IMG/VR virus record: IMGVR_UViG_3300027763_000010
Location: 1 to 38,568 of that record
Length of the DNA stretch: 38,568 bases
Strand: one strand, 5' to 3'
From: a virus
Positions within the stretch are counted from its first letter, which is position 1; each line of letters begins with the position of its first letter. A model generated the notes under the pieces. It saw only the letters and a list, made by a program, of their open reading frames with translations, had not been told where the DNA came from and made no database searches. This document shows, piece by piece, positions 1-38,568 of the stretch. The position numbers and the translations under genes are program-made.

Positions 1-25
1 GGGCGCTACGTTACCCGCGATGAAT
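1..25. repeat. Terminal direct repeat, left copy (contig overlap)
   Basis: These 25 bases are repeated exactly at 38544-38568. They begin GGGCGCTACG and end GATGAAT. The repeat lies inside one reading frame that continues across the junction, so it is best read as the assembly overlap of a circular or circularly permuted genome. A true physical terminal repeat of only 25 bp is possible but less likely with a P22/Sf6-type terminase. Confidence 0.93.
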
Positions 26-105
26 TTAATTCAGCGTTAGGCCAAGTGTTCGCAAAACTTGACACCATTCGAGATCTTGTAAGCCAGAAAGCAGACCGGC
101 GATGA
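1..105 (+). CDS. Small membrane plus coiled-coil protein, C-terminal part (split by the contig end)
   Basis: This is the 3' part of a gene that begins at 38379. The frame is continuous when the 25-base terminal repeat is collapsed, giving about 89 residues in all. This part encodes an amphipathic, charged tail (for example FNSALGQVFAKLDTIRDLV) that looks helical or coiled-coil and ends in QKADRR. The stop TGA at 103-105 overlaps the ATG of the endolysin gene at 102 in an ATGA junction, so the two genes are probably translationally coupled. Its place directly before the lysozyme suggests a lysis role, but no family is recognised with certainty. Confidence 0.85.
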   Translation, partial: GRYVTRDEFNSALGQVFAKLDTIRDLVSQKADRR

Positions 106-605
106 AAGAGAACTATCCACAGGCGCTTAAGCAGGTTCTCAAATATGAGGGCGGCTACGTTGACCATCCAAAAGATCCAGGCGGTCCGACGAATAAGGGC
201 GTTACGCAAGCAGTCTATGATACTTGGCGAAAATCAAAAGATCTCGCAACGCAAAGTGTCCGTAACATCAGCGATTCAGAAGTTGCGACGATTTACAAGA
301 ACCTATACTGGGATCGTATTTCTGGAGATTATTTGCCCAGTGGCGTTGATTTTGCTGTGTTCGATTATGCAGTAAACAGCGGCGTTTCTCGCGCGTCTAG
401 GACGTTGCAATCAATTGTTGGCGTTACGCAAGACGGCGTGATTGGGCCTGAAACTATTGAAGCGGCTAAAACTTATGTTGCGATGGCGGTGACAAATAAA
501 CGTCTGGCGTTCATGCAGTCCCTGTCGATCTGGTCTACGTTTGGCAAAGGCTGGGCTGCGCGTATCGCAGACGTTAAAGCGCAGATCGTAGCGCTATGCG
601 GATAA
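102..605 (+). CDS. Endolysin, glycoside hydrolase family 108 (N-acetylmuramidase)
   Basis: This 167-residue protein should cut the glycan strands of peptidoglycan at lysis. The N-terminal half carries the GH108 signature around residues 15-35: EGGYVDHPKDPGGPTNKGVT, with Glu16 of EGGY as the expected catalytic acid. Residues about 60-105 contain the YWDRISGDYLP and FDYAVNSG segments of the family. The C-terminal part (VGVTQDGVIGPETIEA, about residues 105-120) matches the small peptidoglycan-binding domain usually fused to GH108. There is no clear signal peptide, so export would depend on a holin. It starts inside the stop of the upstream gene and its stop overlaps the next small lipoprotein gene. 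The assignment is strong; the exact bond cleaved is inferred from the family. Confidence 0.93.
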   Translation: MKENYPQALKQVLKYEGGYVDHPKDPGGPTNKGVTQAVYDTWRKSKDLATQSVRNISDSEVATIYKNLYWDRISGDYLPSGVDFAVFDYAVNSGVSRASRTLQSIVGVTQDGVIGPETIEAAKTYVAMAVTNKRLAFMQSLSIWSTFGKGWAARIADVKAQIVALCG

Positions 606-691
606 TTTTACTTTGCCTTTTATTGTCTGGCTGCGCGCCGGCTAAATATATTTTTGACTGCACAGTCACTCAACCAAGGAACTGTAACTGA
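596..691 (+). CDS. Tiny lipoprotein (31 aa), possible extra lysis lipoprotein
   Basis: This short gene starts at ATG 596 inside the end of the endolysin gene and stops at 689-691, where its last base is the first base of the next ATG. The product begins MRIILLCLLLSGC, a short signal peptide with a clear lipobox (LSGC), and then a mature peptide of 19 residues ending QPRNCN. It should be lipidated on Cys13 and held in the outer or inner membrane. The size and position resemble Rz1-like outer-membrane spanins, but a better spanin pair lies just downstream (849-1218), so its exact job is open. The overlaps at both ends support a real gene. Confidence 0.72.
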   Translation: MRIILLCLLLSGCAPAKYIFDCTVTQPRNCN

Positions 692-852
692 TGCTTAAGA
701 ACTGGAAAACCACCATCCCAGGAATCATCACGCTCGTTGGCGTTCTTTTCAACGCTTGGCAGACCAAGACGGTTGATTGGCCTTCGCTTCAGGCTGCGTT
801 AATTGCTATTGGTCTTATCGGCGCTAAAGATTTTAACGTCACGGGCGCATGA
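691..852 (+). CDS. Holin-like small membrane protein (53 aa)
   Basis: The 53-residue product has two hydrophobic stretches: about residues 8-22 (TIPGIITLVGVLFNAW) and 33-46 (SLQAALIAIGLIGAK), separated by a short polar turn, and ends in VTGA. This is the pattern of small class II-type holins or related membrane proteins found beside phage lysozymes. It starts at the base where the upstream lipoprotein gene stops. Its own stop TGA (850-852) overlaps the ATG of the i-spanin gene at 849. The holin function is inferred from topology and position; no specific family is certain. Confidence 0.72.
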   Translation: MLKNWKTTIPGIITLVGVLFNAWQTKTVDWPSLQAALIAIGLIGAKDFNVTGA

Positions 853-1061
853 CCACCGCAATTTTAATTGGCTTATTTTTAATGGTGCTTTACGGCGGCG
901 TTAAAATGTTAATTGCTGACGCTTATGATCGAGGCCGGCGCGAGGAAGTCGTGCGTCGCATGGATCTTGCGGCTAAATTAAAAGAAAGACAGACCAATGT
1001 CGTTATGGCCCCTAAAACCGTTGACGATACTATCGCTGATCTCGACGGCGGCACTTTCTAG
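849..1061 (+). CDS. i-spanin (Rz-like), inner-membrane lysis protein
   Basis: The 70-residue product has a single N-terminal transmembrane helix (MTTAILIGLFLMVLYGGVKM) followed by a charged helical stretch rich in Arg, Lys and Glu (DRGRREEVVRRMDLAAKLKE). That is the layout of Rz-type i-spanins, whose periplasmic coil contacts an outer-membrane lipoprotein. A lipoprotein gene starts inside it in another frame at 997, the classic nested Rz/Rz1 arrangement. It is shorter than lambda Rz but within the spread of embedded spanin systems. The ATGA overlap with the holin-like gene indicates coupled translation. Confidence 0.75.
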   Translation: MTTAILIGLFLMVLYGGVKMLIADAYDRGRREEVVRRMDLAAKLKERQTNVVMAPKTVDDTIADLDGGTF

Positions 1062-1218
1062 CTGCCAGACAGTCAGGGAAGGATCTTGTCCTCCCCTGAC
1101 TCAGTATTCAGTCGCTCAACAACGCGCTGTTGCCGCTGAACTGCGGCGGCTCCGTGGAACCGAAACGGCTCAGTTTATCATCGATTACGGCAAGCTCCGC
1201 GCGGCGTGTAGACTTTAG
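997..1218 (+). CDS. o-spanin (Rz1-like) outer-membrane lipoprotein, nested in the i-spanin gene
   Basis: The start codon lies within the i-spanin gene in a different frame, and the gene continues beyond it. The 73-residue product begins with a hydrophobic signal segment (PLTILSLISTAALSSC) that ends in a lipobox, LSSC, so Cys23 should be lipidated. The mature part is hydrophilic and helical (QQRAVAAELRRLRGTE). This is the expected outer-membrane partner of the i-spanin, and the pair would fuse the two membranes at lysis. The last 111 bases are antisense to the 3' end of the leftward gene 1108-1560, an unusual convergent coding overlap. Confidence 0.75.
   Translation: MSLWPLKPLTILSLISTAALSSCQTVREGSCPPLTQYSVAQQRAVAAELRRLRGTETAQFIIDYGKLRAACRL
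1071..1101 (-). terminator. Hairpin at the end of the leftward 3451-1108 operon
   Basis: An 8-bp perfect outer stem (AGTCAGGG at 1071-1078 with CCCTGACT at 1094-1101) continues through one A/C mismatch into a 4-bp inner stem with a TCTTG loop. It begins only a few bases beyond the stop of the leftward gene 1108-1560, where a terminator would be expected. No T-run follows on either strand, so it is not a textbook intrinsic terminator. It lies inside the o-spanin coding sequence and may instead act as a transcript-end or anti-decay structure. Confidence 0.4.
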
Positions 1219-1560
1219 CGGCTCGGTCTTAGCTGGTCTTAGCTCAGTCCGTTTCTTGTATCCGATGTTCGCGCCGGTATCAGCTTTCTGCGCTATGTAG
1301 TCCGCAGCAAACTGCGCTGCAAACGCTTCATAGTTCATAGCGTCTACGCGGCTATCAAGATGCGTAGGATCATTAAAAGCCCGCGCATTCTTAACGCAAA
1401 CCATAATAATCGCCACTTCAAACGGATGGATGTCGCGCCCCAATCGCAACGATGCCAAGTCCGCTATAAGCTGGAAATTATTTTCGATGCCGCCATACGT
1501 CTCACCGCGCTCGGCGATGATATCAGCGGCCTGTCTTAGAAGATCGGTAGGTGTAGGCAT
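1108..1560 (-). CDS. DUF6378-like conserved phage protein
   Basis: The 150-residue product opens with LLRQAADIIAERGETYGGIE, followed by NNFQLIADLASLRLGRDI and a segment with a VKNARAFNDP core. This matches my recollection of the DUF6378 family of small phage proteins, which are helical and of unknown function. The last 50 residues are basic and look disordered, and their coding sequence is antisense to the o-spanin gene. A Shine-Dalgarno-like AGAGGAA lies about 9 bases before the ATG, and the start overlaps the end of the upstream gene 1523-1729. It is the last gene of the leftward operon from 3451. Confidence 0.8.
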   Translation of the reverse strand: MPTPTDLLRQAADIIAERGETYGGIENNFQLIADLASLRLGRDIHPFEVAIIMVCVKNARAFNDPTHLDSRVDAMNYEAFAAQFAADYIAQKADTGANIGYKKRTELRPAKTEPLKSTRRAELAVIDDKLSRFGSTEPPQFSGNSALLSD

Positions 1561-1729
1561 CTTTCAACAATTCCTCTCTTTCGCGCAACACTCGCAGAAT
1601 GTTGTAGCGTTGATGCAAGCGGGTCATAATAAAAGCGCGCCGCCCATTCGCGCGTTCATCCTGAAGCAGATCGTAGATCTCCTTCTCGGATAAATCGGGT
1701 AATTTCTCATTCAGTTCATGCCAGTGCAT
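1523..1729 (-). CDS. Small conserved phage protein of unknown function (68 aa)
   Basis: The product is charged and probably all helical: LSEKEIYDLLQDERANGRR is followed by HQRYNILRVLREREELL. A strong ribosome binding site, GGAGG, stands 5 bases before the ATG. The 5' end overlaps the helicase gene by 19 bases and the 3' end overlaps the DUF6378-like gene by 38 bases, which supports coupled translation in one leftward operon. I do not recognise a domain. The basic and acidic helix pairs could suit a small nucleic-acid or protein-binding adaptor, but that is only a guess. Confidence 0.8.
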   Translation of the reverse strand: MHWHELNEKLPDLSEKEIYDLLQDERANGRRAFIMTRLHQRYNILRVLREREELLKDAYTYRSSKTGR

Positions 1730-3003
1730 AATTCCTCCAACGCCAGTTCGGACATGGAGCGCTTGTCTTTCAGCGCTGTTTGGATCTTTTCATCGATGGT
1801 GTTAGCACAAATAATATTGTAACACCAGACATCTTTTGTTTGTCCGCTGCGATGCAAGCGTCCGATGGTTTGCTCATACAGTTCTAGTGACCACGGCAGC
1901 GACAGAAAGATGATCTTGTTGCCGCCATGTTGCAGGTTCAGTCCATGACCGGCGGATTTAGGATGTATCGCTAATAGCTCTGTTTCGCCTCTGTTCCACT
2001 TGTCCACAGCCTGTGGATCGTCCATAGTGGAGAGTTGTGGATAACATCTTTTAAGTTCTGCTAACTCTTCTTTGTAGTTGTAAACGATGATCGTGTTTGC
2101 TCGTTGATTCTCTTCGAGTATTTCATCCAACAGATCAAACTTATGGGATCCGATCCATTCCGGCTTATCCAGTCCGTAAATGAAGCCGCCGGCAAGTTGC
2201 TGAAGCTTTTGCGTAACAACCGCCGCCGTTGGAGCGCTGATGGTCTGATCAAGTTCAAGGACAAACTCCCTCTTCATAGCGTTGTAGTGCGTCATGTCCA
2301 TTGTACAACGCATGTCAACGACATGCAGCTCCGGCAGCTTGTCCTTATACTCGCCAGCCTCTAGCACATATGTCGCCGGCTTGATCGTCGCCATCACGCT
2401 TGGCAGCGCGTTAGGTAATGGCACCCATTGTTGATATTCGCGGTTTAGACAGTAAAAATACTGTTGCAGGAACGCGCCTTTGCTACGGCCTAGCAGCTTC
2501 TGATCAACGACCTTGCACTGGCCGAACACGTCCTCCAGGCCGTTAGACGTAAACGAACCGGTCAAGCCCCAGCGTATATGGAAGTTGTCAAGGATCTTTA
2601 ACAGGTGTTTAAAACGCTTGCCGCTTGGATTTTTAAGACGCGTCAGCTCATCGAAGACAACAGCGTCAAAGCCGGCGGGATCTATAGACGGGATGTTGTC
2701 ATAGTTGGTTACGACCACATCCGCTTCGCTTTCAAACGCTTCTCGGCGTTGCGCTGGCGTGCCAACAGCAACGGCGATGGGCATCTCAGGAGCCCACTTC
2801 GGCCCTTCTACAGGCCACACGTCGGTGCACACGCGCTTGGGCGCGAGCACTAACCAGCGCTGCACAAAGCCCTTTTCAAGCATATCGCGCATAGCTGTTA
2901 ATGTTATTGCAGTCTTCCCCGCGCCTACTGGCGCAAGGATCATGGCGCGGTTTTTACAGAATAAAAAATCCGCTGCTTCATCTTGATATGGTCGTAATTT
3001 CAT
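1711..3003 (-). CDS. SNF2/DEAD-like superfamily 2 helicase
   Basis: The 430-residue protein has the two RecA-like lobes of SF2 ATPases. A Q-like start (LRPYQDEAADF) is followed by Walker A at about residues 25-31 (PVGAGKT). LVLAPKRV is motif Ia, and a DEAH-type box VVFDELTRLKN has Asp-Glu at 118-119. The second lobe ends in QTIGRLHRSGQTKDV, the arginine-finger motif VI typical of SNF2 proteins. It probably remodels or translocates on phage DNA in replication or recombination. Its ATG overlaps the stop of the 65-aa gene upstream (ATGA at 3000-3003), and the VRR-NUC gene lies just before that, so helicase and nuclease are made together. Phage pairs of this kind are common. Confidence 0.92.
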   Translation of the reverse strand: MKLRPYQDEAADFLFCKNRAMILAPVGAGKTAITLTAMRDMLEKGFVQRWLVLAPKRVCTDVWPVEGPKWAPEMPIAVAVGTPAQRREAFESEADVVVTNYDNIPSIDPAGFDAVVFDELTRLKNPSGKRFKHLLKILDNFHIRWGLTGSFTSNGLEDVFGQCKVVDQKLLGRSKGAFLQQYFYCLNREYQQWVPLPNALPSVMATIKPATYVLEAGEYKDKLPELHVVDMRCTMDMTHYNAMKREFVLELDQTISAPTAAVVTQKLQQLAGGFIYGLDKPEWIGSHKFDLLDEILEENQRANTIIVYNYKEELAELKRCYPQLSTMDDPQAVDKWNRGETELLAIHPKSAGHGLNLQHGGNKIIFLSLPWSLELYEQTIGRLHRSGQTKDVWCYNIICANTIDEKIQTALKDKRSMSELALEELCTGMN

Positions 3004-3197
3004 TTTGTATATTCAAGATCATTAACAAGTTTGACAATAAACGCTGAAAGATCTTCAGCAATCATGGCGTATCTACGATCCGCTAAAAGATTTTGAGGCC
3101 CACCTTTTGTATATTTGTTTATATATTTAAGATCTGCCTGAACTACTTTAGCGAGGATCATTTTGGTGAATGTTTCTTGATAGTCTCTAGCGCCCAT
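3000..3197 (-). CDS. Small protein between nuclease and helicase (65 aa), unknown function
   Basis: The 65-residue product begins MGARDYQETFTKMILAKVVQ and has a Lys/Tyr-rich middle and an acidic-amphipathic end (IAEDLSAFIVKLVNDLEYTK). No family is recognised. GGAG lies upstream of the ATG at a workable distance. The gene overlaps the VRR-NUC 3' end by 40 bases and the helicase start by 4 bases, and this tight packing is the main support that it is real. The local composition is AT-rich relative to its neighbours. Confidence 0.65.
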   Translation of the reverse strand: MGARDYQETFTKMILAKVVQADLKYINKYTKGGPQNLLADRRYAMIAEDLSAFIVKLVNDLEYTK

Positions 3198-3451
3198 CGG
3201 TCTACTTGCTCCCTATTCCACAAACACGCGTATTTTTGATTCATACGCTTCATGTCTTGTGCAAACACTTTCTGAAGCGCCGACAACTTGCCGCCGCTCG
3301 TTTTCAATTCGATGAACCATGTCTCGCCATTAGGCAGACAGACAATCCTATCTGACACCCCACGATGCGATAGCGAATTGAATTTATAGGCTTCTCCGTC
3401 CATAGCGCGGACGGTTTTAACCAAATATTGCTCGATTTCTGATTCGTTCAT
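3158..3451 (-). CDS. VRR-NUC domain nuclease
   Basis: This 97-residue protein is a minimal VRR-NUC nuclease of the PD-(D/E)XK superfamily. Residues 3-7 contain the N-terminal Glu pair (ESEIE). HRGVSDRI at 29-36 supplies the G-x-x-D motif with Asp34, and FIELKTSGGKLSALQ at 46-60 supplies E48-x-K50 and the downstream Gln60. Such enzymes often act as structure-specific nucleases in phage recombination or branch removal. I chose the ATG at 3451. An upstream in-frame ATG at 3520 would add 23 atypical hydrophobic residues and run across the start of the divergent gene at 3514. It opens the leftward operon. Confidence 0.88.
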   Translation of the reverse strand: MNESEIEQYLVKTVRAMDGEAYKFNSLSHRGVSDRIVCLPNGETWFIELKTSGGKLSALQKVFAQDMKRMNQKYACLWNREQVDRWALETIKKHSPK

Positions 3452-3513
3452 AAAAAAGTTATTGCATAGCCAAAAAAAGTTGTCTAGTGTGATTCGCATA
3501 AGGGAGACATTAA
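3452..3513. promoter_or_regulatory. Divergent intergenic region with likely back-to-back promoters
   Basis: This 62-base AT-rich gap separates the leftward VRR-NUC gene from the rightward DUF2800 gene and must drive both operons unless they rely on distant read-through. On the plus strand TTGCAT and TAGTGT stand about 17 bases apart and could be -35 and -10 elements, followed by a clear ribosome binding site AGGGAGA before ATG 3514. On the minus strand TAGACA and CAATAA can be read similarly. The matches are weak, so only the position is well supported. Confidence 0.4.
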
Positions 3514-4611
3514 ATGGCACATTCTACTATCGTTGGGGGTTCTTCAGCAAAGCGCGTTATTAATTGCCCTGGCAGTGTTGCATTAGTTACTAAAGTTCCG
3601 CCCAAGCCGTCGTCATCATACGCTGAAGAAGGCACGTTCCTGCATGAATGCATGGAGCGTATACTTAACGGCGAATCAATTATTACGTTTACCGACGCGA
3701 CTGAGGAACAGCTCAATGAGAAATTACGGCCTGCATTCGCGGCGCTCGATGAGATCGATCCAGACGGAAAGCTTGAGTTCCAGACCGAAGTTCACGTCGC
3801 GTTTCCTGAACCATTGCAGGAAGTATTCGGGTCTTGCGACGTTGTGGGGCGTCGCGGTGATACTGCTATTATTCTTGATTGGAAGTTCGGCAGCGGCGTC
3901 TGGGTTGACGCAGAAGAAAACGATCAGCTCATGTTCTACGCAGCCGCAGCTATGCACACAGAGAGCTGCCGCTGGGCCTTTGAAGGCATCAGCAAAATCG
4001 AGTGCATCATCGTCCAGCCCCCTCACGTCAAAATCTGGCAAACAACCCCAGGACGCATCAAAAACTTTGAGCGTGAATTGGTGCGTGCTATTCATTCTGC
4101 CATGCGTGAAGACGCCCCTCTAAACAAGGGTGATCATTGTCGCTGGTGCGCTGCCAAAGCTATCTGTCCTTTGATGAATGGCGAAGCTAACCGCGCCGTA
4201 AAGACGCAACTTGATAACCTGCCGGATCTTTCAGATGCTCTTAAACTTGCTGATTTACTTGAGCCGTGGATTAAAGATGTGCGAGAGCTTGCTCTTCGCG
4301 CTATGGAAGAAGGAAAAGAAATCGCAGATTTTAAACTGGTCACAAAACGAGCAACACGCCAATGGGTTGATGCTGAAGGAGCGCGAGAAGCTCTTGAGCA
4401 AATGGGACTGGATATGTCGGAATTGATGGAGACGAAGCTCTTATCGGTAGCGCAAGCGGAAAAGGTGTTGAAAAAGCACAAGCTCGCTTTACCGAAAGAT
4501 CATGTTGTGTCCATCTCATCGGGCAACACAATCGCGCCAAGGACTGATCCAAGGCCGGCTGTGTCGCAACTCGGCCAGGATCTTCTGGCTTTTAGCAAAA
4601 TGGAAAGATGA
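3514..4611 (+). CDS. DUF2800 family Cas4/RecB-like PD-(D/E)XK exonuclease with Fe-S cysteines
   Basis: The 365-residue protein opens with SSAKRVINCPGS and EEGTFLHE. The catalytic motif VFGSCDVVG...ILDWKFGSG places Asp122 and Lys124 at the active site. Four cysteines in the Cas4/AddB pattern, Cys18 and then Cys209, Cys212 and Cys218 (CRWCAAKAIC), should bind an iron-sulfur cluster. This is the DUF2800 family found in phage recombination modules, where it probably resects DNA ends. It heads the rightward replication operon with a strong AGGGAGA site before the ATG. The gene that follows may be its ssDNA-binding partner. The family assignment is strong; nuclease polarity cannot be told from sequence. 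Confidence 0.92.
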   Translation: MAHSTIVGGSSAKRVINCPGSVALVTKVPPKPSSSYAEEGTFLHECMERILNGESIITFTDATEEQLNEKLRPAFAALDEIDPDGKLEFQTEVHVAFPEPLQEVFGSCDVVGRRGDTAIILDWKFGSGVWVDAEENDQLMFYAAAAMHTESCRWAFEGISKIECIIVQPPHVKIWQTTPGRIKNFERELVRAIHSAMREDAPLNKGDHCRWCAAKAICPLMNGEANRAVKTQLDNLPDLSDALKLADLLEPWIKDVRELALRAMEEGKEIADFKLVTKRATRQWVDAEGAREALEQMGLDMSELMETKLLSVAQAEKVLKKHKLALPKDHVVSISSGNTIAPRTDPRPAVSQLGQDLLAFSKMER

Positions 4612-4615
4612 CAAA

Positions 4616-5245
4616 ATGACAGACTTTGCAAACTTACCTGCGGTAGCCGATTTAGCATCAGCTCTCGAAAAGTTCTCAGCGGGTTCAACGCTGGGCGCTA
4701 GAGAAGTGTATCTAAAGATGGACAAAACAGGTCACTGGGTCTACGGCGCAGATCAGACAGAGATCGAGCCTGACTCACTGTGGGCTATCAACCCGTTCTC
4801 TTTTGTTGAGGGCTACGTCTGCTGGGGCGCGCAAAACACGCCTAGCATGGGTAAACTCCTCGGCGAGGTAATGGTGCCACTAGGTAAAGATAGGCCCGCT
4901 ATGCCTGAAGATATTCCTGACTCTAACGGCTGGGAAGAACAAGTAGGTATATCGCTGCAATGCATCAGCGGTAATGATAAAGGATTGGTGGCGCGCTATT
5001 CGACTAAGACTAAAGGCGGTGTGCCTGAAGTTAAGCGCATAGCGTATGAGACGGGCATGAACTACAAGACCAACCCGTTGACGCCTGTGCCAATCGTTAA
5101 GTTGAAAAGCGCACACTACAATCACGTTGGCGGTTATGGACGCATCTATAACCCAGTGATCGAGATTGTTAAGTTCGTGAGTAACGATAAAGAGCCTACG
5201 GTCGAAGAGGTAGCAGAAGCTCCAGTTCGTCGTCGCAGAGGTTAA
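4616..5245 (+). CDS. Conserved phage protein, possible ssDNA-binding partner of DUF2800
   Basis: The 209-residue product begins MTDFANLPAVADLA, has a middle rich in aromatic and polar residues (TGHWVYGADQTEIEP, SFVEGYVCWGA), and ends in an acidic stretch followed by RRRRG. A mixed beta protein with an acidic tail right after a DUF2800 nuclease recalls the ssDNA-binding DUF2815 partners in other phages, but I do not see a sure homology, so this role is inferred from position. I chose ATG 4616, which follows GGAAAG at good spacing. An in-frame start at 4502 would add 38 residues that overlap the upstream gene. Confidence 0.8.
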   Translation: MTDFANLPAVADLASALEKFSAGSTLGAREVYLKMDKTGHWVYGADQTEIEPDSLWAINPFSFVEGYVCWGAQNTPSMGKLLGEVMVPLGKDRPAMPEDIPDSNGWEEQVGISLQCISGNDKGLVARYSTKTKGGVPEVKRIAYETGMNYKTNPLTPVPIVKLKSAHYNHVGGYGRIYNPVIEIVKFVSNDKEPTVEEVAEAPVRRRRG

Positions 5246-5251
5246 TGAGTC

Positions 5252-5275
5252 GGGGCGCGTAAAGCGCCCCTTCTT
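5252..5275 (+). terminator. GC-rich hairpin terminator or attenuator
   Basis: A perfect 7-bp stem, GGGGCGC at 5252-5258 with GCGCCCC at 5264-5270, encloses the loop GTAAA and is followed by TTCTT. It lies between 5245 and the next gene, whose AGGAG ribosome site comes 11 bases later. A very similar hairpin plus leader lies on the other strand at 14979-14996. Confidence 0.8.
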
Positions 5276-5292
5276 ATCTCAGGAGAAATCAA

Positions 5293-5886
5293 ATGTTGTT
5301 TGTGCCTGCCTATTGGCCGTTCTTTAAGAGCGGCGAACTGAGACGCTTTGACTATACCGCACCCGACACACCTTCGTTTACGTCTGTGTTTAGTTACGAC
5401 AAGGGCAGCGACAGCATGCTCTACAATAACTATGACAGCGCTGGGACGTGGCTGAACAAATGGTTCTATCAATATCGTCCTGGCTTTGGTGTCGCTGAGT
5501 GGCGCGATGATTATCCCAAAGGTAAGAAAGTTGTTCTCAACCCGCCGATAGGCTGGGGCGAGTTTCAGGAAGTTGGATCTGATTATATTGACTATCCTAA
5601 GTTTGATTTCTTTAAATGCTGGCCGCCCGCCGCAAGCAATGGTGTGCAGATCGTGCATTTTGAAGAGCACATATCGCAGATCAATGTGATGGGCGTGTAT
5701 TACCAAGACGTGATCCAGTTCACTTATCTACAGAACTGGAATGGTAAGCCAGCAACAGGCGCACGTTACTGGATGGCGCTTGGCGTTGGGCCTATCAAGA
5801 CGCAGTTCTTAACGCAAGACGCTAAAGATCCAACAAAGATAGAGGAATCAGTCGTATGGGACGCGAAGATCACGACCGTGAACTAA
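5293..5886 (+). CDS. Hypothetical phage protein rich in aromatic residues
   Basis: The 197-residue product is unusually rich in Trp, Tyr and Phe (PAYWPFF, WLNKWFYQY, FFKCWPP) and has no signal peptide or membrane helix. It looks like a folded mostly-beta protein. It does not match a family I know. AGGAG sits 7 bases before the ATG, right after a GC-rich hairpin, which may give it its own expression level within the replication operon. Its last 31 bases overlap the next small gene at 5856. Function is unknown; the setting between a recombination nuclease and DNA polymerase is the only clue. Confidence 0.8.
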   Translation: MLFVPAYWPFFKSGELRRFDYTAPDTPSFTSVFSYDKGSDSMLYNNYDSAGTWLNKWFYQYRPGFGVAEWRDDYPKGKKVVLNPPIGWGEFQEVGSDYIDYPKFDFFKCWPPAASNGVQIVHFEEHISQINVMGVYYQDVIQFTYLQNWNGKPATGARYWMALGVGPIKTQFLTQDAKDPTKIEESVVWDAKITTVN

Positions 5887-6047
5887 GACTAAAGCAACTG
5901 ATGGGCGACTTACTGTTCACCATTAAAGAATACTCAGACAAAAACGAGAAACCAGATGAAATACTTTTTGTTCTTGACCGCATCGTTGACGCTTATCGCA
6001 CAGCCTTTGAAAGCACAAGAAGTGGAGACGACGCAGCGTTTTACTGA
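5856..6047 (+). CDS. Small helical cytoplasmic protein (63 aa), unknown function
   Basis: The product is hydrophilic and helical: DHDRELRLKQLMGDLLFTIK, then EILFVLDRIVDAYRTAF and an acidic-polar tail. AGAGGA stands about 9 bases before the ATG, which lies inside the end of the 5293 gene. The 3' 92 bases are shared, in another frame, with a gene for a predicted secreted protein at 5956. The amphipathic pattern and good ribosome site make it likely to be translated, although the overlap means one of the two might be spurious. Confidence 0.6.
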   Translation: MGREDHDRELRLKQLMGDLLFTIKEYSDKNEKPDEILFVLDRIVDAYRTAFESTRSGDDAAFY

Positions 6048-6186
6048 AATGAACTACGGCGAACAGACTTTCATCTATGATCGCAACGGGCGCATGGTCG
6101 CTGCGGGCGTAGGCGATGAGTATGGCATGTATTACAGCAACCGCTACGGCCAGACTATCGGCACAAGATATGATGCGCCAAAATGA
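5956..6186 (+). CDS. Small predicted secreted protein (76 aa) with signal peptide
   Basis: The product starts MKYFLFLTASLTLIAQPLKAQE, a textbook Sec signal peptide with a likely cleavage after LKA (residue 20). The mature 56 residues are polar, with YDRNGRMVAAGVGDEYGMYY and a second NRYGQTIGTRYD segment that looks like a beta hairpin pair. There is no lipobox. It would act in the periplasm, which is odd for a gene between replication genes; a role in superinfection exclusion or envelope modification is possible but not shown. The stop TGA at 6184-6186 overlaps the polymerase ATG at 6183. Confidence 0.65.
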   Translation: MKYFLFLTASLTLIAQPLKAQEVETTQRFTEMNYGEQTFIYDRNGRMVAAGVGDEYGMYYSNRYGQTIGTRYDAPK

Positions 6187-8075
6187 TCTGGCTCGACTTT
6201 GAAACGCGCAGCGAGTGCGATCTAAAGACGGCGGGCGTATATAACTACGCTCGTCACCCATCTACGCAAGTGCTCTGTATGTCCTACGCCATAGACGATG
6301 GGCCTGTACAGACGTGGCGTCCTGGGCAACTCCTGCCTGTGCTCACAACACAGATCCGCGCACATAACGCAGCGTTTGAACGTCTGATCTTCTGGCATGT
6401 GTTAAAGCAACACGTCCCGCTTGAACAGTTCTATTGTACCGCGACGCAAGCGCGAGCAAACTGTGCGCCAGGAAGCTTGGAAGACATGGCGCGTTTTGCT
6501 GGCACAGACATGCGTAAAGATCATCGAGGCAATTATCTCGTTCGTAAATTATGCATCCCGCCATTCAGTGATGATGTGCGATTAATGCAGGAACTGATAG
6601 AATATTGTGAGCAAGACGTGCGTACGATGCGCGCGGCATCTAAAGCGATGCGGGAACTAACAGATGATGAGCTGGCAGATTATCATATTAATGAGCGTAT
6701 CAATGATCGCGGCGTCTTGGTTGACGTACCTTTATGCCAAGCAGCGGTTCGATTCGCGGCTGATGAATTACAAGAAATCGAACGCATCGTTCGTGAGGTT
6801 ACGAATGGCGAGATCACGTCAGTCAGAAGCCCTAAGATGCGACAATGGGTTCAAGATCGTGTTGGCCCCGCAGCCCTCAAGCTCATGGAGCGAGACGACA
6901 AGTATAGTATCGATAAGACGGCGCGTGCAAATCTATTGGCGATGGACGATCCTGAAGAAGTGCCGCCAGATGTCGCCGATGTTATACAGTGCGCTGATGA
7001 TCTTTGGGCGTCTTCTGTAGCAAAGTTCAAGCGCCTATTTGATCTTGCCGGCGAGGATCACCGCGTCCGTGGCGCGTTTGTATTTGCGGGCGGCAGTGCA
7101 ACAGGTCGCGCTAGTTCTTACGGCGCGCAGGTGCATAACTTTACGCGCGTCTGTGCAGAGGATCCCGACGCTGTACGCCATGCGATGGTGCGCGGTCATA
7201 AGATCGTGCCTAAGTTCGGTAAGCGCGTCACTGATGTGCTCAAAGGTATGTTACGCCCAGCGATGGTTCCGGCGCGCGGGCATCAGTTTGTCGTTGCAGA
7301 TTGGTCGTCCATAGAAGCCCGCGTTACTCCGTGGTTGTCCATGAATGGCGATGACAAGCTCGCGTTATTTAACACTGGACAAGATGTGTATAAGTTCAAC
7401 GCGTCAAAAACTTTTGGCTGTGCCATAGAAGATGTGACAAAAGACCAACGCCAAGTTGGTAAAGTTCAAGAGTTAGCATGTGGGTTTGCCGGTGGCATCG
7501 GCGCGTTTGCTGCGATGGGTCGTGTATACGGAATCAATATGCCGGAAGACGAAGCCAGACGTATGGTAAACGCCTGGAGACTCGCAAATAAATGGTCTGT
7601 GCCGTTCTGGAATGAAATCGAGCTTGCATATACACGGGCGTTAGCTCGTCAAGGCGAAATATTTAGCGCCGGTAAAATTAAATACTTGTTTCGTGGTGAG
7701 CATCTTTGGTATGCTCTCCCTTCGGGTCGCGTTCTTTGTTATCCCTATGCGCGGTTTGAAGATGACGAAAGCATAACCTATGCAAAGGCATCTTGGAAAC
7801 CAGCCGCAGACGCAAAGGAATGGCCCCGTGCACGGCTATGGCGTGGGCTTGCATGTGAGAATGTAACCCAAGCAGTTGCAAATGATTTATTAAGGTACAG
7901 TCTACGAAATTTAAATAATGTTGTGCTTCATGTTCACGATGAAATAGTTGTCGAAACAGACGAACCAGAAATAGCAAGGGAGGCTATGGTTCGTGTGATG
8001 ACAACGCCGGCGGATTGGGCGGTTGGATTACCGCTTGCAGTAGAAGCTAATATTATGGGGCGATATGGAAAATAG
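6183..8075 (+). CDS. DNA polymerase, family A (Pol I-like) with 3'-5' exonuclease domain
   Basis: The 630-residue protein is the phage replicative polymerase. The N-terminal exonuclease domain shows Exo I DFET (Asp4, Glu6), the Exo II segment AHNAAFERLIF and Exo III YCEQDVRTM. The polymerase domain shows motif A VVADWSSIEAR with Asp373, motif B starting at Lys427 (KVQELACGFAGG) and motif C LHVHDEIVVE with His585-Asp586-Glu587. It lacks the 5' nuclease domain of bacterial Pol I. The Exo II residue is Glu rather than the usual Asp, as seen in related phage enzymes. It starts in the stop of the 5956 gene and overlaps the primase-helicase start by 11 bases. Confidence 0.97.
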   Translation: MIWLDFETRSECDLKTAGVYNYARHPSTQVLCMSYAIDDGPVQTWRPGQLLPVLTTQIRAHNAAFERLIFWHVLKQHVPLEQFYCTATQARANCAPGSLEDMARFAGTDMRKDHRGNYLVRKLCIPPFSDDVRLMQELIEYCEQDVRTMRAASKAMRELTDDELADYHINERINDRGVLVDVPLCQAAVRFAADELQEIERIVREVTNGEITSVRSPKMRQWVQDRVGPAALKLMERDDKYSIDKTARANLLAMDDPEEVPPDVADVIQCADDLWASSVAKFKRLFDLAGEDHRVRGAFVFAGGSATGRASSYGAQVHNFTRVCAEDPDAVRHAMVRGHKIVPKFGKRVTDVLKGMLRPAMVPARGHQFVVADWSSIEARVTPWLSMNGDDKLALFNTGQDVYKFNASKTFGCAIEDVTKDQRQVGKVQELACGFAGGIGAFAAMGRVYGINMPEDEARRMVNAWRLANKWSVPFWNEIELAYTRALARQGEIFSAGKIKYLFRGEHLWYALPSGRVLCYPYARFEDDESITYAKASWKPAADAKEWPRARLWRGLACENVTQAVANDLLRYSLRNLNNVVLHVHDEIVVETDEPEIAREAMVRVMTTPADWAVGLPLAVEANIMGRYGK

Positions 8076-10368
8076 AATCCTTGACTATGTAGTCGGACTT
8101 GCGGAAGCAGGCGAGACGCCGCTCATAGTGCGGCAAGTGCCAATAGTGCGTAATAACGTACATCTACAGCATTTAGATGGATCGTATAAATATACTTGGC
8201 CCGCTTATCTTCCTACGCATAAGCGCAAGAAAGGCGAAGCTTGGTATATTAACACAGGTTCTTTTATTATCGAGCGCTTTAAAGACGGTAAGGTTAGCGC
8301 CGCATCTGCTAATTGCGAATATGTGCTCTTTATGATGTTGGATGACATCGGCACGAAAAGCAAAACGCCGCCGCTTGAGCCTACGTGGATAGTAGAGACA
8401 AGCCCAGATAATTTTCAATGGGTTTATGCATTCAGAGAACAACCAACAACAGGAGAATATTGTGCAGCTATTACAGCGCTGGCCGCAGCCGGTTATACCG
8501 ATCCAGGCGCAACTAATGCTGTGCGTAATTGCCGTCTGCCTGGTTCAGTTAATTTAAAACCTGGGCGTGATGCATTTGAGTGTAAAGAGATCTCTTTTAA
8601 CCCAAAGCTAGACTACACGTTACAAGAGATATGCGACGCATGTGGCGTTATACCGTTAGAGGCAAACACAGCTACCTATCGATCCGTTAAAGTAGAAGAT
8701 AACGGCGTTGATAATGTAATGACATGGCTCAACGAGCAAGGTCTTGTCTTATCGCGTCCTAATCCAGAAGGCTGGATGGGCGTAGTCTGCCCTAACAATG
8801 CAGCGCATACAGACGGTCAGATCGAGGGTCGGTATAGACCGCTGGATCGTTCTTATTGCTGCATGCACGCCCACTGCGATCACATCAACAGTGAAGCGTT
8901 TCTTAAATGGGTCGCTGATAATGGTGGGCCGCGCGAGCATCAAGGCATCAGAGGCGAGCTTATCACTGCCGAATTTAAAGCGATGCATGAAGCGATAAAG
9001 CCTAACGAATTTTTCCCTGACGTAGCATCTGAGCGCGTCGCGCAGGTAGAGCGCGAAGAGGCCGGACGCGTTGAGCGCGGTGACTGGTATGAGCGTTTTG
9101 CGTATATCGTGGATGATGACGCATATTTTGACCTTACGACGCGCAACGAGATCTCGCGTAGTTCTTTCAATGCTATCTTTCGGCATATCAGTTGCGTCTC
9201 AGTGCATAACGCCAAGCGCCGCATCGAGGCATCTGTGTGCTTTGATGAAAATCGCCAAGAGCACAAGGCAAAACTATTGAAAGGTCTAACCTATGCGGCA
9301 GGCGAAAAGATCTTGGTGCATAAAGATAATGAAGTCTATGGCAATAGATGGCGAGACGCTCGACCGATTTTCACCAGAACAAGCAGAGATATATCACGCT
9401 TTACTGCCCATTGTGAACGGTTGGTGCCAGATCAAGGCGAACTCGATCATTGCTACGACGTTATGGCTTTTAAGCTCCAAAACGCAGACGTTAAAATAAA
9501 TCACGCCGTCTTGCATGGTGGCGATGAAGGCTCCGGCAAAGACACGATGTGGGCACCATTCATCTGGTCAGTGTGCGGCCCGAACAATCACAACAAAGGT
9601 ATTATAGACAACGAAAGCTTGTCGTCGCAGTGGGGCTACCAGCTTGAGAGCGAGATCTTGATCCTCAACGAGCTGCGCGAGCCGGAGGCCAAGGAGCGCC
9701 GCGCGCTAGCCAATAAGCTTAAGCCTATTATTGCTGCGCCGCCTGACATGCTGCCGATCAACCGCAAGGGTCTGCATCCGTACAACATGCTCAACCGTGT
9801 GCTTGTGCTCGCCTTCACCAACGATCCGATTCCGATCTCTATACCGTCGCAGGATCGCCGCTGGTTCTGTGTGTGGTCAACAGCGCCGCGCATGGCTCCA
9901 GATGAGGCCCGCGAGATGTGGGACTGGTATCATGCCGGCGGCTTCGAGGCCGTCGCCTCCTGGCTTTACGCGCGCGATGTTAGCCGCTTCAACCCTGCCG
10001 CCGCTCCTCCTATCACTGACTTCAAGCTCTCGCTCGTTGAGCATGGCATGAGCATGGCTGAGAGCTTTATCGTTGAGATGATCAGAGGCCGCAAGGGCGA
10101 CTTCGCCTTGGGCGTTATCGCTGGGCCTTTCCATGAGATGTGCGGGCGCTTGAGCGTCCAGGCCGGCAATGGGGTCAAGGTGCCGCAAGCCGCGCTCCTC
10201 CACGCGCTCAAGGAGGCCGGCTGGGTAGACTGCGGTCGCCTTCACTCAGGTAAATATCAAACCAAGCGCCACGTCTTTTGCGCGCCGAACATGCTTCAGC
10301 ATAGCAAGTCAGACTTGCGTAATATGTGCGAACCAACCCCAACCCCGAACCTACAGGTGGTCAAATGA
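8065..10368 (+). CDS. Bifunctional primase-helicase (AEP/RepB-like primase plus DUF5906 SF3-like helicase)
   Basis: The 767-residue protein probably both primes and unwinds phage DNA. The N-terminal third has an archaeo-eukaryotic primase look: MMLDDIG with Asp93-Asp94, SPDNFQWVYAF, and NCRLPGSVNLK near residues 155-165. A zinc-binding motif follows, Cys242 and His248 with CCMHAHCDH at 265-273. The C-terminal half carries Walker A HGGDEGSGKDTMW at about 484-495 and a LILNELREPE Walker-B-like segment, followed by LVLAFTNDPIPI, as in DUF5906/P4-type helicases. It is directly coupled to the polymerase gene and completes the replisome core. Codon use shifts to higher GC in the last third. Confidence 0.9.
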   Translation: MENRILDYVVGLAEAGETPLIVRQVPIVRNNVHLQHLDGSYKYTWPAYLPTHKRKKGEAWYINTGSFIIERFKDGKVSAASANCEYVLFMMLDDIGTKSKTPPLEPTWIVETSPDNFQWVYAFREQPTTGEYCAAITALAAAGYTDPGATNAVRNCRLPGSVNLKPGRDAFECKEISFNPKLDYTLQEICDACGVIPLEANTATYRSVKVEDNGVDNVMTWLNEQGLVLSRPNPEGWMGVVCPNNAAHTDGQIEGRYRPLDRSYCCMHAHCDHINSEAFLKWVADNGGPREHQGIRGELITAEFKAMHEAIKPNEFFPDVASERVAQVEREEAGRVERGDWYERFAYIVDDDAYFDLTTRNEISRSSFNAIFRHISCVSVHNAKRRIEASVCFDENRQEHKAKLLKGLTYAAGEKILVHKDNEVYGNRWRDARPIFTRTSRDISRFTAHCERLVPDQGELDHCYDVMAFKLQNADVKINHAVLHGGDEGSGKDTMWAPFIWSVCGPNNHNKGIIDNESLSSQWGYQLESEILILNELREPEAKERRALANKLKPIIAAPPDMLPINRKGLHPYNMLNRVLVLAFTNDPIPISIPSQDRRWFCVWSTAPRMAPDEAREMWDWYHAGGFEAVASWLYARDVSRFNPAAAPPITDFKLSLVEHGMSMAESFIVEMIRGRKGDFALGVIAGPFHEMCGRLSVQAGNGVKVPQAALLHALKEAGWVDCGRLHSGKYQTKRHVFCAPNMLQHSKSDLRNMCEPTPTPNLQVVK

Positions 10369-10565
10369 AACCTGGCGCTATGCATGCCCTTAAAGATCCA
10401 TCACGCCTCACCAAGGCCGAAGAGAAAATTTATGAGCTTATGCAACAGGGTTTGACGGGTAAAGAGATAGCTGAGAGAATAGGGTCTGGAGGTGCGGGGG
10501 CTATGAACTGCCGCATCAAGGTTATACGTGAAAAGATTGCTGCGCGCCTTATGCCTACTGGTTAG
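10365..10565 (+). CDS. Small helix-turn-helix protein (LuxR/sigma-4-like)
   Basis: The 66-residue product contains LTKAEEKIYELMQQGLTGKE and then IAERIGSGGAGAMNCRIKVI, the four-helix HTH pattern of LuxR/GerE or sigma region 4 domains, and little else. It is probably a DNA-binding transcription regulator. I chose ATG 10365, whose ATGA overlaps the primase-helicase stop and which has AGGTGG just upstream; an earlier in-frame start at 10326 lies in the primase gene. As the only classical HTH regulator seen in the window it is a candidate early/late switch. Confidence 0.82.
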   Translation: MKPGAMHALKDPSRLTKAEEKIYELMQQGLTGKEIAERIGSGGAGAMNCRIKVIREKIAARLMPTG

Positions 10566-10628
10566 GGTCACTTTTTTATGGCTGCTTTTCATTTGGTTCT
10601 TTATCGAGAGCCGAAAAAGGGTTGAGTA

Positions 10629-11081
10629 ATGGCTGACGAAGTAAATGAACTACTTGGCAGGGTATCCAGAGAGCGCTATTCGAGCAAGAAAGCGCTCAAA
10701 GATCTGCCGGAGCCATCCTTTCTGGATGATCTTAACTTTATGTACCAATACAACTTCGTCCCGCGATATAACGCACTCGCCGCGCGCATGTTCGGGCCTG
10801 GGCCGTCCTACAGTGATCCTTTAACGAGCCGTGAGCGCTCGCCTGTAGGGTTTATGGGCGACATGCCTACTCAGGCCACCCCCGCCCAGCCAATGGCCCT
10901 GAACGCCTTCGTCTTTAATCCTATGCGCGCCTATCCGCGATATTATACCGCTAGCGAAACCTCCAATGAAGGCGTTAAAGGCCCAAGCAAGTTTATGGAA
11001 GGTTTTGCCTATCTAGGCAATGACGTTCCTTCAGGCTTCATGGATATGACCTCGGGGCGCTATCCAGGCTTTGTAAGATAA
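10629..11081 (+). CDS. Hypothetical protein, last gene of the replication operon (150 aa)
   Basis: The product starts MADEVNELLGRVSRERYSSK and then becomes Pro, Met, Tyr and Phe-rich (FGPGPSYSDP, FVFNPMRAYPRYY, SGFMDMTSGRYPGFVR). The composition suggests an extended or poorly ordered C-terminal part. No family is recognised. AGGG lies upstream of the ATG. It is followed at once by a long hairpin that marks the end of both this operon and the leftward one. Confidence 0.7.
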   Translation: MADEVNELLGRVSRERYSSKKALKDLPEPSFLDDLNFMYQYNFVPRYNALAARMFGPGPSYSDPLTSRERSPVGFMGDMPTQATPAQPMALNAFVFNPMRAYPRYYTASETSNEGVKGPSKFMEGFAYLGNDVPSGFMDMTSGRYPGFVR

Positions 11082-11083
11082 AA

Positions 11084-11113
11084 GCCCTCTAGCTATGGGG
11101 GCAGCTAGAGGGC
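11084..11113 (-). terminator. Strong hairpin terminator between convergent operons
   Basis: A perfect 11-bp inverted repeat, GCCCTCTAGCT at 11084-11094 with AGCTAGAGGGC at 11103-11113, encloses an 8-base loop. On the minus strand it is followed by TTTTATC, so it should terminate the leftward small-gene operon. On the plus strand there is no T-run, but the A-rich side and stem may still stop the 3514-11081 operon. Confidence 0.82.
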
Positions 11114-11208
11114 AGGAGGCTTGCAATACGGCCAAGGGAGGAGGCCATGAGCCACACCCTAACGCATCACGATAAACGCTACAATACCTAAAATTGAGAG
11201 CGTTAAAA

Positions 11209-11394
11209 TCAAAAGAGCATGTCCATGTATTGGACTACTTCCGCTTCCGTCATGTCTTTACCTTTAGACCATTTAGTCCAAAATTGCCATAGCGGCTTGT
11301 TTACAATCTCGCATGGTTCGTCGCGGGGGATATCGGGTATGGTGCACTGGAGCGCCTCATATTGCTCTTGAAAATATTCTTTCATTTTAGACAT
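11209..11394 (-). CDS. Small acidic protein (61 aa), unknown function
   Basis: The product starts MSKMKEYFQEQYEALQCTIP, has a Pro/Cys linker, then a Trp-rich KPLWQFWTKWSKGKD and an acidic helix. No family is known to me. It is the last sizeable gene of the leftward small-gene operon, 9 bases after the DnaA-IV-like gene. GAGG lies about 8 bases before the ATG. Small size, acidity and place in a likely early region fit a host-directed protein, which is inference only. Confidence 0.65.
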   Translation of the reverse strand: MSKMKEYFQEQYEALQCTIPDIPRDEPCEIVNKPLWQFWTKWSKGKDMTEAEVVQYMDMLF

Positions 11395-11403
11395 AGAAGT
11401 ACC

Positions 11404-11661
11404 TCAATGATTGTTGTTACTAATATTACAAATGCCGATTCTTCGTTCTTCATATCTGATTCCACTTATTATGGTTGTATGGTCGCGTTTAAAGACGCGC
11501 GCTATTTGTGTGTAGGTCTTGTCGGTTTCTTTGTGCGCGCGATACATGGCCTTGCGGCGCACTGCTATAACGCGCAGGGTGTTGTTGTAGTCTATGAGGG
11601 TTTCATAACTTAACCCCGCCGCTTTCGCCTCCTCCGATATTATTTGTTTGATTGTTTTCAT
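11404..11661 (-). CDS. Stand-alone DnaA domain-IV-like DNA-binding protein
   Basis: The 85-residue product has, at residues 35-69, RRKAMYRAHKETDKTYTQIA followed by RVFKRDHTTIISGIR. This is the helix-turn-helix and signature (x-RDHTT-I) by which DnaA domain IV recognises DnaA boxes. There is no AAA+ domain and no remnant of one, so it is not a truncated DnaA gene but a small DNA-binding module. It could bind the phage origin, compete with host DnaA, or act as a repressor. Its 5' end overlaps the upstream gene 11603-11866. The GAAGGCGACCG leader supplies a ribosome site. The family match is strong; the role is inferred. Confidence 0.82.
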   Translation of the reverse strand: MKTIKQIISEEAKAAGLSYETLIDYNNTLRVIAVRRKAMYRAHKETDKTYTQIARVFKRDHTTIISGIRYEERRIGICNISNNNH

Positions 11662-11866
11662 CGGTCGCCTTCATATTAAATGCAAAATTAAGAGCGCTTG
11701 CTACTGTCGCCAATGCGCGCAAGTCTGCCTGTTGCACATACAGGCGCATGATCGGCGTTTCTTTAGCGTCGCACTTATAGATGATGACGCAGCTAGTCTT
11801 ATCGGTCTTTATGGGCTTTGCTTTCATGCGCCCAGGATGATCGCAAAATAGGTCAAGGTGTAGCAT
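11603..11866 (-). CDS. Small protein of unknown function (87 aa)
   Basis: The product has CDHPGRMKAKPIKTDKTSCV, then YKCDAKETPIMRLYVQQADL and a Gly/Asn-rich tail. It looks like a small alpha-beta domain. A second start at Met14 (MKAKPIK) is possible. The gene overlaps the coiled-coil gene upstream by 14 bases and the DnaA-IV-like gene downstream by 59 bases. No family is recognised. Confidence 0.65.
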   Translation of the reverse strand: MLHLDLFCDHPGRMKAKPIKTDKTSCVIIYKCDAKETPIMRLYVQQADLRALATVASALNFAFNMKATDENNQTNNIGGGESGGVKL

Positions 11867-12188
11867 TTTTTAATCTTTCTAGTTCTTCTTCTAGTTGACC
11901 ATTCCGCTGAGATAAAGCCATTACAAGATCGTGTAATTCCCTATACCGAAAGTCTTTTCTCTCTTGTAATATTTGATCATTGTATGATCGTTCTAGATCA
12001 GCGTTACGCTCCTCTGCGGCTATTGCGCGGGCTTCTATCTCGATAGGCTTTGAATAATCTTTTTCCATCTCTGCCATGTTATATTTTAGTTGCGCGTTTT
12101 CTTGTTTTACTTTCTTTAACTCGCGCAATAACAAGATAGGCTTGTTAAGTTGGTTTATAACATCATCGATAGGATCAGTTTTTCGCAT
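11853..12188 (-). CDS. Coiled-coil protein, paralogue of the adjacent upstream gene (111 aa)
   Basis: The product is almost entirely a predicted coiled coil. It begins MRKTDPIDDVINQLNKPILL and continues LRELKKVKQENAQLK, then has a long charged middle and ends LSQRNGQLEEELERLKNATP. Both ends match the neighbouring 80-aa protein (MRALRKTNPID... and LSARNGRLEEELKRLRH), so the pair arose by tandem duplication with an insertion or loss in the middle. AAAGG stands before the ATG, which lies within the upstream gene's last codons. It could form homo- or hetero-oligomers with its paralogue; no enzymatic motif is visible. Confidence 0.78.
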   Translation of the reverse strand: MRKTDPIDDVINQLNKPILLLRELKKVKQENAQLKYNMAEMEKDYSKPIEIEARAIAAEERNADLERSYNDQILQERKDFRYRELHDLVMALSQRNGQLEEELERLKNATP

Positions 12189-12417
12189 GACGCAACCTTT
12201 TCAATTCTTCTTCTAGTCTGCCATTACGTGCGGACAGCTTTGTTATTATATCTTCCATCTCATCCACGTTGCCGTATTTGCTGTCCCAATAAGTAAGGAA
12301 CTCTCTTAAATTTGCGTTCTCTTGCCGTAGTTTTTTTAACTCGCGCAATAGTAAAATAAGATCATTTAGTTCATGGATTTTAGTATCTATTGGATTAGTT
12401 TTTCTTAGCGCGCGCAT
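12175..12417 (-). CDS. Short coiled-coil protein, paralogue of the adjacent downstream gene (80 aa)
   Basis: The product has heptad-like Leu spacing in LNDLILLLRELKKLRQENAN and again in LSARNGRLEEELKRLRHAKN, separated by a short aromatic-acidic linker (TYWDSKYGNVDEMED). It is the shorter of two tandem paralogues. AAGGGG stands about 6 bases before the ATG. The gene overlaps the 43-aa gene upstream by 23 bases and its paralogue by 14. Function is unknown; two related coils made side by side suggest a heteromeric helical assembly or a decoy for a host coiled-coil protein. Confidence 0.78.
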   Translation of the reverse strand: MRALRKTNPIDTKIHELNDLILLLRELKKLRQENANLREFLTYWDSKYGNVDEMEDIITKLSARNGRLEEELKRLRHAKN

Positions 12418-12526
12418 GGATTTCCCCTTCTATCAATTCGCGTCTTGTATCGTCACCCTCACCCTGTAACATCAGCTCAAGCGCTGGGGTTGATAGGCGA
12501 TAAAGTAAACATAGAAAGTCATACAT
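12395..12526 (-). CDS. Tiny protein (43 aa), unknown function
   Basis: Starting at ATG 12526, two bases after the stop of the 32-aa membrane gene, this frame encodes MYDFLCLLYRLSTPALELML, then an acidic stretch and a basic end RAKKN. It fills the only room left between two well-supported genes and supplies the ribosome site of the next gene in its own 3' end. No recognisable domain. The tight spacing is the main evidence. Confidence 0.55.
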   Translation of the reverse strand: MYDFLCLLYRLSTPALELMLQGEGDDTRRELIEGEIHARAKKN

Positions 12527-12528
12527 GA

Positions 12529-12627
12529 TCAGCCTCTCTCTATTAGGTAAAGTATGGTTATAATGGCGGCGGGTATAGCTAGGCTAACGCTCGCCGCTAG
12601 CCCTATTAGGTAAAGCGCTTGCTTCAT
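12529..12627 (-). CDS. Tiny single-pass membrane protein (32 aa)
   Basis: The ATG at 12627 overlaps the stop of the upstream gene in an ATGA junction. The 32 residues begin MKQALYLIGLAASVSLAIPA and finish with a second hydrophobic run ending in LYLIERG, so nearly the whole chain is a membrane helix with a short charged C-terminus. Small phage membrane peptides of this kind can act in superinfection exclusion, lysis timing or inhibition of host membrane enzymes, but nothing here shows which. The stop/start coupling supports translation. Confidence 0.65.
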   Translation of the reverse strand: MKQALYLIGLAASVSLAIPAAIITILYLIERG

Positions 12628-12926
12628 ATGTCCGCCTCATATGCTGCGTCCATTTCACAGGCTTCAAGCAAATGCTCATCGTCTATTAGCGCGGCATATA
12701 TCAGTTTATAAAGCCAGTGGTCTTGCGATAGGTTGAGCGCTGGGACGCCCGCTTTAATGCTGTTTAATGTTATCGACGTGATATCGATATCAGTAATCCA
12801 GGGTTCAAAAATCCCTACATCGGGTTCCGCTTTTGCTATGTTATAGTCTACGTCAATCTCGCCCGCGACCATGACGGAATAGTTTTTGATTAGCTCAAGC
12901 TCATCGAAGTAATATGTAAATTTCAT
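12624..12926 (-). CDS. Acidic small protein (100 aa), unknown function
   Basis: With the start at 12926, preceded by AGGGGGA, the product is MKFTYYFDELELIKNYSVMV and continues as an acidic alpha-beta protein (EPDVGIFEPWITDIDITSIT, DDEHLLEACEMDAAYEADI). A longer frame from 12998 would add 24 residues overlapping the previous gene and is less likely. The strong negative charge is reminiscent of DNA-mimic inhibitors, but charge alone is weak evidence. No family is recognised. Confidence 0.7.
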   Translation of the reverse strand: MKFTYYFDELELIKNYSVMVAGEIDVDYNIAKAEPDVGIFEPWITDIDITSITLNSIKAGVPALNLSQDHWLYKLIYAALIDDEHLLEACEMDAAYEADI

Positions 12927-12936
12927 TTTATCCCCC

Positions 12937-13122
12937 TTAGTCGTTTTCAGCCGATCGTTCCCAGTCATACCGCGCGCTATGTTGGCGCTCTGCTTCATTG
13001 TCGTACTCTTCTTGCATAGTGTGCAAGGCGTCGATTAGATGCCACGGCAAGGGCGCGGGTTGATTGTTTAATATCTTTATGAGCGCCTCGACCGCTTCGT
13101 GTTCTAGTGATAGCTCGATCAT
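12937..13122 (-). CDS. Small helical protein (61 aa), unknown function
   Basis: The product MIELSLEHEAVEALIKILNN is followed by QPAPLPWHLIDALHTMQEEY and a charged tail. The first helix (LEHEAVEALIKIL) resembles short phage proteins that start with a VxALIxIL helix and have no known function. Its ATG overlaps the upstream stop by ATGA at 13119-13122, supporting coupled translation. Confidence 0.7.
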   Translation of the reverse strand: MIELSLEHEAVEALIKILNNQPAPLPWHLIDALHTMQEEYDNEAERQHSARYDWERSAEND

Positions 13123-13346
13123 TTTAGCATCCCCTTCAATTCGGCTTTAATTCGGCGCGCATGCTCGCCGCGCCACGTCGAGGCGTTACATAAAAAATAG
13201 CGAACAATTGATTCGCCGCTATCATAACCATAGGGTTGATTAATATCGTCTAAAGTTTGCATGGCGCGAATATATGGTATCGCGCCAAAGTATGGGCTTT
13301 CCCAATATTTTCTAATCTCGCCCGCTATCTCTCTTAGTGTTCTCAT
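13119..13346 (-). CDS. Small basic protein (75 aa), unknown function
   Basis: The product starts MRTLREIAGEIRKYWESPYF and ends in a basic helix (ARRIKAELKGMLK). The N-terminal LREIAxEIxxxW motif is common in small phage proteins of unknown role. It is joined by ATGA overlaps to both neighbours (13343-13346 upstream, 13119-13122 downstream). Confidence 0.72.
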   Translation of the reverse strand: MRTLREIAGEIRKYWESPYFGAIPYIRAMQTLDDINQPYGYDSGESIVRYFLCNASTWRGEHARRIKAELKGMLK

Positions 13347-13606
13347 AATATAACCCCTTCTTGTATTGCGACGCGCATTGCACGTATTGCTTCCGGCGTT
13401 ACCGCGCCGCCATGTTTGACGGAACCTTGCTTAAACCGCATGCCGAACAAGCGACCGCGCTCATATGCCCATTGTTCATTTAGTGTTGAGCCTGCGTCAT
13501 AATTAAACGGTTTACCTTCTCGCGCCTCTTTAACGCCGCGATTGAATAGCGCGGTCTTCATAACCGATTTAAAAGAGACCGTTGACGTTTTGACTTGCTG
13601 AATCAT
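13343..13606 (-). CDS. Small protein with a phage ribosome-modulation-like segment (87 aa)
   Basis: The product has FNRGVKEAREGKPFNYDAGS followed by TLNEQWAYERGRLFGMRF. The G-x-x-A-x-x-G-x-P-x-x-Y...W-x-x-G layout recalls ribosome modulation factor-like small proteins that are common in phages; this is a pattern resemblance, not a firm assignment. The tail is basic. It is coupled by ATGA overlap to the 50-aa gene upstream (13603-13606) and to the next gene downstream. Confidence 0.72.
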   Translation of the reverse strand: MIQQVKTSTVSFKSVMKTALFNRGVKEAREGKPFNYDAGSTLNEQWAYERGRLFGMRFKQGSVKHGGAVTPEAIRAMRVAIQEGVIL

Positions 13607-13755
13607 TGCGAGCGCGCCCCCTTAAATAGCATTTTATGCCTTGGCCCCCAGGATGTGATACAATCATCAGCAACCCACAAATAAAGGCCTGTGAATATTA
13701 AATTCAATTCGTCATTGTAGAATGGCCCATTGTGCCATGCGTCAAAAGTACTCAT
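13603..13755 (-). CDS. Tiny protein (50 aa), unknown function
   Basis: Starting at ATG 13755, which shares one base with the stop of the Cys-rich gene, this frame encodes MSTFDAWHNGPFYNDELNLI followed by a hydrophobic-aromatic middle (FTGLYLWVADD) and a basic end. The stop overlaps the next ATG (ATGA at 13603-13606). It exactly bridges two supported genes, so it is very likely translated. No family is known. Confidence 0.7.
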   Translation of the reverse strand: MSTFDAWHNGPFYNDELNLIFTGLYLWVADDCITSWGPRHKMLFKGARSQ

Positions 13756-14525
13756 TATGCCGCCCTCCCTACTCTGAACCCGTGCAGATTAATCACGATA
13801 TCTTTTTTACTATTGCTGCTATTGCCGGCGCATAGCCCGCACTTGTCGCAAGATGTGCGCGCCCCGTTTTCTTTAGCTGCAGGGCAACCAATTTCATTTG
13901 AGGCTTTAACGTCTTTAGATTTTTTGGCTCTAAATGTGCGCCATCCGCAAGCGCTTGCTAGCAAATGGTCGCTCTCGCTCTCACAGCTAGCCATACATAG
14001 CAGCGCGAAAGCCTGGAAACGCGGGTCTCGCCATTGGTGGCTATAGCCTGTGATTTTTTTAGCTTTTAACGTCGCGGCGCGCCAAATCTGGAACGGTACA
14101 GCAGCAGGGTCGCCATAGGTGCCAAGGCGAAAAGCGCTCCCGTCGAATAGCGCGGGCAATAGCGCGGGATCATAATCCACGCCAGGGCGAGCATAGCGCT
14201 TGCGCTCATAAGCGCCATAAACACTATAAACGCTCTTTGCTACGTCAACGTAGCATTTACCGCCTTTGAATGGTCGCTGGGGGCAATCGCCGCATATGCT
14301 AGCGTCGCGACCGTCTTTTAATGCAGCTATCGGATTGACATCGGCGCGAATAATAAAAGTCTGAACCATTGCGCCGGTCTTAGCATTGGCGCTAGCCACG
14401 CCTATGCGGTTTGCAATAGCCACGATAGGTGCGCCATCGATAGCGCTTGGCCCTTCATATAATATAATGCCGGTAAATTGATTGCGCTTTAACGCAAGGC
14501 GCAAGGCGTTTAAATCTTGTATCAT
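13755..14525 (-). CDS. Cys-rich conserved phage protein (DUF7227-like), possible metal or Fe-S binding
   Basis: The 256-residue protein contains ten cysteines. Cys78 and Cys81 with Cys91 form ICGDCPQRP...GKCYV. Cys177, Cys181 and Cys193 come next, then Cys214 and the tight cluster SCDKCGLC (226, 229, 232), spaced C-x2-C-x2-C. The middle has FRLGTYGDPAAVPFQIW and ITGYSHQW, which I associate with a widespread phage family (DUF7227-like, sometimes beside Gp88-type proteins). A metal or iron-sulfur cluster is likely; catalytic function is unknown. It is the first gene after promoter-like repeat copy 1, with GAAGGGAAAG before the ATG, so it is probably among the first proteins made. Confidence 0.8.
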   Translation of the reverse strand: MIQDLNALRLALKRNQFTGIILYEGPSAIDGAPIVAIANRIGVASANAKTGAMVQTFIIRADVNPIAALKDGRDASICGDCPQRPFKGGKCYVDVAKSVYSVYGAYERKRYARPGVDYDPALLPALFDGSAFRLGTYGDPAAVPFQIWRAATLKAKKITGYSHQWRDPRFQAFALLCMASCESESDHLLASACGWRTFRAKKSKDVKASNEIGCPAAKENGARTSCDKCGLCAGNSSNSKKDIVINLHGFRVGRAA

Positions 14526-14561
14526 TTTACTTTCCCTTCATTAGGACAAATAGACAGTAGG

Positions 14562-14591
14562 ACACTAACACAGTTTTTTTGTTAGTCAATA
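14562..14591 (-). promoter_or_regulatory. Promoter-like repeat, copy 1 (upstream of the Cys-rich gene operon)
   Basis: On the minus strand TTGACT (14589-14584) and TAGTGT (14567-14562) stand 16 bases apart and resemble sigma-70 -35 and -10 boxes. The 26 bases 14566-14591 are an exact copy of 15138-15163. The start codon of the 13755-14525 gene lies about 37 bases further on. The -35 element includes the stop codon of the gene 14582-14725. Confidence 0.75.
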
Positions 14592-14725
14592 GGCTCTATT
14601 ACCAGTGTGCTTCCGCGGTGCAGGTTCGCATAGCGTATGCCGATCTCGATGGCTTCCTCGCGTGTGGCGCATATGCCGCTTTCGACTAGCGCGTGATATT
14701 TATTTAATACTTGGAATGTATACAT
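14582..14725 (-). CDS. Small protein (47 aa), unknown function
   Basis: This frame starts at ATG 14725, three bases beyond the stop of the gene 14729-14956. The product is MYTFQVLNKYHALVESGICA followed by TREEAIEIGIRYANLHRGST and ends in VIEPID. It has the look of a tiny beta-alpha domain in which a helix (REEAIEIGIRYA) packs on two strands; phages carry many such proteins without known function. Its last codons coincide with the -35 element of the downstream promoter repeat. Confidence 0.72.
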   Translation of the reverse strand: MYTFQVLNKYHALVESGICATREEAIEIGIRYANLHRGSTLVIEPID

Positions 14726-14728
14726 GGC

Positions 14729-14956
14729 TTAGTTTCCTAGTTTAACGAGGCCAAAGCAATCGTCATTCAGGCTATGGTAAAGATCAGCATTTTTGAGCGC
14801 CGATAGATAACCCGCGAAAGCCCGCGCGCTCATCTCATCGGGGCGCGCGTTATCGAGATATACTAGGCCCCAACGTGTTCCGTCAGGGCGCTCTTCCTCT
14901 CGCTCTGCACATGCGCGCAAGGTAACAAGTAGAAGCTTTGCAGTGGTTGATAACAT
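14729..14956 (-). CDS. Small protein (75 aa), possible winged-helix-like domain
   Basis: With the start at 14956, eight bases after an AGGAG site, the product is MLSTTAKLLLVTLRACAERE, then GTRWGLVYLDNARP and MSARAFAGYLSALKNADLYH. The helix, turn, helix and short wing-like strands resemble small DNA-binding domains, but the match is loose. A GC-rich hairpin precedes the ribosome site. The stop is followed three bases later by the next ATG. Confidence 0.72.
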   Translation of the reverse strand: MLSTTAKLLLVTLRACAEREEERPDGTRWGLVYLDNARPDEMSARAFAGYLSALKNADLYHSLNDDCFGLVKLGN

Positions 14957-14978
14957 TATCTTGTCTCCTAAGATGAGA

Positions 14979-14996
14979 GGGGCGCGCAAGCGCCCC
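14979..14996 (-). terminator. GC-rich hairpin between the first two leftward early genes
   Basis: GGGGCGC (14979-14985) pairs perfectly with GCGCCCC (14990-14996) around a GCAA/TTGC loop. Read leftward it is followed by TCTCATCTTAGGAGA and then the ATG at 14956, almost the same leader as at 5252-5305 on the plus strand. It may partly terminate or attenuate transcription from promoter repeat copy 2. Confidence 0.7.
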
Positions 14997-15004
14997 GTTT
15001 TGCG

Positions 15005-15103
15005 TCAAGGCCAAAGAACGATTGACCAGTATAAGAATAATCCTTCGTTCTGATTCTTGATTTTATCCGCGACGTAATAGCGCCAGTTGCTTTCGTGATA
15101 CAT
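15005..15103 (-). CDS. Tiny protein (32 aa), first gene after promoter repeat copy 2
   Basis: The product from ATG 15103 is MYHESNWRYYVADKIKNQNE and ends in GLFLYWSIVLWP, with a hydrophobic aromatic C-terminus. AAGGG stands 7 bases upstream, and another ATG two codons earlier (15109) is too close to that site. It lies directly below a promoter-like repeat and directly above a hairpin, as a short leader gene would. It may be a real mini-protein or a leader peptide; no family is recognised. Confidence 0.5.
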   Translation of the reverse strand: MYHESNWRYYVADKIKNQNEGLFLYWSIVLWP

Positions 15104-15133
15104 GGTCATGCCCTTTTGTGTTTTGATGATTAG

Positions 15134-15163
15134 ACTTTAACACAGTTTTTTTGTTAGTCAATA
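15134..15163 (-). promoter_or_regulatory. Promoter-like repeat, copy 2 (start of the leftward early region)
   Basis: On the minus strand TTGACT (15161-15156) and TAAAGT (15139-15134) stand 16 bases apart. Bases 15138-15163 repeat copy 1 exactly, including the seven-base T/A run of the spacer, while the -10 half differs (TAAAGT against TAGTGT). It directs transcription away from the iteron region into 15103 and beyond. Confidence 0.75.
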
Positions 15164-15196
15164 ACTTTTTTGGCAAAAGCAAATTATTTTTGTTTG

Positions 15197-15534
15197 TTGG
15201 TCTTGTTTGGTCATGTTTTGGTTATTGTTTTGGGGTTGAATGACCCAAACGTAAGCGACTAATATTGCGGGCTAAAGTGGCAAGCTTGGTCTTATTGGTC
15301 TTTTTTATATTAACTAGTTAAAAAAAAAATAATGTATACATATATATGTAGGTGTGTATACAATCCTCCATATTTGGCGCGATTTTTTTCCGATGACCAA
15401 AAGACCAAGATGACCATAAGCCCCCTCTCTGCTACGTCATTCTCTCCCCATGTTTACATTCTCCCTGGTAGACGTGTTGACAATCTCCAGGCGAGCACGA
15501 ATGCGACCTTGAAACACATGACCAAAATGACCAA
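15197..15534. repeat. Inverted array of paired TTGGTC / GACCAA iterons
   Basis: Exact TTGGTC occurs at 15197, 15207, 15286 and 15295 and exact GACCAA at 15395, 15403, 15520 and 15529, with near-copies at 15218 (TTGGTT) and 15412 (GACCAT). They come in pairs 8-10 bases apart, about one helical turn, and all left-arm copies point opposite to all right-arm copies, with the AT-rich core between. Several share the longer forms TTGGTCTT and ATGACCAA. Confidence 0.82.
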
Positions 15535-15623
15535 GACATTTGTCGACAATTGAATGACAACTTAGTTTATGTAAACATGTTGACATTGGTTTACATTCAG
15601 TTCAGTTTACATTTGTCTACATT
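15452..15623. repeat. GTTTACATT motif cluster upstream of the terminase genes
   Basis: Exact GTTTACATT occurs at 15452, 15589 and 15605, the reverse complement ATGTAAAC at 15569, and a one-mismatch form GTCTACATT at 15615. Spacing of the last three is 16 and 10 bases. They are distinct from the GACCAA motifs and may be operators for a regulator of late transcription or a second iteron class. Confidence 0.65.
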
Positions 15624-15727
15624 GACTGATTGTATACGGGGGGTCTGGGCCTTGGGGAAGGCGGGAAATCGTGGGCAGGGATTACTCAAACTTTTTTTTA
15701 TTTTAAAAATGTGCTAATAAAGATTCT

Positions 15728-16252
15728 ATGTTTGAAAGTTTGCCATACGAGCCTCGTAAAATAGAGGCCACAGAGAAGAATCTCGAACTGATCTACGAGG
15801 CCGCGCGTAAAGGACTCAAGGGCGACGCGCTCGCGTTAGCTGCCGGCATGCTGCCGGTTGAGTATCGCCGGCTGGTGCAGTTCGATCCTATTGCTGAGTA
15901 TGCGGAGATCAAAGGCCGCGCAGACGGCGAGATGGAGATGACCGGCGTCTTACGCACAGCCGCGTTAAACGGCGACACTAAAGCAGCGCTCGACATATTG
16001 AAGCATGTGCATAAGTGGACTGCGCCGCAGTCGATGCAGATCCAAGTCGAGCAACGCATATCTATCTTAGCGGCGCTTGAAGAAGCGCAGACCAGAGTTA
16101 TTGAAGGGCAGGTATTGGATGCAAGTGCCGATTTACTCAGCGGAAGAAGAACAGAAGCTGATGGCAACGCTCTGGAGTCCGACGCTCAAGAACGACCCGC
16201 TCGCGTTCGTGCGACTGGCCTTCCCGTGGAAGAAGCCTGGGACACCGCTTGA
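15728..16252 (+). CDS. terS: Terminase small subunit (probable)
   Basis: The 174-residue product precedes and overlaps TerL. Its N-terminal part (LELIYEAARKGLKGDALALA followed by AGMLPVEYRRLVQFDP) forms a helix-turn-helix as in small terminase subunits that recognise the packaging site. A helical middle (ALNGDTKAALDILKHVHKWT) and a variable, charged C-terminus follow; the last 45 residues are encoded in the stretch shared with TerL in another frame. No strong ribosome site is visible before ATG 15728, where the leader is AT-rich. The call rests on the HTH, size and position. Confidence 0.82.
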   Translation: MFESLPYEPRKIEATEKNLELIYEAARKGLKGDALALAAGMLPVEYRRLVQFDPIAEYAEIKGRADGEMEMTGVLRTAALNGDTKAALDILKHVHKWTAPQSMQIQVEQRISILAALEEAQTRVIEGQVLDASADLLSGRRTEADGNALESDAQERPARVRATGLPVEEAWDTA

Positions 16253-17645
16253 ACACTTCGAAGGCCCGCGCCAATGGCAGCGCGAGGTTCTGATCGAGCT
16301 GCGCGAGCACATCAAAGCGAACAACGGCAAGATAGACTTCGAGACATTGCGGCTTGCAGTCAGTTCAGGGCGCGGAATTGGTAAGTCCGCCCTCGTAAGC
16401 TGGCTAACAATCTGGATGCTGACGACACGAATAGGTTCTACCACAATAGTTTCAGCCAACTCAGAAGCGCAGCTCCGCAGCGTCACTTGGGCTGAGATTA
16501 CCAAGTGGTTGAGTATGTCGATACACAGTCACTGGTTCGAGGTGTCCGCGACGCGGGTGCTACCGGCGAAGTGGATAGCGGAGTTGGTCGAACGAGATCT
16601 GAAAATGGGAACGCGCTATTGGAGCGTAGAAGGGCGGTTGTGGAGTGCAGAAAATCCAGACTCTTACGCTGGCGTGCATAACTTCGCGGGTGTCATGTTG
16701 GTATTCGATGAGGCGAGCGGAATTGATGATAGTATCTGGTCAGTTGCAGCGGGCTTTTTTACGGAAAATACCCCTAATCGCTTTTGGTTGTGCTTCAGCA
16801 ACCCCCGTCGTAACTCTGGTTACTTTTATGAGTGTTTTAACTCCAAGCGAGACTTTTGGCGAAATAAAATTGTCGATGCCAGATCTGTCGAAGGCACGGA
16901 TAAAGCCGTCTACCAACAGATCATTGACGAGTATGGCCCCGACTCCAGCGCCGCGCACGTCGAGGTCTACGGTCAGTTCCCCAACGCGAGCGACGACCAG
17001 TTCATCGGAAACGCGCTGGTTGACGAGGCAATGGAACGTCCCGCTATATCCGACCAGTCCGCGCCCATCGTGGTCGGAGTGGATCCAGCACGCTTTGGTG
17101 CCGACGCTACCGTAATAGCGATACGGCAGGGCCGCGACATCATCGGGATCAAACGCTACAGAGGCGACGACACGATGGAAGTTGTTGGACGAGTGATAGA
17201 TACAATAGAGGAATACAAACCAGCCTTGGTCGTGATCGACGAGGGCGGACTCGGCGCAGGCGTGGTGGATCGGCTGAAGGAACAACGCTACAAGGTGCGC
17301 GGCGTAAACTTCGGCAATAAGAGCACGAAGCCCATGATGTATGGAAACAAGCGCGCTGAGATGTGGGGCGCGATGAAAGACTGGCTGAAAGACGCAAGCA
17401 TACCGAAAGACAGGTATCTGAAGTCAGACCTCATCGGGCCTATGATGAAGCCGGACTCGAAGGGGACGATATTCTTAGAGTCCAAGAAAGACATGAAGTC
17501 GAGAGGTCTAGCCTCACCTGACGCAGCGGACGCTATCGCGGTGACGTTCGCATTTCCTGTCGCCAGACGCGAGCAACGAGTAGACAACCAGCGCCGCGTC
17601 AGCTATGGTCAAGGCTCCGCATCGTCTGGTTGGATGGCAAGTTAA
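16119..17645 (+). CDS. terL: Terminase large subunit (packaging ATPase and nuclease)
   Basis: The 508-residue protein (from ATG 16119, preceded by AAGGGCAGG) powers DNA packaging. The ATPase domain has Walker A SSGRGIGKSAL with Lys89-Ser90 and Walker B VMLVFDEAS with Asp197-Glu198, followed by SNPRRNSG as the coupling motif. The nuclease domain has VGVDPARFGAD (Asp322), VVIDEGGLGAG (Asp374) and SPDAADAIAV (Asp468, Asp471), an RNase H-like metal site. The type resembles P22/Sf6-like headful enzymes, which fits a circularly permuted genome. A TTG start at 16077 would add 14 residues. The gene overlaps TerS by 134 bases and its stop overlaps the next ATG. Confidence 0.96.
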   Translation: MQVPIYSAEEEQKLMATLWSPTLKNDPLAFVRLAFPWKKPGTPLEHFEGPRQWQREVLIELREHIKANNGKIDFETLRLAVSSGRGIGKSALVSWLTIWMLTTRIGSTTIVSANSEAQLRSVTWAEITKWLSMSIHSHWFEVSATRVLPAKWIAELVERDLKMGTRYWSVEGRLWSAENPDSYAGVHNFAGVMLVFDEASGIDDSIWSVAAGFFTENTPNRFWLCFSNPRRNSGYFYECFNSKRDFWRNKIVDARSVEGTDKAVYQQIIDEYGPDSSAAHVEVYGQFPNASDDQFIGNALVDEAMERPAISDQSAPIVVGVDPARFGADATVIAIRQGRDIIGIKRYRGDDTMEVVGRVIDTIEEYKPALVVIDEGGLGAGVVDRLKEQRYKVRGVNFGNKSTKPMMYGNKRAEMWGAMKDWLKDASIPKDRYLKSDLIGPMMKPDSKGTIFLESKKDMKSRGLASPDAADAIAVTFAFPVARREQRVDNQRRVSYGQGSASSGWMAS

Positions 17646-17896
17646 TGGTATCGTTATCGGTAGGCCGTGGCGAGAAACTGTCCACGAAAGCGGGCGCTGG
17701 TCTGACGGCTAAAGGTCGTGCTAAGTATAATGCTGCTACGGGCAGCAAGTTGAAGGCTCCGGCACCTAATCCTAAAACCAAAGCAGACGAAGGCCGTAAG
17801 AAGTCATTTTGCGCGCGTATGGGCGGCGTAGTCGCTAAATCAAAGAACGCTGACCGCGCTAAAGCTAGTATGAAGAGGTGGAACTGTGGCAAGTAA
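17645..17896 (+). CDS. DUF6321-like small basic protein
   Basis: The 83-residue product (ATG 17645, one base shared with the TerL stop) contains GLTAKGRAKYNAATGSKLKA followed by a Lys/Arg-rich RKKSFCARMGGVVAKSKNAD. This matches the DUF6321 pattern (GLTxKGRxKYNxxTGSxLKxP...SFCxRMxG) seen between terminase and portal genes in aquatic phages. Its high positive charge suggests binding to nucleic acid, perhaps in packaging or inside the head. Function is not established. Confidence 0.85.
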   Translation: MVSLSVGRGEKLSTKAGAGLTAKGRAKYNAATGSKLKAPAPNPKTKADEGRKKSFCARMGGVVAKSKNADRAKASMKRWNCGK

Positions 17897-18041
17897 GCCT
17901 GGGCTATACGCCAACATTCACGCAAAGAAAGCACGCATCGCAGCCGGATCGGGCGAGAAGATGCGTAAGGTTGGGGCCAAAGGTGCGCCAACAGCTAAAG
18001 CGTTTGTTAGATCCGCGAAGACAGCTAAAGGAAAACGCTGA
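17886..18041 (+). CDS. Small Lys/Ala-rich phage protein (51 aa)
   Basis: This gene starts at GTG 17886 within the end of the DUF6321-like gene and stops at 18039-18041, overlapping the next ATG by one base. The product begins MASKPGLYANIHAKKARIAA and continues GSGEKMRKVGAKGAPTAKAF, a pattern I recognise from many environmental phage genomes as a conserved small protein of unknown function. It is strongly basic and likely disordered. Chaining with both neighbours supports it. Confidence 0.78.
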   Translation: MASKPGLYANIHAKKARIAAGSGEKMRKVGAKGAPTAKAFVRSAKTAKGKR

Positions 18042-18208
18042 TGCCGTTAGTTAAGTCTAAGTCAGAGAAAGCCTTTCGTAAAAATGTAGAAGCTGAAATG
18101 AAGGCTGGGCACCCTAAGAAACAAAGCGTGGCGATTGCCTACTCTGTTAAGCGTGCAGCGAGCAAGAAAGGCGGCATGAGCAAAGGTAAATCAAGTGGCT
18201 GCAAGTGA
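18041..18208 (+). CDS. DUF6496-like small basic protein (55 aa)
   Basis: The product begins MPLVKSKSEKAFRKNVEAEM and continues KAGHPKKQSVAIAYSVKRAA, ending in a Gly/Ser/Lys tail. The KAFxKNVxxEMKAGxPxKQxVAIAYSxKR pattern is that of DUF6496, a short family next to portal genes. It starts in the stop of the upstream gene and its 3' end overlaps the portal start by 14 bases, so three small basic proteins and the portal are translated in a chain. Confidence 0.83.
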   Translation: MPLVKSKSEKAFRKNVEAEMKAGHPKKQSVAIAYSVKRAASKKGGMSKGKSSGCK

Positions 18209-20324
18209 TGTAGTAGGCGCAGGCGAAGTATCTGACAACCCAGACGGCGACCGTCTGGCAACGATGCGTCACCGCTTTACGGTGGCGAGCGCAGCCTATT
18301 CAGATAGTAGAGAAGATGAGCTGGACGACTTGCGTTTTATGGCAGGGTCGCCAGATAATGCTTGGCAATGGCCCGCTGACGTGTTGGCGACCAGAGGCGC
18401 GGTGCAGGGTCAGACGATCAACGCGCGTCCCTGCCTGACGATTAACAAGCTGCCACAGCATGTCAGGTTAGTAACCAATGAACAGCGACAAAACAGACCC
18501 TCCGGCAAGGTCATCCCAGCGGACGATAAAGCCGACGTTGCGGTCGCAGAGATCTTTCAAGGTATCGTTAGACACATCGAATACCTATCCGACGCGGACG
18601 TTGCATATGATACCGCGTGCGACAATCAAGTTACCTACGGAGAAGGTTATATCCGAATCCTTACGGAATATTGCCGCGAAGACTCGTTTGACCAAGACCT
18701 GAAGATCGGGCGCGTCCGTAACAGCTTCAGCGTTTATATGGATCCAATGATCCATGACCCATGCGGATCAGACGCTGAATGGTGCTTCATAACCGAAGAC
18801 ATTCCTAAAGAAGAATATGAGCGCCTGTATCCAGACGCGCTGCCTATTAGCGTAATGATGTCACAAGGCGTTGGCGATCAGTCACTTAGCATGTGGATGA
18901 GCCAGGAAACCGTCCGTATTGCTGAGTATTTTTATATCGACCATCAGAAGAAAACGCTGAATCTTTACCCTGACAATATCACAGCGTTTAACGGATCGCC
19001 GCAGGACAAGCAGCTCAAGGCTATGTTCGGCAAGCCGCTGAAGTCCCGCACTAGCGAGCATCGTCAGGTCAAGTGGCTGAAAACGAACGGCTTTGAGGTG
19101 TTAGAGGAACGCGACTGGGCGGGTAATTATATACCGGTCATACGCGTGGTGGGCAACGAGTTTGAGGTAGACGGTCAGCTCTACATCAGCGGGCTAGTGC
19201 GTAACGCTAAAGACGCGCAACGCATGTATAACTATTGGGTCAGCCAGGAAGCAGAGATGCTGGCGCTGGCTCCGAAAGCGCCGTTTATCGGGTATGGAGG
19301 CCAGTTTGAAGGATACGAAACAAACTGGAAAACAGCCAATACGAACAACTGGCCTTACCTCGAAGTCAACCCAGACGTCACCGACGGCGCAGGATCTCCT
19401 CTGCCATTACCTGAACGCGCGCAACCGCCAATGGCGCAAACCGGCCTTATCCAGGCCAAAGTGGGCGCTGGGGAAGATATCAAAGCCACCACGGGTCAAT
19501 ACGACAGTTCAATTGGTGCGACCAGTAACGAGAGGACGGGTCGTGCGATTCTGGCTCGGCAAAACCAAGGCGATACATCCACATATCACTACGTGGACAA
19601 TCTCGCCCGCGCGGTCAGATATACGACAAGACAGCTAGTCGATCTGATCCCTAAGATCTATGATACGGAGCGCGTGGCGCGCATCGTCGGGCTAGACGGC
19701 GAAGTGGATATGGTGAAGATCAATCCAAACCAGCCGGAACCAGTGCGCGTCATCAAAGATCCGATCACAGGTCTGGATATTGAGAAGATCTACAACCCGT
19801 CGATTGGTATATACGACGTGGTTGTAACGACAGGCCCAAGTTACGCGACCAAGCGCCAAGAGGCGATGGAAGCGATGCAGATGATCTTGCAGACCAACCC
19901 GCAGCTCTGGGCTGTGGCGGGCGACCTGTTCATAAAGAACATGGACTGGCCTGGGGCGCAGGAGATGGCGGCTAGGTTCGCTAAGACGCTCGATCCGAAG
20001 GTTCTGGATAATACAGATGAGTCGCCAGAAGCGCAGATGATGCGTATGCAAATGAACGACATGGCGAACCAGATGGAGCAGACTGCGGCGCTCGTTCAGC
20101 AACTGCAACAGTCGTATGATATGCAGAAACTGGCGATTGATGAGCAGAACACGCAGATCAAGGCGTATGATGCGGAGACAAAACGTCTTCAAGCCATGCA
20201 GAGCGGCCTGTCACCTGAACAGATCCAAGACATTGTGATGGGGACTGTCGCGGCGGCAATGGACACAGGTGACATTGTGCCTAGATCGACGCCTATACAA
20301 CCTCAATTACCGGGATTAGAATAA
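18195..20324 (+). CDS. Portal protein, P22 type
   Basis: The 709-residue protein forms the ring through which DNA enters and leaves the head. It starts at GTG 18195, after AAAGG. Diagnostic P22-portal stretches include RHRFTVASAAYSDSREDELD, then RPCLTINKLPQHVRLVTNEQ followed by RQNRPSGKV near residues 75-110, YDTACDNQVTYGEGYIRI at about 145-160, and GATSNERTGRAILARQNQGD at about 445-465. The C-terminal 100 residues (MRMQMNDMANQMEQTAALVQ onward) are a Gln/Met-rich coiled coil, like the barrel of P22 gp1. Length is close to P22 gp1. TerL, small basic proteins and portal are in one run. Confidence 0.94.
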   Translation: MAASDVVGAGEVSDNPDGDRLATMRHRFTVASAAYSDSREDELDDLRFMAGSPDNAWQWPADVLATRGAVQGQTINARPCLTINKLPQHVRLVTNEQRQNRPSGKVIPADDKADVAVAEIFQGIVRHIEYLSDADVAYDTACDNQVTYGEGYIRILTEYCREDSFDQDLKIGRVRNSFSVYMDPMIHDPCGSDAEWCFITEDIPKEEYERLYPDALPISVMMSQGVGDQSLSMWMSQETVRIAEYFYIDHQKKTLNLYPDNITAFNGSPQDKQLKAMFGKPLKSRTSEHRQVKWLKTNGFEVLEERDWAGNYIPVIRVVGNEFEVDGQLYISGLVRNAKDAQRMYNYWVSQEAEMLALAPKAPFIGYGGQFEGYETNWKTANTNNWPYLEVNPDVTDGAGSPLPLPERAQPPMAQTGLIQAKVGAGEDIKATTGQYDSSIGATSNERTGRAILARQNQGDTSTYHYVDNLARAVRYTTRQLVDLIPKIYDTERVARIVGLDGEVDMVKINPNQPEPVRVIKDPITGLDIEKIYNPSIGIYDVVVTTGPSYATKRQEAMEAMQMILQTNPQLWAVAGDLFIKNMDWPGAQEMAARFAKTLDPKVLDNTDESPEAQMMRMQMNDMANQMEQTAALVQQLQQSYDMQKLAIDEQNTQIKAYDAETKRLQAMQSGLSPEQIQDIVMGTVAAAMDTGDIVPRSTPIQPQLPGLE

Positions 20325-20686
20325 TGAGCTGCGCGGATCTAATAGGACACCTGTTTTTAGCCCGCGATGTGACGCATAGCGTGCATCTGAACACACGATC
20401 ATATGCGAAACATAAGGCTCTGGGTAAGTTTTATGAGAATATCATCGGTTTAGCCGACGATTTAGCCGAAGCCTACCAAGGCAGACACGGCCTAATCGGG
20501 CCGATTACGCTCCATTCAGCCAAGAAAACCAACAATGTGATTGAGTTTCTTGAAGATTCGCTGAAAGACGTTGAAGATATGCGGTATAAGGTCTGTGACA
20601 AGGACGATACGGCGATTCAGAACATTATCGACGGTATCGTGGACTTATACCTATCAACACTGTATAAATTGAAATTCCTAGCGTGA
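20324..20686 (+). CDS. DUF5856-like protein with Dps-type ferroxidase spacing
   Basis: The 120-residue product is all helical and starts at a TAATG overlap with the portal stop. HSVHLNTRSYAKHKALGKFY is followed by ENIIGLADDLAEAYQGR. His18, His30, Asp45 and Glu49 are spaced 12, 15 and 4 residues apart, the same spacing as the Dps iron ligands His51, His63, Asp78 and Glu82; the fifth Dps ligand (Asp67) would fall on Gly34. It belongs to the phage DUF5856 type. A ferritin-like four-helix fold is thus likely, but iron binding or DNA protection by this protein is inference. Being beside the portal it may be packaged or may guard DNA in the cell. Confidence 0.82.
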   Translation: MSCADLIGHLFLARDVTHSVHLNTRSYAKHKALGKFYENIIGLADDLAEAYQGRHGLIGPITLHSAKKTNNVIEFLEDSLKDVEDMRYKVCDKDDTAIQNIIDGIVDLYLSTLYKLKFLA

Positions 20687-20693
20687 GGAAATC

Positions 20694-20963
20694 ATGGCAT
20701 ATGCTCTAAATCTTACGGCCACTTCGCAAGTTAAAATAGGGCTTGCCAAGGTTAAAGGCGTTTTCGTCTCTAGCGGCACAACACCGACCATTGCAATCTA
20801 TGACTCGGCTACGGCTTCGACCTCAGATCCTGTTGTTGTATCCACTTTTACGAGCGCAGTTCCAAACAATTATCTGTTTGCGCCTGAAGGTGTCACGTTA
20901 AGCAAGGGTCTTTATGTTGTCTTAGGCGGCACAAATCCGAATGTGACGATCTTCTACGAGTGA
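20694..20963 (+). CDS. Small beta-rich structural-type protein (89 aa)
   Basis: The product is Thr/Val/Ser-rich and looks like a compact beta sandwich: LNLTATSQVKIGLAKVKGVF, PTIAIYDSATAST, then LSKGLYVVLGGTNPNVTIFY. Such proteins beside capsid or fibre genes are often minor virion parts. TGAGGA lies just before the ATG. It directly precedes the large fibre gene, with 5 bases between. No specific family. Confidence 0.75.
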   Translation: MAYALNLTATSQVKIGLAKVKGVFVSSGTTPTIAIYDSATASTSDPVVVSTFTSAVPNNYLFAPEGVTLSKGLYVVLGGTNPNVTIFYE

Positions 20964-20968
20964 CCTAA

Positions 20969-23680
20969 ATGGCCTTTATTTATAATCTTAGTGACACATG
21001 GAATGATGCTGCAACTACATGGAACGGCATTAAATTAGCCGTTACCAACACAGGTTCGTCCGCGTCGTCTAATCTGCTTAATTTGACCGTTACAGGGGCC
21101 ACAACGGCCTCTTTTGTCGTTGATAAGAGCGGTAATTTAGCCCTAAACGGCACTGTCAATAAGGTTACAATAACAGCTCCGGCGACGGCAGCTACCCTTA
21201 CCCTAGCTGATAACTCAACATTCATCACTTCTGGGGCGTATAGTTCAACTTTTACCTTCTCCGGCACGACCACGCTGACGTTCCCAACCAGCGGCACGGT
21301 CACAGCGCTTGGTAACACGACAACAGGCTCCGGCGCTATCGTATTGGCGACCAGCCCGTCACTTACAACGCCTGCGCTTGGTATTCCATCAGCAATTACG
21401 CTGACAAATGCGACTGGTCTGCCGATCTCGACAGGTCTGACCGGCACAGGAACAGGAGTTCTTACCGCGCTTGCGGTAAATGTTGGCTCTGCGGGCGCGT
21501 TTGTTACGTTTAATGGCGCGCTTGGCACGCCTTCTAGCGGTAATTTGACTAATTGCACAGGTATTACACCAAGCAATATTGGTGGTCTTGGGACAGGCGT
21601 AGCGACATGGCTTGCAACGCCATCTAGCGCCAATTTAGCGGCTGCGGTCACTGATGAGACTGGTAGCGGATCCTTAGTCTTTGCAACCAGCCCAACACTT
21701 GTCACTCCTGCACTTGGGACGCCATCCTCGGCGACACTGACAAATGCGACGGGATTACCTATTAGCACAGGCGTTAGCGGCCTTGGGACAGGTGTTGCGA
21801 CGTTCTTGGCGACGCCATCATCGGCGAATCTTGCATCGGCTGTCACGGATGAAACGGGATCTGGGCCTCTAGTCTTCGCAAGCAGCCCGACATTTACCTC
21901 ACAAGTCACGTTTGGCACGGCTAGTTCGACACGCGGATCGCTTGTTCTCGCTAATACAACTGCCAATACGGTCACGCTGCAATCCTCGAATAGCACCGCA
22001 GCGGCTTACACGCTGACGTTGCCAGCGGCTGCACCTATTAACGGTTATTATCTTCAGACCGACAATCTTGGTGTCCTATCTTGGGCGGCAGGTGGTGGCG
22101 GTGGTGGTGGCTCTCCTGGCGGTTCAAATACGCAGGTTCAGTTTAATGACGCGGCTACTTTTGGCGGCGCAGCGGCATTTACTTACGACAAAACGACTTA
22201 CACATTAGGTCTTGGTGTCGCGTCTACAACGACCGGCACGTTTAAGCTGTATAATTCAGCCAGCGCTAACGCCACATCTATACAAGCAGGCAATGCTACG
22301 GCAGCGGTTACTTACACGCTGCCAACCGCCGCCCCTGCATCTAATGGCTATGCGCTGACATCAACGACTGCGGGCGTTCTTTCTTGGTCTAATATCGCTG
22401 GTATAACGGTTGGAACGACCACTATTTCCAGCGGCACGTCTGGCCGCGTTCTTTACGATAATGCTGGCGTTGTTGGTGAATATCCAACAAGCGCAACGAC
22501 TGTTGCAAGTAGCGTTGTATTAAGAGACGCTAATGTTAACATAACATCAAATGCTTTTTTTGCAGGAACAACAAGCACAGCGGCTACTGGTGGAACAATA
22601 ACATTAACCGCAGCTTCTACACCAGTTAATGTCGTTACGGGGTCTGGTGGTGAAACATTCACGCTTCCTGACGCAACTACATTGCCATTAGGCGCAATAT
22701 TTTCATTCAATAATAATCAGACTAGCGGAACTATCGTTGTAAAGAATACTAGCGCAACGACAATTGCGACGTTCCAATCGGGTGCTTACGGAACAATTGT
22801 ATTAATTGCTAACGGGACATCTTCGGGAACGTGGGAACCTCATTTCCAAGCGCCAGCTAATGTAAGCTGGTCAACAAATACATTAGATTATCCAGGCTCA
22901 ATTACCTCTGCGACGTGGAACGGTGTTGCGGTTGCTGTAAATCGTGGCGGCACGGGGCTGACCAGTGGCACGTCAGGCGGTGTTTTATACTACAGCGCGA
23001 CTGGCACGCTTGCATCTTCTGCGGCATTAGCGGCTAGTTCTATTGTCCTTGGCGGCGGTGCAGGCGCAGCGCCAGCTACGACCACGACAGGCACGGGTGT
23101 TGTTACGGCTATTGGCAATGCTGTTAATACGGCAGGCGGTCTGTTAGCTCCTGCGGCAGCTCTCACGGCTAATGCTCTTGTGATCGGCGGTGGGTCAGGC
23201 ACTGGCCCATCTACGACAACGACCGGCACAGGTATCCTAACCTTCTTAGGCACGCCATCATCAGCTAACTTAGCCACGGCTGTTACCGACGAGACAGGTT
23301 CAGGCTCTCTGGTGTTTGGCACATCGCCAACACTGAGCAACCCAACCGTTACCAATTACGTTGAGACTTACTACAACATTGGCACGGTCACATCGTCAAC
23401 GACGATCAATCTTGCCAATGGCACGTTCCAGAACTTGACACTGACATCGGCTACGGCTCTAACGGTCACAATGCCGACAGCCACCGCAGGTAAATCTTTC
23501 ATTCTGATCGTTCGTCAGCCTGCCTCTGGCACGGCTACAACGGTGACATTTACCAGCGTCAAATGGCCTGCAAGCACCGCTCCGACGATCACGGCTACAC
23601 TTAGCCGCGCTGACATTATCTCGTTCTTCTCAGACGGCACGAACTGGTATGGCTCGGCTGTCCAAAACTTCGCACCGTAA
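20969..23680 (+). CDS. Large repetitive tail fibre protein
   Basis: The 903-residue protein is rich in Thr, Ser, Ala and Gly and made of short beta repeats. Units of the form TPSSANLAxAVTDETGSGxL followed by VFxTSPTL occur near residues 217-245, 281-309 and 761-789. LTNATGLPISTG occurs twice, near residues 147 and 261. A poly-Gly linker (AGGGGGGGSPGGSN) at about 373-386 separates two halves. The C-terminal 100 residues (TAGKSFILIVRQPAS, RADIISFFSDGTNWY) form the non-repeat knob typical of such fibres. It probably forms a trimeric fibre for host binding. Its stop overlaps the next ATG (TAATG). Confidence 0.88.
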   Translation: MAFIYNLSDTWNDAATTWNGIKLAVTNTGSSASSNLLNLTVTGATTASFVVDKSGNLALNGTVNKVTITAPATAATLTLADNSTFITSGAYSSTFTFSGTTTLTFPTSGTVTALGNTTTGSGAIVLATSPSLTTPALGIPSAITLTNATGLPISTGLTGTGTGVLTALAVNVGSAGAFVTFNGALGTPSSGNLTNCTGITPSNIGGLGTGVATWLATPSSANLAAAVTDETGSGSLVFATSPTLVTPALGTPSSATLTNATGLPISTGVSGLGTGVATFLATPSSANLASAVTDETGSGPLVFASSPTFTSQVTFGTASSTRGSLVLANTTANTVTLQSSNSTAAAYTLTLPAAAPINGYYLQTDNLGVLSWAAGGGGGGGSPGGSNTQVQFNDAATFGGAAAFTYDKTTYTLGLGVASTTTGTFKLYNSASANATSIQAGNATAAVTYTLPTAAPASNGYALTSTTAGVLSWSNIAGITVGTTTISSGTSGRVLYDNAGVVGEYPTSATTVASSVVLRDANVNITSNAFFAGTTSTAATGGTITLTAASTPVNVVTGSGGETFTLPDATTLPLGAIFSFNNNQTSGTIVVKNTSATTIATFQSGAYGTIVLIANGTSSGTWEPHFQAPANVSWSTNTLDYPGSITSATWNGVAVAVNRGGTGLTSGTSGGVLYYSATGTLASSAALAASSIVLGGGAGAAPATTTTGTGVVTAIGNAVNTAGGLLAPAAALTANALVIGGGSGTGPSTTTTGTGILTFLGTPSSANLATAVTDETGSGSLVFGTSPTLSNPTVTNYVETYYNIGTVTSSTTINLANGTFQNLTLTSATALTVTMPTATAGKSFILIVRQPASGTATTVTFTSVKWPASTAPTITATLSRADIISFFSDGTNWYGSAVQNFAP

Positions 23681-26145
23681 TGTTTTCATCTAAAGATCTT
23701 TTCTTCACACCAACATCTGGCGCTTACACGGTCAGTAAAAGTCTACGTTTTCGTTCAAGCGCGACGGCGTATTTAAACAGAACGCCCGCTTCCAATGGAA
23801 ACACGAGTAAATTTACGTTTTCTTGTTGGGTTAAAAGAGGAACTATTGGTTCTGGAATAGCGTCACCTTTGTTTGGGGCTTATAACGGAACTGTAAGTAA
23901 CGCCACTGACGATGCTATTTTAATTAATGGCGATACTTTTACAATATGGAGCAAAGGTGGCGTAACTGGGTCTGGCGGTTGGTATAGAAACACTACAGCC
24001 GTTTTGCGAGATCCAAGTGCTTGGTATCATTTGCAAGTATATTTTGATACTTCGCAGAGCACTGATGCAACAAAATTGCGTATGTATATTAATGGTGTTG
24101 AGCAAACAGCTTATTCGGCAGCGGGAACTATTGCTGGATTTAACTATTTGAATACAACAAATCCGCAAAGAATTGGACAAGATAACGGATCTGGGGGCCC
24201 ATTTTATTTAGATGGCTACTTAGCCGAAGTAAATTTCATTGACGGCCAAGCATTAACGCCAAGCTCATTCGGCGCATACGATACAAACGGCGTCTGGCAA
24301 CCTATTGCTTATACTGGCTCTTACAGCGGAACCAACAGTTTTTATTTAAAGTTTACAACTGTCGGCGCGACATCGGGCAGCAATACAGGCTACGGCCAAG
24401 ACTTTTCTGGTAACGGAAACTACTGGACGACGAATAACTTCGGCACCACGTCCACGGCCACAACATACGACTCGATGCTGGACTCGCCAACTAATGCGGC
24501 TGGCGACATCGGGAATTATCCTGTATTAAACCCGATTAACGGGAACAGCGGGACATTTTCAGCGGCTAACTTACAATTTGTTGGGCCTACTAATTGGTCG
24601 TGCGTTCCATCTACCATATTAATTCCATCTACAGGGAAATGGTTTGTAGCCGCGACGCTTACGGGATCGGCTTCTGGTAATACAAGTGGCGGCGAATACG
24701 CTTATCTTGGTGTAGCACCACCAACTGTATCTAAAACGGCAGCATACAATAGCGCTTTAGGTTTATGGGTCGGCGATACTGGATGGGTGTATAATTTTAG
24801 CGCTACAGGCAGCAATTCAGGTAGCAGTTTCAGTGTTAATAATGAAGTATTGGTTGCTGTAGATAGAGACGCCAACACATACGCAATTTATAAGAATGGG
24901 TCATCGGTAGCTACTGGAACTATTGGAACTACATCTGGCGCAGACTTAATGTTTGTGTATGGGTCGTATTCCTCGTCATTTGGTCAGATGGCTATAAATT
25001 TTGGTCAGCGACCACTAGCTAATGCTGCACCATCCGGCTTCTCTGCGCTAAACACCCAGAATCTGACCACACCGACGATCACCAACGGCGCGCAGAATAT
25101 GGCGGCGGTGACTTATACGGGTAATGGAACGGCGAGCACGTCAATTACGGCGTCAAGCACAAATAGTGGAAATAACCCTAATAGCACAACATTTCAGCCA
25201 GACCTCGTATGGATCAAATCACGGTCGGCTGCGACAAATAATAACTTGTTTGACAGCGTTAGGACAGCGACAAATTATCTTATTTCAAACACTACGGCGG
25301 CTAATGCGACTAATGCCAATACACTAACCGCTTTTAATAGCAATGGGTTTACACTTGGAACAGATGCTTCTTCAATAGGCGTTAACGTAAACGCAGCTAC
25401 TTATGTGGCTTGGGAATGGTTAGCTAATGGTTCTTCAACTACAAGCGGCACCGGCACCGGCGGAATAACTAGCGTAAGCTATTCGGTTAACCAAACTGCC
25501 GGATTTAGTATGGTTTATTACACTGGATCTGGCACAAATGGCACCGTCACACACGGGCTTAGCACCGCTCCTAATTTGATAATAGGCAAAAAACGAAGTT
25601 CTACGGGCAGTTGGCAAGTGTATCATTCTGGTATTAGCGGAATGGCTGGCGGTTATATAATTATTAATGGGACTAGCGGTTTTACTAGCGGCACGTCTAC
25701 AATTTGGAATAACACCGCGCCAAATGGAACTACGTTTAGTTTAGGAACTGACACTGATTTGAACGCCAGCGGCGCAACAAACGTGGCGTATTGTTGGACG
25801 CCTATTAGCGGGTTCAGTTCCTTTGGCAGCTACACGGGCAATGGTTCGGCAGACGGCGTATTTGTATACACGGGATTTAGACCTCGTTATTTATTTATGA
25901 AGAGAACTGACAGCAGCGGAACAAGTTGGTGGCAAGTCGATACTTCTTGCAATCCTTATAATGTCGCCAGTGGCGGTTTAACATTAAATACATCAGACGC
26001 CGAAAGTTCCGGCAACACTTGGTGCGATTTCTTATCAAATGGATTTAAAATAAGAACCTCATCAGTAGGCGTAAACGCTTCTGGCGGCACTTATATATAC
26101 GCAGCCTTTGCCGAAAATCCCTTTAAAATCAGTAGGGCACGATAA
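23680..26145 (+). CDS. Tail protein with LamG-like lectin, SPRY-like and DUF7483-like regions
   Basis: The 821-residue protein has a concanavalin-type LamG region at about residues 20-215 (FTFSCWVKRG, WYHLQVYFDT, RMYINGVEQ, YLDGYLAEVNFIDGQALTPS). A SPRY-like segment follows at about 310-455 (LGLWVGDTGWVYNF, VAVDRDANTYAIYKNG, AINFGQRPLANAAP). The C-terminal part has repeated TYVAWEWLANG and NVAYCWTPISGFSSFGSYTG and SGGTYIYAAFAENPFK segments seen in phage host-binding proteins annotated DUF7483. It likely binds surface glycans. Base composition is more AT-rich than its neighbours (many ATT, AAT and TTA codons), suggesting acquisition from elsewhere. Confidence 0.85.
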   Translation: MFSSKDLFFTPTSGAYTVSKSLRFRSSATAYLNRTPASNGNTSKFTFSCWVKRGTIGSGIASPLFGAYNGTVSNATDDAILINGDTFTIWSKGGVTGSGGWYRNTTAVLRDPSAWYHLQVYFDTSQSTDATKLRMYINGVEQTAYSAAGTIAGFNYLNTTNPQRIGQDNGSGGPFYLDGYLAEVNFIDGQALTPSSFGAYDTNGVWQPIAYTGSYSGTNSFYLKFTTVGATSGSNTGYGQDFSGNGNYWTTNNFGTTSTATTYDSMLDSPTNAAGDIGNYPVLNPINGNSGTFSAANLQFVGPTNWSCVPSTILIPSTGKWFVAATLTGSASGNTSGGEYAYLGVAPPTVSKTAAYNSALGLWVGDTGWVYNFSATGSNSGSSFSVNNEVLVAVDRDANTYAIYKNGSSVATGTIGTTSGADLMFVYGSYSSSFGQMAINFGQRPLANAAPSGFSALNTQNLTTPTITNGAQNMAAVTYTGNGTASTSITASSTNSGNNPNSTTFQPDLVWIKSRSAATNNNLFDSVRTATNYLISNTTAANATNANTLTAFNSNGFTLGTDASSIGVNVNAATYVAWEWLANGSSTTSGTGTGGITSVSYSVNQTAGFSMVYYTGSGTNGTVTHGLSTAPNLIIGKKRSSTGSWQVYHSGISGMAGGYIIINGTSGFTSGTSTIWNNTAPNGTTFSLGTDTDLNASGATNVAYCWTPISGFSSFGSYTGNGSADGVFVYTGFRPRYLFMKRTDSSGTSWWQVDTSCNPYNVASGGLTLNTSDAESSGNTWCDFLSNGFKIRTSSVGVNASGGTYIYAAFAENPFKISRAR

Positions 26146-26627
26146 TGTTTTTACTTGACGGACGCACACTTCAACTGGACACGCCATTTGAGGCTAATGG
26201 CACTCAATACCCTGCGAACTGGCTGCGGCTGGCAAGTCCAGAAGACCGCGCGGCAATTGGCATTACGGAAGTCGTTGAACAGCCACGGCCTGACGACCGC
26301 TTCTATTGGGTCAGTGGGCCAGATAATAATGGCGACTACACTGCCATCCCTAAAGATCTAGCAACCCTCAAAACTACTTGGACAGCTCAGTTCAAGCAGA
26401 CGGCCTGGTCAATGCTTTCAGGATCCGACTGGATGATCGTCCGTAAGTCTGAAGATGGCACCGCCGTTCCGGCTGACTGGACATCCTATCGTGAAGCTGT
26501 GCGGACAACCTGCCAGTTAGCAATCACAGATCTGGAAGCAACCACAGATATTAATGCGTTCATTGCGTCAGTAACGAGCGTTCAATGGCCCGTCAATCCT
26601 GTTGACGTTCCACCCACTCAAGAGTAA
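26145..26627 (+). CDS. Tail fibre assembly chaperone-like protein
   Basis: The 160-residue product has an N-terminal ligand-like beta part (MFLLDGRTLQLDTPFEANGT) and a C-terminal helical part with SDWMIVRKSEDGTAVPADWT followed by SYREAVRTT. The WMIxRxxEDGxxVPxxWxxYRxxVR motif is the usual C-terminus of tail fibre assembly proteins. It follows the two fibre genes with a TAATG overlap, as expected for a chaperone that folds or attaches them. Confidence 0.82.
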   Translation: MFLLDGRTLQLDTPFEANGTQYPANWLRLASPEDRAAIGITEVVEQPRPDDRFYWVSGPDNNGDYTAIPKDLATLKTTWTAQFKQTAWSMLSGSDWMIVRKSEDGTAVPADWTSYREAVRTTCQLAITDLEATTDINAFIASVTSVQWPVNPVDVPPTQE

Positions 26628-26643
26628 TAATACCCGTTACCGA

Positions 26644-26659
26644 CTAGCCGGATAGCTAG
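26644..26659 (+). other. Short hairpin before the scaffold gene
   Basis: CTAGC (26644-26648) pairs with GCTAG (26655-26659) around CGGATA, 6 bases before the AGGAGG ribosome site of the scaffold gene. There is no T-run, so it is more likely a small RNA structure affecting translation than a terminator. Confidence 0.35.
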
Positions 26660-26675
26660 GAAGATAGGAGGTCGC

Positions 26676-27458
26676 GTGAGCGACGAGGATCTCGCTACAG
26701 CGGAGATAAGCACCGCGCCCGAGTTGGAAGCTACGGTGGCCCCAACGACTGAGGAAAATAAGCCGGAAGAACAACCGCTCGAAAAGATGTTCACTCAAAA
26801 AGAGTTGGACGCTCTGATCGACAAGCGGTTTCGCAAAGAGAAGCTGAATGCGGCTAAAGCAGCCCAAGAGTTAGCTCAACTTCAGGCAGAATTGCAGGCT
26901 AAAGCTGCGACTCCGCCAGCGCCAGATGACTTTGAGAACGCTCAAGCCTATGCGGAAGCACTGGCAGAGCAAAAAGCTCAACAGCTTCTAGCGCGAAGAG
27001 AAGCAGAGCGACAACAAACGGCTGTTCTTGAGGCATATCAAGAGCGTGAGGAAGATGCTCGGAGTAAGTATGATGACTTTGAACAAGTTGCATACAACCC
27101 AAATCTACCAATAACGAACGATATGGCTCGGGTGATTCAAGAATCTGAGATTGGCCCTGAAGTGATTTATCACCTCGGATCCAACCCAAAAGAAGCTTAT
27201 CGCATAGCCAACTTACCGCCGATCTTGCAAGCAAGAGAAATTGGGAAGCTCGAGGTTAAATTGACCGCAGAGCCACCAACTAAACGCACTTCAACTGCGC
27301 CAGCTCCGCTTGCTCCTGTTACAACTACTCGGTCAAGCTCCGGCCCAAGATATGATACGACAGACCCTAGGTCTACAAAGTCGATGTCAACATCAGAATG
27401 GATTGAAGCCGACAGGTTGCGACAGATCAAGAAGTTGGAAGCGCAAAACCGTAGGTAA
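26676..27458 (+). CDS. Scaffolding protein
   Basis: The 260-residue protein starts at GTG 26676 behind a strong AGGAGG. It has an acidic start (ELEATVAPTTEENKPEEQPL), a long Gln/Ala/Glu coiled coil at about 45-135 (AAKAAQELAQLQAELQAKAA, AYAEALAEQKAQQLLARREA), a short ordered part, and a Pro/Ser/Thr-rich linker before a basic helical C-terminus (ADRLRQIKKLEAQNRR). That is the layout of P22-like scaffolds, whose basic C-terminal helix docks onto the coat protein. It lies directly before the coat gene. Confidence 0.88.
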   Translation: MSDEDLATAEISTAPELEATVAPTTEENKPEEQPLEKMFTQKELDALIDKRFRKEKLNAAKAAQELAQLQAELQAKAATPPAPDDFENAQAYAEALAEQKAQQLLARREAERQQTAVLEAYQEREEDARSKYDDFEQVAYNPNLPITNDMARVIQESEIGPEVIYHLGSNPKEAYRIANLPPILQAREIGKLEVKLTAEPPTKRTSTAPAPLAPVTTTRSSSGPRYDTTDPRSTKSMSTSEWIEADRLRQIKKLEAQNRR

Positions 27459-27465
27459 TTAAATC

Positions 27466-28662
27466 ATGTCTAACTCGATTTTAACAATCGACATGATTAC
27501 TCGCAAGGCTCTTGAGATCCTTGAGAATAGTCTTGTCCTCACACGCACTGTAAACCGTCAGTATGACGACTCTTTCGCTGTAGAAGGCGCTAAGATCGGC
27601 TCGACCCTCCGCATCCGTCTTCCTGACCGTGCATTGGTCACGGACGGCGCTGCCCTTCAGGTTCAGGACGACAACGAGCAATACACCACGCTCACTGTTT
27701 CCAGCCAGAAGCACATCGGCGTGAACTTCACGACCGCCGAACTCACGATGCAGTTGGACGACTTCGCTGAACGTGTTCTGAAGCCTCGTATTTCGCAGCT
27801 CGCGTCTTCTATCGACGCCGACGTTGCAAACAGCTTCAAATACATTGGCAACTCGGTCGGCACCCCAGGCACAACGCCTGCTACGTCGCTCGTCCTGTTG
27901 CAAGCTCAGCAAAAGCTCAACGAGAACGCTGCGGTCATGCAGCCTCGCTATGCCACTGTTAACCCAGCCGCTAACGCTGCGTTGATCGAAGGCATGAAAG
28001 GTCTGTTCAACCCTGTTTCAGCTATCTCGAAGCAGTTCAAGAACGGTATGTTTGGTGAAGGCATCCTCGGCTACGACGAGCTGAATATGTCTCAGTCAAT
28101 CAAACAGTTCACGACCGGCTCACGCGCTGGCACCGTAACTGTTAGCACGACTGTCACGGCTGAAGGCTCAACCAGCATCGTTCTGACGGGTCTTGGCTCG
28201 ACGATCATCAAAGCTGGCGACGTGTTCACCATCGGTAGCGTCTTCGCTGTCAACCCACAGACCCGTGAGTCAACCGGCTCGCTGTATCAGTTCGTTGCTC
28301 TTGCTGACGTTACGGCGTCAACAACCGCTACGGTCACTGTTCCTGCGATGTATTCGGCTTCTCAGGCTCTCGCTACGGTTGACGCTCTGCCGGTTTCCGG
28401 CGCGGCTGTCACGTTCCTCGGCGCTGCTTCTACGCAGTATCCACAGAACTTGATCTATCATCGTGACGCGATCAGCTTCGCCACCGCCGACCTTCTGCTT
28501 CCGCAGGGCGTCGATATGGCTAGCCGTCAGGTTCACAATGGCATTTCGCTCCGCGTTGTTCGTCAATACGACATCAACAACGACCGTCTGCCTTGCCGTA
28601 TTGACGTGCTCTATGGCTACAGCGTGATTCGTCCGCAGATGGCCGTTCGCCTTTGGGGCTAA
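27466..28662 (+). CDS. Major capsid protein, P22 coat-like
   Basis: The 398-residue protein resembles P22 gp5: MSNSILTIDMITRKALEILE followed by NSLVLTRTVNRQYDDSF forms the N-arm. GSTLRIRLPDR and HIGVNFTTAELTMQLDDFAE belong to the HK97-fold core, and the C-terminal part has FATADLLLPQGVDMASRQVH and LYGYSVIRPQMAVRL. A beta-rich insertion at about residues 215-325 (TVTVSTTVTAEGSTSIVL, ITIGS-like strands) is where the P22 I-domain sits. Codon use is biased and GC-rich compared with nearby fibres, as expected for a highly expressed gene. A terminator hairpin follows. Confidence 0.93.
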   Translation: MSNSILTIDMITRKALEILENSLVLTRTVNRQYDDSFAVEGAKIGSTLRIRLPDRALVTDGAALQVQDDNEQYTTLTVSSQKHIGVNFTTAELTMQLDDFAERVLKPRISQLASSIDADVANSFKYIGNSVGTPGTTPATSLVLLQAQQKLNENAAVMQPRYATVNPAANAALIEGMKGLFNPVSAISKQFKNGMFGEGILGYDELNMSQSIKQFTTGSRAGTVTVSTTVTAEGSTSIVLTGLGSTIIKAGDVFTIGSVFAVNPQTRESTGSLYQFVALADVTASTTATVTVPAMYSASQALATVDALPVSGAAVTFLGAASTQYPQNLIYHRDAISFATADLLLPQGVDMASRQVHNGISLRVVRQYDINNDRLPCRIDVLYGYSVIRPQMAVRLWG

Positions 28663-28667
28663 TTAGG

Positions 28668-28691
28668 TGGGCCTTTAGGCCCATCTTTTTT
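28668..28691 (+). terminator. Terminator after the coat gene
   Basis: TGGGCCT (28668-28674) pairs with AGGCCCA (28677-28683), followed by TCTTTTTT. A second T-run occurs just before the GGAG ribosome site of the next gene, so some read-through must feed downstream genes. Confidence 0.9.
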
Positions 28692-28715
28692 CCTATCTTT
28701 TTTGGAGTTTAACCC

Positions 28716-29195
28716 ATGACAACTACTCAGAACGCGGCTTATCCGCTTGAGACGTTTGGCCCTTACGGCGCTATTCCGCAGGGCACTGGCGGCTATCAAT
28801 TTTCGGCAGGTGATCGCGGCGAACCATTGCTCCGCGCACAGGCAGCTTCGGCTGATCTGACCGGCGCAACTGTTACGATTACGGCGGCTAATCTTTCCGC
28901 TGGTATCGTGACGATTGATTCTGGCGGAACAGACGCTGGCACCTACACGTTCCCAACAGGCGCGTTGATCGACGCCGCTTTCCCAAGCGTCGCTGTCAAC
29001 ACTAGCTTTGACGTTAGCTTTATCAACATTGGCGACAATGCTGCTAACGACGTGACGTTTGGCGCTGGCACGGGCAACAGCATCGTAGGCAGCGCGGTTC
29101 TTATCGACAACGCTACGACGACAAATGCCTCATCGGCTATCTTCCGTTTCCGTAAAACAGGCACGGCTGCATACTCGATCTACCGCATCGCATAA
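28716..29195 (+). CDS. Decoration or head-fibre-like protein (159 aa)
   Basis: The product begins MTTTQNAAYPLETFGPYGAI, then GYQFSAGDRGEPLLR and a series of short beta strands (GATVTITAANLSAGIVTIDS, TSFDVSFINIGDNAANDVTF), ending in RFRKTGTAAYSIYRIA. Proteins of this type directly after a coat gene are often capsid decoration or head-fibre proteins. It has its own ribosome site (GGAG) and is bounded by terminator hairpins on both sides, suggesting a tuned, high level of expression. Function is inferred from position and fold type. Confidence 0.78.
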   Translation: MTTTQNAAYPLETFGPYGAIPQGTGGYQFSAGDRGEPLLRAQAASADLTGATVTITAANLSAGIVTIDSGGTDAGTYTFPTGALIDAAFPSVAVNTSFDVSFINIGDNAANDVTFGAGTGNSIVGSAVLIDNATTTNASSAIFRFRKTGTAAYSIYRIA

Positions 29196-29200
29196 CTAGG

Positions 29201-29224
29201 GTGGGCGCAAGCCCACTCTTTTTT
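29201..29224 (+). terminator. Terminator with GNRA tetraloop after the decoration-like gene
   Basis: GTGGGC (29201-29206) pairs with GCCCAC (29211-29216) around GCAA, followed by TCTTTTTT. It is an intrinsic terminator 14 bases before the start codon of the next gene. Confidence 0.9.
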
Positions 29225-29237
29225 AGAGGACATCTCC

Positions 29238-29777
29238 ATGCCAAACACCAAAGCAGTTGGTGTTGCTTTTTCTGATCCTGAACTCGTAGCTGGCACAACC
29301 ATCACGGGCGCAACGATCACTGGAGCGACGCTGGACTCTACAACCAAAGTTCTCTCTAATATCTACACTGGCTATTCTGAGAGTCAGCAAGGCGCGACGA
29401 TTGCGGTTACTACCGGCGGAACCAACGATGTTTTCCTTATCGTGGCCTCTGCGGGTGTTCTTACCTCGGCGCTCTTTTCTGGCGTAGACGCTCTGGCTAC
29501 TAGTGACACGAACTACATCACGTTCAGCATTACCAATCTTGGTCAGGCTGGCGCTGGTTCAGCGGCTATGTTGGCGGCTACTGACGCTAACACGACCAAA
29601 GCAACGGGCGGTTCTGCGATTGTTGCTAATGGCAAGCGCTCTTTGACGCTCAACGGCACCGCAGCCAATCTGGTTGTTGCTGATGGTGATCGTCTGCGTA
29701 TCCGCGCTACGGTTTCTGGAACGCTTGCTAACACCGTTACATTCCCTGTTTATAATCTGGAATTTTCGGTATCTTAA
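29238..29777 (+). CDS. Beta-rich virion protein (179 aa), possible second decoration protein
   Basis: The product is MPNTKAVGVAFSDPELVAGT followed by a triple TITGATITGATLDS repeat and a beta sandwich rich in Ala, Thr and Gly (GTNDVFLIVASAGVLTSALF). The end is VTFPVYNLEFSVS. AGAGGA is present before the ATG. It lies between two strong hairpins like the gene before it. It is probably exposed on the capsid or tail; no firm family. Confidence 0.75.
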   Translation: MPNTKAVGVAFSDPELVAGTTITGATITGATLDSTTKVLSNIYTGYSESQQGATIAVTTGGTNDVFLIVASAGVLTSALFSGVDALATSDTNYITFSITNLGQAGAGSAAMLAATDANTTKATGGSAIVANGKRSLTLNGTAANLVVADGDRLRIRATVSGTLANTVTFPVYNLEFSVS

Positions 29778-29782
29778 TATAT

Positions 29783-29810
29783 AGCGGCCTACGGGCCGCT
29801 GTATTTCTTT
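29783..29810 (+). terminator. Terminator with UACG tetraloop
   Basis: AGCGGCC (29783-29789) pairs with GGCCGCT (29794-29800) around TACG, so the RNA closes on a very stable C(UACG)G loop, followed by GTATTTCTTT. It lies 12 bases before the next start codon at 29823. Confidence 0.85.
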
Positions 29811-29822
29811 AGAAAGTAACCA

Positions 29823-30026
29823 ATGGCTGTTATTTATTTGAAACACCCCGAACATGGGGTTAAAGTGGCGTGTCTCGACCTAGAGGCCGAAGCCGATATT
29901 GAGAACGGCTGGGAGAGGTTCGACCCAAATGACGACATACAGTGCCTTCGATCAGATATGCGGAGCGTTGAGGCTCCTAGGAGTGTTAGCCGAAGGCGAA
30001 ACGCCCTCGTCAGAGACAGCGAATGA
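29823..30026 (+). CDS. Small phage protein (67 aa) overlapping the tail accessory gene
   Basis: The product starts MAVIYLKHPEHGVKVACLDL and EAEADIENGWERFDPNDD, the usual form of short phage proteins found between coat and gp4-like genes (xYLKHPxHGxKxAxxxxEAExDxxxGWxxF). The C-terminal third is Arg-rich and shares bases with the tail accessory gene in another frame. The GGGAGAGG inside it acts as the ribosome site of that gene. Function unknown. Confidence 0.78.
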   Translation: MAVIYLKHPEHGVKVACLDLEAEADIENGWERFDPNDDIQCLRSDMRSVEAPRSVSRRRNALVRDSE

Positions 30027-30645
30027 CGCGCTTTATGCGCTGAACCAAATGATCGACAGTTGGGATACCGAACGATTAGCGGTGTTCTCAACTCAGGATC
30101 AAGTATTTGACTGGCCGTCAGGTGAGAGCACACGCTCCCTTGGCCCAACCGGCGACTTTGTGGGCGAGCGCCCCGTGTTGCTGGACGATGCAACTTATTT
30201 CCGCGATCCACAGACCAACGTGTCTTACGGAATCAAGTTTATCAATCAACAACAATATGATGGCATTGCTGTTAAGACGGTAACGTCAACTTATCCACAG
30301 GTCATGTTCACCAACATGACTTATCCGAACATCGAAATGGTCATTTATCCAGTGCCGTTGCGGCTCTTGGAATGGCATTTTATTTCCGTTGAACGACTGA
30401 CGCAGCCAGCGACACTGGCGACGGCGATTCTTTTCCCGCCCGGCTATCTGCGCGCTTTCCGTTACAACTTGGCCTGCGAATTAGCTCCTGAGTTTGGTAT
30501 CGAGCCATCGCCGATGGTTAGCCGCATCGCTATGTATAGCAAGCGCGATCTGAAGCGCATCAATAACCCTGACGACATTATGGCTCTGCCTTACAGCATC
30601 GTCGGCACACGTCAGCGCTATAACATCTATGCGGGCAACTACTGA
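29929..30645 (+). CDS. P22 gp4-like tail accessory (head completion) protein
   Basis: The 238-residue protein begins MTTYSAFDQICGALRLLGVL and AEGETPSSETANDALYALNQ, typical of the P22 gp4-type adaptor that binds below the portal. Conserved later stretches are FINQQQYDGIAVKTVTSTYP, EMVIYPVP and LACELAPEFGIEPSPMVSRI. I chose ATG 29929, behind GGGAGAGG. It lies 5' of the gp10-like gene, the P22 order, and their stop and start overlap (TGATG). Confidence 0.9.
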   Translation: MTTYSAFDQICGALRLLGVLAEGETPSSETANDALYALNQMIDSWDTERLAVFSTQDQVFDWPSGESTRSLGPTGDFVGERPVLLDDATYFRDPQTNVSYGIKFINQQQYDGIAVKTVTSTYPQVMFTNMTYPNIEMVIYPVPLRLLEWHFISVERLTQPATLATAILFPPGYLRAFRYNLACELAPEFGIEPSPMVSRIAMYSKRDLKRINNPDDIMALPYSIVGTRQRYNIYAGNY

Positions 30646-32192
30646 TGGTCGCAACGCCTATCCTTGGCTCTAGTTATGTCACCCGCAGCCCAAATGCGGC
30701 TGACAATCGCATGGTTAATTTATTCCCTGAAGTTGTGCCTGAAGGCGGTAAACAGGCCGCGTGGCTTCAACGCGCGCCAGGACTGCGCTTTCTTCAGACC
30801 CTTGGCGCGGGGCCGGTTCGTGGGCTTTGGACGTTTAACGGTAAAGCCTTTGCTGTATCTGGCACGTCGCTCTATGAGATTGACACTGACTGGAACATAA
30901 CCAATCGCGGTGCTATTGGCACGTCTGGTAACGGTCAAGTCAATATGACCGATAACGGCACGCAGATGTTTATCGCTGCGGGCGCGTATGGATATGTCTA
31001 CGATAGCGTCACGAATGTTTTAACGACGCTAACGACTGACTTTTACGGCGCTGTTGGTTGTGGATTTTTGGACGGTTGGTTTGTGTATAACCAACCAGAT
31101 AGTCAGATTTTCTGGGTCTTGGATTCGACCGGCACAACGATTGATCCGCTCTACTTCGCCAGCGCTGAAGGTTCACCTGACAATCTTGTTACGCTGATCG
31201 TCGATCACCGCGAAGTCTGGCTATTTGGCGAAAACTCAGTTGAGGTCTGGTATAACGCCGGACTACCTGACTTTCCTTTGGCACGCATCCAAGGCGCGTT
31301 TAACGAAATTGGCTGTCTTGCAGCTTACTCAGTCGCCAAGCTCGACAATGGTCTGTTCTGGCTCGGCGCGGACGCGCGCGGTAACGGTATCGTCTACCGC
31401 TCAAAAGGCTACTCCGGCGAGCGCGTTTCGACCCATGCGGTTGAGTGGCAGATCCAGCAATACGCTAGTTTGTCCGACGCTGTGGGTTACACCTATCAAC
31501 AGGACGGCCATAGTTTCTACGTTTTGAACTTCCCCAACGCTGACACGACATGGGTCTATGACGTGGCGACTGGCGCATGGCACGAGCGCGCTGGGTGGGA
31601 AAATAATGACTTTACCCGCACTCGCGGTAACTGTCAGATGAACTTCAACAATGAGATCGTCATCGGCGACTATCGCACAGGCGAGATCTTTGCATATGAT
31701 CTTAACGTCTATTCCGAATCTGGCGCTATTCAAAAATGGCTGCGCTCATGGCGTGCTCTACCTACAGGCCAGAACGATCTGAACCGCTCGACGCAACATA
31801 GTCTTCAGCTCGATTGTCAGGCAGGTGTAGGTCTTTCGGGTTACAGCCAAGAGGAAGTCAATGATATTATTTATATTTATGACCGCGCACATGATTTTAT
31901 TCTTGACCGCGCTGGGTCTGCTTTAAAAATCCGCGACTATGCACAATACACAGTTACAATCGGCGCGGATCCACAAGTTATGCTGCGCTGGTCTGACGAT
32001 GGCGGACACACTTGGTCTAACGAGCATTGGAAGTCTATGGGTCAAATCGGCCGGACAGGCTACCGCACGATCTGGCGGCGGCTTGGCATGACGATGAAAC
32101 TCCGCGATAGAGTCTACGAAATATCGGGCACGGATCCTGTTCAGATCGCCATCATGGGAGCTGAATTGCATGTGAGTCCGACCAATGCCTAA
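30645..32192 (+). CDS. P22 gp10-like packaged-DNA stabilisation / tail hub protein
   Basis: The 515-residue protein begins MVATPILGSSYVTRSPNAAD, followed by NRMVNLFPEVVPEGGKQAAW and RAPGLRF. Recurrent beta-propeller-like units follow (GLWTFNGKAFAVSGTSLYEI, GNGQVNMTDNGTQMFIAAGA, VWLFGENSVEVWYN, GIVYRSKGYSGERVSTHAVE), as in P22 gp10, which plugs the tail after packaging. The C-terminal part has PQVMLRWSDDGGHTWSNEHW and RRLGMTMKLRDRVYEI. Place and length fit gp10. Confidence 0.92.
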   Translation: MVATPILGSSYVTRSPNAADNRMVNLFPEVVPEGGKQAAWLQRAPGLRFLQTLGAGPVRGLWTFNGKAFAVSGTSLYEIDTDWNITNRGAIGTSGNGQVNMTDNGTQMFIAAGAYGYVYDSVTNVLTTLTTDFYGAVGCGFLDGWFVYNQPDSQIFWVLDSTGTTIDPLYFASAEGSPDNLVTLIVDHREVWLFGENSVEVWYNAGLPDFPLARIQGAFNEIGCLAAYSVAKLDNGLFWLGADARGNGIVYRSKGYSGERVSTHAVEWQIQQYASLSDAVGYTYQQDGHSFYVLNFPNADTTWVYDVATGAWHERAGWENNDFTRTRGNCQMNFNNEIVIGDYRTGEIFAYDLNVYSESGAIQKWLRSWRALPTGQNDLNRSTQHSLQLDCQAGVGLSGYSQEEVNDIIYIYDRAHDFILDRAGSALKIRDYAQYTVTIGADPQVMLRWSDDGGHTWSNEHWKSMGQIGRTGYRTIWRRLGMTMKLRDRVYEISGTDPVQIAIMGAELHVSPTNA

Positions 32193-32769
32193 CCTAGTCG
32201 ATAATAACACCCAGCTCCCCGCAGCCCGCGTCAGAATGAATGATGACGTTACAGGCTTCGTTAATCGTCCGTGGTATCGTTGGTTTTTTAATACATACCA
32301 AGCGCTTGAAGCTGGGCGACGATATGGATCTTTTTATAGCACTGTAACGCAGACGGCGGCGGCTATTAATACCGGCTACGGTATGACGTTTAACACTACG
32401 GGGTCTAACTATGGCGTCTATGTTGGCACAACGACATCGCAAATTTTTGTAGATAATACAGCTACATATAACATTCAGTTCACAGCGCAACTTAGCAATA
32501 CCGCCGTTACGGCGCAAAATATCTATACTTGGCTTCGCGTTAATGGCACTACTTCTACTTCAGCCGCTAAAATCCTAGTCGCGGCAAGTTCTACGGCTGC
32601 CGCTGTCGCTGCGCAAAATTTCGTGATAACCCTCACCGCAGGCGATTACTTTGAGATTATGTGGTCAACAGACAACACAGGTGTTAGATTGTCCGCAGTT
32701 GCCGCATCTAGTCCTGTCCCCGCCATCCCTTCGGTCAGTTTGACCGTAACAAGTTCTGTAGGTGTCTAA
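32185..32769 (+). CDS. Virion protein with C1q/TNF-like jelly-roll region, in the tail needle position
   Basis: The 194-residue protein starts MPNLVDNNTQLPAARVRMND and has TGFVNRPWYRWFFNTYQALE, an N-terminal anchor shared by many phage fibres. Residues about 70-190 are beta-rich with a C1q-like closing motif (LTAGDYFEIMWSTDNTGVRL). In P22-like phages the gene after gp10 encodes the tail needle gp26, and Sf6 gp26 ends in a TNF-like knob, so this may be a shortened needle/knob. The long coiled coil of gp26 is absent. It overlaps the gp10-like gene by 8 bases. Confidence 0.78.
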   Translation: MPNLVDNNTQLPAARVRMNDDVTGFVNRPWYRWFFNTYQALEAGRRYGSFYSTVTQTAAAINTGYGMTFNTTGSNYGVYVGTTTSQIFVDNTATYNIQFTAQLSNTAVTAQNIYTWLRVNGTTSTSAAKILVAASSTAAAVAAQNFVITLTAGDYFEIMWSTDNTGVRLSAVAASSPVPAIPSVSLTVTSSVGV

Positions 32770-33969
32770 ATGGCTGTTGTAACGCCCACCGCAAAAGCTC
32801 AGTTTATTGACGCCGCAGGCGTCCCGCTTGCAGGCGGATTTCTCTATACTTATGAGGCTGGCACCACCACGCCGCAGGCGACTTATACGGACTCGACCGC
32901 CGCCACGGCTAATAGCAATCCGATTGTGTTGGACTCACGCGGCGAAGCAAATATCTGGCTGTCGTCATCTAACTATAAGTTCAAACTTACCGACGCAAAC
33001 GGCACTGAGATCTGGACGGTCGATAATATCGCCGCACCTTCCACGGCCCTGTCGCCGGTCTTTACCAGTAACGTCACGATCTCGGCTAATACGTCTGGCC
33101 CTGCGCTTCTCGTTACGCAGACAGGCGCAGGCGCAGCGATCAGAGTTCAAGACAGCGCGGATCCTGACGCATCGCCCTTCGTTGTTGATACGGCAGGTCA
33201 GGTAGGTATTGGCACTGCAACGCCAGGAAATGCGTTAGACATCGCAGGCGGCACGTTTCAAATCTCATCGGCTGGCGGAACGTCTCGAACGACCATATCG
33301 GCTGATTCGACCGACTCAATTTTTGCTGCGTCTGACGACCGTAATTTTACGGTTAAAACTAACGCCGCAACACGCCTTACAATTAACTCTACAAATGCTA
33401 CGTCAACCGTTCCTGTCGTGCTTCCGGCTAATCCAACAACGTCGCTTCAAGCGGCGACTAAAGGATACGTCGATCTAGGCTCACCCGCTGGTATCGTCGC
33501 ACCTTTTGCTGGCACATCAGCGCCGTCAGGCTGGTTGGCTTGTAATGGTGCCGCTATATCGCGTGTCGATTATGCAACCCTCTTTGCCGCTATCGGCACG
33601 ACATGGGGCGTGGGCAACGGATCAACGACGTTCAACGTGCCAGATCTTCGCGGCACATTTTTACGCGGCACAGGCACTAACGGCACTTATGGCACCGCTG
33701 TCGGTCAGGCTGTCGGCACTTATGCAGCGGATACATATCTGAACCATAGCCATACCGCGACGGATTCAGGTCATACACATGGGTATTGGTATCCTACAGC
33801 TACTGGCGCGCAATCTGGTAGCAGTACACAATGTTATATTCAAGCTACACCTACAAATGATAAAGTAACAGCCACAGGTAACGCCAATATCACCGTAGCC
33901 ACATCTACGACCGGCGACACGGAAACAAAGCCAAAGAACTATGGCGTGCTATACATCATCAAGACCTAG
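32770..33969 (+). CDS. Tail fibre with phage tail collar domain
   Basis: The 399-residue protein has a standard fibre base (MAVVTPTAKAQFIDAAGVPL, GGFLYTYEAGTTTPQATYTD), a repetitive middle (VDTAGQVGIGTATPGNALDI), a PTTSLQAATKGYVD linker near residue 225, and a C-terminal tail collar domain (APFAGTSAPSGWLACNGAAI, TTFNVPDLRGTFLRGTG). The C-terminal tip has His repeats (NHSHTATDSGHTHGYW) that may bind metal, as in T4 gp12-like collars. It begins one base after the stop of the previous gene. Confidence 0.88.
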   Translation: MAVVTPTAKAQFIDAAGVPLAGGFLYTYEAGTTTPQATYTDSTAATANSNPIVLDSRGEANIWLSSSNYKFKLTDANGTEIWTVDNIAAPSTALSPVFTSNVTISANTSGPALLVTQTGAGAAIRVQDSADPDASPFVVDTAGQVGIGTATPGNALDIAGGTFQISSAGGTSRTTISADSTDSIFAASDDRNFTVKTNAATRLTINSTNATSTVPVVLPANPTTSLQAATKGYVDLGSPAGIVAPFAGTSAPSGWLACNGAAISRVDYATLFAAIGTTWGVGNGSTTFNVPDLRGTFLRGTGTNGTYGTAVGQAVGTYAADTYLNHSHTATDSGHTHGYWYPTATGAQSGSSTQCYIQATPTNDKVTATGNANITVATSTTGDTETKPKNYGVLYIIKT

Positions 33970-33986
33970 TATTATAGTGAGGCATT

Positions 33987-34973
33987 ATGGATCCGTTCAC
34001 ACTAGCCCTTTTAGGAAGCACCGCAGCAAGCGCGCTTAGTAGCGGGGCTGGCTATGCGGCTTCACAACGTGCGGCTGGCACACAGGCCCAAGCCGCTCAA
34101 CAAAGCGGCATGTTGGGCTACATCGCTCAACAGCAAGCGCTTGAAGAGGCTCGTCGTAGAACGCAACAGGGCGTAGACGCAAGCCGTGAGTTTTACGGCA
34201 AAGGCCGTGAGGATCTTCTAGCTCAAGGCCGCACAGGCGCTGAGACAGCCAGAGAATTTTACGGCAAAGGTGTAGCGGCTCAAGAGCCTTATACGACCGC
34301 AGGCGCAGGCGCGACAAACCAACTTGCACAACTGTATGGCGTAGGCGGCGACTATACCCGTATGCCGACGCTCGAAGAACTTCAGATGGATCCTGGCTAT
34401 GCGTTTCGCACCAAGATGGGCGAACAGGCCATGCTCAATATGGCGCGGGCAGGCGGCACGGCTGGATCTGGCGGCGCACTAAAAGCTAGTATTCGTTACG
34501 GTCAAGAAGCTGGCAGTCAAGAGTATCAGAACGCATACGCGCGATTTATGGAGAACCGTCTTAGGGCTACGCAGGGTCTTGAAGGATTAGCCGGTCGCGG
34601 CGCAAGCGCAGCGGGAACAGTATCGCAGCTCGCTGGCACAATGGGCGGTCAGCTATCTGGCAATCAATTTAATCTTGGCTCTAACCTCGGCACGATGGCA
34701 ACTAATGCGGGCAACACAGTTGCAGGCGCTTACACAGGCGCTATTCCAACGATGGCGGGGCTCACGTCGGCTAACCCATACGGGCAGGCGATGGAGAATG
34801 TCGGGCAGGCTAGAGCTTCTGGTTATGTCGGCGGCGCATCAGCGTTGGGGCAAGCTCTGCAAGGCCCAGCTAATGCTATGCTTGCGTATAACATGATGGA
34901 TCGGTTCTCGCCTCAAGGGCCTTCTGGATCATATCAATTTGGCGGGCAAAACGTCCCTTATTTTAATAGGTGA
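33987..34973 (+). CDS. Ejection (internal virion) protein 1
   Basis: The 328-residue protein is rich in Ala, Gly and Gln. It begins with a weakly hydrophobic MDPFTLALLGSTAASALSSG and then a coiled coil (AQAAQQSGMLGYIAQQQALE) with two SREFYGKGREDLLAQGRTGA-like repeats. The rest is Gly-rich and amphipathic (GGQLSGNQFNLGSNLGTMAT). It is first of three genes in the place of the P22 ejection proteins, which are expelled into the envelope to let DNA in. GTGAGG precedes the ATG. Confidence 0.83.
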   Translation: MDPFTLALLGSTAASALSSGAGYAASQRAAGTQAQAAQQSGMLGYIAQQQALEEARRRTQQGVDASREFYGKGREDLLAQGRTGAETAREFYGKGVAAQEPYTTAGAGATNQLAQLYGVGGDYTRMPTLEELQMDPGYAFRTKMGEQAMLNMARAGGTAGSGGALKASIRYGQEAGSQEYQNAYARFMENRLRATQGLEGLAGRGASAAGTVSQLAGTMGGQLSGNQFNLGSNLGTMATNAGNTVAGAYTGAIPTMAGLTSANPYGQAMENVGQARASGYVGGASALGQALQGPANAMLAYNMMDRFSPQGPSGSYQFGGQNVPYFNR

Positions 34974-34978
34974 TATAA

Positions 34979-36346
34979 ATGCCAGTAGATTACACGATTG
35001 CAGCCCGCAACGCGCAATTAAACAACACGCCTAATGACTTTACCAACATGCTGGCGCAATACCAGATGATGGGATCGCGCGCTCAACAAAATGAGCTGGC
35101 GCAGCTTCAAATGCAAAAATTGCAGCAAGAACAAGACCGACAGAATGCATTAGCTGGCGTATTAGGCGGTCAAAACTTTAATCTTATGTCGCCTCAAGCG
35201 GTCAACCAAGTTGGACGTTATAACCCTGAATTAGGCATTAACATTTCTAACGCTCTTAGAAGCCAACAGCATTATGGGGCGATGGAAGATATTGCGCGCC
35301 GCGCAGAAGAAGCAAAAGAGCCTTTGTATGAAGCGCAGACAGCGCACGCGCTAAAACAATATGACGTTGAAAAGATTAAAGAAGACCATGACTATCTTGA
35401 AAGTCTAGATGATAGGCTTATCAAAGCCGCGAATTCTGCGAATCCTCAGAAAGCGTTAGACGCAATCAGAGAAGAGGCAGGTAAAAAGCACGCGGAGCTA
35501 TTAAATTTTATTCCTGAGAAAGCCGACCGCCGCTCGTTATATATGACCGCGTTAAAAGCATCGGACATACGCGAGCAATTAAAGCCTATGATGTCAAAGG
35601 TAGGCGGCGAGGAGGTGTTGGTTACGCCAGCGTTTGGAACTGCGCGGCGTCCTGTTCAAGAACTTGGCCCATCAATGGATGAGATGTCCACGCCGCCAAT
35701 TAAAGCGACTGGGCCTAAAATGACAGACCGCGCCACACAAGGCGCGCCGTTGAGCATGCAGCCTGAAGAAGCCATTCAAATGCGGATGAGGCGCGATCAA
35801 CAAGTGTATAATACCGCGCCGTTTGGTAAAGGCGATGAAGCTGTTGGCAAAATGCACTTTTATGATACGATTAGTGATATTGGTAAAACTTTCAAAGATC
35901 TTGCGGTCGCTGGCGGCATAACTATTCCTGGCGAAACTACGGAAGAAGCGTTAAAGGTTATTTATAATAAGTCAGCCTTTAGCAATTTATTCCAGAAACT
36001 CGATGCATCTAAGCGCCGTGACTTGGTTAGCTTGTTGGAAACGCAAATCATTTCCGCAGTGCCTCAATTAGCGCAATCAGCGGGACTTCAGAACAAACAA
36101 TTTGATACGGAAAAAGAAGCTGAGAACTTGCGTAAGTCTTTTGGCGATCCAAACGATCCTGAATCAATACGCTCGGCGTTCCTGAAACTAAATAACTTGA
36201 ACAAACTTTTCGGTACAGGCGTAGATATCTTTAACCCTGAAGCTGAATCAAAAGGTCTTCTTGGTATTCGACGCGGCGTTGAAGGCCGCGCTACACCGGT
36301 AGATCGTGCAGCCATAGTCGATTCAATATGGGGCGTTAAAAAATAA
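34979..36346 (+). CDS. Ejection (internal virion) protein 2
   Basis: The 455-residue protein starts MPVDYTIAARNAQLNNTPND and NMLAQYQMMGSRAQQNELAQ, then a Gln-rich coil (LQMQKLQQEQDRQNALAGVL). The middle is charged and helical (ALDAIREEAGKKHAELLNFI). A later region has DLAVAGGITIPGETTEEALK. It resembles mid-size P22/T7-like internal virion proteins in composition and position. AGGTGA stands before the ATG, 5 bases after the previous gene. Confidence 0.8.
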   Translation: MPVDYTIAARNAQLNNTPNDFTNMLAQYQMMGSRAQQNELAQLQMQKLQQEQDRQNALAGVLGGQNFNLMSPQAVNQVGRYNPELGINISNALRSQQHYGAMEDIARRAEEAKEPLYEAQTAHALKQYDVEKIKEDHDYLESLDDRLIKAANSANPQKALDAIREEAGKKHAELLNFIPEKADRRSLYMTALKASDIREQLKPMMSKVGGEEVLVTPAFGTARRPVQELGPSMDEMSTPPIKATGPKMTDRATQGAPLSMQPEEAIQMRMRRDQQVYNTAPFGKGDEAVGKMHFYDTISDIGKTFKDLAVAGGITIPGETTEEALKVIYNKSAFSNLFQKLDASKRRDLVSLLETQIISAVPQLAQSAGLQNKQFDTEKEAENLRKSFGDPNDPESIRSAFLKLNNLNKLFGTGVDIFNPEAESKGLLGIRRGVEGRATPVDRAAIVDSIWGVKK

Positions 36347-38382
36347 TGGACATTTACGGGAAGATAGAAGCCTCTCGTAAAGCAGGCTTAACCAACGCAG
36401 AGATCAGCGAAATATTATTGTCTCAGCCTGAAGCGGAAGAGTCCCGTAAAGCCGGCATTACTGATGTTGAATTGCTTCAACATTTTGGTCTGTCTGAACA
36501 ACCATCAGAAGCAATCCCAGCTCCACGTAAAGAACAGACTTATGCGTTTGGTATCGTGCCTCAAGAAGGCGAGATCCCAGATATTGCCAAGCTAGGACTA
36601 CGCGGTGCAGAGACTGTCGCGCGTATGACCGCAAGCGCTCCAGCAAGCGCCGGCAAAGCTATTGCGGGTCTTTATGACGTTGTGACCAATCTTCCGAATG
36701 CGGCTGCAACAGTTAAAAACGCGTTGGGCGGCGATCCAAACGCTAAGAAAGATATCGCTGATTATCTGCGCGGTATTAAAGGCGGACTGATAGAGCGTTA
36801 CGGCAGTCTAGAACGTATCAATAAGACCATTGAAACTGATCCTATCGGCATGTTTATGGATCTTGCGGGTATAGCTGAAGGCGGCGCTGGTATGGCTCGT
36901 CTTGGCGGCGCTGTGCGAGAGACAGGGCGTCTTGCTGAACAAGGCGTGTTAGGCGGCGCAGGAACGGCAGGGCGCATAGCACGCGCTGGCGCGCAAGAAG
37001 CTGCGCCTTTGGCTGAAGCTGCGCGAGCTATCAATGTCGTCAACCCGCTTACAGTAGCTGGTCAAGCGGTTGCAGCTCCTATGCGCTTGTCCCAACCAGC
37101 GTATAGCTTTGCGCGTAATATGATGGCTCCGCGCTACGCGACATATCTTGCAGCCGCTGAAGGCCGCGCACCAGAGTTAATTTCTCAGTTGCAATCTCCA
37201 GCTAATATGCTTGTTCCTGGCTCTGTGCCTACCGCAGCTCAAGCCGCTGCGCCACTAGGTATGACGCGCTTCTCCGCGTTAGGCGAAACCTCCCGCGCTA
37301 TCTTACCAACAGAATATGCTGCGCGTGCAGCCGAACAAAACGCAGCGCGCGTTGCGTCGCTACAAAAGATATCAAAGACGCCTCGTACACTGGCGGGTAA
37401 TATTAAACGCCGTACGGACACGACAGACGCGATGTATGAGCAAGCCAAAGATGCTGGCGACATTGTTGATCCAGATCCATTGGTAAGCCACATAGACGCG
37501 GTCATCGAAGAGAACGCTGGTAATCCTAGACTTGTTAAAGAGTTCCAGCGCGCCAAGAAAAGCTTGATGTCTGGAACTGACGAGAGCGGTGCTCCGACAT
37601 ATCACACTGACGCGCGTGTAGTTGCGTCTGTCATTGATGGTCTTAAAGGCACGCTCGAAAACAAAAAGAATAAATATATTACGCGTCAATTGTTAGAGCT
37701 TAAAGGTAAATTTATCGAGGCGATTCCTGGCTACAGCGAAGCTGAAGCTCAGTTTGCGACGATGAGCCGGCCTATTAACAGAATGCAGCTCGGCAAGTTG
37801 CTAATAGACGAGCTGCAAGCAACTATGGGCGAGGAAGCGCCCCAGCGTGCGGCTGCATTTGTAGGTGCGGTAAAAGAAGCTGCGCCTTTAATACGCGAAG
37901 CGACAGGCATGAAATATATCACTAGCCTGAAGCAGATTTTAACGCCTAGAGAATTTAAAAGCGTCAACGCGATTGTTGCGGATCTTCAGCGTGAAGCCAA
38001 AGCTGTCCGCGAAGGTCGTTTAGCGCGTCAAGCTGGCCCAACAGCGGCTGACGTTACGGCTGAAGGCGGTGCGCCGCCTCGTTTCAACTGGTTTAACAGA
38101 CTTAATAGTTTTGTTAATAAAGTAATGGAGAAAGCCGAAGGTAAGATTAACCGTCGCATGGCGATAAAAATAGCCAAGGAAATGCTTGACCCTCAACAAG
38201 CCGCGCAAGCTCTTCAACAGGCGTTAGATTACAGCGCGCAGACTGAAAAGCGTACGGCGGCGTTAGGAGAAAAAGCTAAACGCATACAGGCTGCGGCTAA
38301 TAAACCAGCGTTGACTGGTGCAGTGGCAGCGCAAAATGCCTTTACGCAGAATCAAGTAAACCAGAATGCGATGGCGAGATGA
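36346..38382 (+). CDS. Ejection (internal virion) protein 3, large
   Basis: The 678-residue protein starts with two near repeats of a short helical unit: IEASRKAGLTNAEISEILLS and EESRKAGITDVELLQHFGL. A hydrophobic Ala/Gly region follows at about 75-270 (ETVARMTASAPASAGKAIAG, LAGIAEGGAGMARLGGAVRE), then a long helical C-terminal half with many coils (ALQQALDYSAQTEKRTAALG). There is no lytic-transglycosylase motif that I can see. It is the third ejection gene and, by size and place, the counterpart of P22 gp16. It starts with a TAATG overlap, and its stop overlaps ATG 38379. Confidence 0.83.
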   Translation: MDIYGKIEASRKAGLTNAEISEILLSQPEAEESRKAGITDVELLQHFGLSEQPSEAIPAPRKEQTYAFGIVPQEGEIPDIAKLGLRGAETVARMTASAPASAGKAIAGLYDVVTNLPNAAATVKNALGGDPNAKKDIADYLRGIKGGLIERYGSLERINKTIETDPIGMFMDLAGIAEGGAGMARLGGAVRETGRLAEQGVLGGAGTAGRIARAGAQEAAPLAEAARAINVVNPLTVAGQAVAAPMRLSQPAYSFARNMMAPRYATYLAAAEGRAPELISQLQSPANMLVPGSVPTAAQAAAPLGMTRFSALGETSRAILPTEYAARAAEQNAARVASLQKISKTPRTLAGNIKRRTDTTDAMYEQAKDAGDIVDPDPLVSHIDAVIEENAGNPRLVKEFQRAKKSLMSGTDESGAPTYHTDARVVASVIDGLKGTLENKKNKYITRQLLELKGKFIEAIPGYSEAEAQFATMSRPINRMQLGKLLIDELQATMGEEAPQRAAAFVGAVKEAAPLIREATGMKYITSLKQILTPREFKSVNAIVADLQREAKAVREGRLARQAGPTAADVTAEGGAPPRFNWFNRLNSFVNKVMEKAEGKINRRMAIKIAKEMLDPQQAAQALQQALDYSAQTEKRTAALGEKAKRIQAAANKPALTGAVAAQNAFTQNQVNQNAMAR

Positions 38383-38568
38383 CACCAATGGCTGAGTATC
38401 AAGTATTTTTTGATGTGGCCGTTGGAATCATCGGCGTCCTAGGCGGATGGGTATTGAATACCGTCTGGGGCGCTGTCAAAGATTTGCAAGAAGCCGATAA
38501 GGATCTGGCCGATAAGGTCGCCGCTATCGAGGTTCTTGTAGCAGGGCGCTACGTTACCCGCGATGAAT
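38379..38568 (+). CDS. Small membrane plus coiled-coil protein, N-terminal part (continues at position 1)
   Basis: The gene starts at ATG 38379, overlapping the stop of the ejection gene in an ATGA junction (a second start, MAEYQ, lies at 38388). Residues about 8-25 (FFDVAVGIIGVLGGWVLNTV) form one transmembrane helix. A charged helix follows (WGAVKDLQEADKDLADKVAA). The frame is cut by the contig end and resumes at position 1 once the repeated 25 bases are counted once. The TM-plus-coil layout and place just before the endolysin suggest a lysis or membrane role. Confidence 0.85.
   Translation, partial: MTPMAEYQVFFDVAVGIIGVLGGWVLNTVWGAVKDLQEADKDLADKVAAIEVLVAGRYVTRDE
38544..38568. repeat. Terminal direct repeat, right copy (contig overlap)
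   Basis: This is identical to positions 1-25 and lies inside the coding sequence of the small membrane protein. It marks where the assembly closes on itself, so the unique genome length is 38,543 bases. Confidence 0.93.

Follow-up and report, generated by a model that had tools for sequence, protein, structure and literature searches.

A candidate left early operon in a P22-like podophage with a constant distal core and a promoter-proximal exchange cassette

The virus described here is a freshwater-type bacterial virus, a P22-like podophage, and its leftward block of 16 very small genes (15103–11209, − strand) is probably its left early operon. A hint from metagenome bins points to a freshwater Burkholderiales as the natural host. 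We give a probability of roughly 0.6 to the reading that this operon joins a constant distal core to a promoter-proximal exchange cassette and that the cassette is directed at the host or its defences. All positions refer to the window, that is, the whole 38,568-nucleotide stretch of DNA that was analysed.

Results

Architecture of the leftward unit

The unit is bounded upstream by a promoter-like site found in the promoter-like scan (15161–15134) and is closed by an intrinsic terminator, whose fold (−22.4 kcal/mol) was equalled in none of 200 shuffles (Table 1). A sequence-only reading had placed at least 14 small genes in this interval; 16 were counted, and the five mini-genes that it had named (g1, g3, g5, g10, and g11) all lie where it put them. 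Its statement that most of the genes are linked by ATGA or similar stop/start overlaps held in part, as 9 of the 15 junctions overlap, but the tight stop/start type accounts for five only. The overlaps comprise four 4-base ATGA-type junctions, one 1-base TAATG junction, and four longer ones (14, 14, 23, and 59 nt). The remaining six junctions are gaps of 2, 3, 9, 10, 48, and 56 nt.

Table 1. Features of the leftward unit and the adjoining intergenic region
Feature	Coordinates	Strand	Remarks
AT-rich intergenic region	15110..15727	.	four TTGGTC direct-repeat pairs and eight TGTNNACA palindromes
P1, header copy 1, TTGACTAACAAAAAAACTGTGTTA	15138..15161	-	-35 TTGACT and imperfect palindrome CTAACA-n9-TGTTA
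g1, 32 aa, module A	15005..15103	-	alternative ATG at 15109; relative in L102 (53%); absent from 13/13 complete relatives
g2, 75 aa, module A	14729..14956	-	relative in L102 (91%); absent from 13/13 complete relatives
g3, 47 aa, module A	14582..14725	-	dN/dS 0.08; in 5/13 relatives
P2, header copy 2	14566..14589	-	directly upstream of g4
g4, 256 aa, Cys-rich, phrog_2554, slot B	13755..14525	-	putative distant DUF7227 relative; dN/dS 0.08
g5, 50 aa	13603..13755	-	in 3/13 relatives; dN/dS from one pair only
g6, 87 aa, N(D/E)QWAYERGR-type small protein	13343..13606	-	in 6/13 relatives
g7, 75 aa, phrog_13953, four-helix protein	13119..13346	-	shared with Gordonia and Mycobacterium phages
g8, 61 aa, core	12937..13122	-	in 13/13 relatives
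g9, 100 aa, core, phrog_18992 (E 1.5e-8)	12624..12926	-	in 13/13 relatives
g10, 32 aa, core, hydrophobic, apparently one membrane helix	12529..12627	-	in 13/13 relatives; dN/dS 0.03
g11, 43 aa, core	12395..12526	-	in 13/13 relatives
g12, 80 aa, coiled coil, g13 paralogue	12175..12417	-	copy number differs among relatives
g13, 111 aa, coiled coil, g12 paralogue	11853..12188	-	copy number differs among relatives
g14, 87 aa, core	11603..11866	-	in 13/13 relatives
g15, 85 aa, DnaA domain IV (Bac_DnaA_C) alone, core	11404..11661	-	Pfam PF08299, 45.2 bits
g16, 61 aa, core, last gene	11209..11394	-	in 13/13 relatives
Intrinsic terminator closing the unit	11084..11113	-	12-bp stem

All 16 frames are real genes. 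Purifying selection is seen in 14 of them, with pooled dN/dS against relatives between 0.03 (g10) and 0.26 (g13), where the value for g5 comes from one pair and that for g12 from two near-identical pairs. Purine-rich stretches resembling ribosome sites precede nearly all starts, and the genes are conserved one by one or cleanly replaced across relatives. It is therefore very improbable that many of the mini-ORFs are non-genes, although several span only 32–50 codons and g1 and g2, which have relatives in L102 and no usable pair for dN/dS, fall outside the selection test.

Constant core and variable proximal half

Comparison with 13 complete close-relative blocks separates the operon into two parts, a split that was chosen post hoc, once the data had been seen. 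The seven distal core genes (g8–g11 and g14–g16) are present in 91 of 91 cells (7 genes × 13 blocks) versus 27 of 91 for the promoter-proximal genes g1–g7. The high turnover among close relatives that had been predicted for the block thus applies to its proximal half and fails for the core. Phages that share ∼98% identity in terL can dispense with the variable genes, and the gene pool also includes phrog_757, a DNA-methyltransferase family inserted beside g10 in relatives. The block is not the sole hypervariable place, as tail and ejection genes also turn over. In one sister genome, 6 of 16 genes of the block versus 4 of 29 genes of the rest are absent, a difference that is not significant (p = 0.13).

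The core is conserved, shows dN/dS near 0.1, and includes the DnaA-domain-IV protein, and it therefore resembles replication or regulation machinery more than optional anti-host weapons. A host-takeover role of this part appears unlikely. Viruses differ in the genes that they carry in the proximal half, behind a repeated promoter; this exchange makes that half a good place to search for host-disarming genes, and a takeover role is plausible there by analogy. PADLOC, whose models cover defence and not counter-defence, gave no convincing match for any of the 10 proteins scanned (best E 0.013). For half of the block, the conservation of the core opposes an anti-host role.

A promoter–operator header shared by unrelated genes

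The header is an exact 24-bp repeat in two copies (P1 and P2), whereas 100 shuffles gave an expectation of 0. Its −10 elements are weak; P1 matches 9 of 12 consensus bases, and P2 is missing from the promoter-scan list. Promoter-like sites in the region show no excess (6 versus 9.0 expected from shuffles).

In the relatives' loci examined, we found 31 distinct header variants, which stand above unrelated genes, and the header pattern matched once in a control set of 138 loci (1.11 Mb). By the pattern used, 15 of 23 loci (window included) carry two copies, four carry one, and four carry none. Slot B, which follows the last header, holds g4 in most loci, a GP88-type gene in L038 and L102, and a one-domain β-clamp protein, corresponding to β-clamp domain 2, in L034 and L037. 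Some of the swapped genes, namely this β-clamp and the methyltransferase phrog_757, are DNA-metabolism-like.

We aligned 60 pairs with differing slot-B genes without gaps. The mean identity is 0.27–0.29 at 30–120 nt upstream, 0.90–0.94 in the header arms, 0.47–0.56 in the leader, and 0.24–0.28 from 64 nt on; ungapped profiles do not separate recombination from other routes. A conserved promoter over unconserved genes is one mark of a shared-header early anti-defence regulon, and this is the arrangement found here; such a regulon would also be switched on immediately upon infection and would encode at least one inhibitor of host defence.

g15 and the adjoining intergenic region

The sequence-only reading had also recognised a DnaA-IV-like and a Cys-rich protein, and both assignments are borne out, by g15 and g4, respectively. 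The Bac_DnaA_C score of g15 exceeds the Pfam gathering score of 31.5 bits. The protein covers nearly the whole of DnaA domain IV, including a DHTT motif that aligns to the solved DnaA chain 1l8q/2hcb; we take this chain to be an Aquifex-type DnaA and DHTT to be the recognition-helix motif. Unlike DnaA, g15 carries neither the AAA+ nor any other DnaA domain and is a free-standing phage protein.

Exact TTATNCACA DnaA boxes occur five times in the window, scattered and with none in the intergenic region. Enrichment of such boxes in the window was rejected, as 39 with up to one mismatch were found versus 30.6 expected. The repeat-dense intergenic region is a candidate origin or operator region.

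g4 and the DUF7227/GP88 families

All 54 aligned homologues of g4 retain its seven cysteines. Profile and predicted-fold similarity suggest that g4 is a distant relative of DUF7227 (PF23872) and GP88 (PF17338). Against DUF7227, g4 scores 14.9 bits in Pfam, below the gathering score of 27; 50 of the 54 homologues match the DUF7227 profile weakly (best 2.8e-5), and hhalign with the DUF7227 protein of DSL-LC05 gave E 3.8e-10. Foldseek against BFVD placed the predicted fold with DUF7227 (2.9e-4) and GP88 (1.1e-3), and a four-sequence GP88 alignment gave no profile match. Both families have an N-terminal cysteine triad like that of g4. The C-terminal cysteine tetrad of g4 is also found in DUF7227, whereas the GP88 members of alignment A4 do not possess it.

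Foldseek returned nothing for g4 in the PDB at E 1e-3. The best VIA match, archaeal TYW1 (Z 3.8, rmsd 5.7, 138 aligned), lies below the meaningful level, as do several weak radical-SAM entries among the top rows. The canonical radical SAM motif is CxxxCxxC, and g4 instead has CxxC-x9-C. Searches of PubMed Central, with subscription journals outside coverage, found, among the papers listed, no functional one on GP88/DUF7227 or on a phage-encoded DnaA-like protein.

Other proteins of the block

g7 matches phrog_13953 with 1.6e-34 over residues 2–75 and shares 64–68% identity with proteins of Gordonia and Mycobacterium phages; its best VIA fold match (Z 5.5) does not reach a score that is meaningful for helical proteins. 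A g4- or GP88-type neighbour accompanies g7 in 19 of 27 viral loci. Such a neighbour is missing from L017, L019, L021, L022, L024, L025, and L026, and L020 is too short to tell. It was also not found among the scanned genes of the Gordonia/Mycobacterium phages DumpTruck, LittleFella, prophiGD54-2, and Herbertwm. Conversely, only 6 of 80 g4 loci contain g7. We therefore rejected an obligatory pair and regard the g4–g7 link as real but loose.

The sequence pattern of g6 resembles what we take to be that of ribosome modulation factor (RMF). This candidate was dropped, as Pfam, searched up to E 1, returned no RMF model and the PDB gave no match. A YabA-like nature (replication-control coiled coil) of g12 and g13 was likewise rejected; the matches reach only E 0.15–0.26, and the likeness is therefore treated as that of generic coiled coils.

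Comparison with known systems

Genes 143–171 of mycobacteriophage Wildcat are described as leftward, early, mosaic, and small, of unknown function, with 12 of 29 (41%) toxic (PMC7474061). The block resembles this set as a mosaic leftward run of small genes with shared intergenic motifs. The Wildcat genes are mostly 80–100 bp apart, and no single shared promoter is reported for them (PMC7474061), whereas the block has overlapping genes in one operon, a pair of near-identical promoter headers, and an unchanging core at its distal end. In phage LHTSCC, gp90, a GP88-type relative of a slot-B protein, lies between gp89 and gp91, whose experimental toxicity indices are 4 and 5, respectively (PMC7474061).

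The early anti-defence regulons of archaeal viruses place a highly conserved promoter or regulatory sequence in front of genes that lack conservation, like the block, and such shared-header early sets yielded anti-defence genes (PMC11065993). The archaeal promoters are of the TATA/BRE type and mostly precede single genes (PMC11065993); the block, in contrast, has a σ70-like bacterial promoter, a palindromic operator, and multi-gene slots in a podophage, and its anti-defence role would be one by analogy. A PubMed Central search for hypervariable early anti-defence regions returned nothing.

The start-associated sequences (SAS) of cluster K mycobacteriophages are likewise short repeated elements, some carrying inverted repeats, and stand just upstream of a subset of small non-structural genes that belong to differing families; they lie 3–7 bp from start codons, with a proposed role in translation (PMC3203893). 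Unlike SAS, the header lies ∼60 bp upstream and holds a promoter hexamer.

Discussion

In the reading that we favour, the core, including g15, probably serves replication start or regulation. The cassette g1–g7 would consist of two slots, each under the same σ70-like promoter with an imperfect palindromic operator. New mini-genes would enter behind the conserved header and so come under early expression, and the near-identity of the headers may double as a recombination joint. At an early stage of infection, the products of the cassette would most likely target the host or its defences. This anti-host reading of the variable half is drawn by analogy from the shared header, the toxic neighbours in LHTSCC, and the methyltransferase-family gene.

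The whole block may instead be an early DNA-metabolism or replication operon that serves the replication of the phage itself, with neither host nor defence targeted. The Bac_DnaA_C protein, the replacement of g4 by a β-clamp domain-2 protein, the methyltransferase beside g10, and the candidate origin adjoining P1 all speak for this possibility, which we still consider rather unlikely, since the dispensability of the variable genes between such closely related phages fits poorly with essential replication factors and most of these genes have no DNA-metabolism match. It is improbable that the phage is temperate and that the repeated operator labels a lytic unit under repressor control, an immunity or superinfection-control region, in which case lysogeny control in place of host takeover would define the set. 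The palindromic operators within both promoters would suit such a unit, and phage DSL-LC05, which shares g7, has an annotated “repressor protein C” ∼1 kb downstream of its g7 homologue, but no integrase or CI-type repressor occurs among the scanned genes of the window (a subset of its ORFs).

A bolder form of the exchange-cassette reading is speculative and, taken whole, unlikely. The TTGACTAACA-n9-TGTTA header would define an early anti-host regulon common to this freshwater podophage group, and whatever gene stands behind it could be taken for a counter-defence or takeover gene. The proteins phrog_2554, GP88, and the one-domain β-clamp, interchangeable in the main slot, would all serve the same end. 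Members of the phrog_2554/DUF7227/GP88 superfamily, with their seven cysteines, would be phage enzymes of a new metal-cluster kind (perhaps radical-SAM-like) that modify, early in infection, a macromolecule of the host or the phage, often with the small helical protein g7 alongside.

If the exchange-cassette reading is true, a short DNA header would serve as a tag by which to search a common freshwater phage group for host-directed genes, and the archaeal-virus approach to new anti-defence genes would be carried into bacterial viruses. The constant core and the exchangeable slots would offer a natural comparison in phages with near-identical terminases, and g10 (32 aa, dN/dS 0.03), g7, and the g4/DUF7227/GP88 group would be marked as specific targets.

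Architecture of the leftward block

The 38,568-base window, an IMG/VR virus record, carries P22-like coat, portal, and terminase genes that resemble those of Podoviridae isolate ctNMl277 (MW202483). The run of leftward chained mini-genes seen in the sequence-only reading was confirmed and comprises 16 genes, from the promoter-proximal g1 to g16. Overlaps occur at nine of the 15 junctions, with lengths of 4 bases in four cases, 1 base in one, and 14–59 bases in four; the remaining six junctions are gaps of 2–56 bases. One flank of the block is formed by rightward replication genes that converge on it; on the other flank, the small terminase gene (terS) diverges from it. The hairpin between g1 and g2 may act in transcript processing or in attenuation; a 66-nt stretch containing it is not clearly above shuffles in stability (23/200 as good).

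Codon-based comparison with relatives gave pooled dN/dS values of 0.03–0.26 for 14 block genes (g1 and g2 are outside this set; g5 is represented by one pair and g12 by two near-identical pairs). The lowest value belongs to g10, a hydrophobic protein of 32 amino acids. The analysis establishes that the genes are real and where the operon begins and ends, together with a constant core, exchanged genes on the promoter-proximal side, and a promoter–operator present twice; our confidence in this architecture is about 0.9.

Features in and around the leftward block
Feature	Position	Direction	Remarks
AT-rich stretch	15110–15727		618 bases; TTGGTC hexamers in four direct-repeat pairs; eight copies of the TGTNNACA palindrome
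Promoter-like site	start 15161	leftward	upstream end of block
Header copies P1, P2	15161–15138, 14589–14566	leftward	exact 24-mer TTGACTAACAAAAAAACTGTGTTA
Block g1–g16	15103–11209	leftward	16 genes
GC-rich perfect hairpin	14979–14996		GGGGCGC arms; between g1 and g2
g12	12175–12417	leftward	coiled-coil; tandem paralog of g13
g13	11853–12188	leftward	coiled-coil; tandem paralog of g12
Terminator	11113–11084	leftward	12-bp stem; fold equalled by 0/200 shuffles
150-aa ORF	10629–11081	rightward	no Pfam or PHROG match; missing from two near relatives
Tail, fibre or ejection-type genes	20969–26145, 32770–38382		strongly divergent or missing in relatives with near-identical terminase genes

Constant core and swapped proximal genes

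Gene content was tabulated for 13 close relatives with a complete block from terS to g16, two of which (L037 and L041) are identical over the terS stretch compared. High turnover among close relatives had been expected for the whole block; this holds for g1–g7, for which 27/91 cells are filled, but not for the core genes g8–g11 and g14–g16, which are kept in all 13 relatives (91/91 cells). The p-value of 2e-27 describes this contrast only, because the division was drawn after the table was seen. The copy number of g12/g13 differs, and relatives keeping such genes mostly have one copy, differently similar to the two. Relative to G001, the nearest full-length relative (large terminase, terL, 98.7%), 6 of 16 block genes are missing versus 4 of 29 other tested genes (p = 0.13). 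Turnover is also seen in tail and ejection genes. In L031 and L042, a gene of phrog_757 (a phage DNA-methyltransferase family; the L042 copy was scanned) is inserted between the g10 and g11 homologues.

The promoter–operator header

The header joins a −35-like TTGACT to the imperfect palindrome CTAACA-n9-TGTTA. Permitting one mismatch per arm, we found 31 distinct variants among all loci searched, two of them perfect palindromes with 9-bp arms; conservation of the outer arms is in part due to the search pattern, which requires them. Control loci gave one match over 138 loci (1.11 Mb). Counting the window, 23 loci were examined: two copies are present in 15, a single copy in four, and no copy in the other four.

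The stretch between the copies (g1–g3 in the window) holds differing mini-gene sets from locus to locus. The slot after the last header is filled by g4 in most loci; L038 and L102 have a GP88-family protein there, and L034 and L037 have a 180-amino acid protein whose match to the DNA polymerase III beta clamp is confined to the central domain of the clamp. A beta-clamp-domain protein also takes the place of g4 upstream of terS in L042, there without a recognised header, and no known gene is listed for this slot in L033. Over 60 pairs with unlike slot genes, mean identity was near chance at ≥30 bases upstream, 0.90–0.94 in the arms, and 0.47–0.56 in the leader, returning to chance from 64 bases onward; the comparison being ungapped, this profile reveals a conserved header but not how genes are exchanged. 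Short shared boundary sequences have been proposed as recombination points (PMC3029335).

Of the 31 TTGGTC hexamers in the genome, 8 lie in the neighbouring AT-rich stretch, as do 8 of the 15 TGTNNACA palindromes; neither the TTGGTC nor the T(T/G)TNNACA count of the stretch was equalled in any of 300 shuffles of it. Counted over 700 bases, the TTGGTC array (4–10 copies) occurs in 12 of 14 close relatives, L038 having two copies and L065 one; it is missing (0–1 copies) from the distant relatives listed. Canonical DnaA boxes do not cluster in the stretch, which is a candidate replication origin or operator array. The L065 record (72,555 bases) contains two large-terminase matches and is possibly a joined or repeated assembly.

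Proteins of the block

The g15 product is a free-standing DnaA domain IV. g4 belongs to phrog_2554, present in 148 of 50,697 phage records, chiefly Mycobacterium, Klebsiella, and Gordonia phages. Its cysteines Cys-77, Cys-80, Cys-90, Cys-213, Cys-225, Cys-228, and Cys-231 are invariant (54/54 aligned homologues). The confidently predicted structure (pLDDT 92.4) has no match in the PDB at E 1e-3; fold and profile comparison tie g4 to DUF7227, and fold only ties it to GP88. Several radical-SAM enzymes are among the weak structural matches, a likeness that is no more than a lead; the cysteine spacing of g4 is non-canonical. The best matches of g7 (phrog_13953) are Gordonia and Mycobacterium phage proteins (64–68% identity), and the g7-type protein has a GP88 neighbour in IronMan, a DUF7227 neighbour in DSL-LC05, and one of g4 type in JSwag. 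No convincing match to PADLOC models was found among the block proteins scanned.

Proposed role of the block

Both headers would be read early by host RNA polymerase, and a palindrome-binding factor from phage or host would tune the two; early expression of the block is very probable. The core would serve replication or regulation, and the proximal cassette g1–g7 would serve host interaction, a role that we favor slightly and that is proposed by analogy with the literature. Phage Wildcat expresses a leftward set of 29 small genes early, and 12 of them are toxic (PMC7474061). LHTSCC gp90, which we identified as a GP88 protein with 86% identity to IronMan gp89, sits between the toxic gp89 and gp91, whose toxicity indices are 4 and 5, respectively. 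In IronMan, the place beside the GP88 gene is occupied by a g7 homologue. LHTSCC gp90 itself does not appear in that paper's table of toxic genes, the full list being in its supplement (PMC7474061). In archaeal viruses, anti-defence genes that are themselves unconserved lie behind a common, conserved promoter (PMC11065993).

Two contigs in Rhodoferax metagenome bins (L200 and L202; terL 73–77% identical) carry a g4 relative (47–48%) between primase and small terminase, and their binning hints at Burkholderiales hosts. The suggestion that the block serves host takeover is upheld in part: the conserved half is probably not anti-host, but the variable, header-led half is, by analogy, a good candidate source of anti-host genes.

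Follow-up and report, generated by a model that had tools for sequence, protein, structure and literature searches.

The gap at approximately 15190–15540 of the window (the whole 38,568-bp stretch of viral DNA analyzed here) is probably the replication origin of a freshwater-type phage, and sequence comparisons suggest that its short repeats, or iterons, are read by a winged helix in the primase/SF3-helicase that the phage itself encodes. An earlier sequence-only reading had proposed an origin in this gap, and that proposal is supported: iterons surround an AT-rich element, their layout is kept in most relatives, and they covary with the replication protein. From phage to phage the repeats vary along with a single loop of the primase-helicase, and this protein is therefore indicated as the origin recognizer.

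In the proposed mechanism, iterons of ~9 bp (ATGACCAAA) would act as double-stranded sites for the predicted C-terminal winged helix of the product of 8065–10368. Copies of the primase-helicase would occupy both of the opposed arms and melt the AT-rich core at 15301–15367, then load as helicase rings and prime synthesis. A wing loop, residues 722–736, would help to choose the iteron, with wing and iterons switching together between related phages. The analysis itself establishes the anatomy of the repeats, an architecture that is kept while its sequence changes, a predicted winged helix and the covariation of wing with iterons; we infer the physical binding, melting and helicase loading, and origin activity itself. 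Counted against this explanation is the distance of ~5 kb between the gap and the initiator gene, unlike initiators that have the origin beside their gene.

Repeat anatomy and genome context

All four TTGGTC and four GACCAA hexamers of the sequence-only reading are confirmed at their positions, as is the AT-rich core, which is the most AT-rich 67 bp in the genome (82% AT; in a whole-genome scan, equally AT-rich 67-bp stretches start at 15292–15301). On both strands of the 38,568-bp genome TTGGTC occurs 31 times versus 14.3 expected, a count reached in none of 100 shuffles. Eight hexamers of this type lie in the 351-bp gap stretch, where ~0.13 are predicted from the average of 14.3 per genome, and the four pairs of the gap are the only tandem hexamer pairs (same strand, ≤14 bp apart) of the genome. 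The repeat unit can be refined from the hexamer to ~9 bp, ATGACCAAA as read on the right arm, which also catches two degenerate copies overlooked by the hexamer, at 15217–15225 and 15410–15418.

With this unit there are 3 + 2 sites to the left of the core and 3 + 2 to the right, in two oppositely oriented arms. The left arm, on the minus strand, comprises an outer group at 15196–15204 (AAGACCAAC, containing the TTGGTC at 15197), 15206–15214 (ATGACCAAA) and 15217–15225 (degenerate, ATAACCAAA), and an inner pair at 15285–15293 (AAGACCAAG) and 15294–15302 (AAGACCAAT). The right arm, on the plus strand, comprises an inner group at 15393–15401 (ATGACCAAA), 15401–15409 (AAGACCAAG) and 15410–15418 (degenerate, ATGACCATA), and an outer pair at 15518–15526 (ATGACCAAA) and 15527–15535 (ATGACCAAG). 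The innermost iterons are 99 bp apart, and the mirrored k-mer score of the gap is 8 versus a shuffle maximum of 6. Short tandem repeats about one helical turn apart beside an AT-rich segment, here the predicted unwinding element, to which no strand is assigned, are a feature of iteron-type origins. Two GTATACA elements lie within the core (15333–15363), and GTATAC is found in 14 of 94 cores versus 4.1 expected, a minor observation. A search for known RNA elements found none.

Small early genes run leftward on the left side of the gap and rightward genes lie to its right, the first being the probable small terminase gene (terS, 15728–16252, plus strand), which forms the right border of the gap and served as the anchor for aligning relatives; the call is based on its position before the large terminase, with no family match. 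The replication module consists of a family-A polymerase (6183–8075), the RepB-primase/DUF5906 helicase (8065–10368, thus ending ~5 kb before the gap starts at ~15190) and a stand-alone DnaA domain IV (11404–11661). The ends of the window are identical over 25 bp (1–25 and 38544–38568), and the genome is thus probably complete, as a circular or terminally redundant molecule, and the record a complete circular assembly. GC skew, a check suggested in the sequence-only reading, has its extremes at 34.1 and 20.6 kb and does not mark the gap, skew being uninformative on the origin position.

Lying as it does between divergent gene blocks, the gap could instead be an operator region, where a regulator bound to the repeats controls the leftward early and rightward late units and the covarying protein is that regulator. 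A sigma-70-like leftward promoter candidate at 15161–15134 accords with such a role and overlaps one copy (15138–15163) of an exact 26-nt duplication. The other copy is at 14566–14591, and each copy sits in the gap upstream of a leftward early gene. The promoter scan, however, yields about as many sites as chance would give (4 versus 3.1 expected), the covarying protein is the primase-helicase, and the sites flank the most AT-rich segment of the genome. Ten sites in mirrored arms ~100 bp apart also exceed the needs of a simple operator. Operator function in place of an origin is therefore improbable, but it may be an additional role alongside that of the origin.

Related phages: conserved layout and changing repeats

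A search with the large terminase (TerL) gave 80 loci, and primase searches then enlarged the set to 167 unique loci, namely those that include the gap as well as the primase C-terminus. Iterons were called significant where the score exceeded the maximum of 60 Markov nulls. By this measure 135 of the 167 relatives carry their own mirrored repeat family with 8–11-bp spacing in the same gap, and at 32 loci this automatic method found no significant iterons. The sequence-only reading had held that homologous phages lacking the repeats in this gap would speak against an origin. Taken literally this is the case: most relatives lack the hexamer, and its pairs are missing from viruses whose TerL is as much as 97% identical. 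The sole reason is that every relative carries an allele of its own; it is the architecture, and not the sequence, that is conserved. Alleles among the relatives include ATGACCCAA, TTGTCCACA, ATGACTCACA and ATAGCCTAA, as well as ATGACCTAG, ATGACTAT, ATGACGAT and TTACCCTAA. Since a test with the exact hexamer fails on differing alleles, allele-free tests were used instead. Only 31 of 94 loci have at least 70% of their sites in the same orientation about the core, because outer blocks often reverse, and the innermost sites were therefore examined. Of the 60 representatives in which tandem sites flank the core on either side, 53 have opposed innermost sites, the median spacing being 108 bp. Iteron calling was automatic and misfires at some loci, as in L259, L264 and L280, where the palindrome TGCTAGCA was picked; where the detector picks another repeat, pairs with near-identical wings seem to differ in iterons.

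Perfect short tandem arrays, with units of 5–15 bp and up to 16 copies, are found in the gap upstream of terS in six relatives (L031, L034, L046, L060, L080, and L256). In Manatee Spring phage MW202483 (L003) a homing endonuclease is annotated at 10712–11158, in or beside the same gap, and is possibly an origin-targeting selfish element.

The relatives also bear on the proteins that the sequence-only reading had named as binders. The product of 11404–11661 is a stand-alone DnaA domain IV without the ATPase part (PF08299, E 9.7e-12), and this match invites the reading that the repeats are DnaA-type sites bound by the phage protein or by host DnaA. The allele TTGTCCACA of some relatives is in addition one base off the DnaA box TTATCCACA. 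Most alleles, however, are unlike DnaA boxes, and the window unit ATGACCAAA is not the DnaA box TTATNCACA. Of the 135 loci where iterons are significant, 88 show no DnaA-IV gene within the fetched stretch, and repeat-carrying contigs of 35–37 kb (such as L040, L083, and L047) give no PF08299 match. Where the gene is present it may be invariant across alleles: the last 38 residues of the DnaA-IV helix-turn-helix (HTH) are identical in L303 and L308, whose iterons differ. The failure to find it in many relatives and this identity led to rejection of the DnaA-IV protein as the iteron binder, and DnaA-type sites, a reading that does not predict the wing result described below, are very unlikely. 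The second proposed binder, a small HTH-like open reading frame (10326–10565), finds no better support, no counterpart being recognized among the open reading frames beside the primase in L083 and L075, the two loci inspected.

Several observations concern DnaA without involving the iterons of the window. The records of L011, L019, and L039 each contain two PF08299 matches. In L044, L063, L074, and L075, which carry the allele TTGTCCACA, occasional perfect DnaA boxes (TTATCCACA) occur and no DnaA-IV gene was detected; interplay of such loci with host DnaA is possible. A second repeat family, GTT[TG]ACAT, lies at 15452–15622 of the window, with nine TGTTTACA-like sites (≤1 mismatch) in the 420 bp that precede terS. 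Of the 74 loci where a DnaA-IV gene is present, 19 have at least three copies, as against none of the 93 without one. These repeats may be a candidate binding site of the phage DnaA-IV protein, although common descent could also account for the pattern.

The predicted initiator and its wing

The predicted initiator (767 aa, 8065–10368, plus strand) unites a RepB-type primase, a DUF5906/SF3 helicase and a C-terminal winged helix. It matches PF16793 RepB_primase (E 1.2e-7, above the curated cut-off) and PF19263 (E 8.4e-10). Sequence searches for solved relatives return weak matches to the NrS-1 helicase only (E about 0.0004–0.001), and a fold search was therefore needed. The AlphaFold2 model of residues 430–767 (mean pLDDT 84) shows a helicase core followed by the predicted winged helix, with the recognition helix at 708–717 (10186–10215, plus strand), strands at 721–726 and 735–739, and a wing tip at 727–734; a model of the winged-helix domain alone has the same elements. 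The best PDB fold match of the C-terminal region is NrS-1 6k9c (Z 24.5, rmsd 5.5, 279 residues aligned, ~19% identity), followed by the SaPI5 primase-helicase 7om0 (Z 18.3, 13% identity). Compared alone with the PDB, the winged helix has no strong match (best Z 6.5), and P4 alpha is not listed, which says nothing either way.

In the alignment of primase-helicases the recognition helix is almost invariant, and the segment after it, the wing hairpin (residues 722–736; 10228–10272, plus strand) with its variable tip, is hypervariable and follows the iteron allele. This pattern was first spotted by eye on 36 sequences and was therefore tested afterwards. Among 94 representatives, residues 722–736 correlate best with iteron distance when 338 windows of 8 aa are scanned along the C-terminal region (partial r about 0.40), and the wing is also top among 1,687 12-aa windows in primase, polymerase, TerS, and TerL (0.41; the best windows elsewhere reach 0.29 in the rest of the primase, 0.25 in polymerase, 0.18 in TerL and 0.14 in TerS). 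At held-out loci, which had no part in the initial recognition of the pattern, the partial r is 0.479, reached by none of 2,000 permutations. Of 85 cases with >10% primase divergence elsewhere, the nearest wing points to a similar iteron in 72 and the nearest rest-of-primase in 34. Individual pairings are readily recognized: wing GRVASGDFQSKKH goes with iteron ATGACCCAA (a group of 25 loci), LKSREFD[STN] with TTGTCCACA, and LLKSRAHT with ATGAC[TC]CACA, and an iteron of the ATGACCAA type is recognizable in all nine loci listed with exactly the wing of the window, GRLHSGKYQTKRH. The wing thus appears to help set iteron specificity and to be the part most tied to it; other residues may contribute.

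Shared ancestry alone could make wing and iterons covary without direct contact, and there are indeed few independent switches on well-supported branches, so that Mantel permutation values overstate independence. A sign test on independent pairs per class is underpowered (1–4 such pairs per class on well-supported branches) and was replaced by contrasts of 61 phylogenetically disjoint pairs, used because the relatives are non-independent. These remain significant after correction for the rest of the protein (partial rank r 0.387, reached by 1–4 of 1,000 permutations), and TerL, TerS, and polymerase lack such covariation. Two natural swaps argue in the same direction, wing and iterons differing in each while the remainder of the C-terminal region changes little or not at all. 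The primases of L108 and L145 show no difference from alignment position 521 to 738, a run of ~215 residues leading up to the wing; seven changes then follow in the wing and its surroundings, with a few beyond. Their gaps are alignable and contain TTGTCCACA versus ATGACCCAA at homologous positions, the homologous repeats reading TGTGGACAATGTGGACA in one and TGGGTCATTTGGGTCA in the other. In L111 and L156 wing and iterons again differ, the C-terminal region apart from the wing diverging by 3% and TerL being 99.6% identical. Descent without contact is accordingly a slightly poorer account than DnaA-type sites, and quite unlikely. Least probable of all is a packaging (pac) site bound by the small terminase, for although the repeats lie 190–530 bp upstream of its probable gene, residual covariation of TerS with the iterons is nearly nil (best window 0.14 versus 0.41 for the wing) and speaks against TerS as the binder.

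Recognition by the primase-helicase wing leads to a broader proposal, offered tentatively and with considerable doubt, of a multi-allele code in which the wing loop changes jointly with all origin iterons (about 8–16 per phage), time and again among close relatives, and each replicon thereby becomes private. A private replicon, if real, might for example keep co-infecting phages from initiating at each other's origins, or protect against nucleases or satellites that target the origin, and TTGTCCACA-type alleles near the host DnaA box could compete with or recruit host DnaA. The many alleles also raise the question of what drives such rapid change in a probably essential site. Many alleles with matching wings, together with close pairs differing almost only there, make the logic of winged-helix recognition directly testable. 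For uncultured phage genomes the wing sequence could serve as a predictor of the iteron and thereby of the origin location.

Comparison with known initiators

Initiator–iteron pairs are usually known as one or two natural types, whereas here more than 130 environmental phages display many alleles. Covariation of an initiator with its origin is already known from RepA of the Vibrio PLE, where the DNA-binding domain covaries with origin iterons and replication requires cognate pairs (PMC8263062). That protein has an unrelated RepA_N domain and iterons of ~30 bp as opposed to ~9 bp, and the PLE comprise two replicon types with whole-domain exchange, in contrast to many alleles and one loop in the group of the window. 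The new part appears to be the multi-allele wing–iteron code; a non-exhaustive search of the open-access literature found no description of a many-allele, single-loop code of this kind.

In its mode of working the window system appears to resemble those of phage P4 alpha, SaPI Rep/Cch2, and NrS-1. The P4 origin system includes a second, distant iteron region, crr; no crr-like region was found in the window, as no other tandem hexamer pair occurs genome-wide. P4 alpha combines primase, SF3 helicase and an origin-recognizing C-terminal winged helix in one protein (Ziegelin 1993 and Yeo 2002, as cited in PMC8628076 and PMC4234260), a union predicted likewise for the window protein. The P4 primase, however, is of the Toprim type (PMC4234260), whereas the window protein has no Pfam match to Toprim and a RepB/AEP-type primase instead, which places it outside the P4 group. 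In SaPI Rep and SCCmec Cch2 the C-terminal domain of a self-loading initiator helicase recognizes short origin iterons (PMC7581432), as proposed for the window, and SaPI5 7om0 is the next fold match, although the two proteins are only distantly related (13% identity). Their origin is directly downstream of the helicase gene, whereas that of the window would be ~5 kb away beside the terminase genes. Replication proteins of the pRN1 type also unite AEP primase, SF3 helicase and C-terminal winged helix (PMC4234260), and the window protein has the matching domain set; for pRN1 and similar phages a stem-loop downstream of the rep gene is proposed, without iterons, in contrast to the iterons of the window.

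NrS-1 provides the best PDB match of the C-terminal region and likewise has an archaeo-eukaryotic-type primase followed by a ring helicase; the window protein shares with it an AEP/RepB-type primase domain and an SF3/DUF5906 helicase domain with the NrS-1 C-terminal fold. The window phage has a separate family-A polymerase, unlike NrS-1. The NrS-1 polymerase recognizes TTTGGTTA, of which two copies lie mid-genome at a suggested origin (PMC7102993, PMC8718748). These are two single sites with no iteron arms described, whereas ten iterons flank the AT-rich core in the window. The NrS-1 octamer is read as a priming site, with primers made from dNTPs, and is attributed to the N-terminal part of the protein, in contrast to the window, where specificity tracks the C-terminal wing. 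The same octamer (PMC8718748) is contained in the degenerate left iteron of the window at 15217–15225, and two further copies lie on the opposite strand at other places in the genome.
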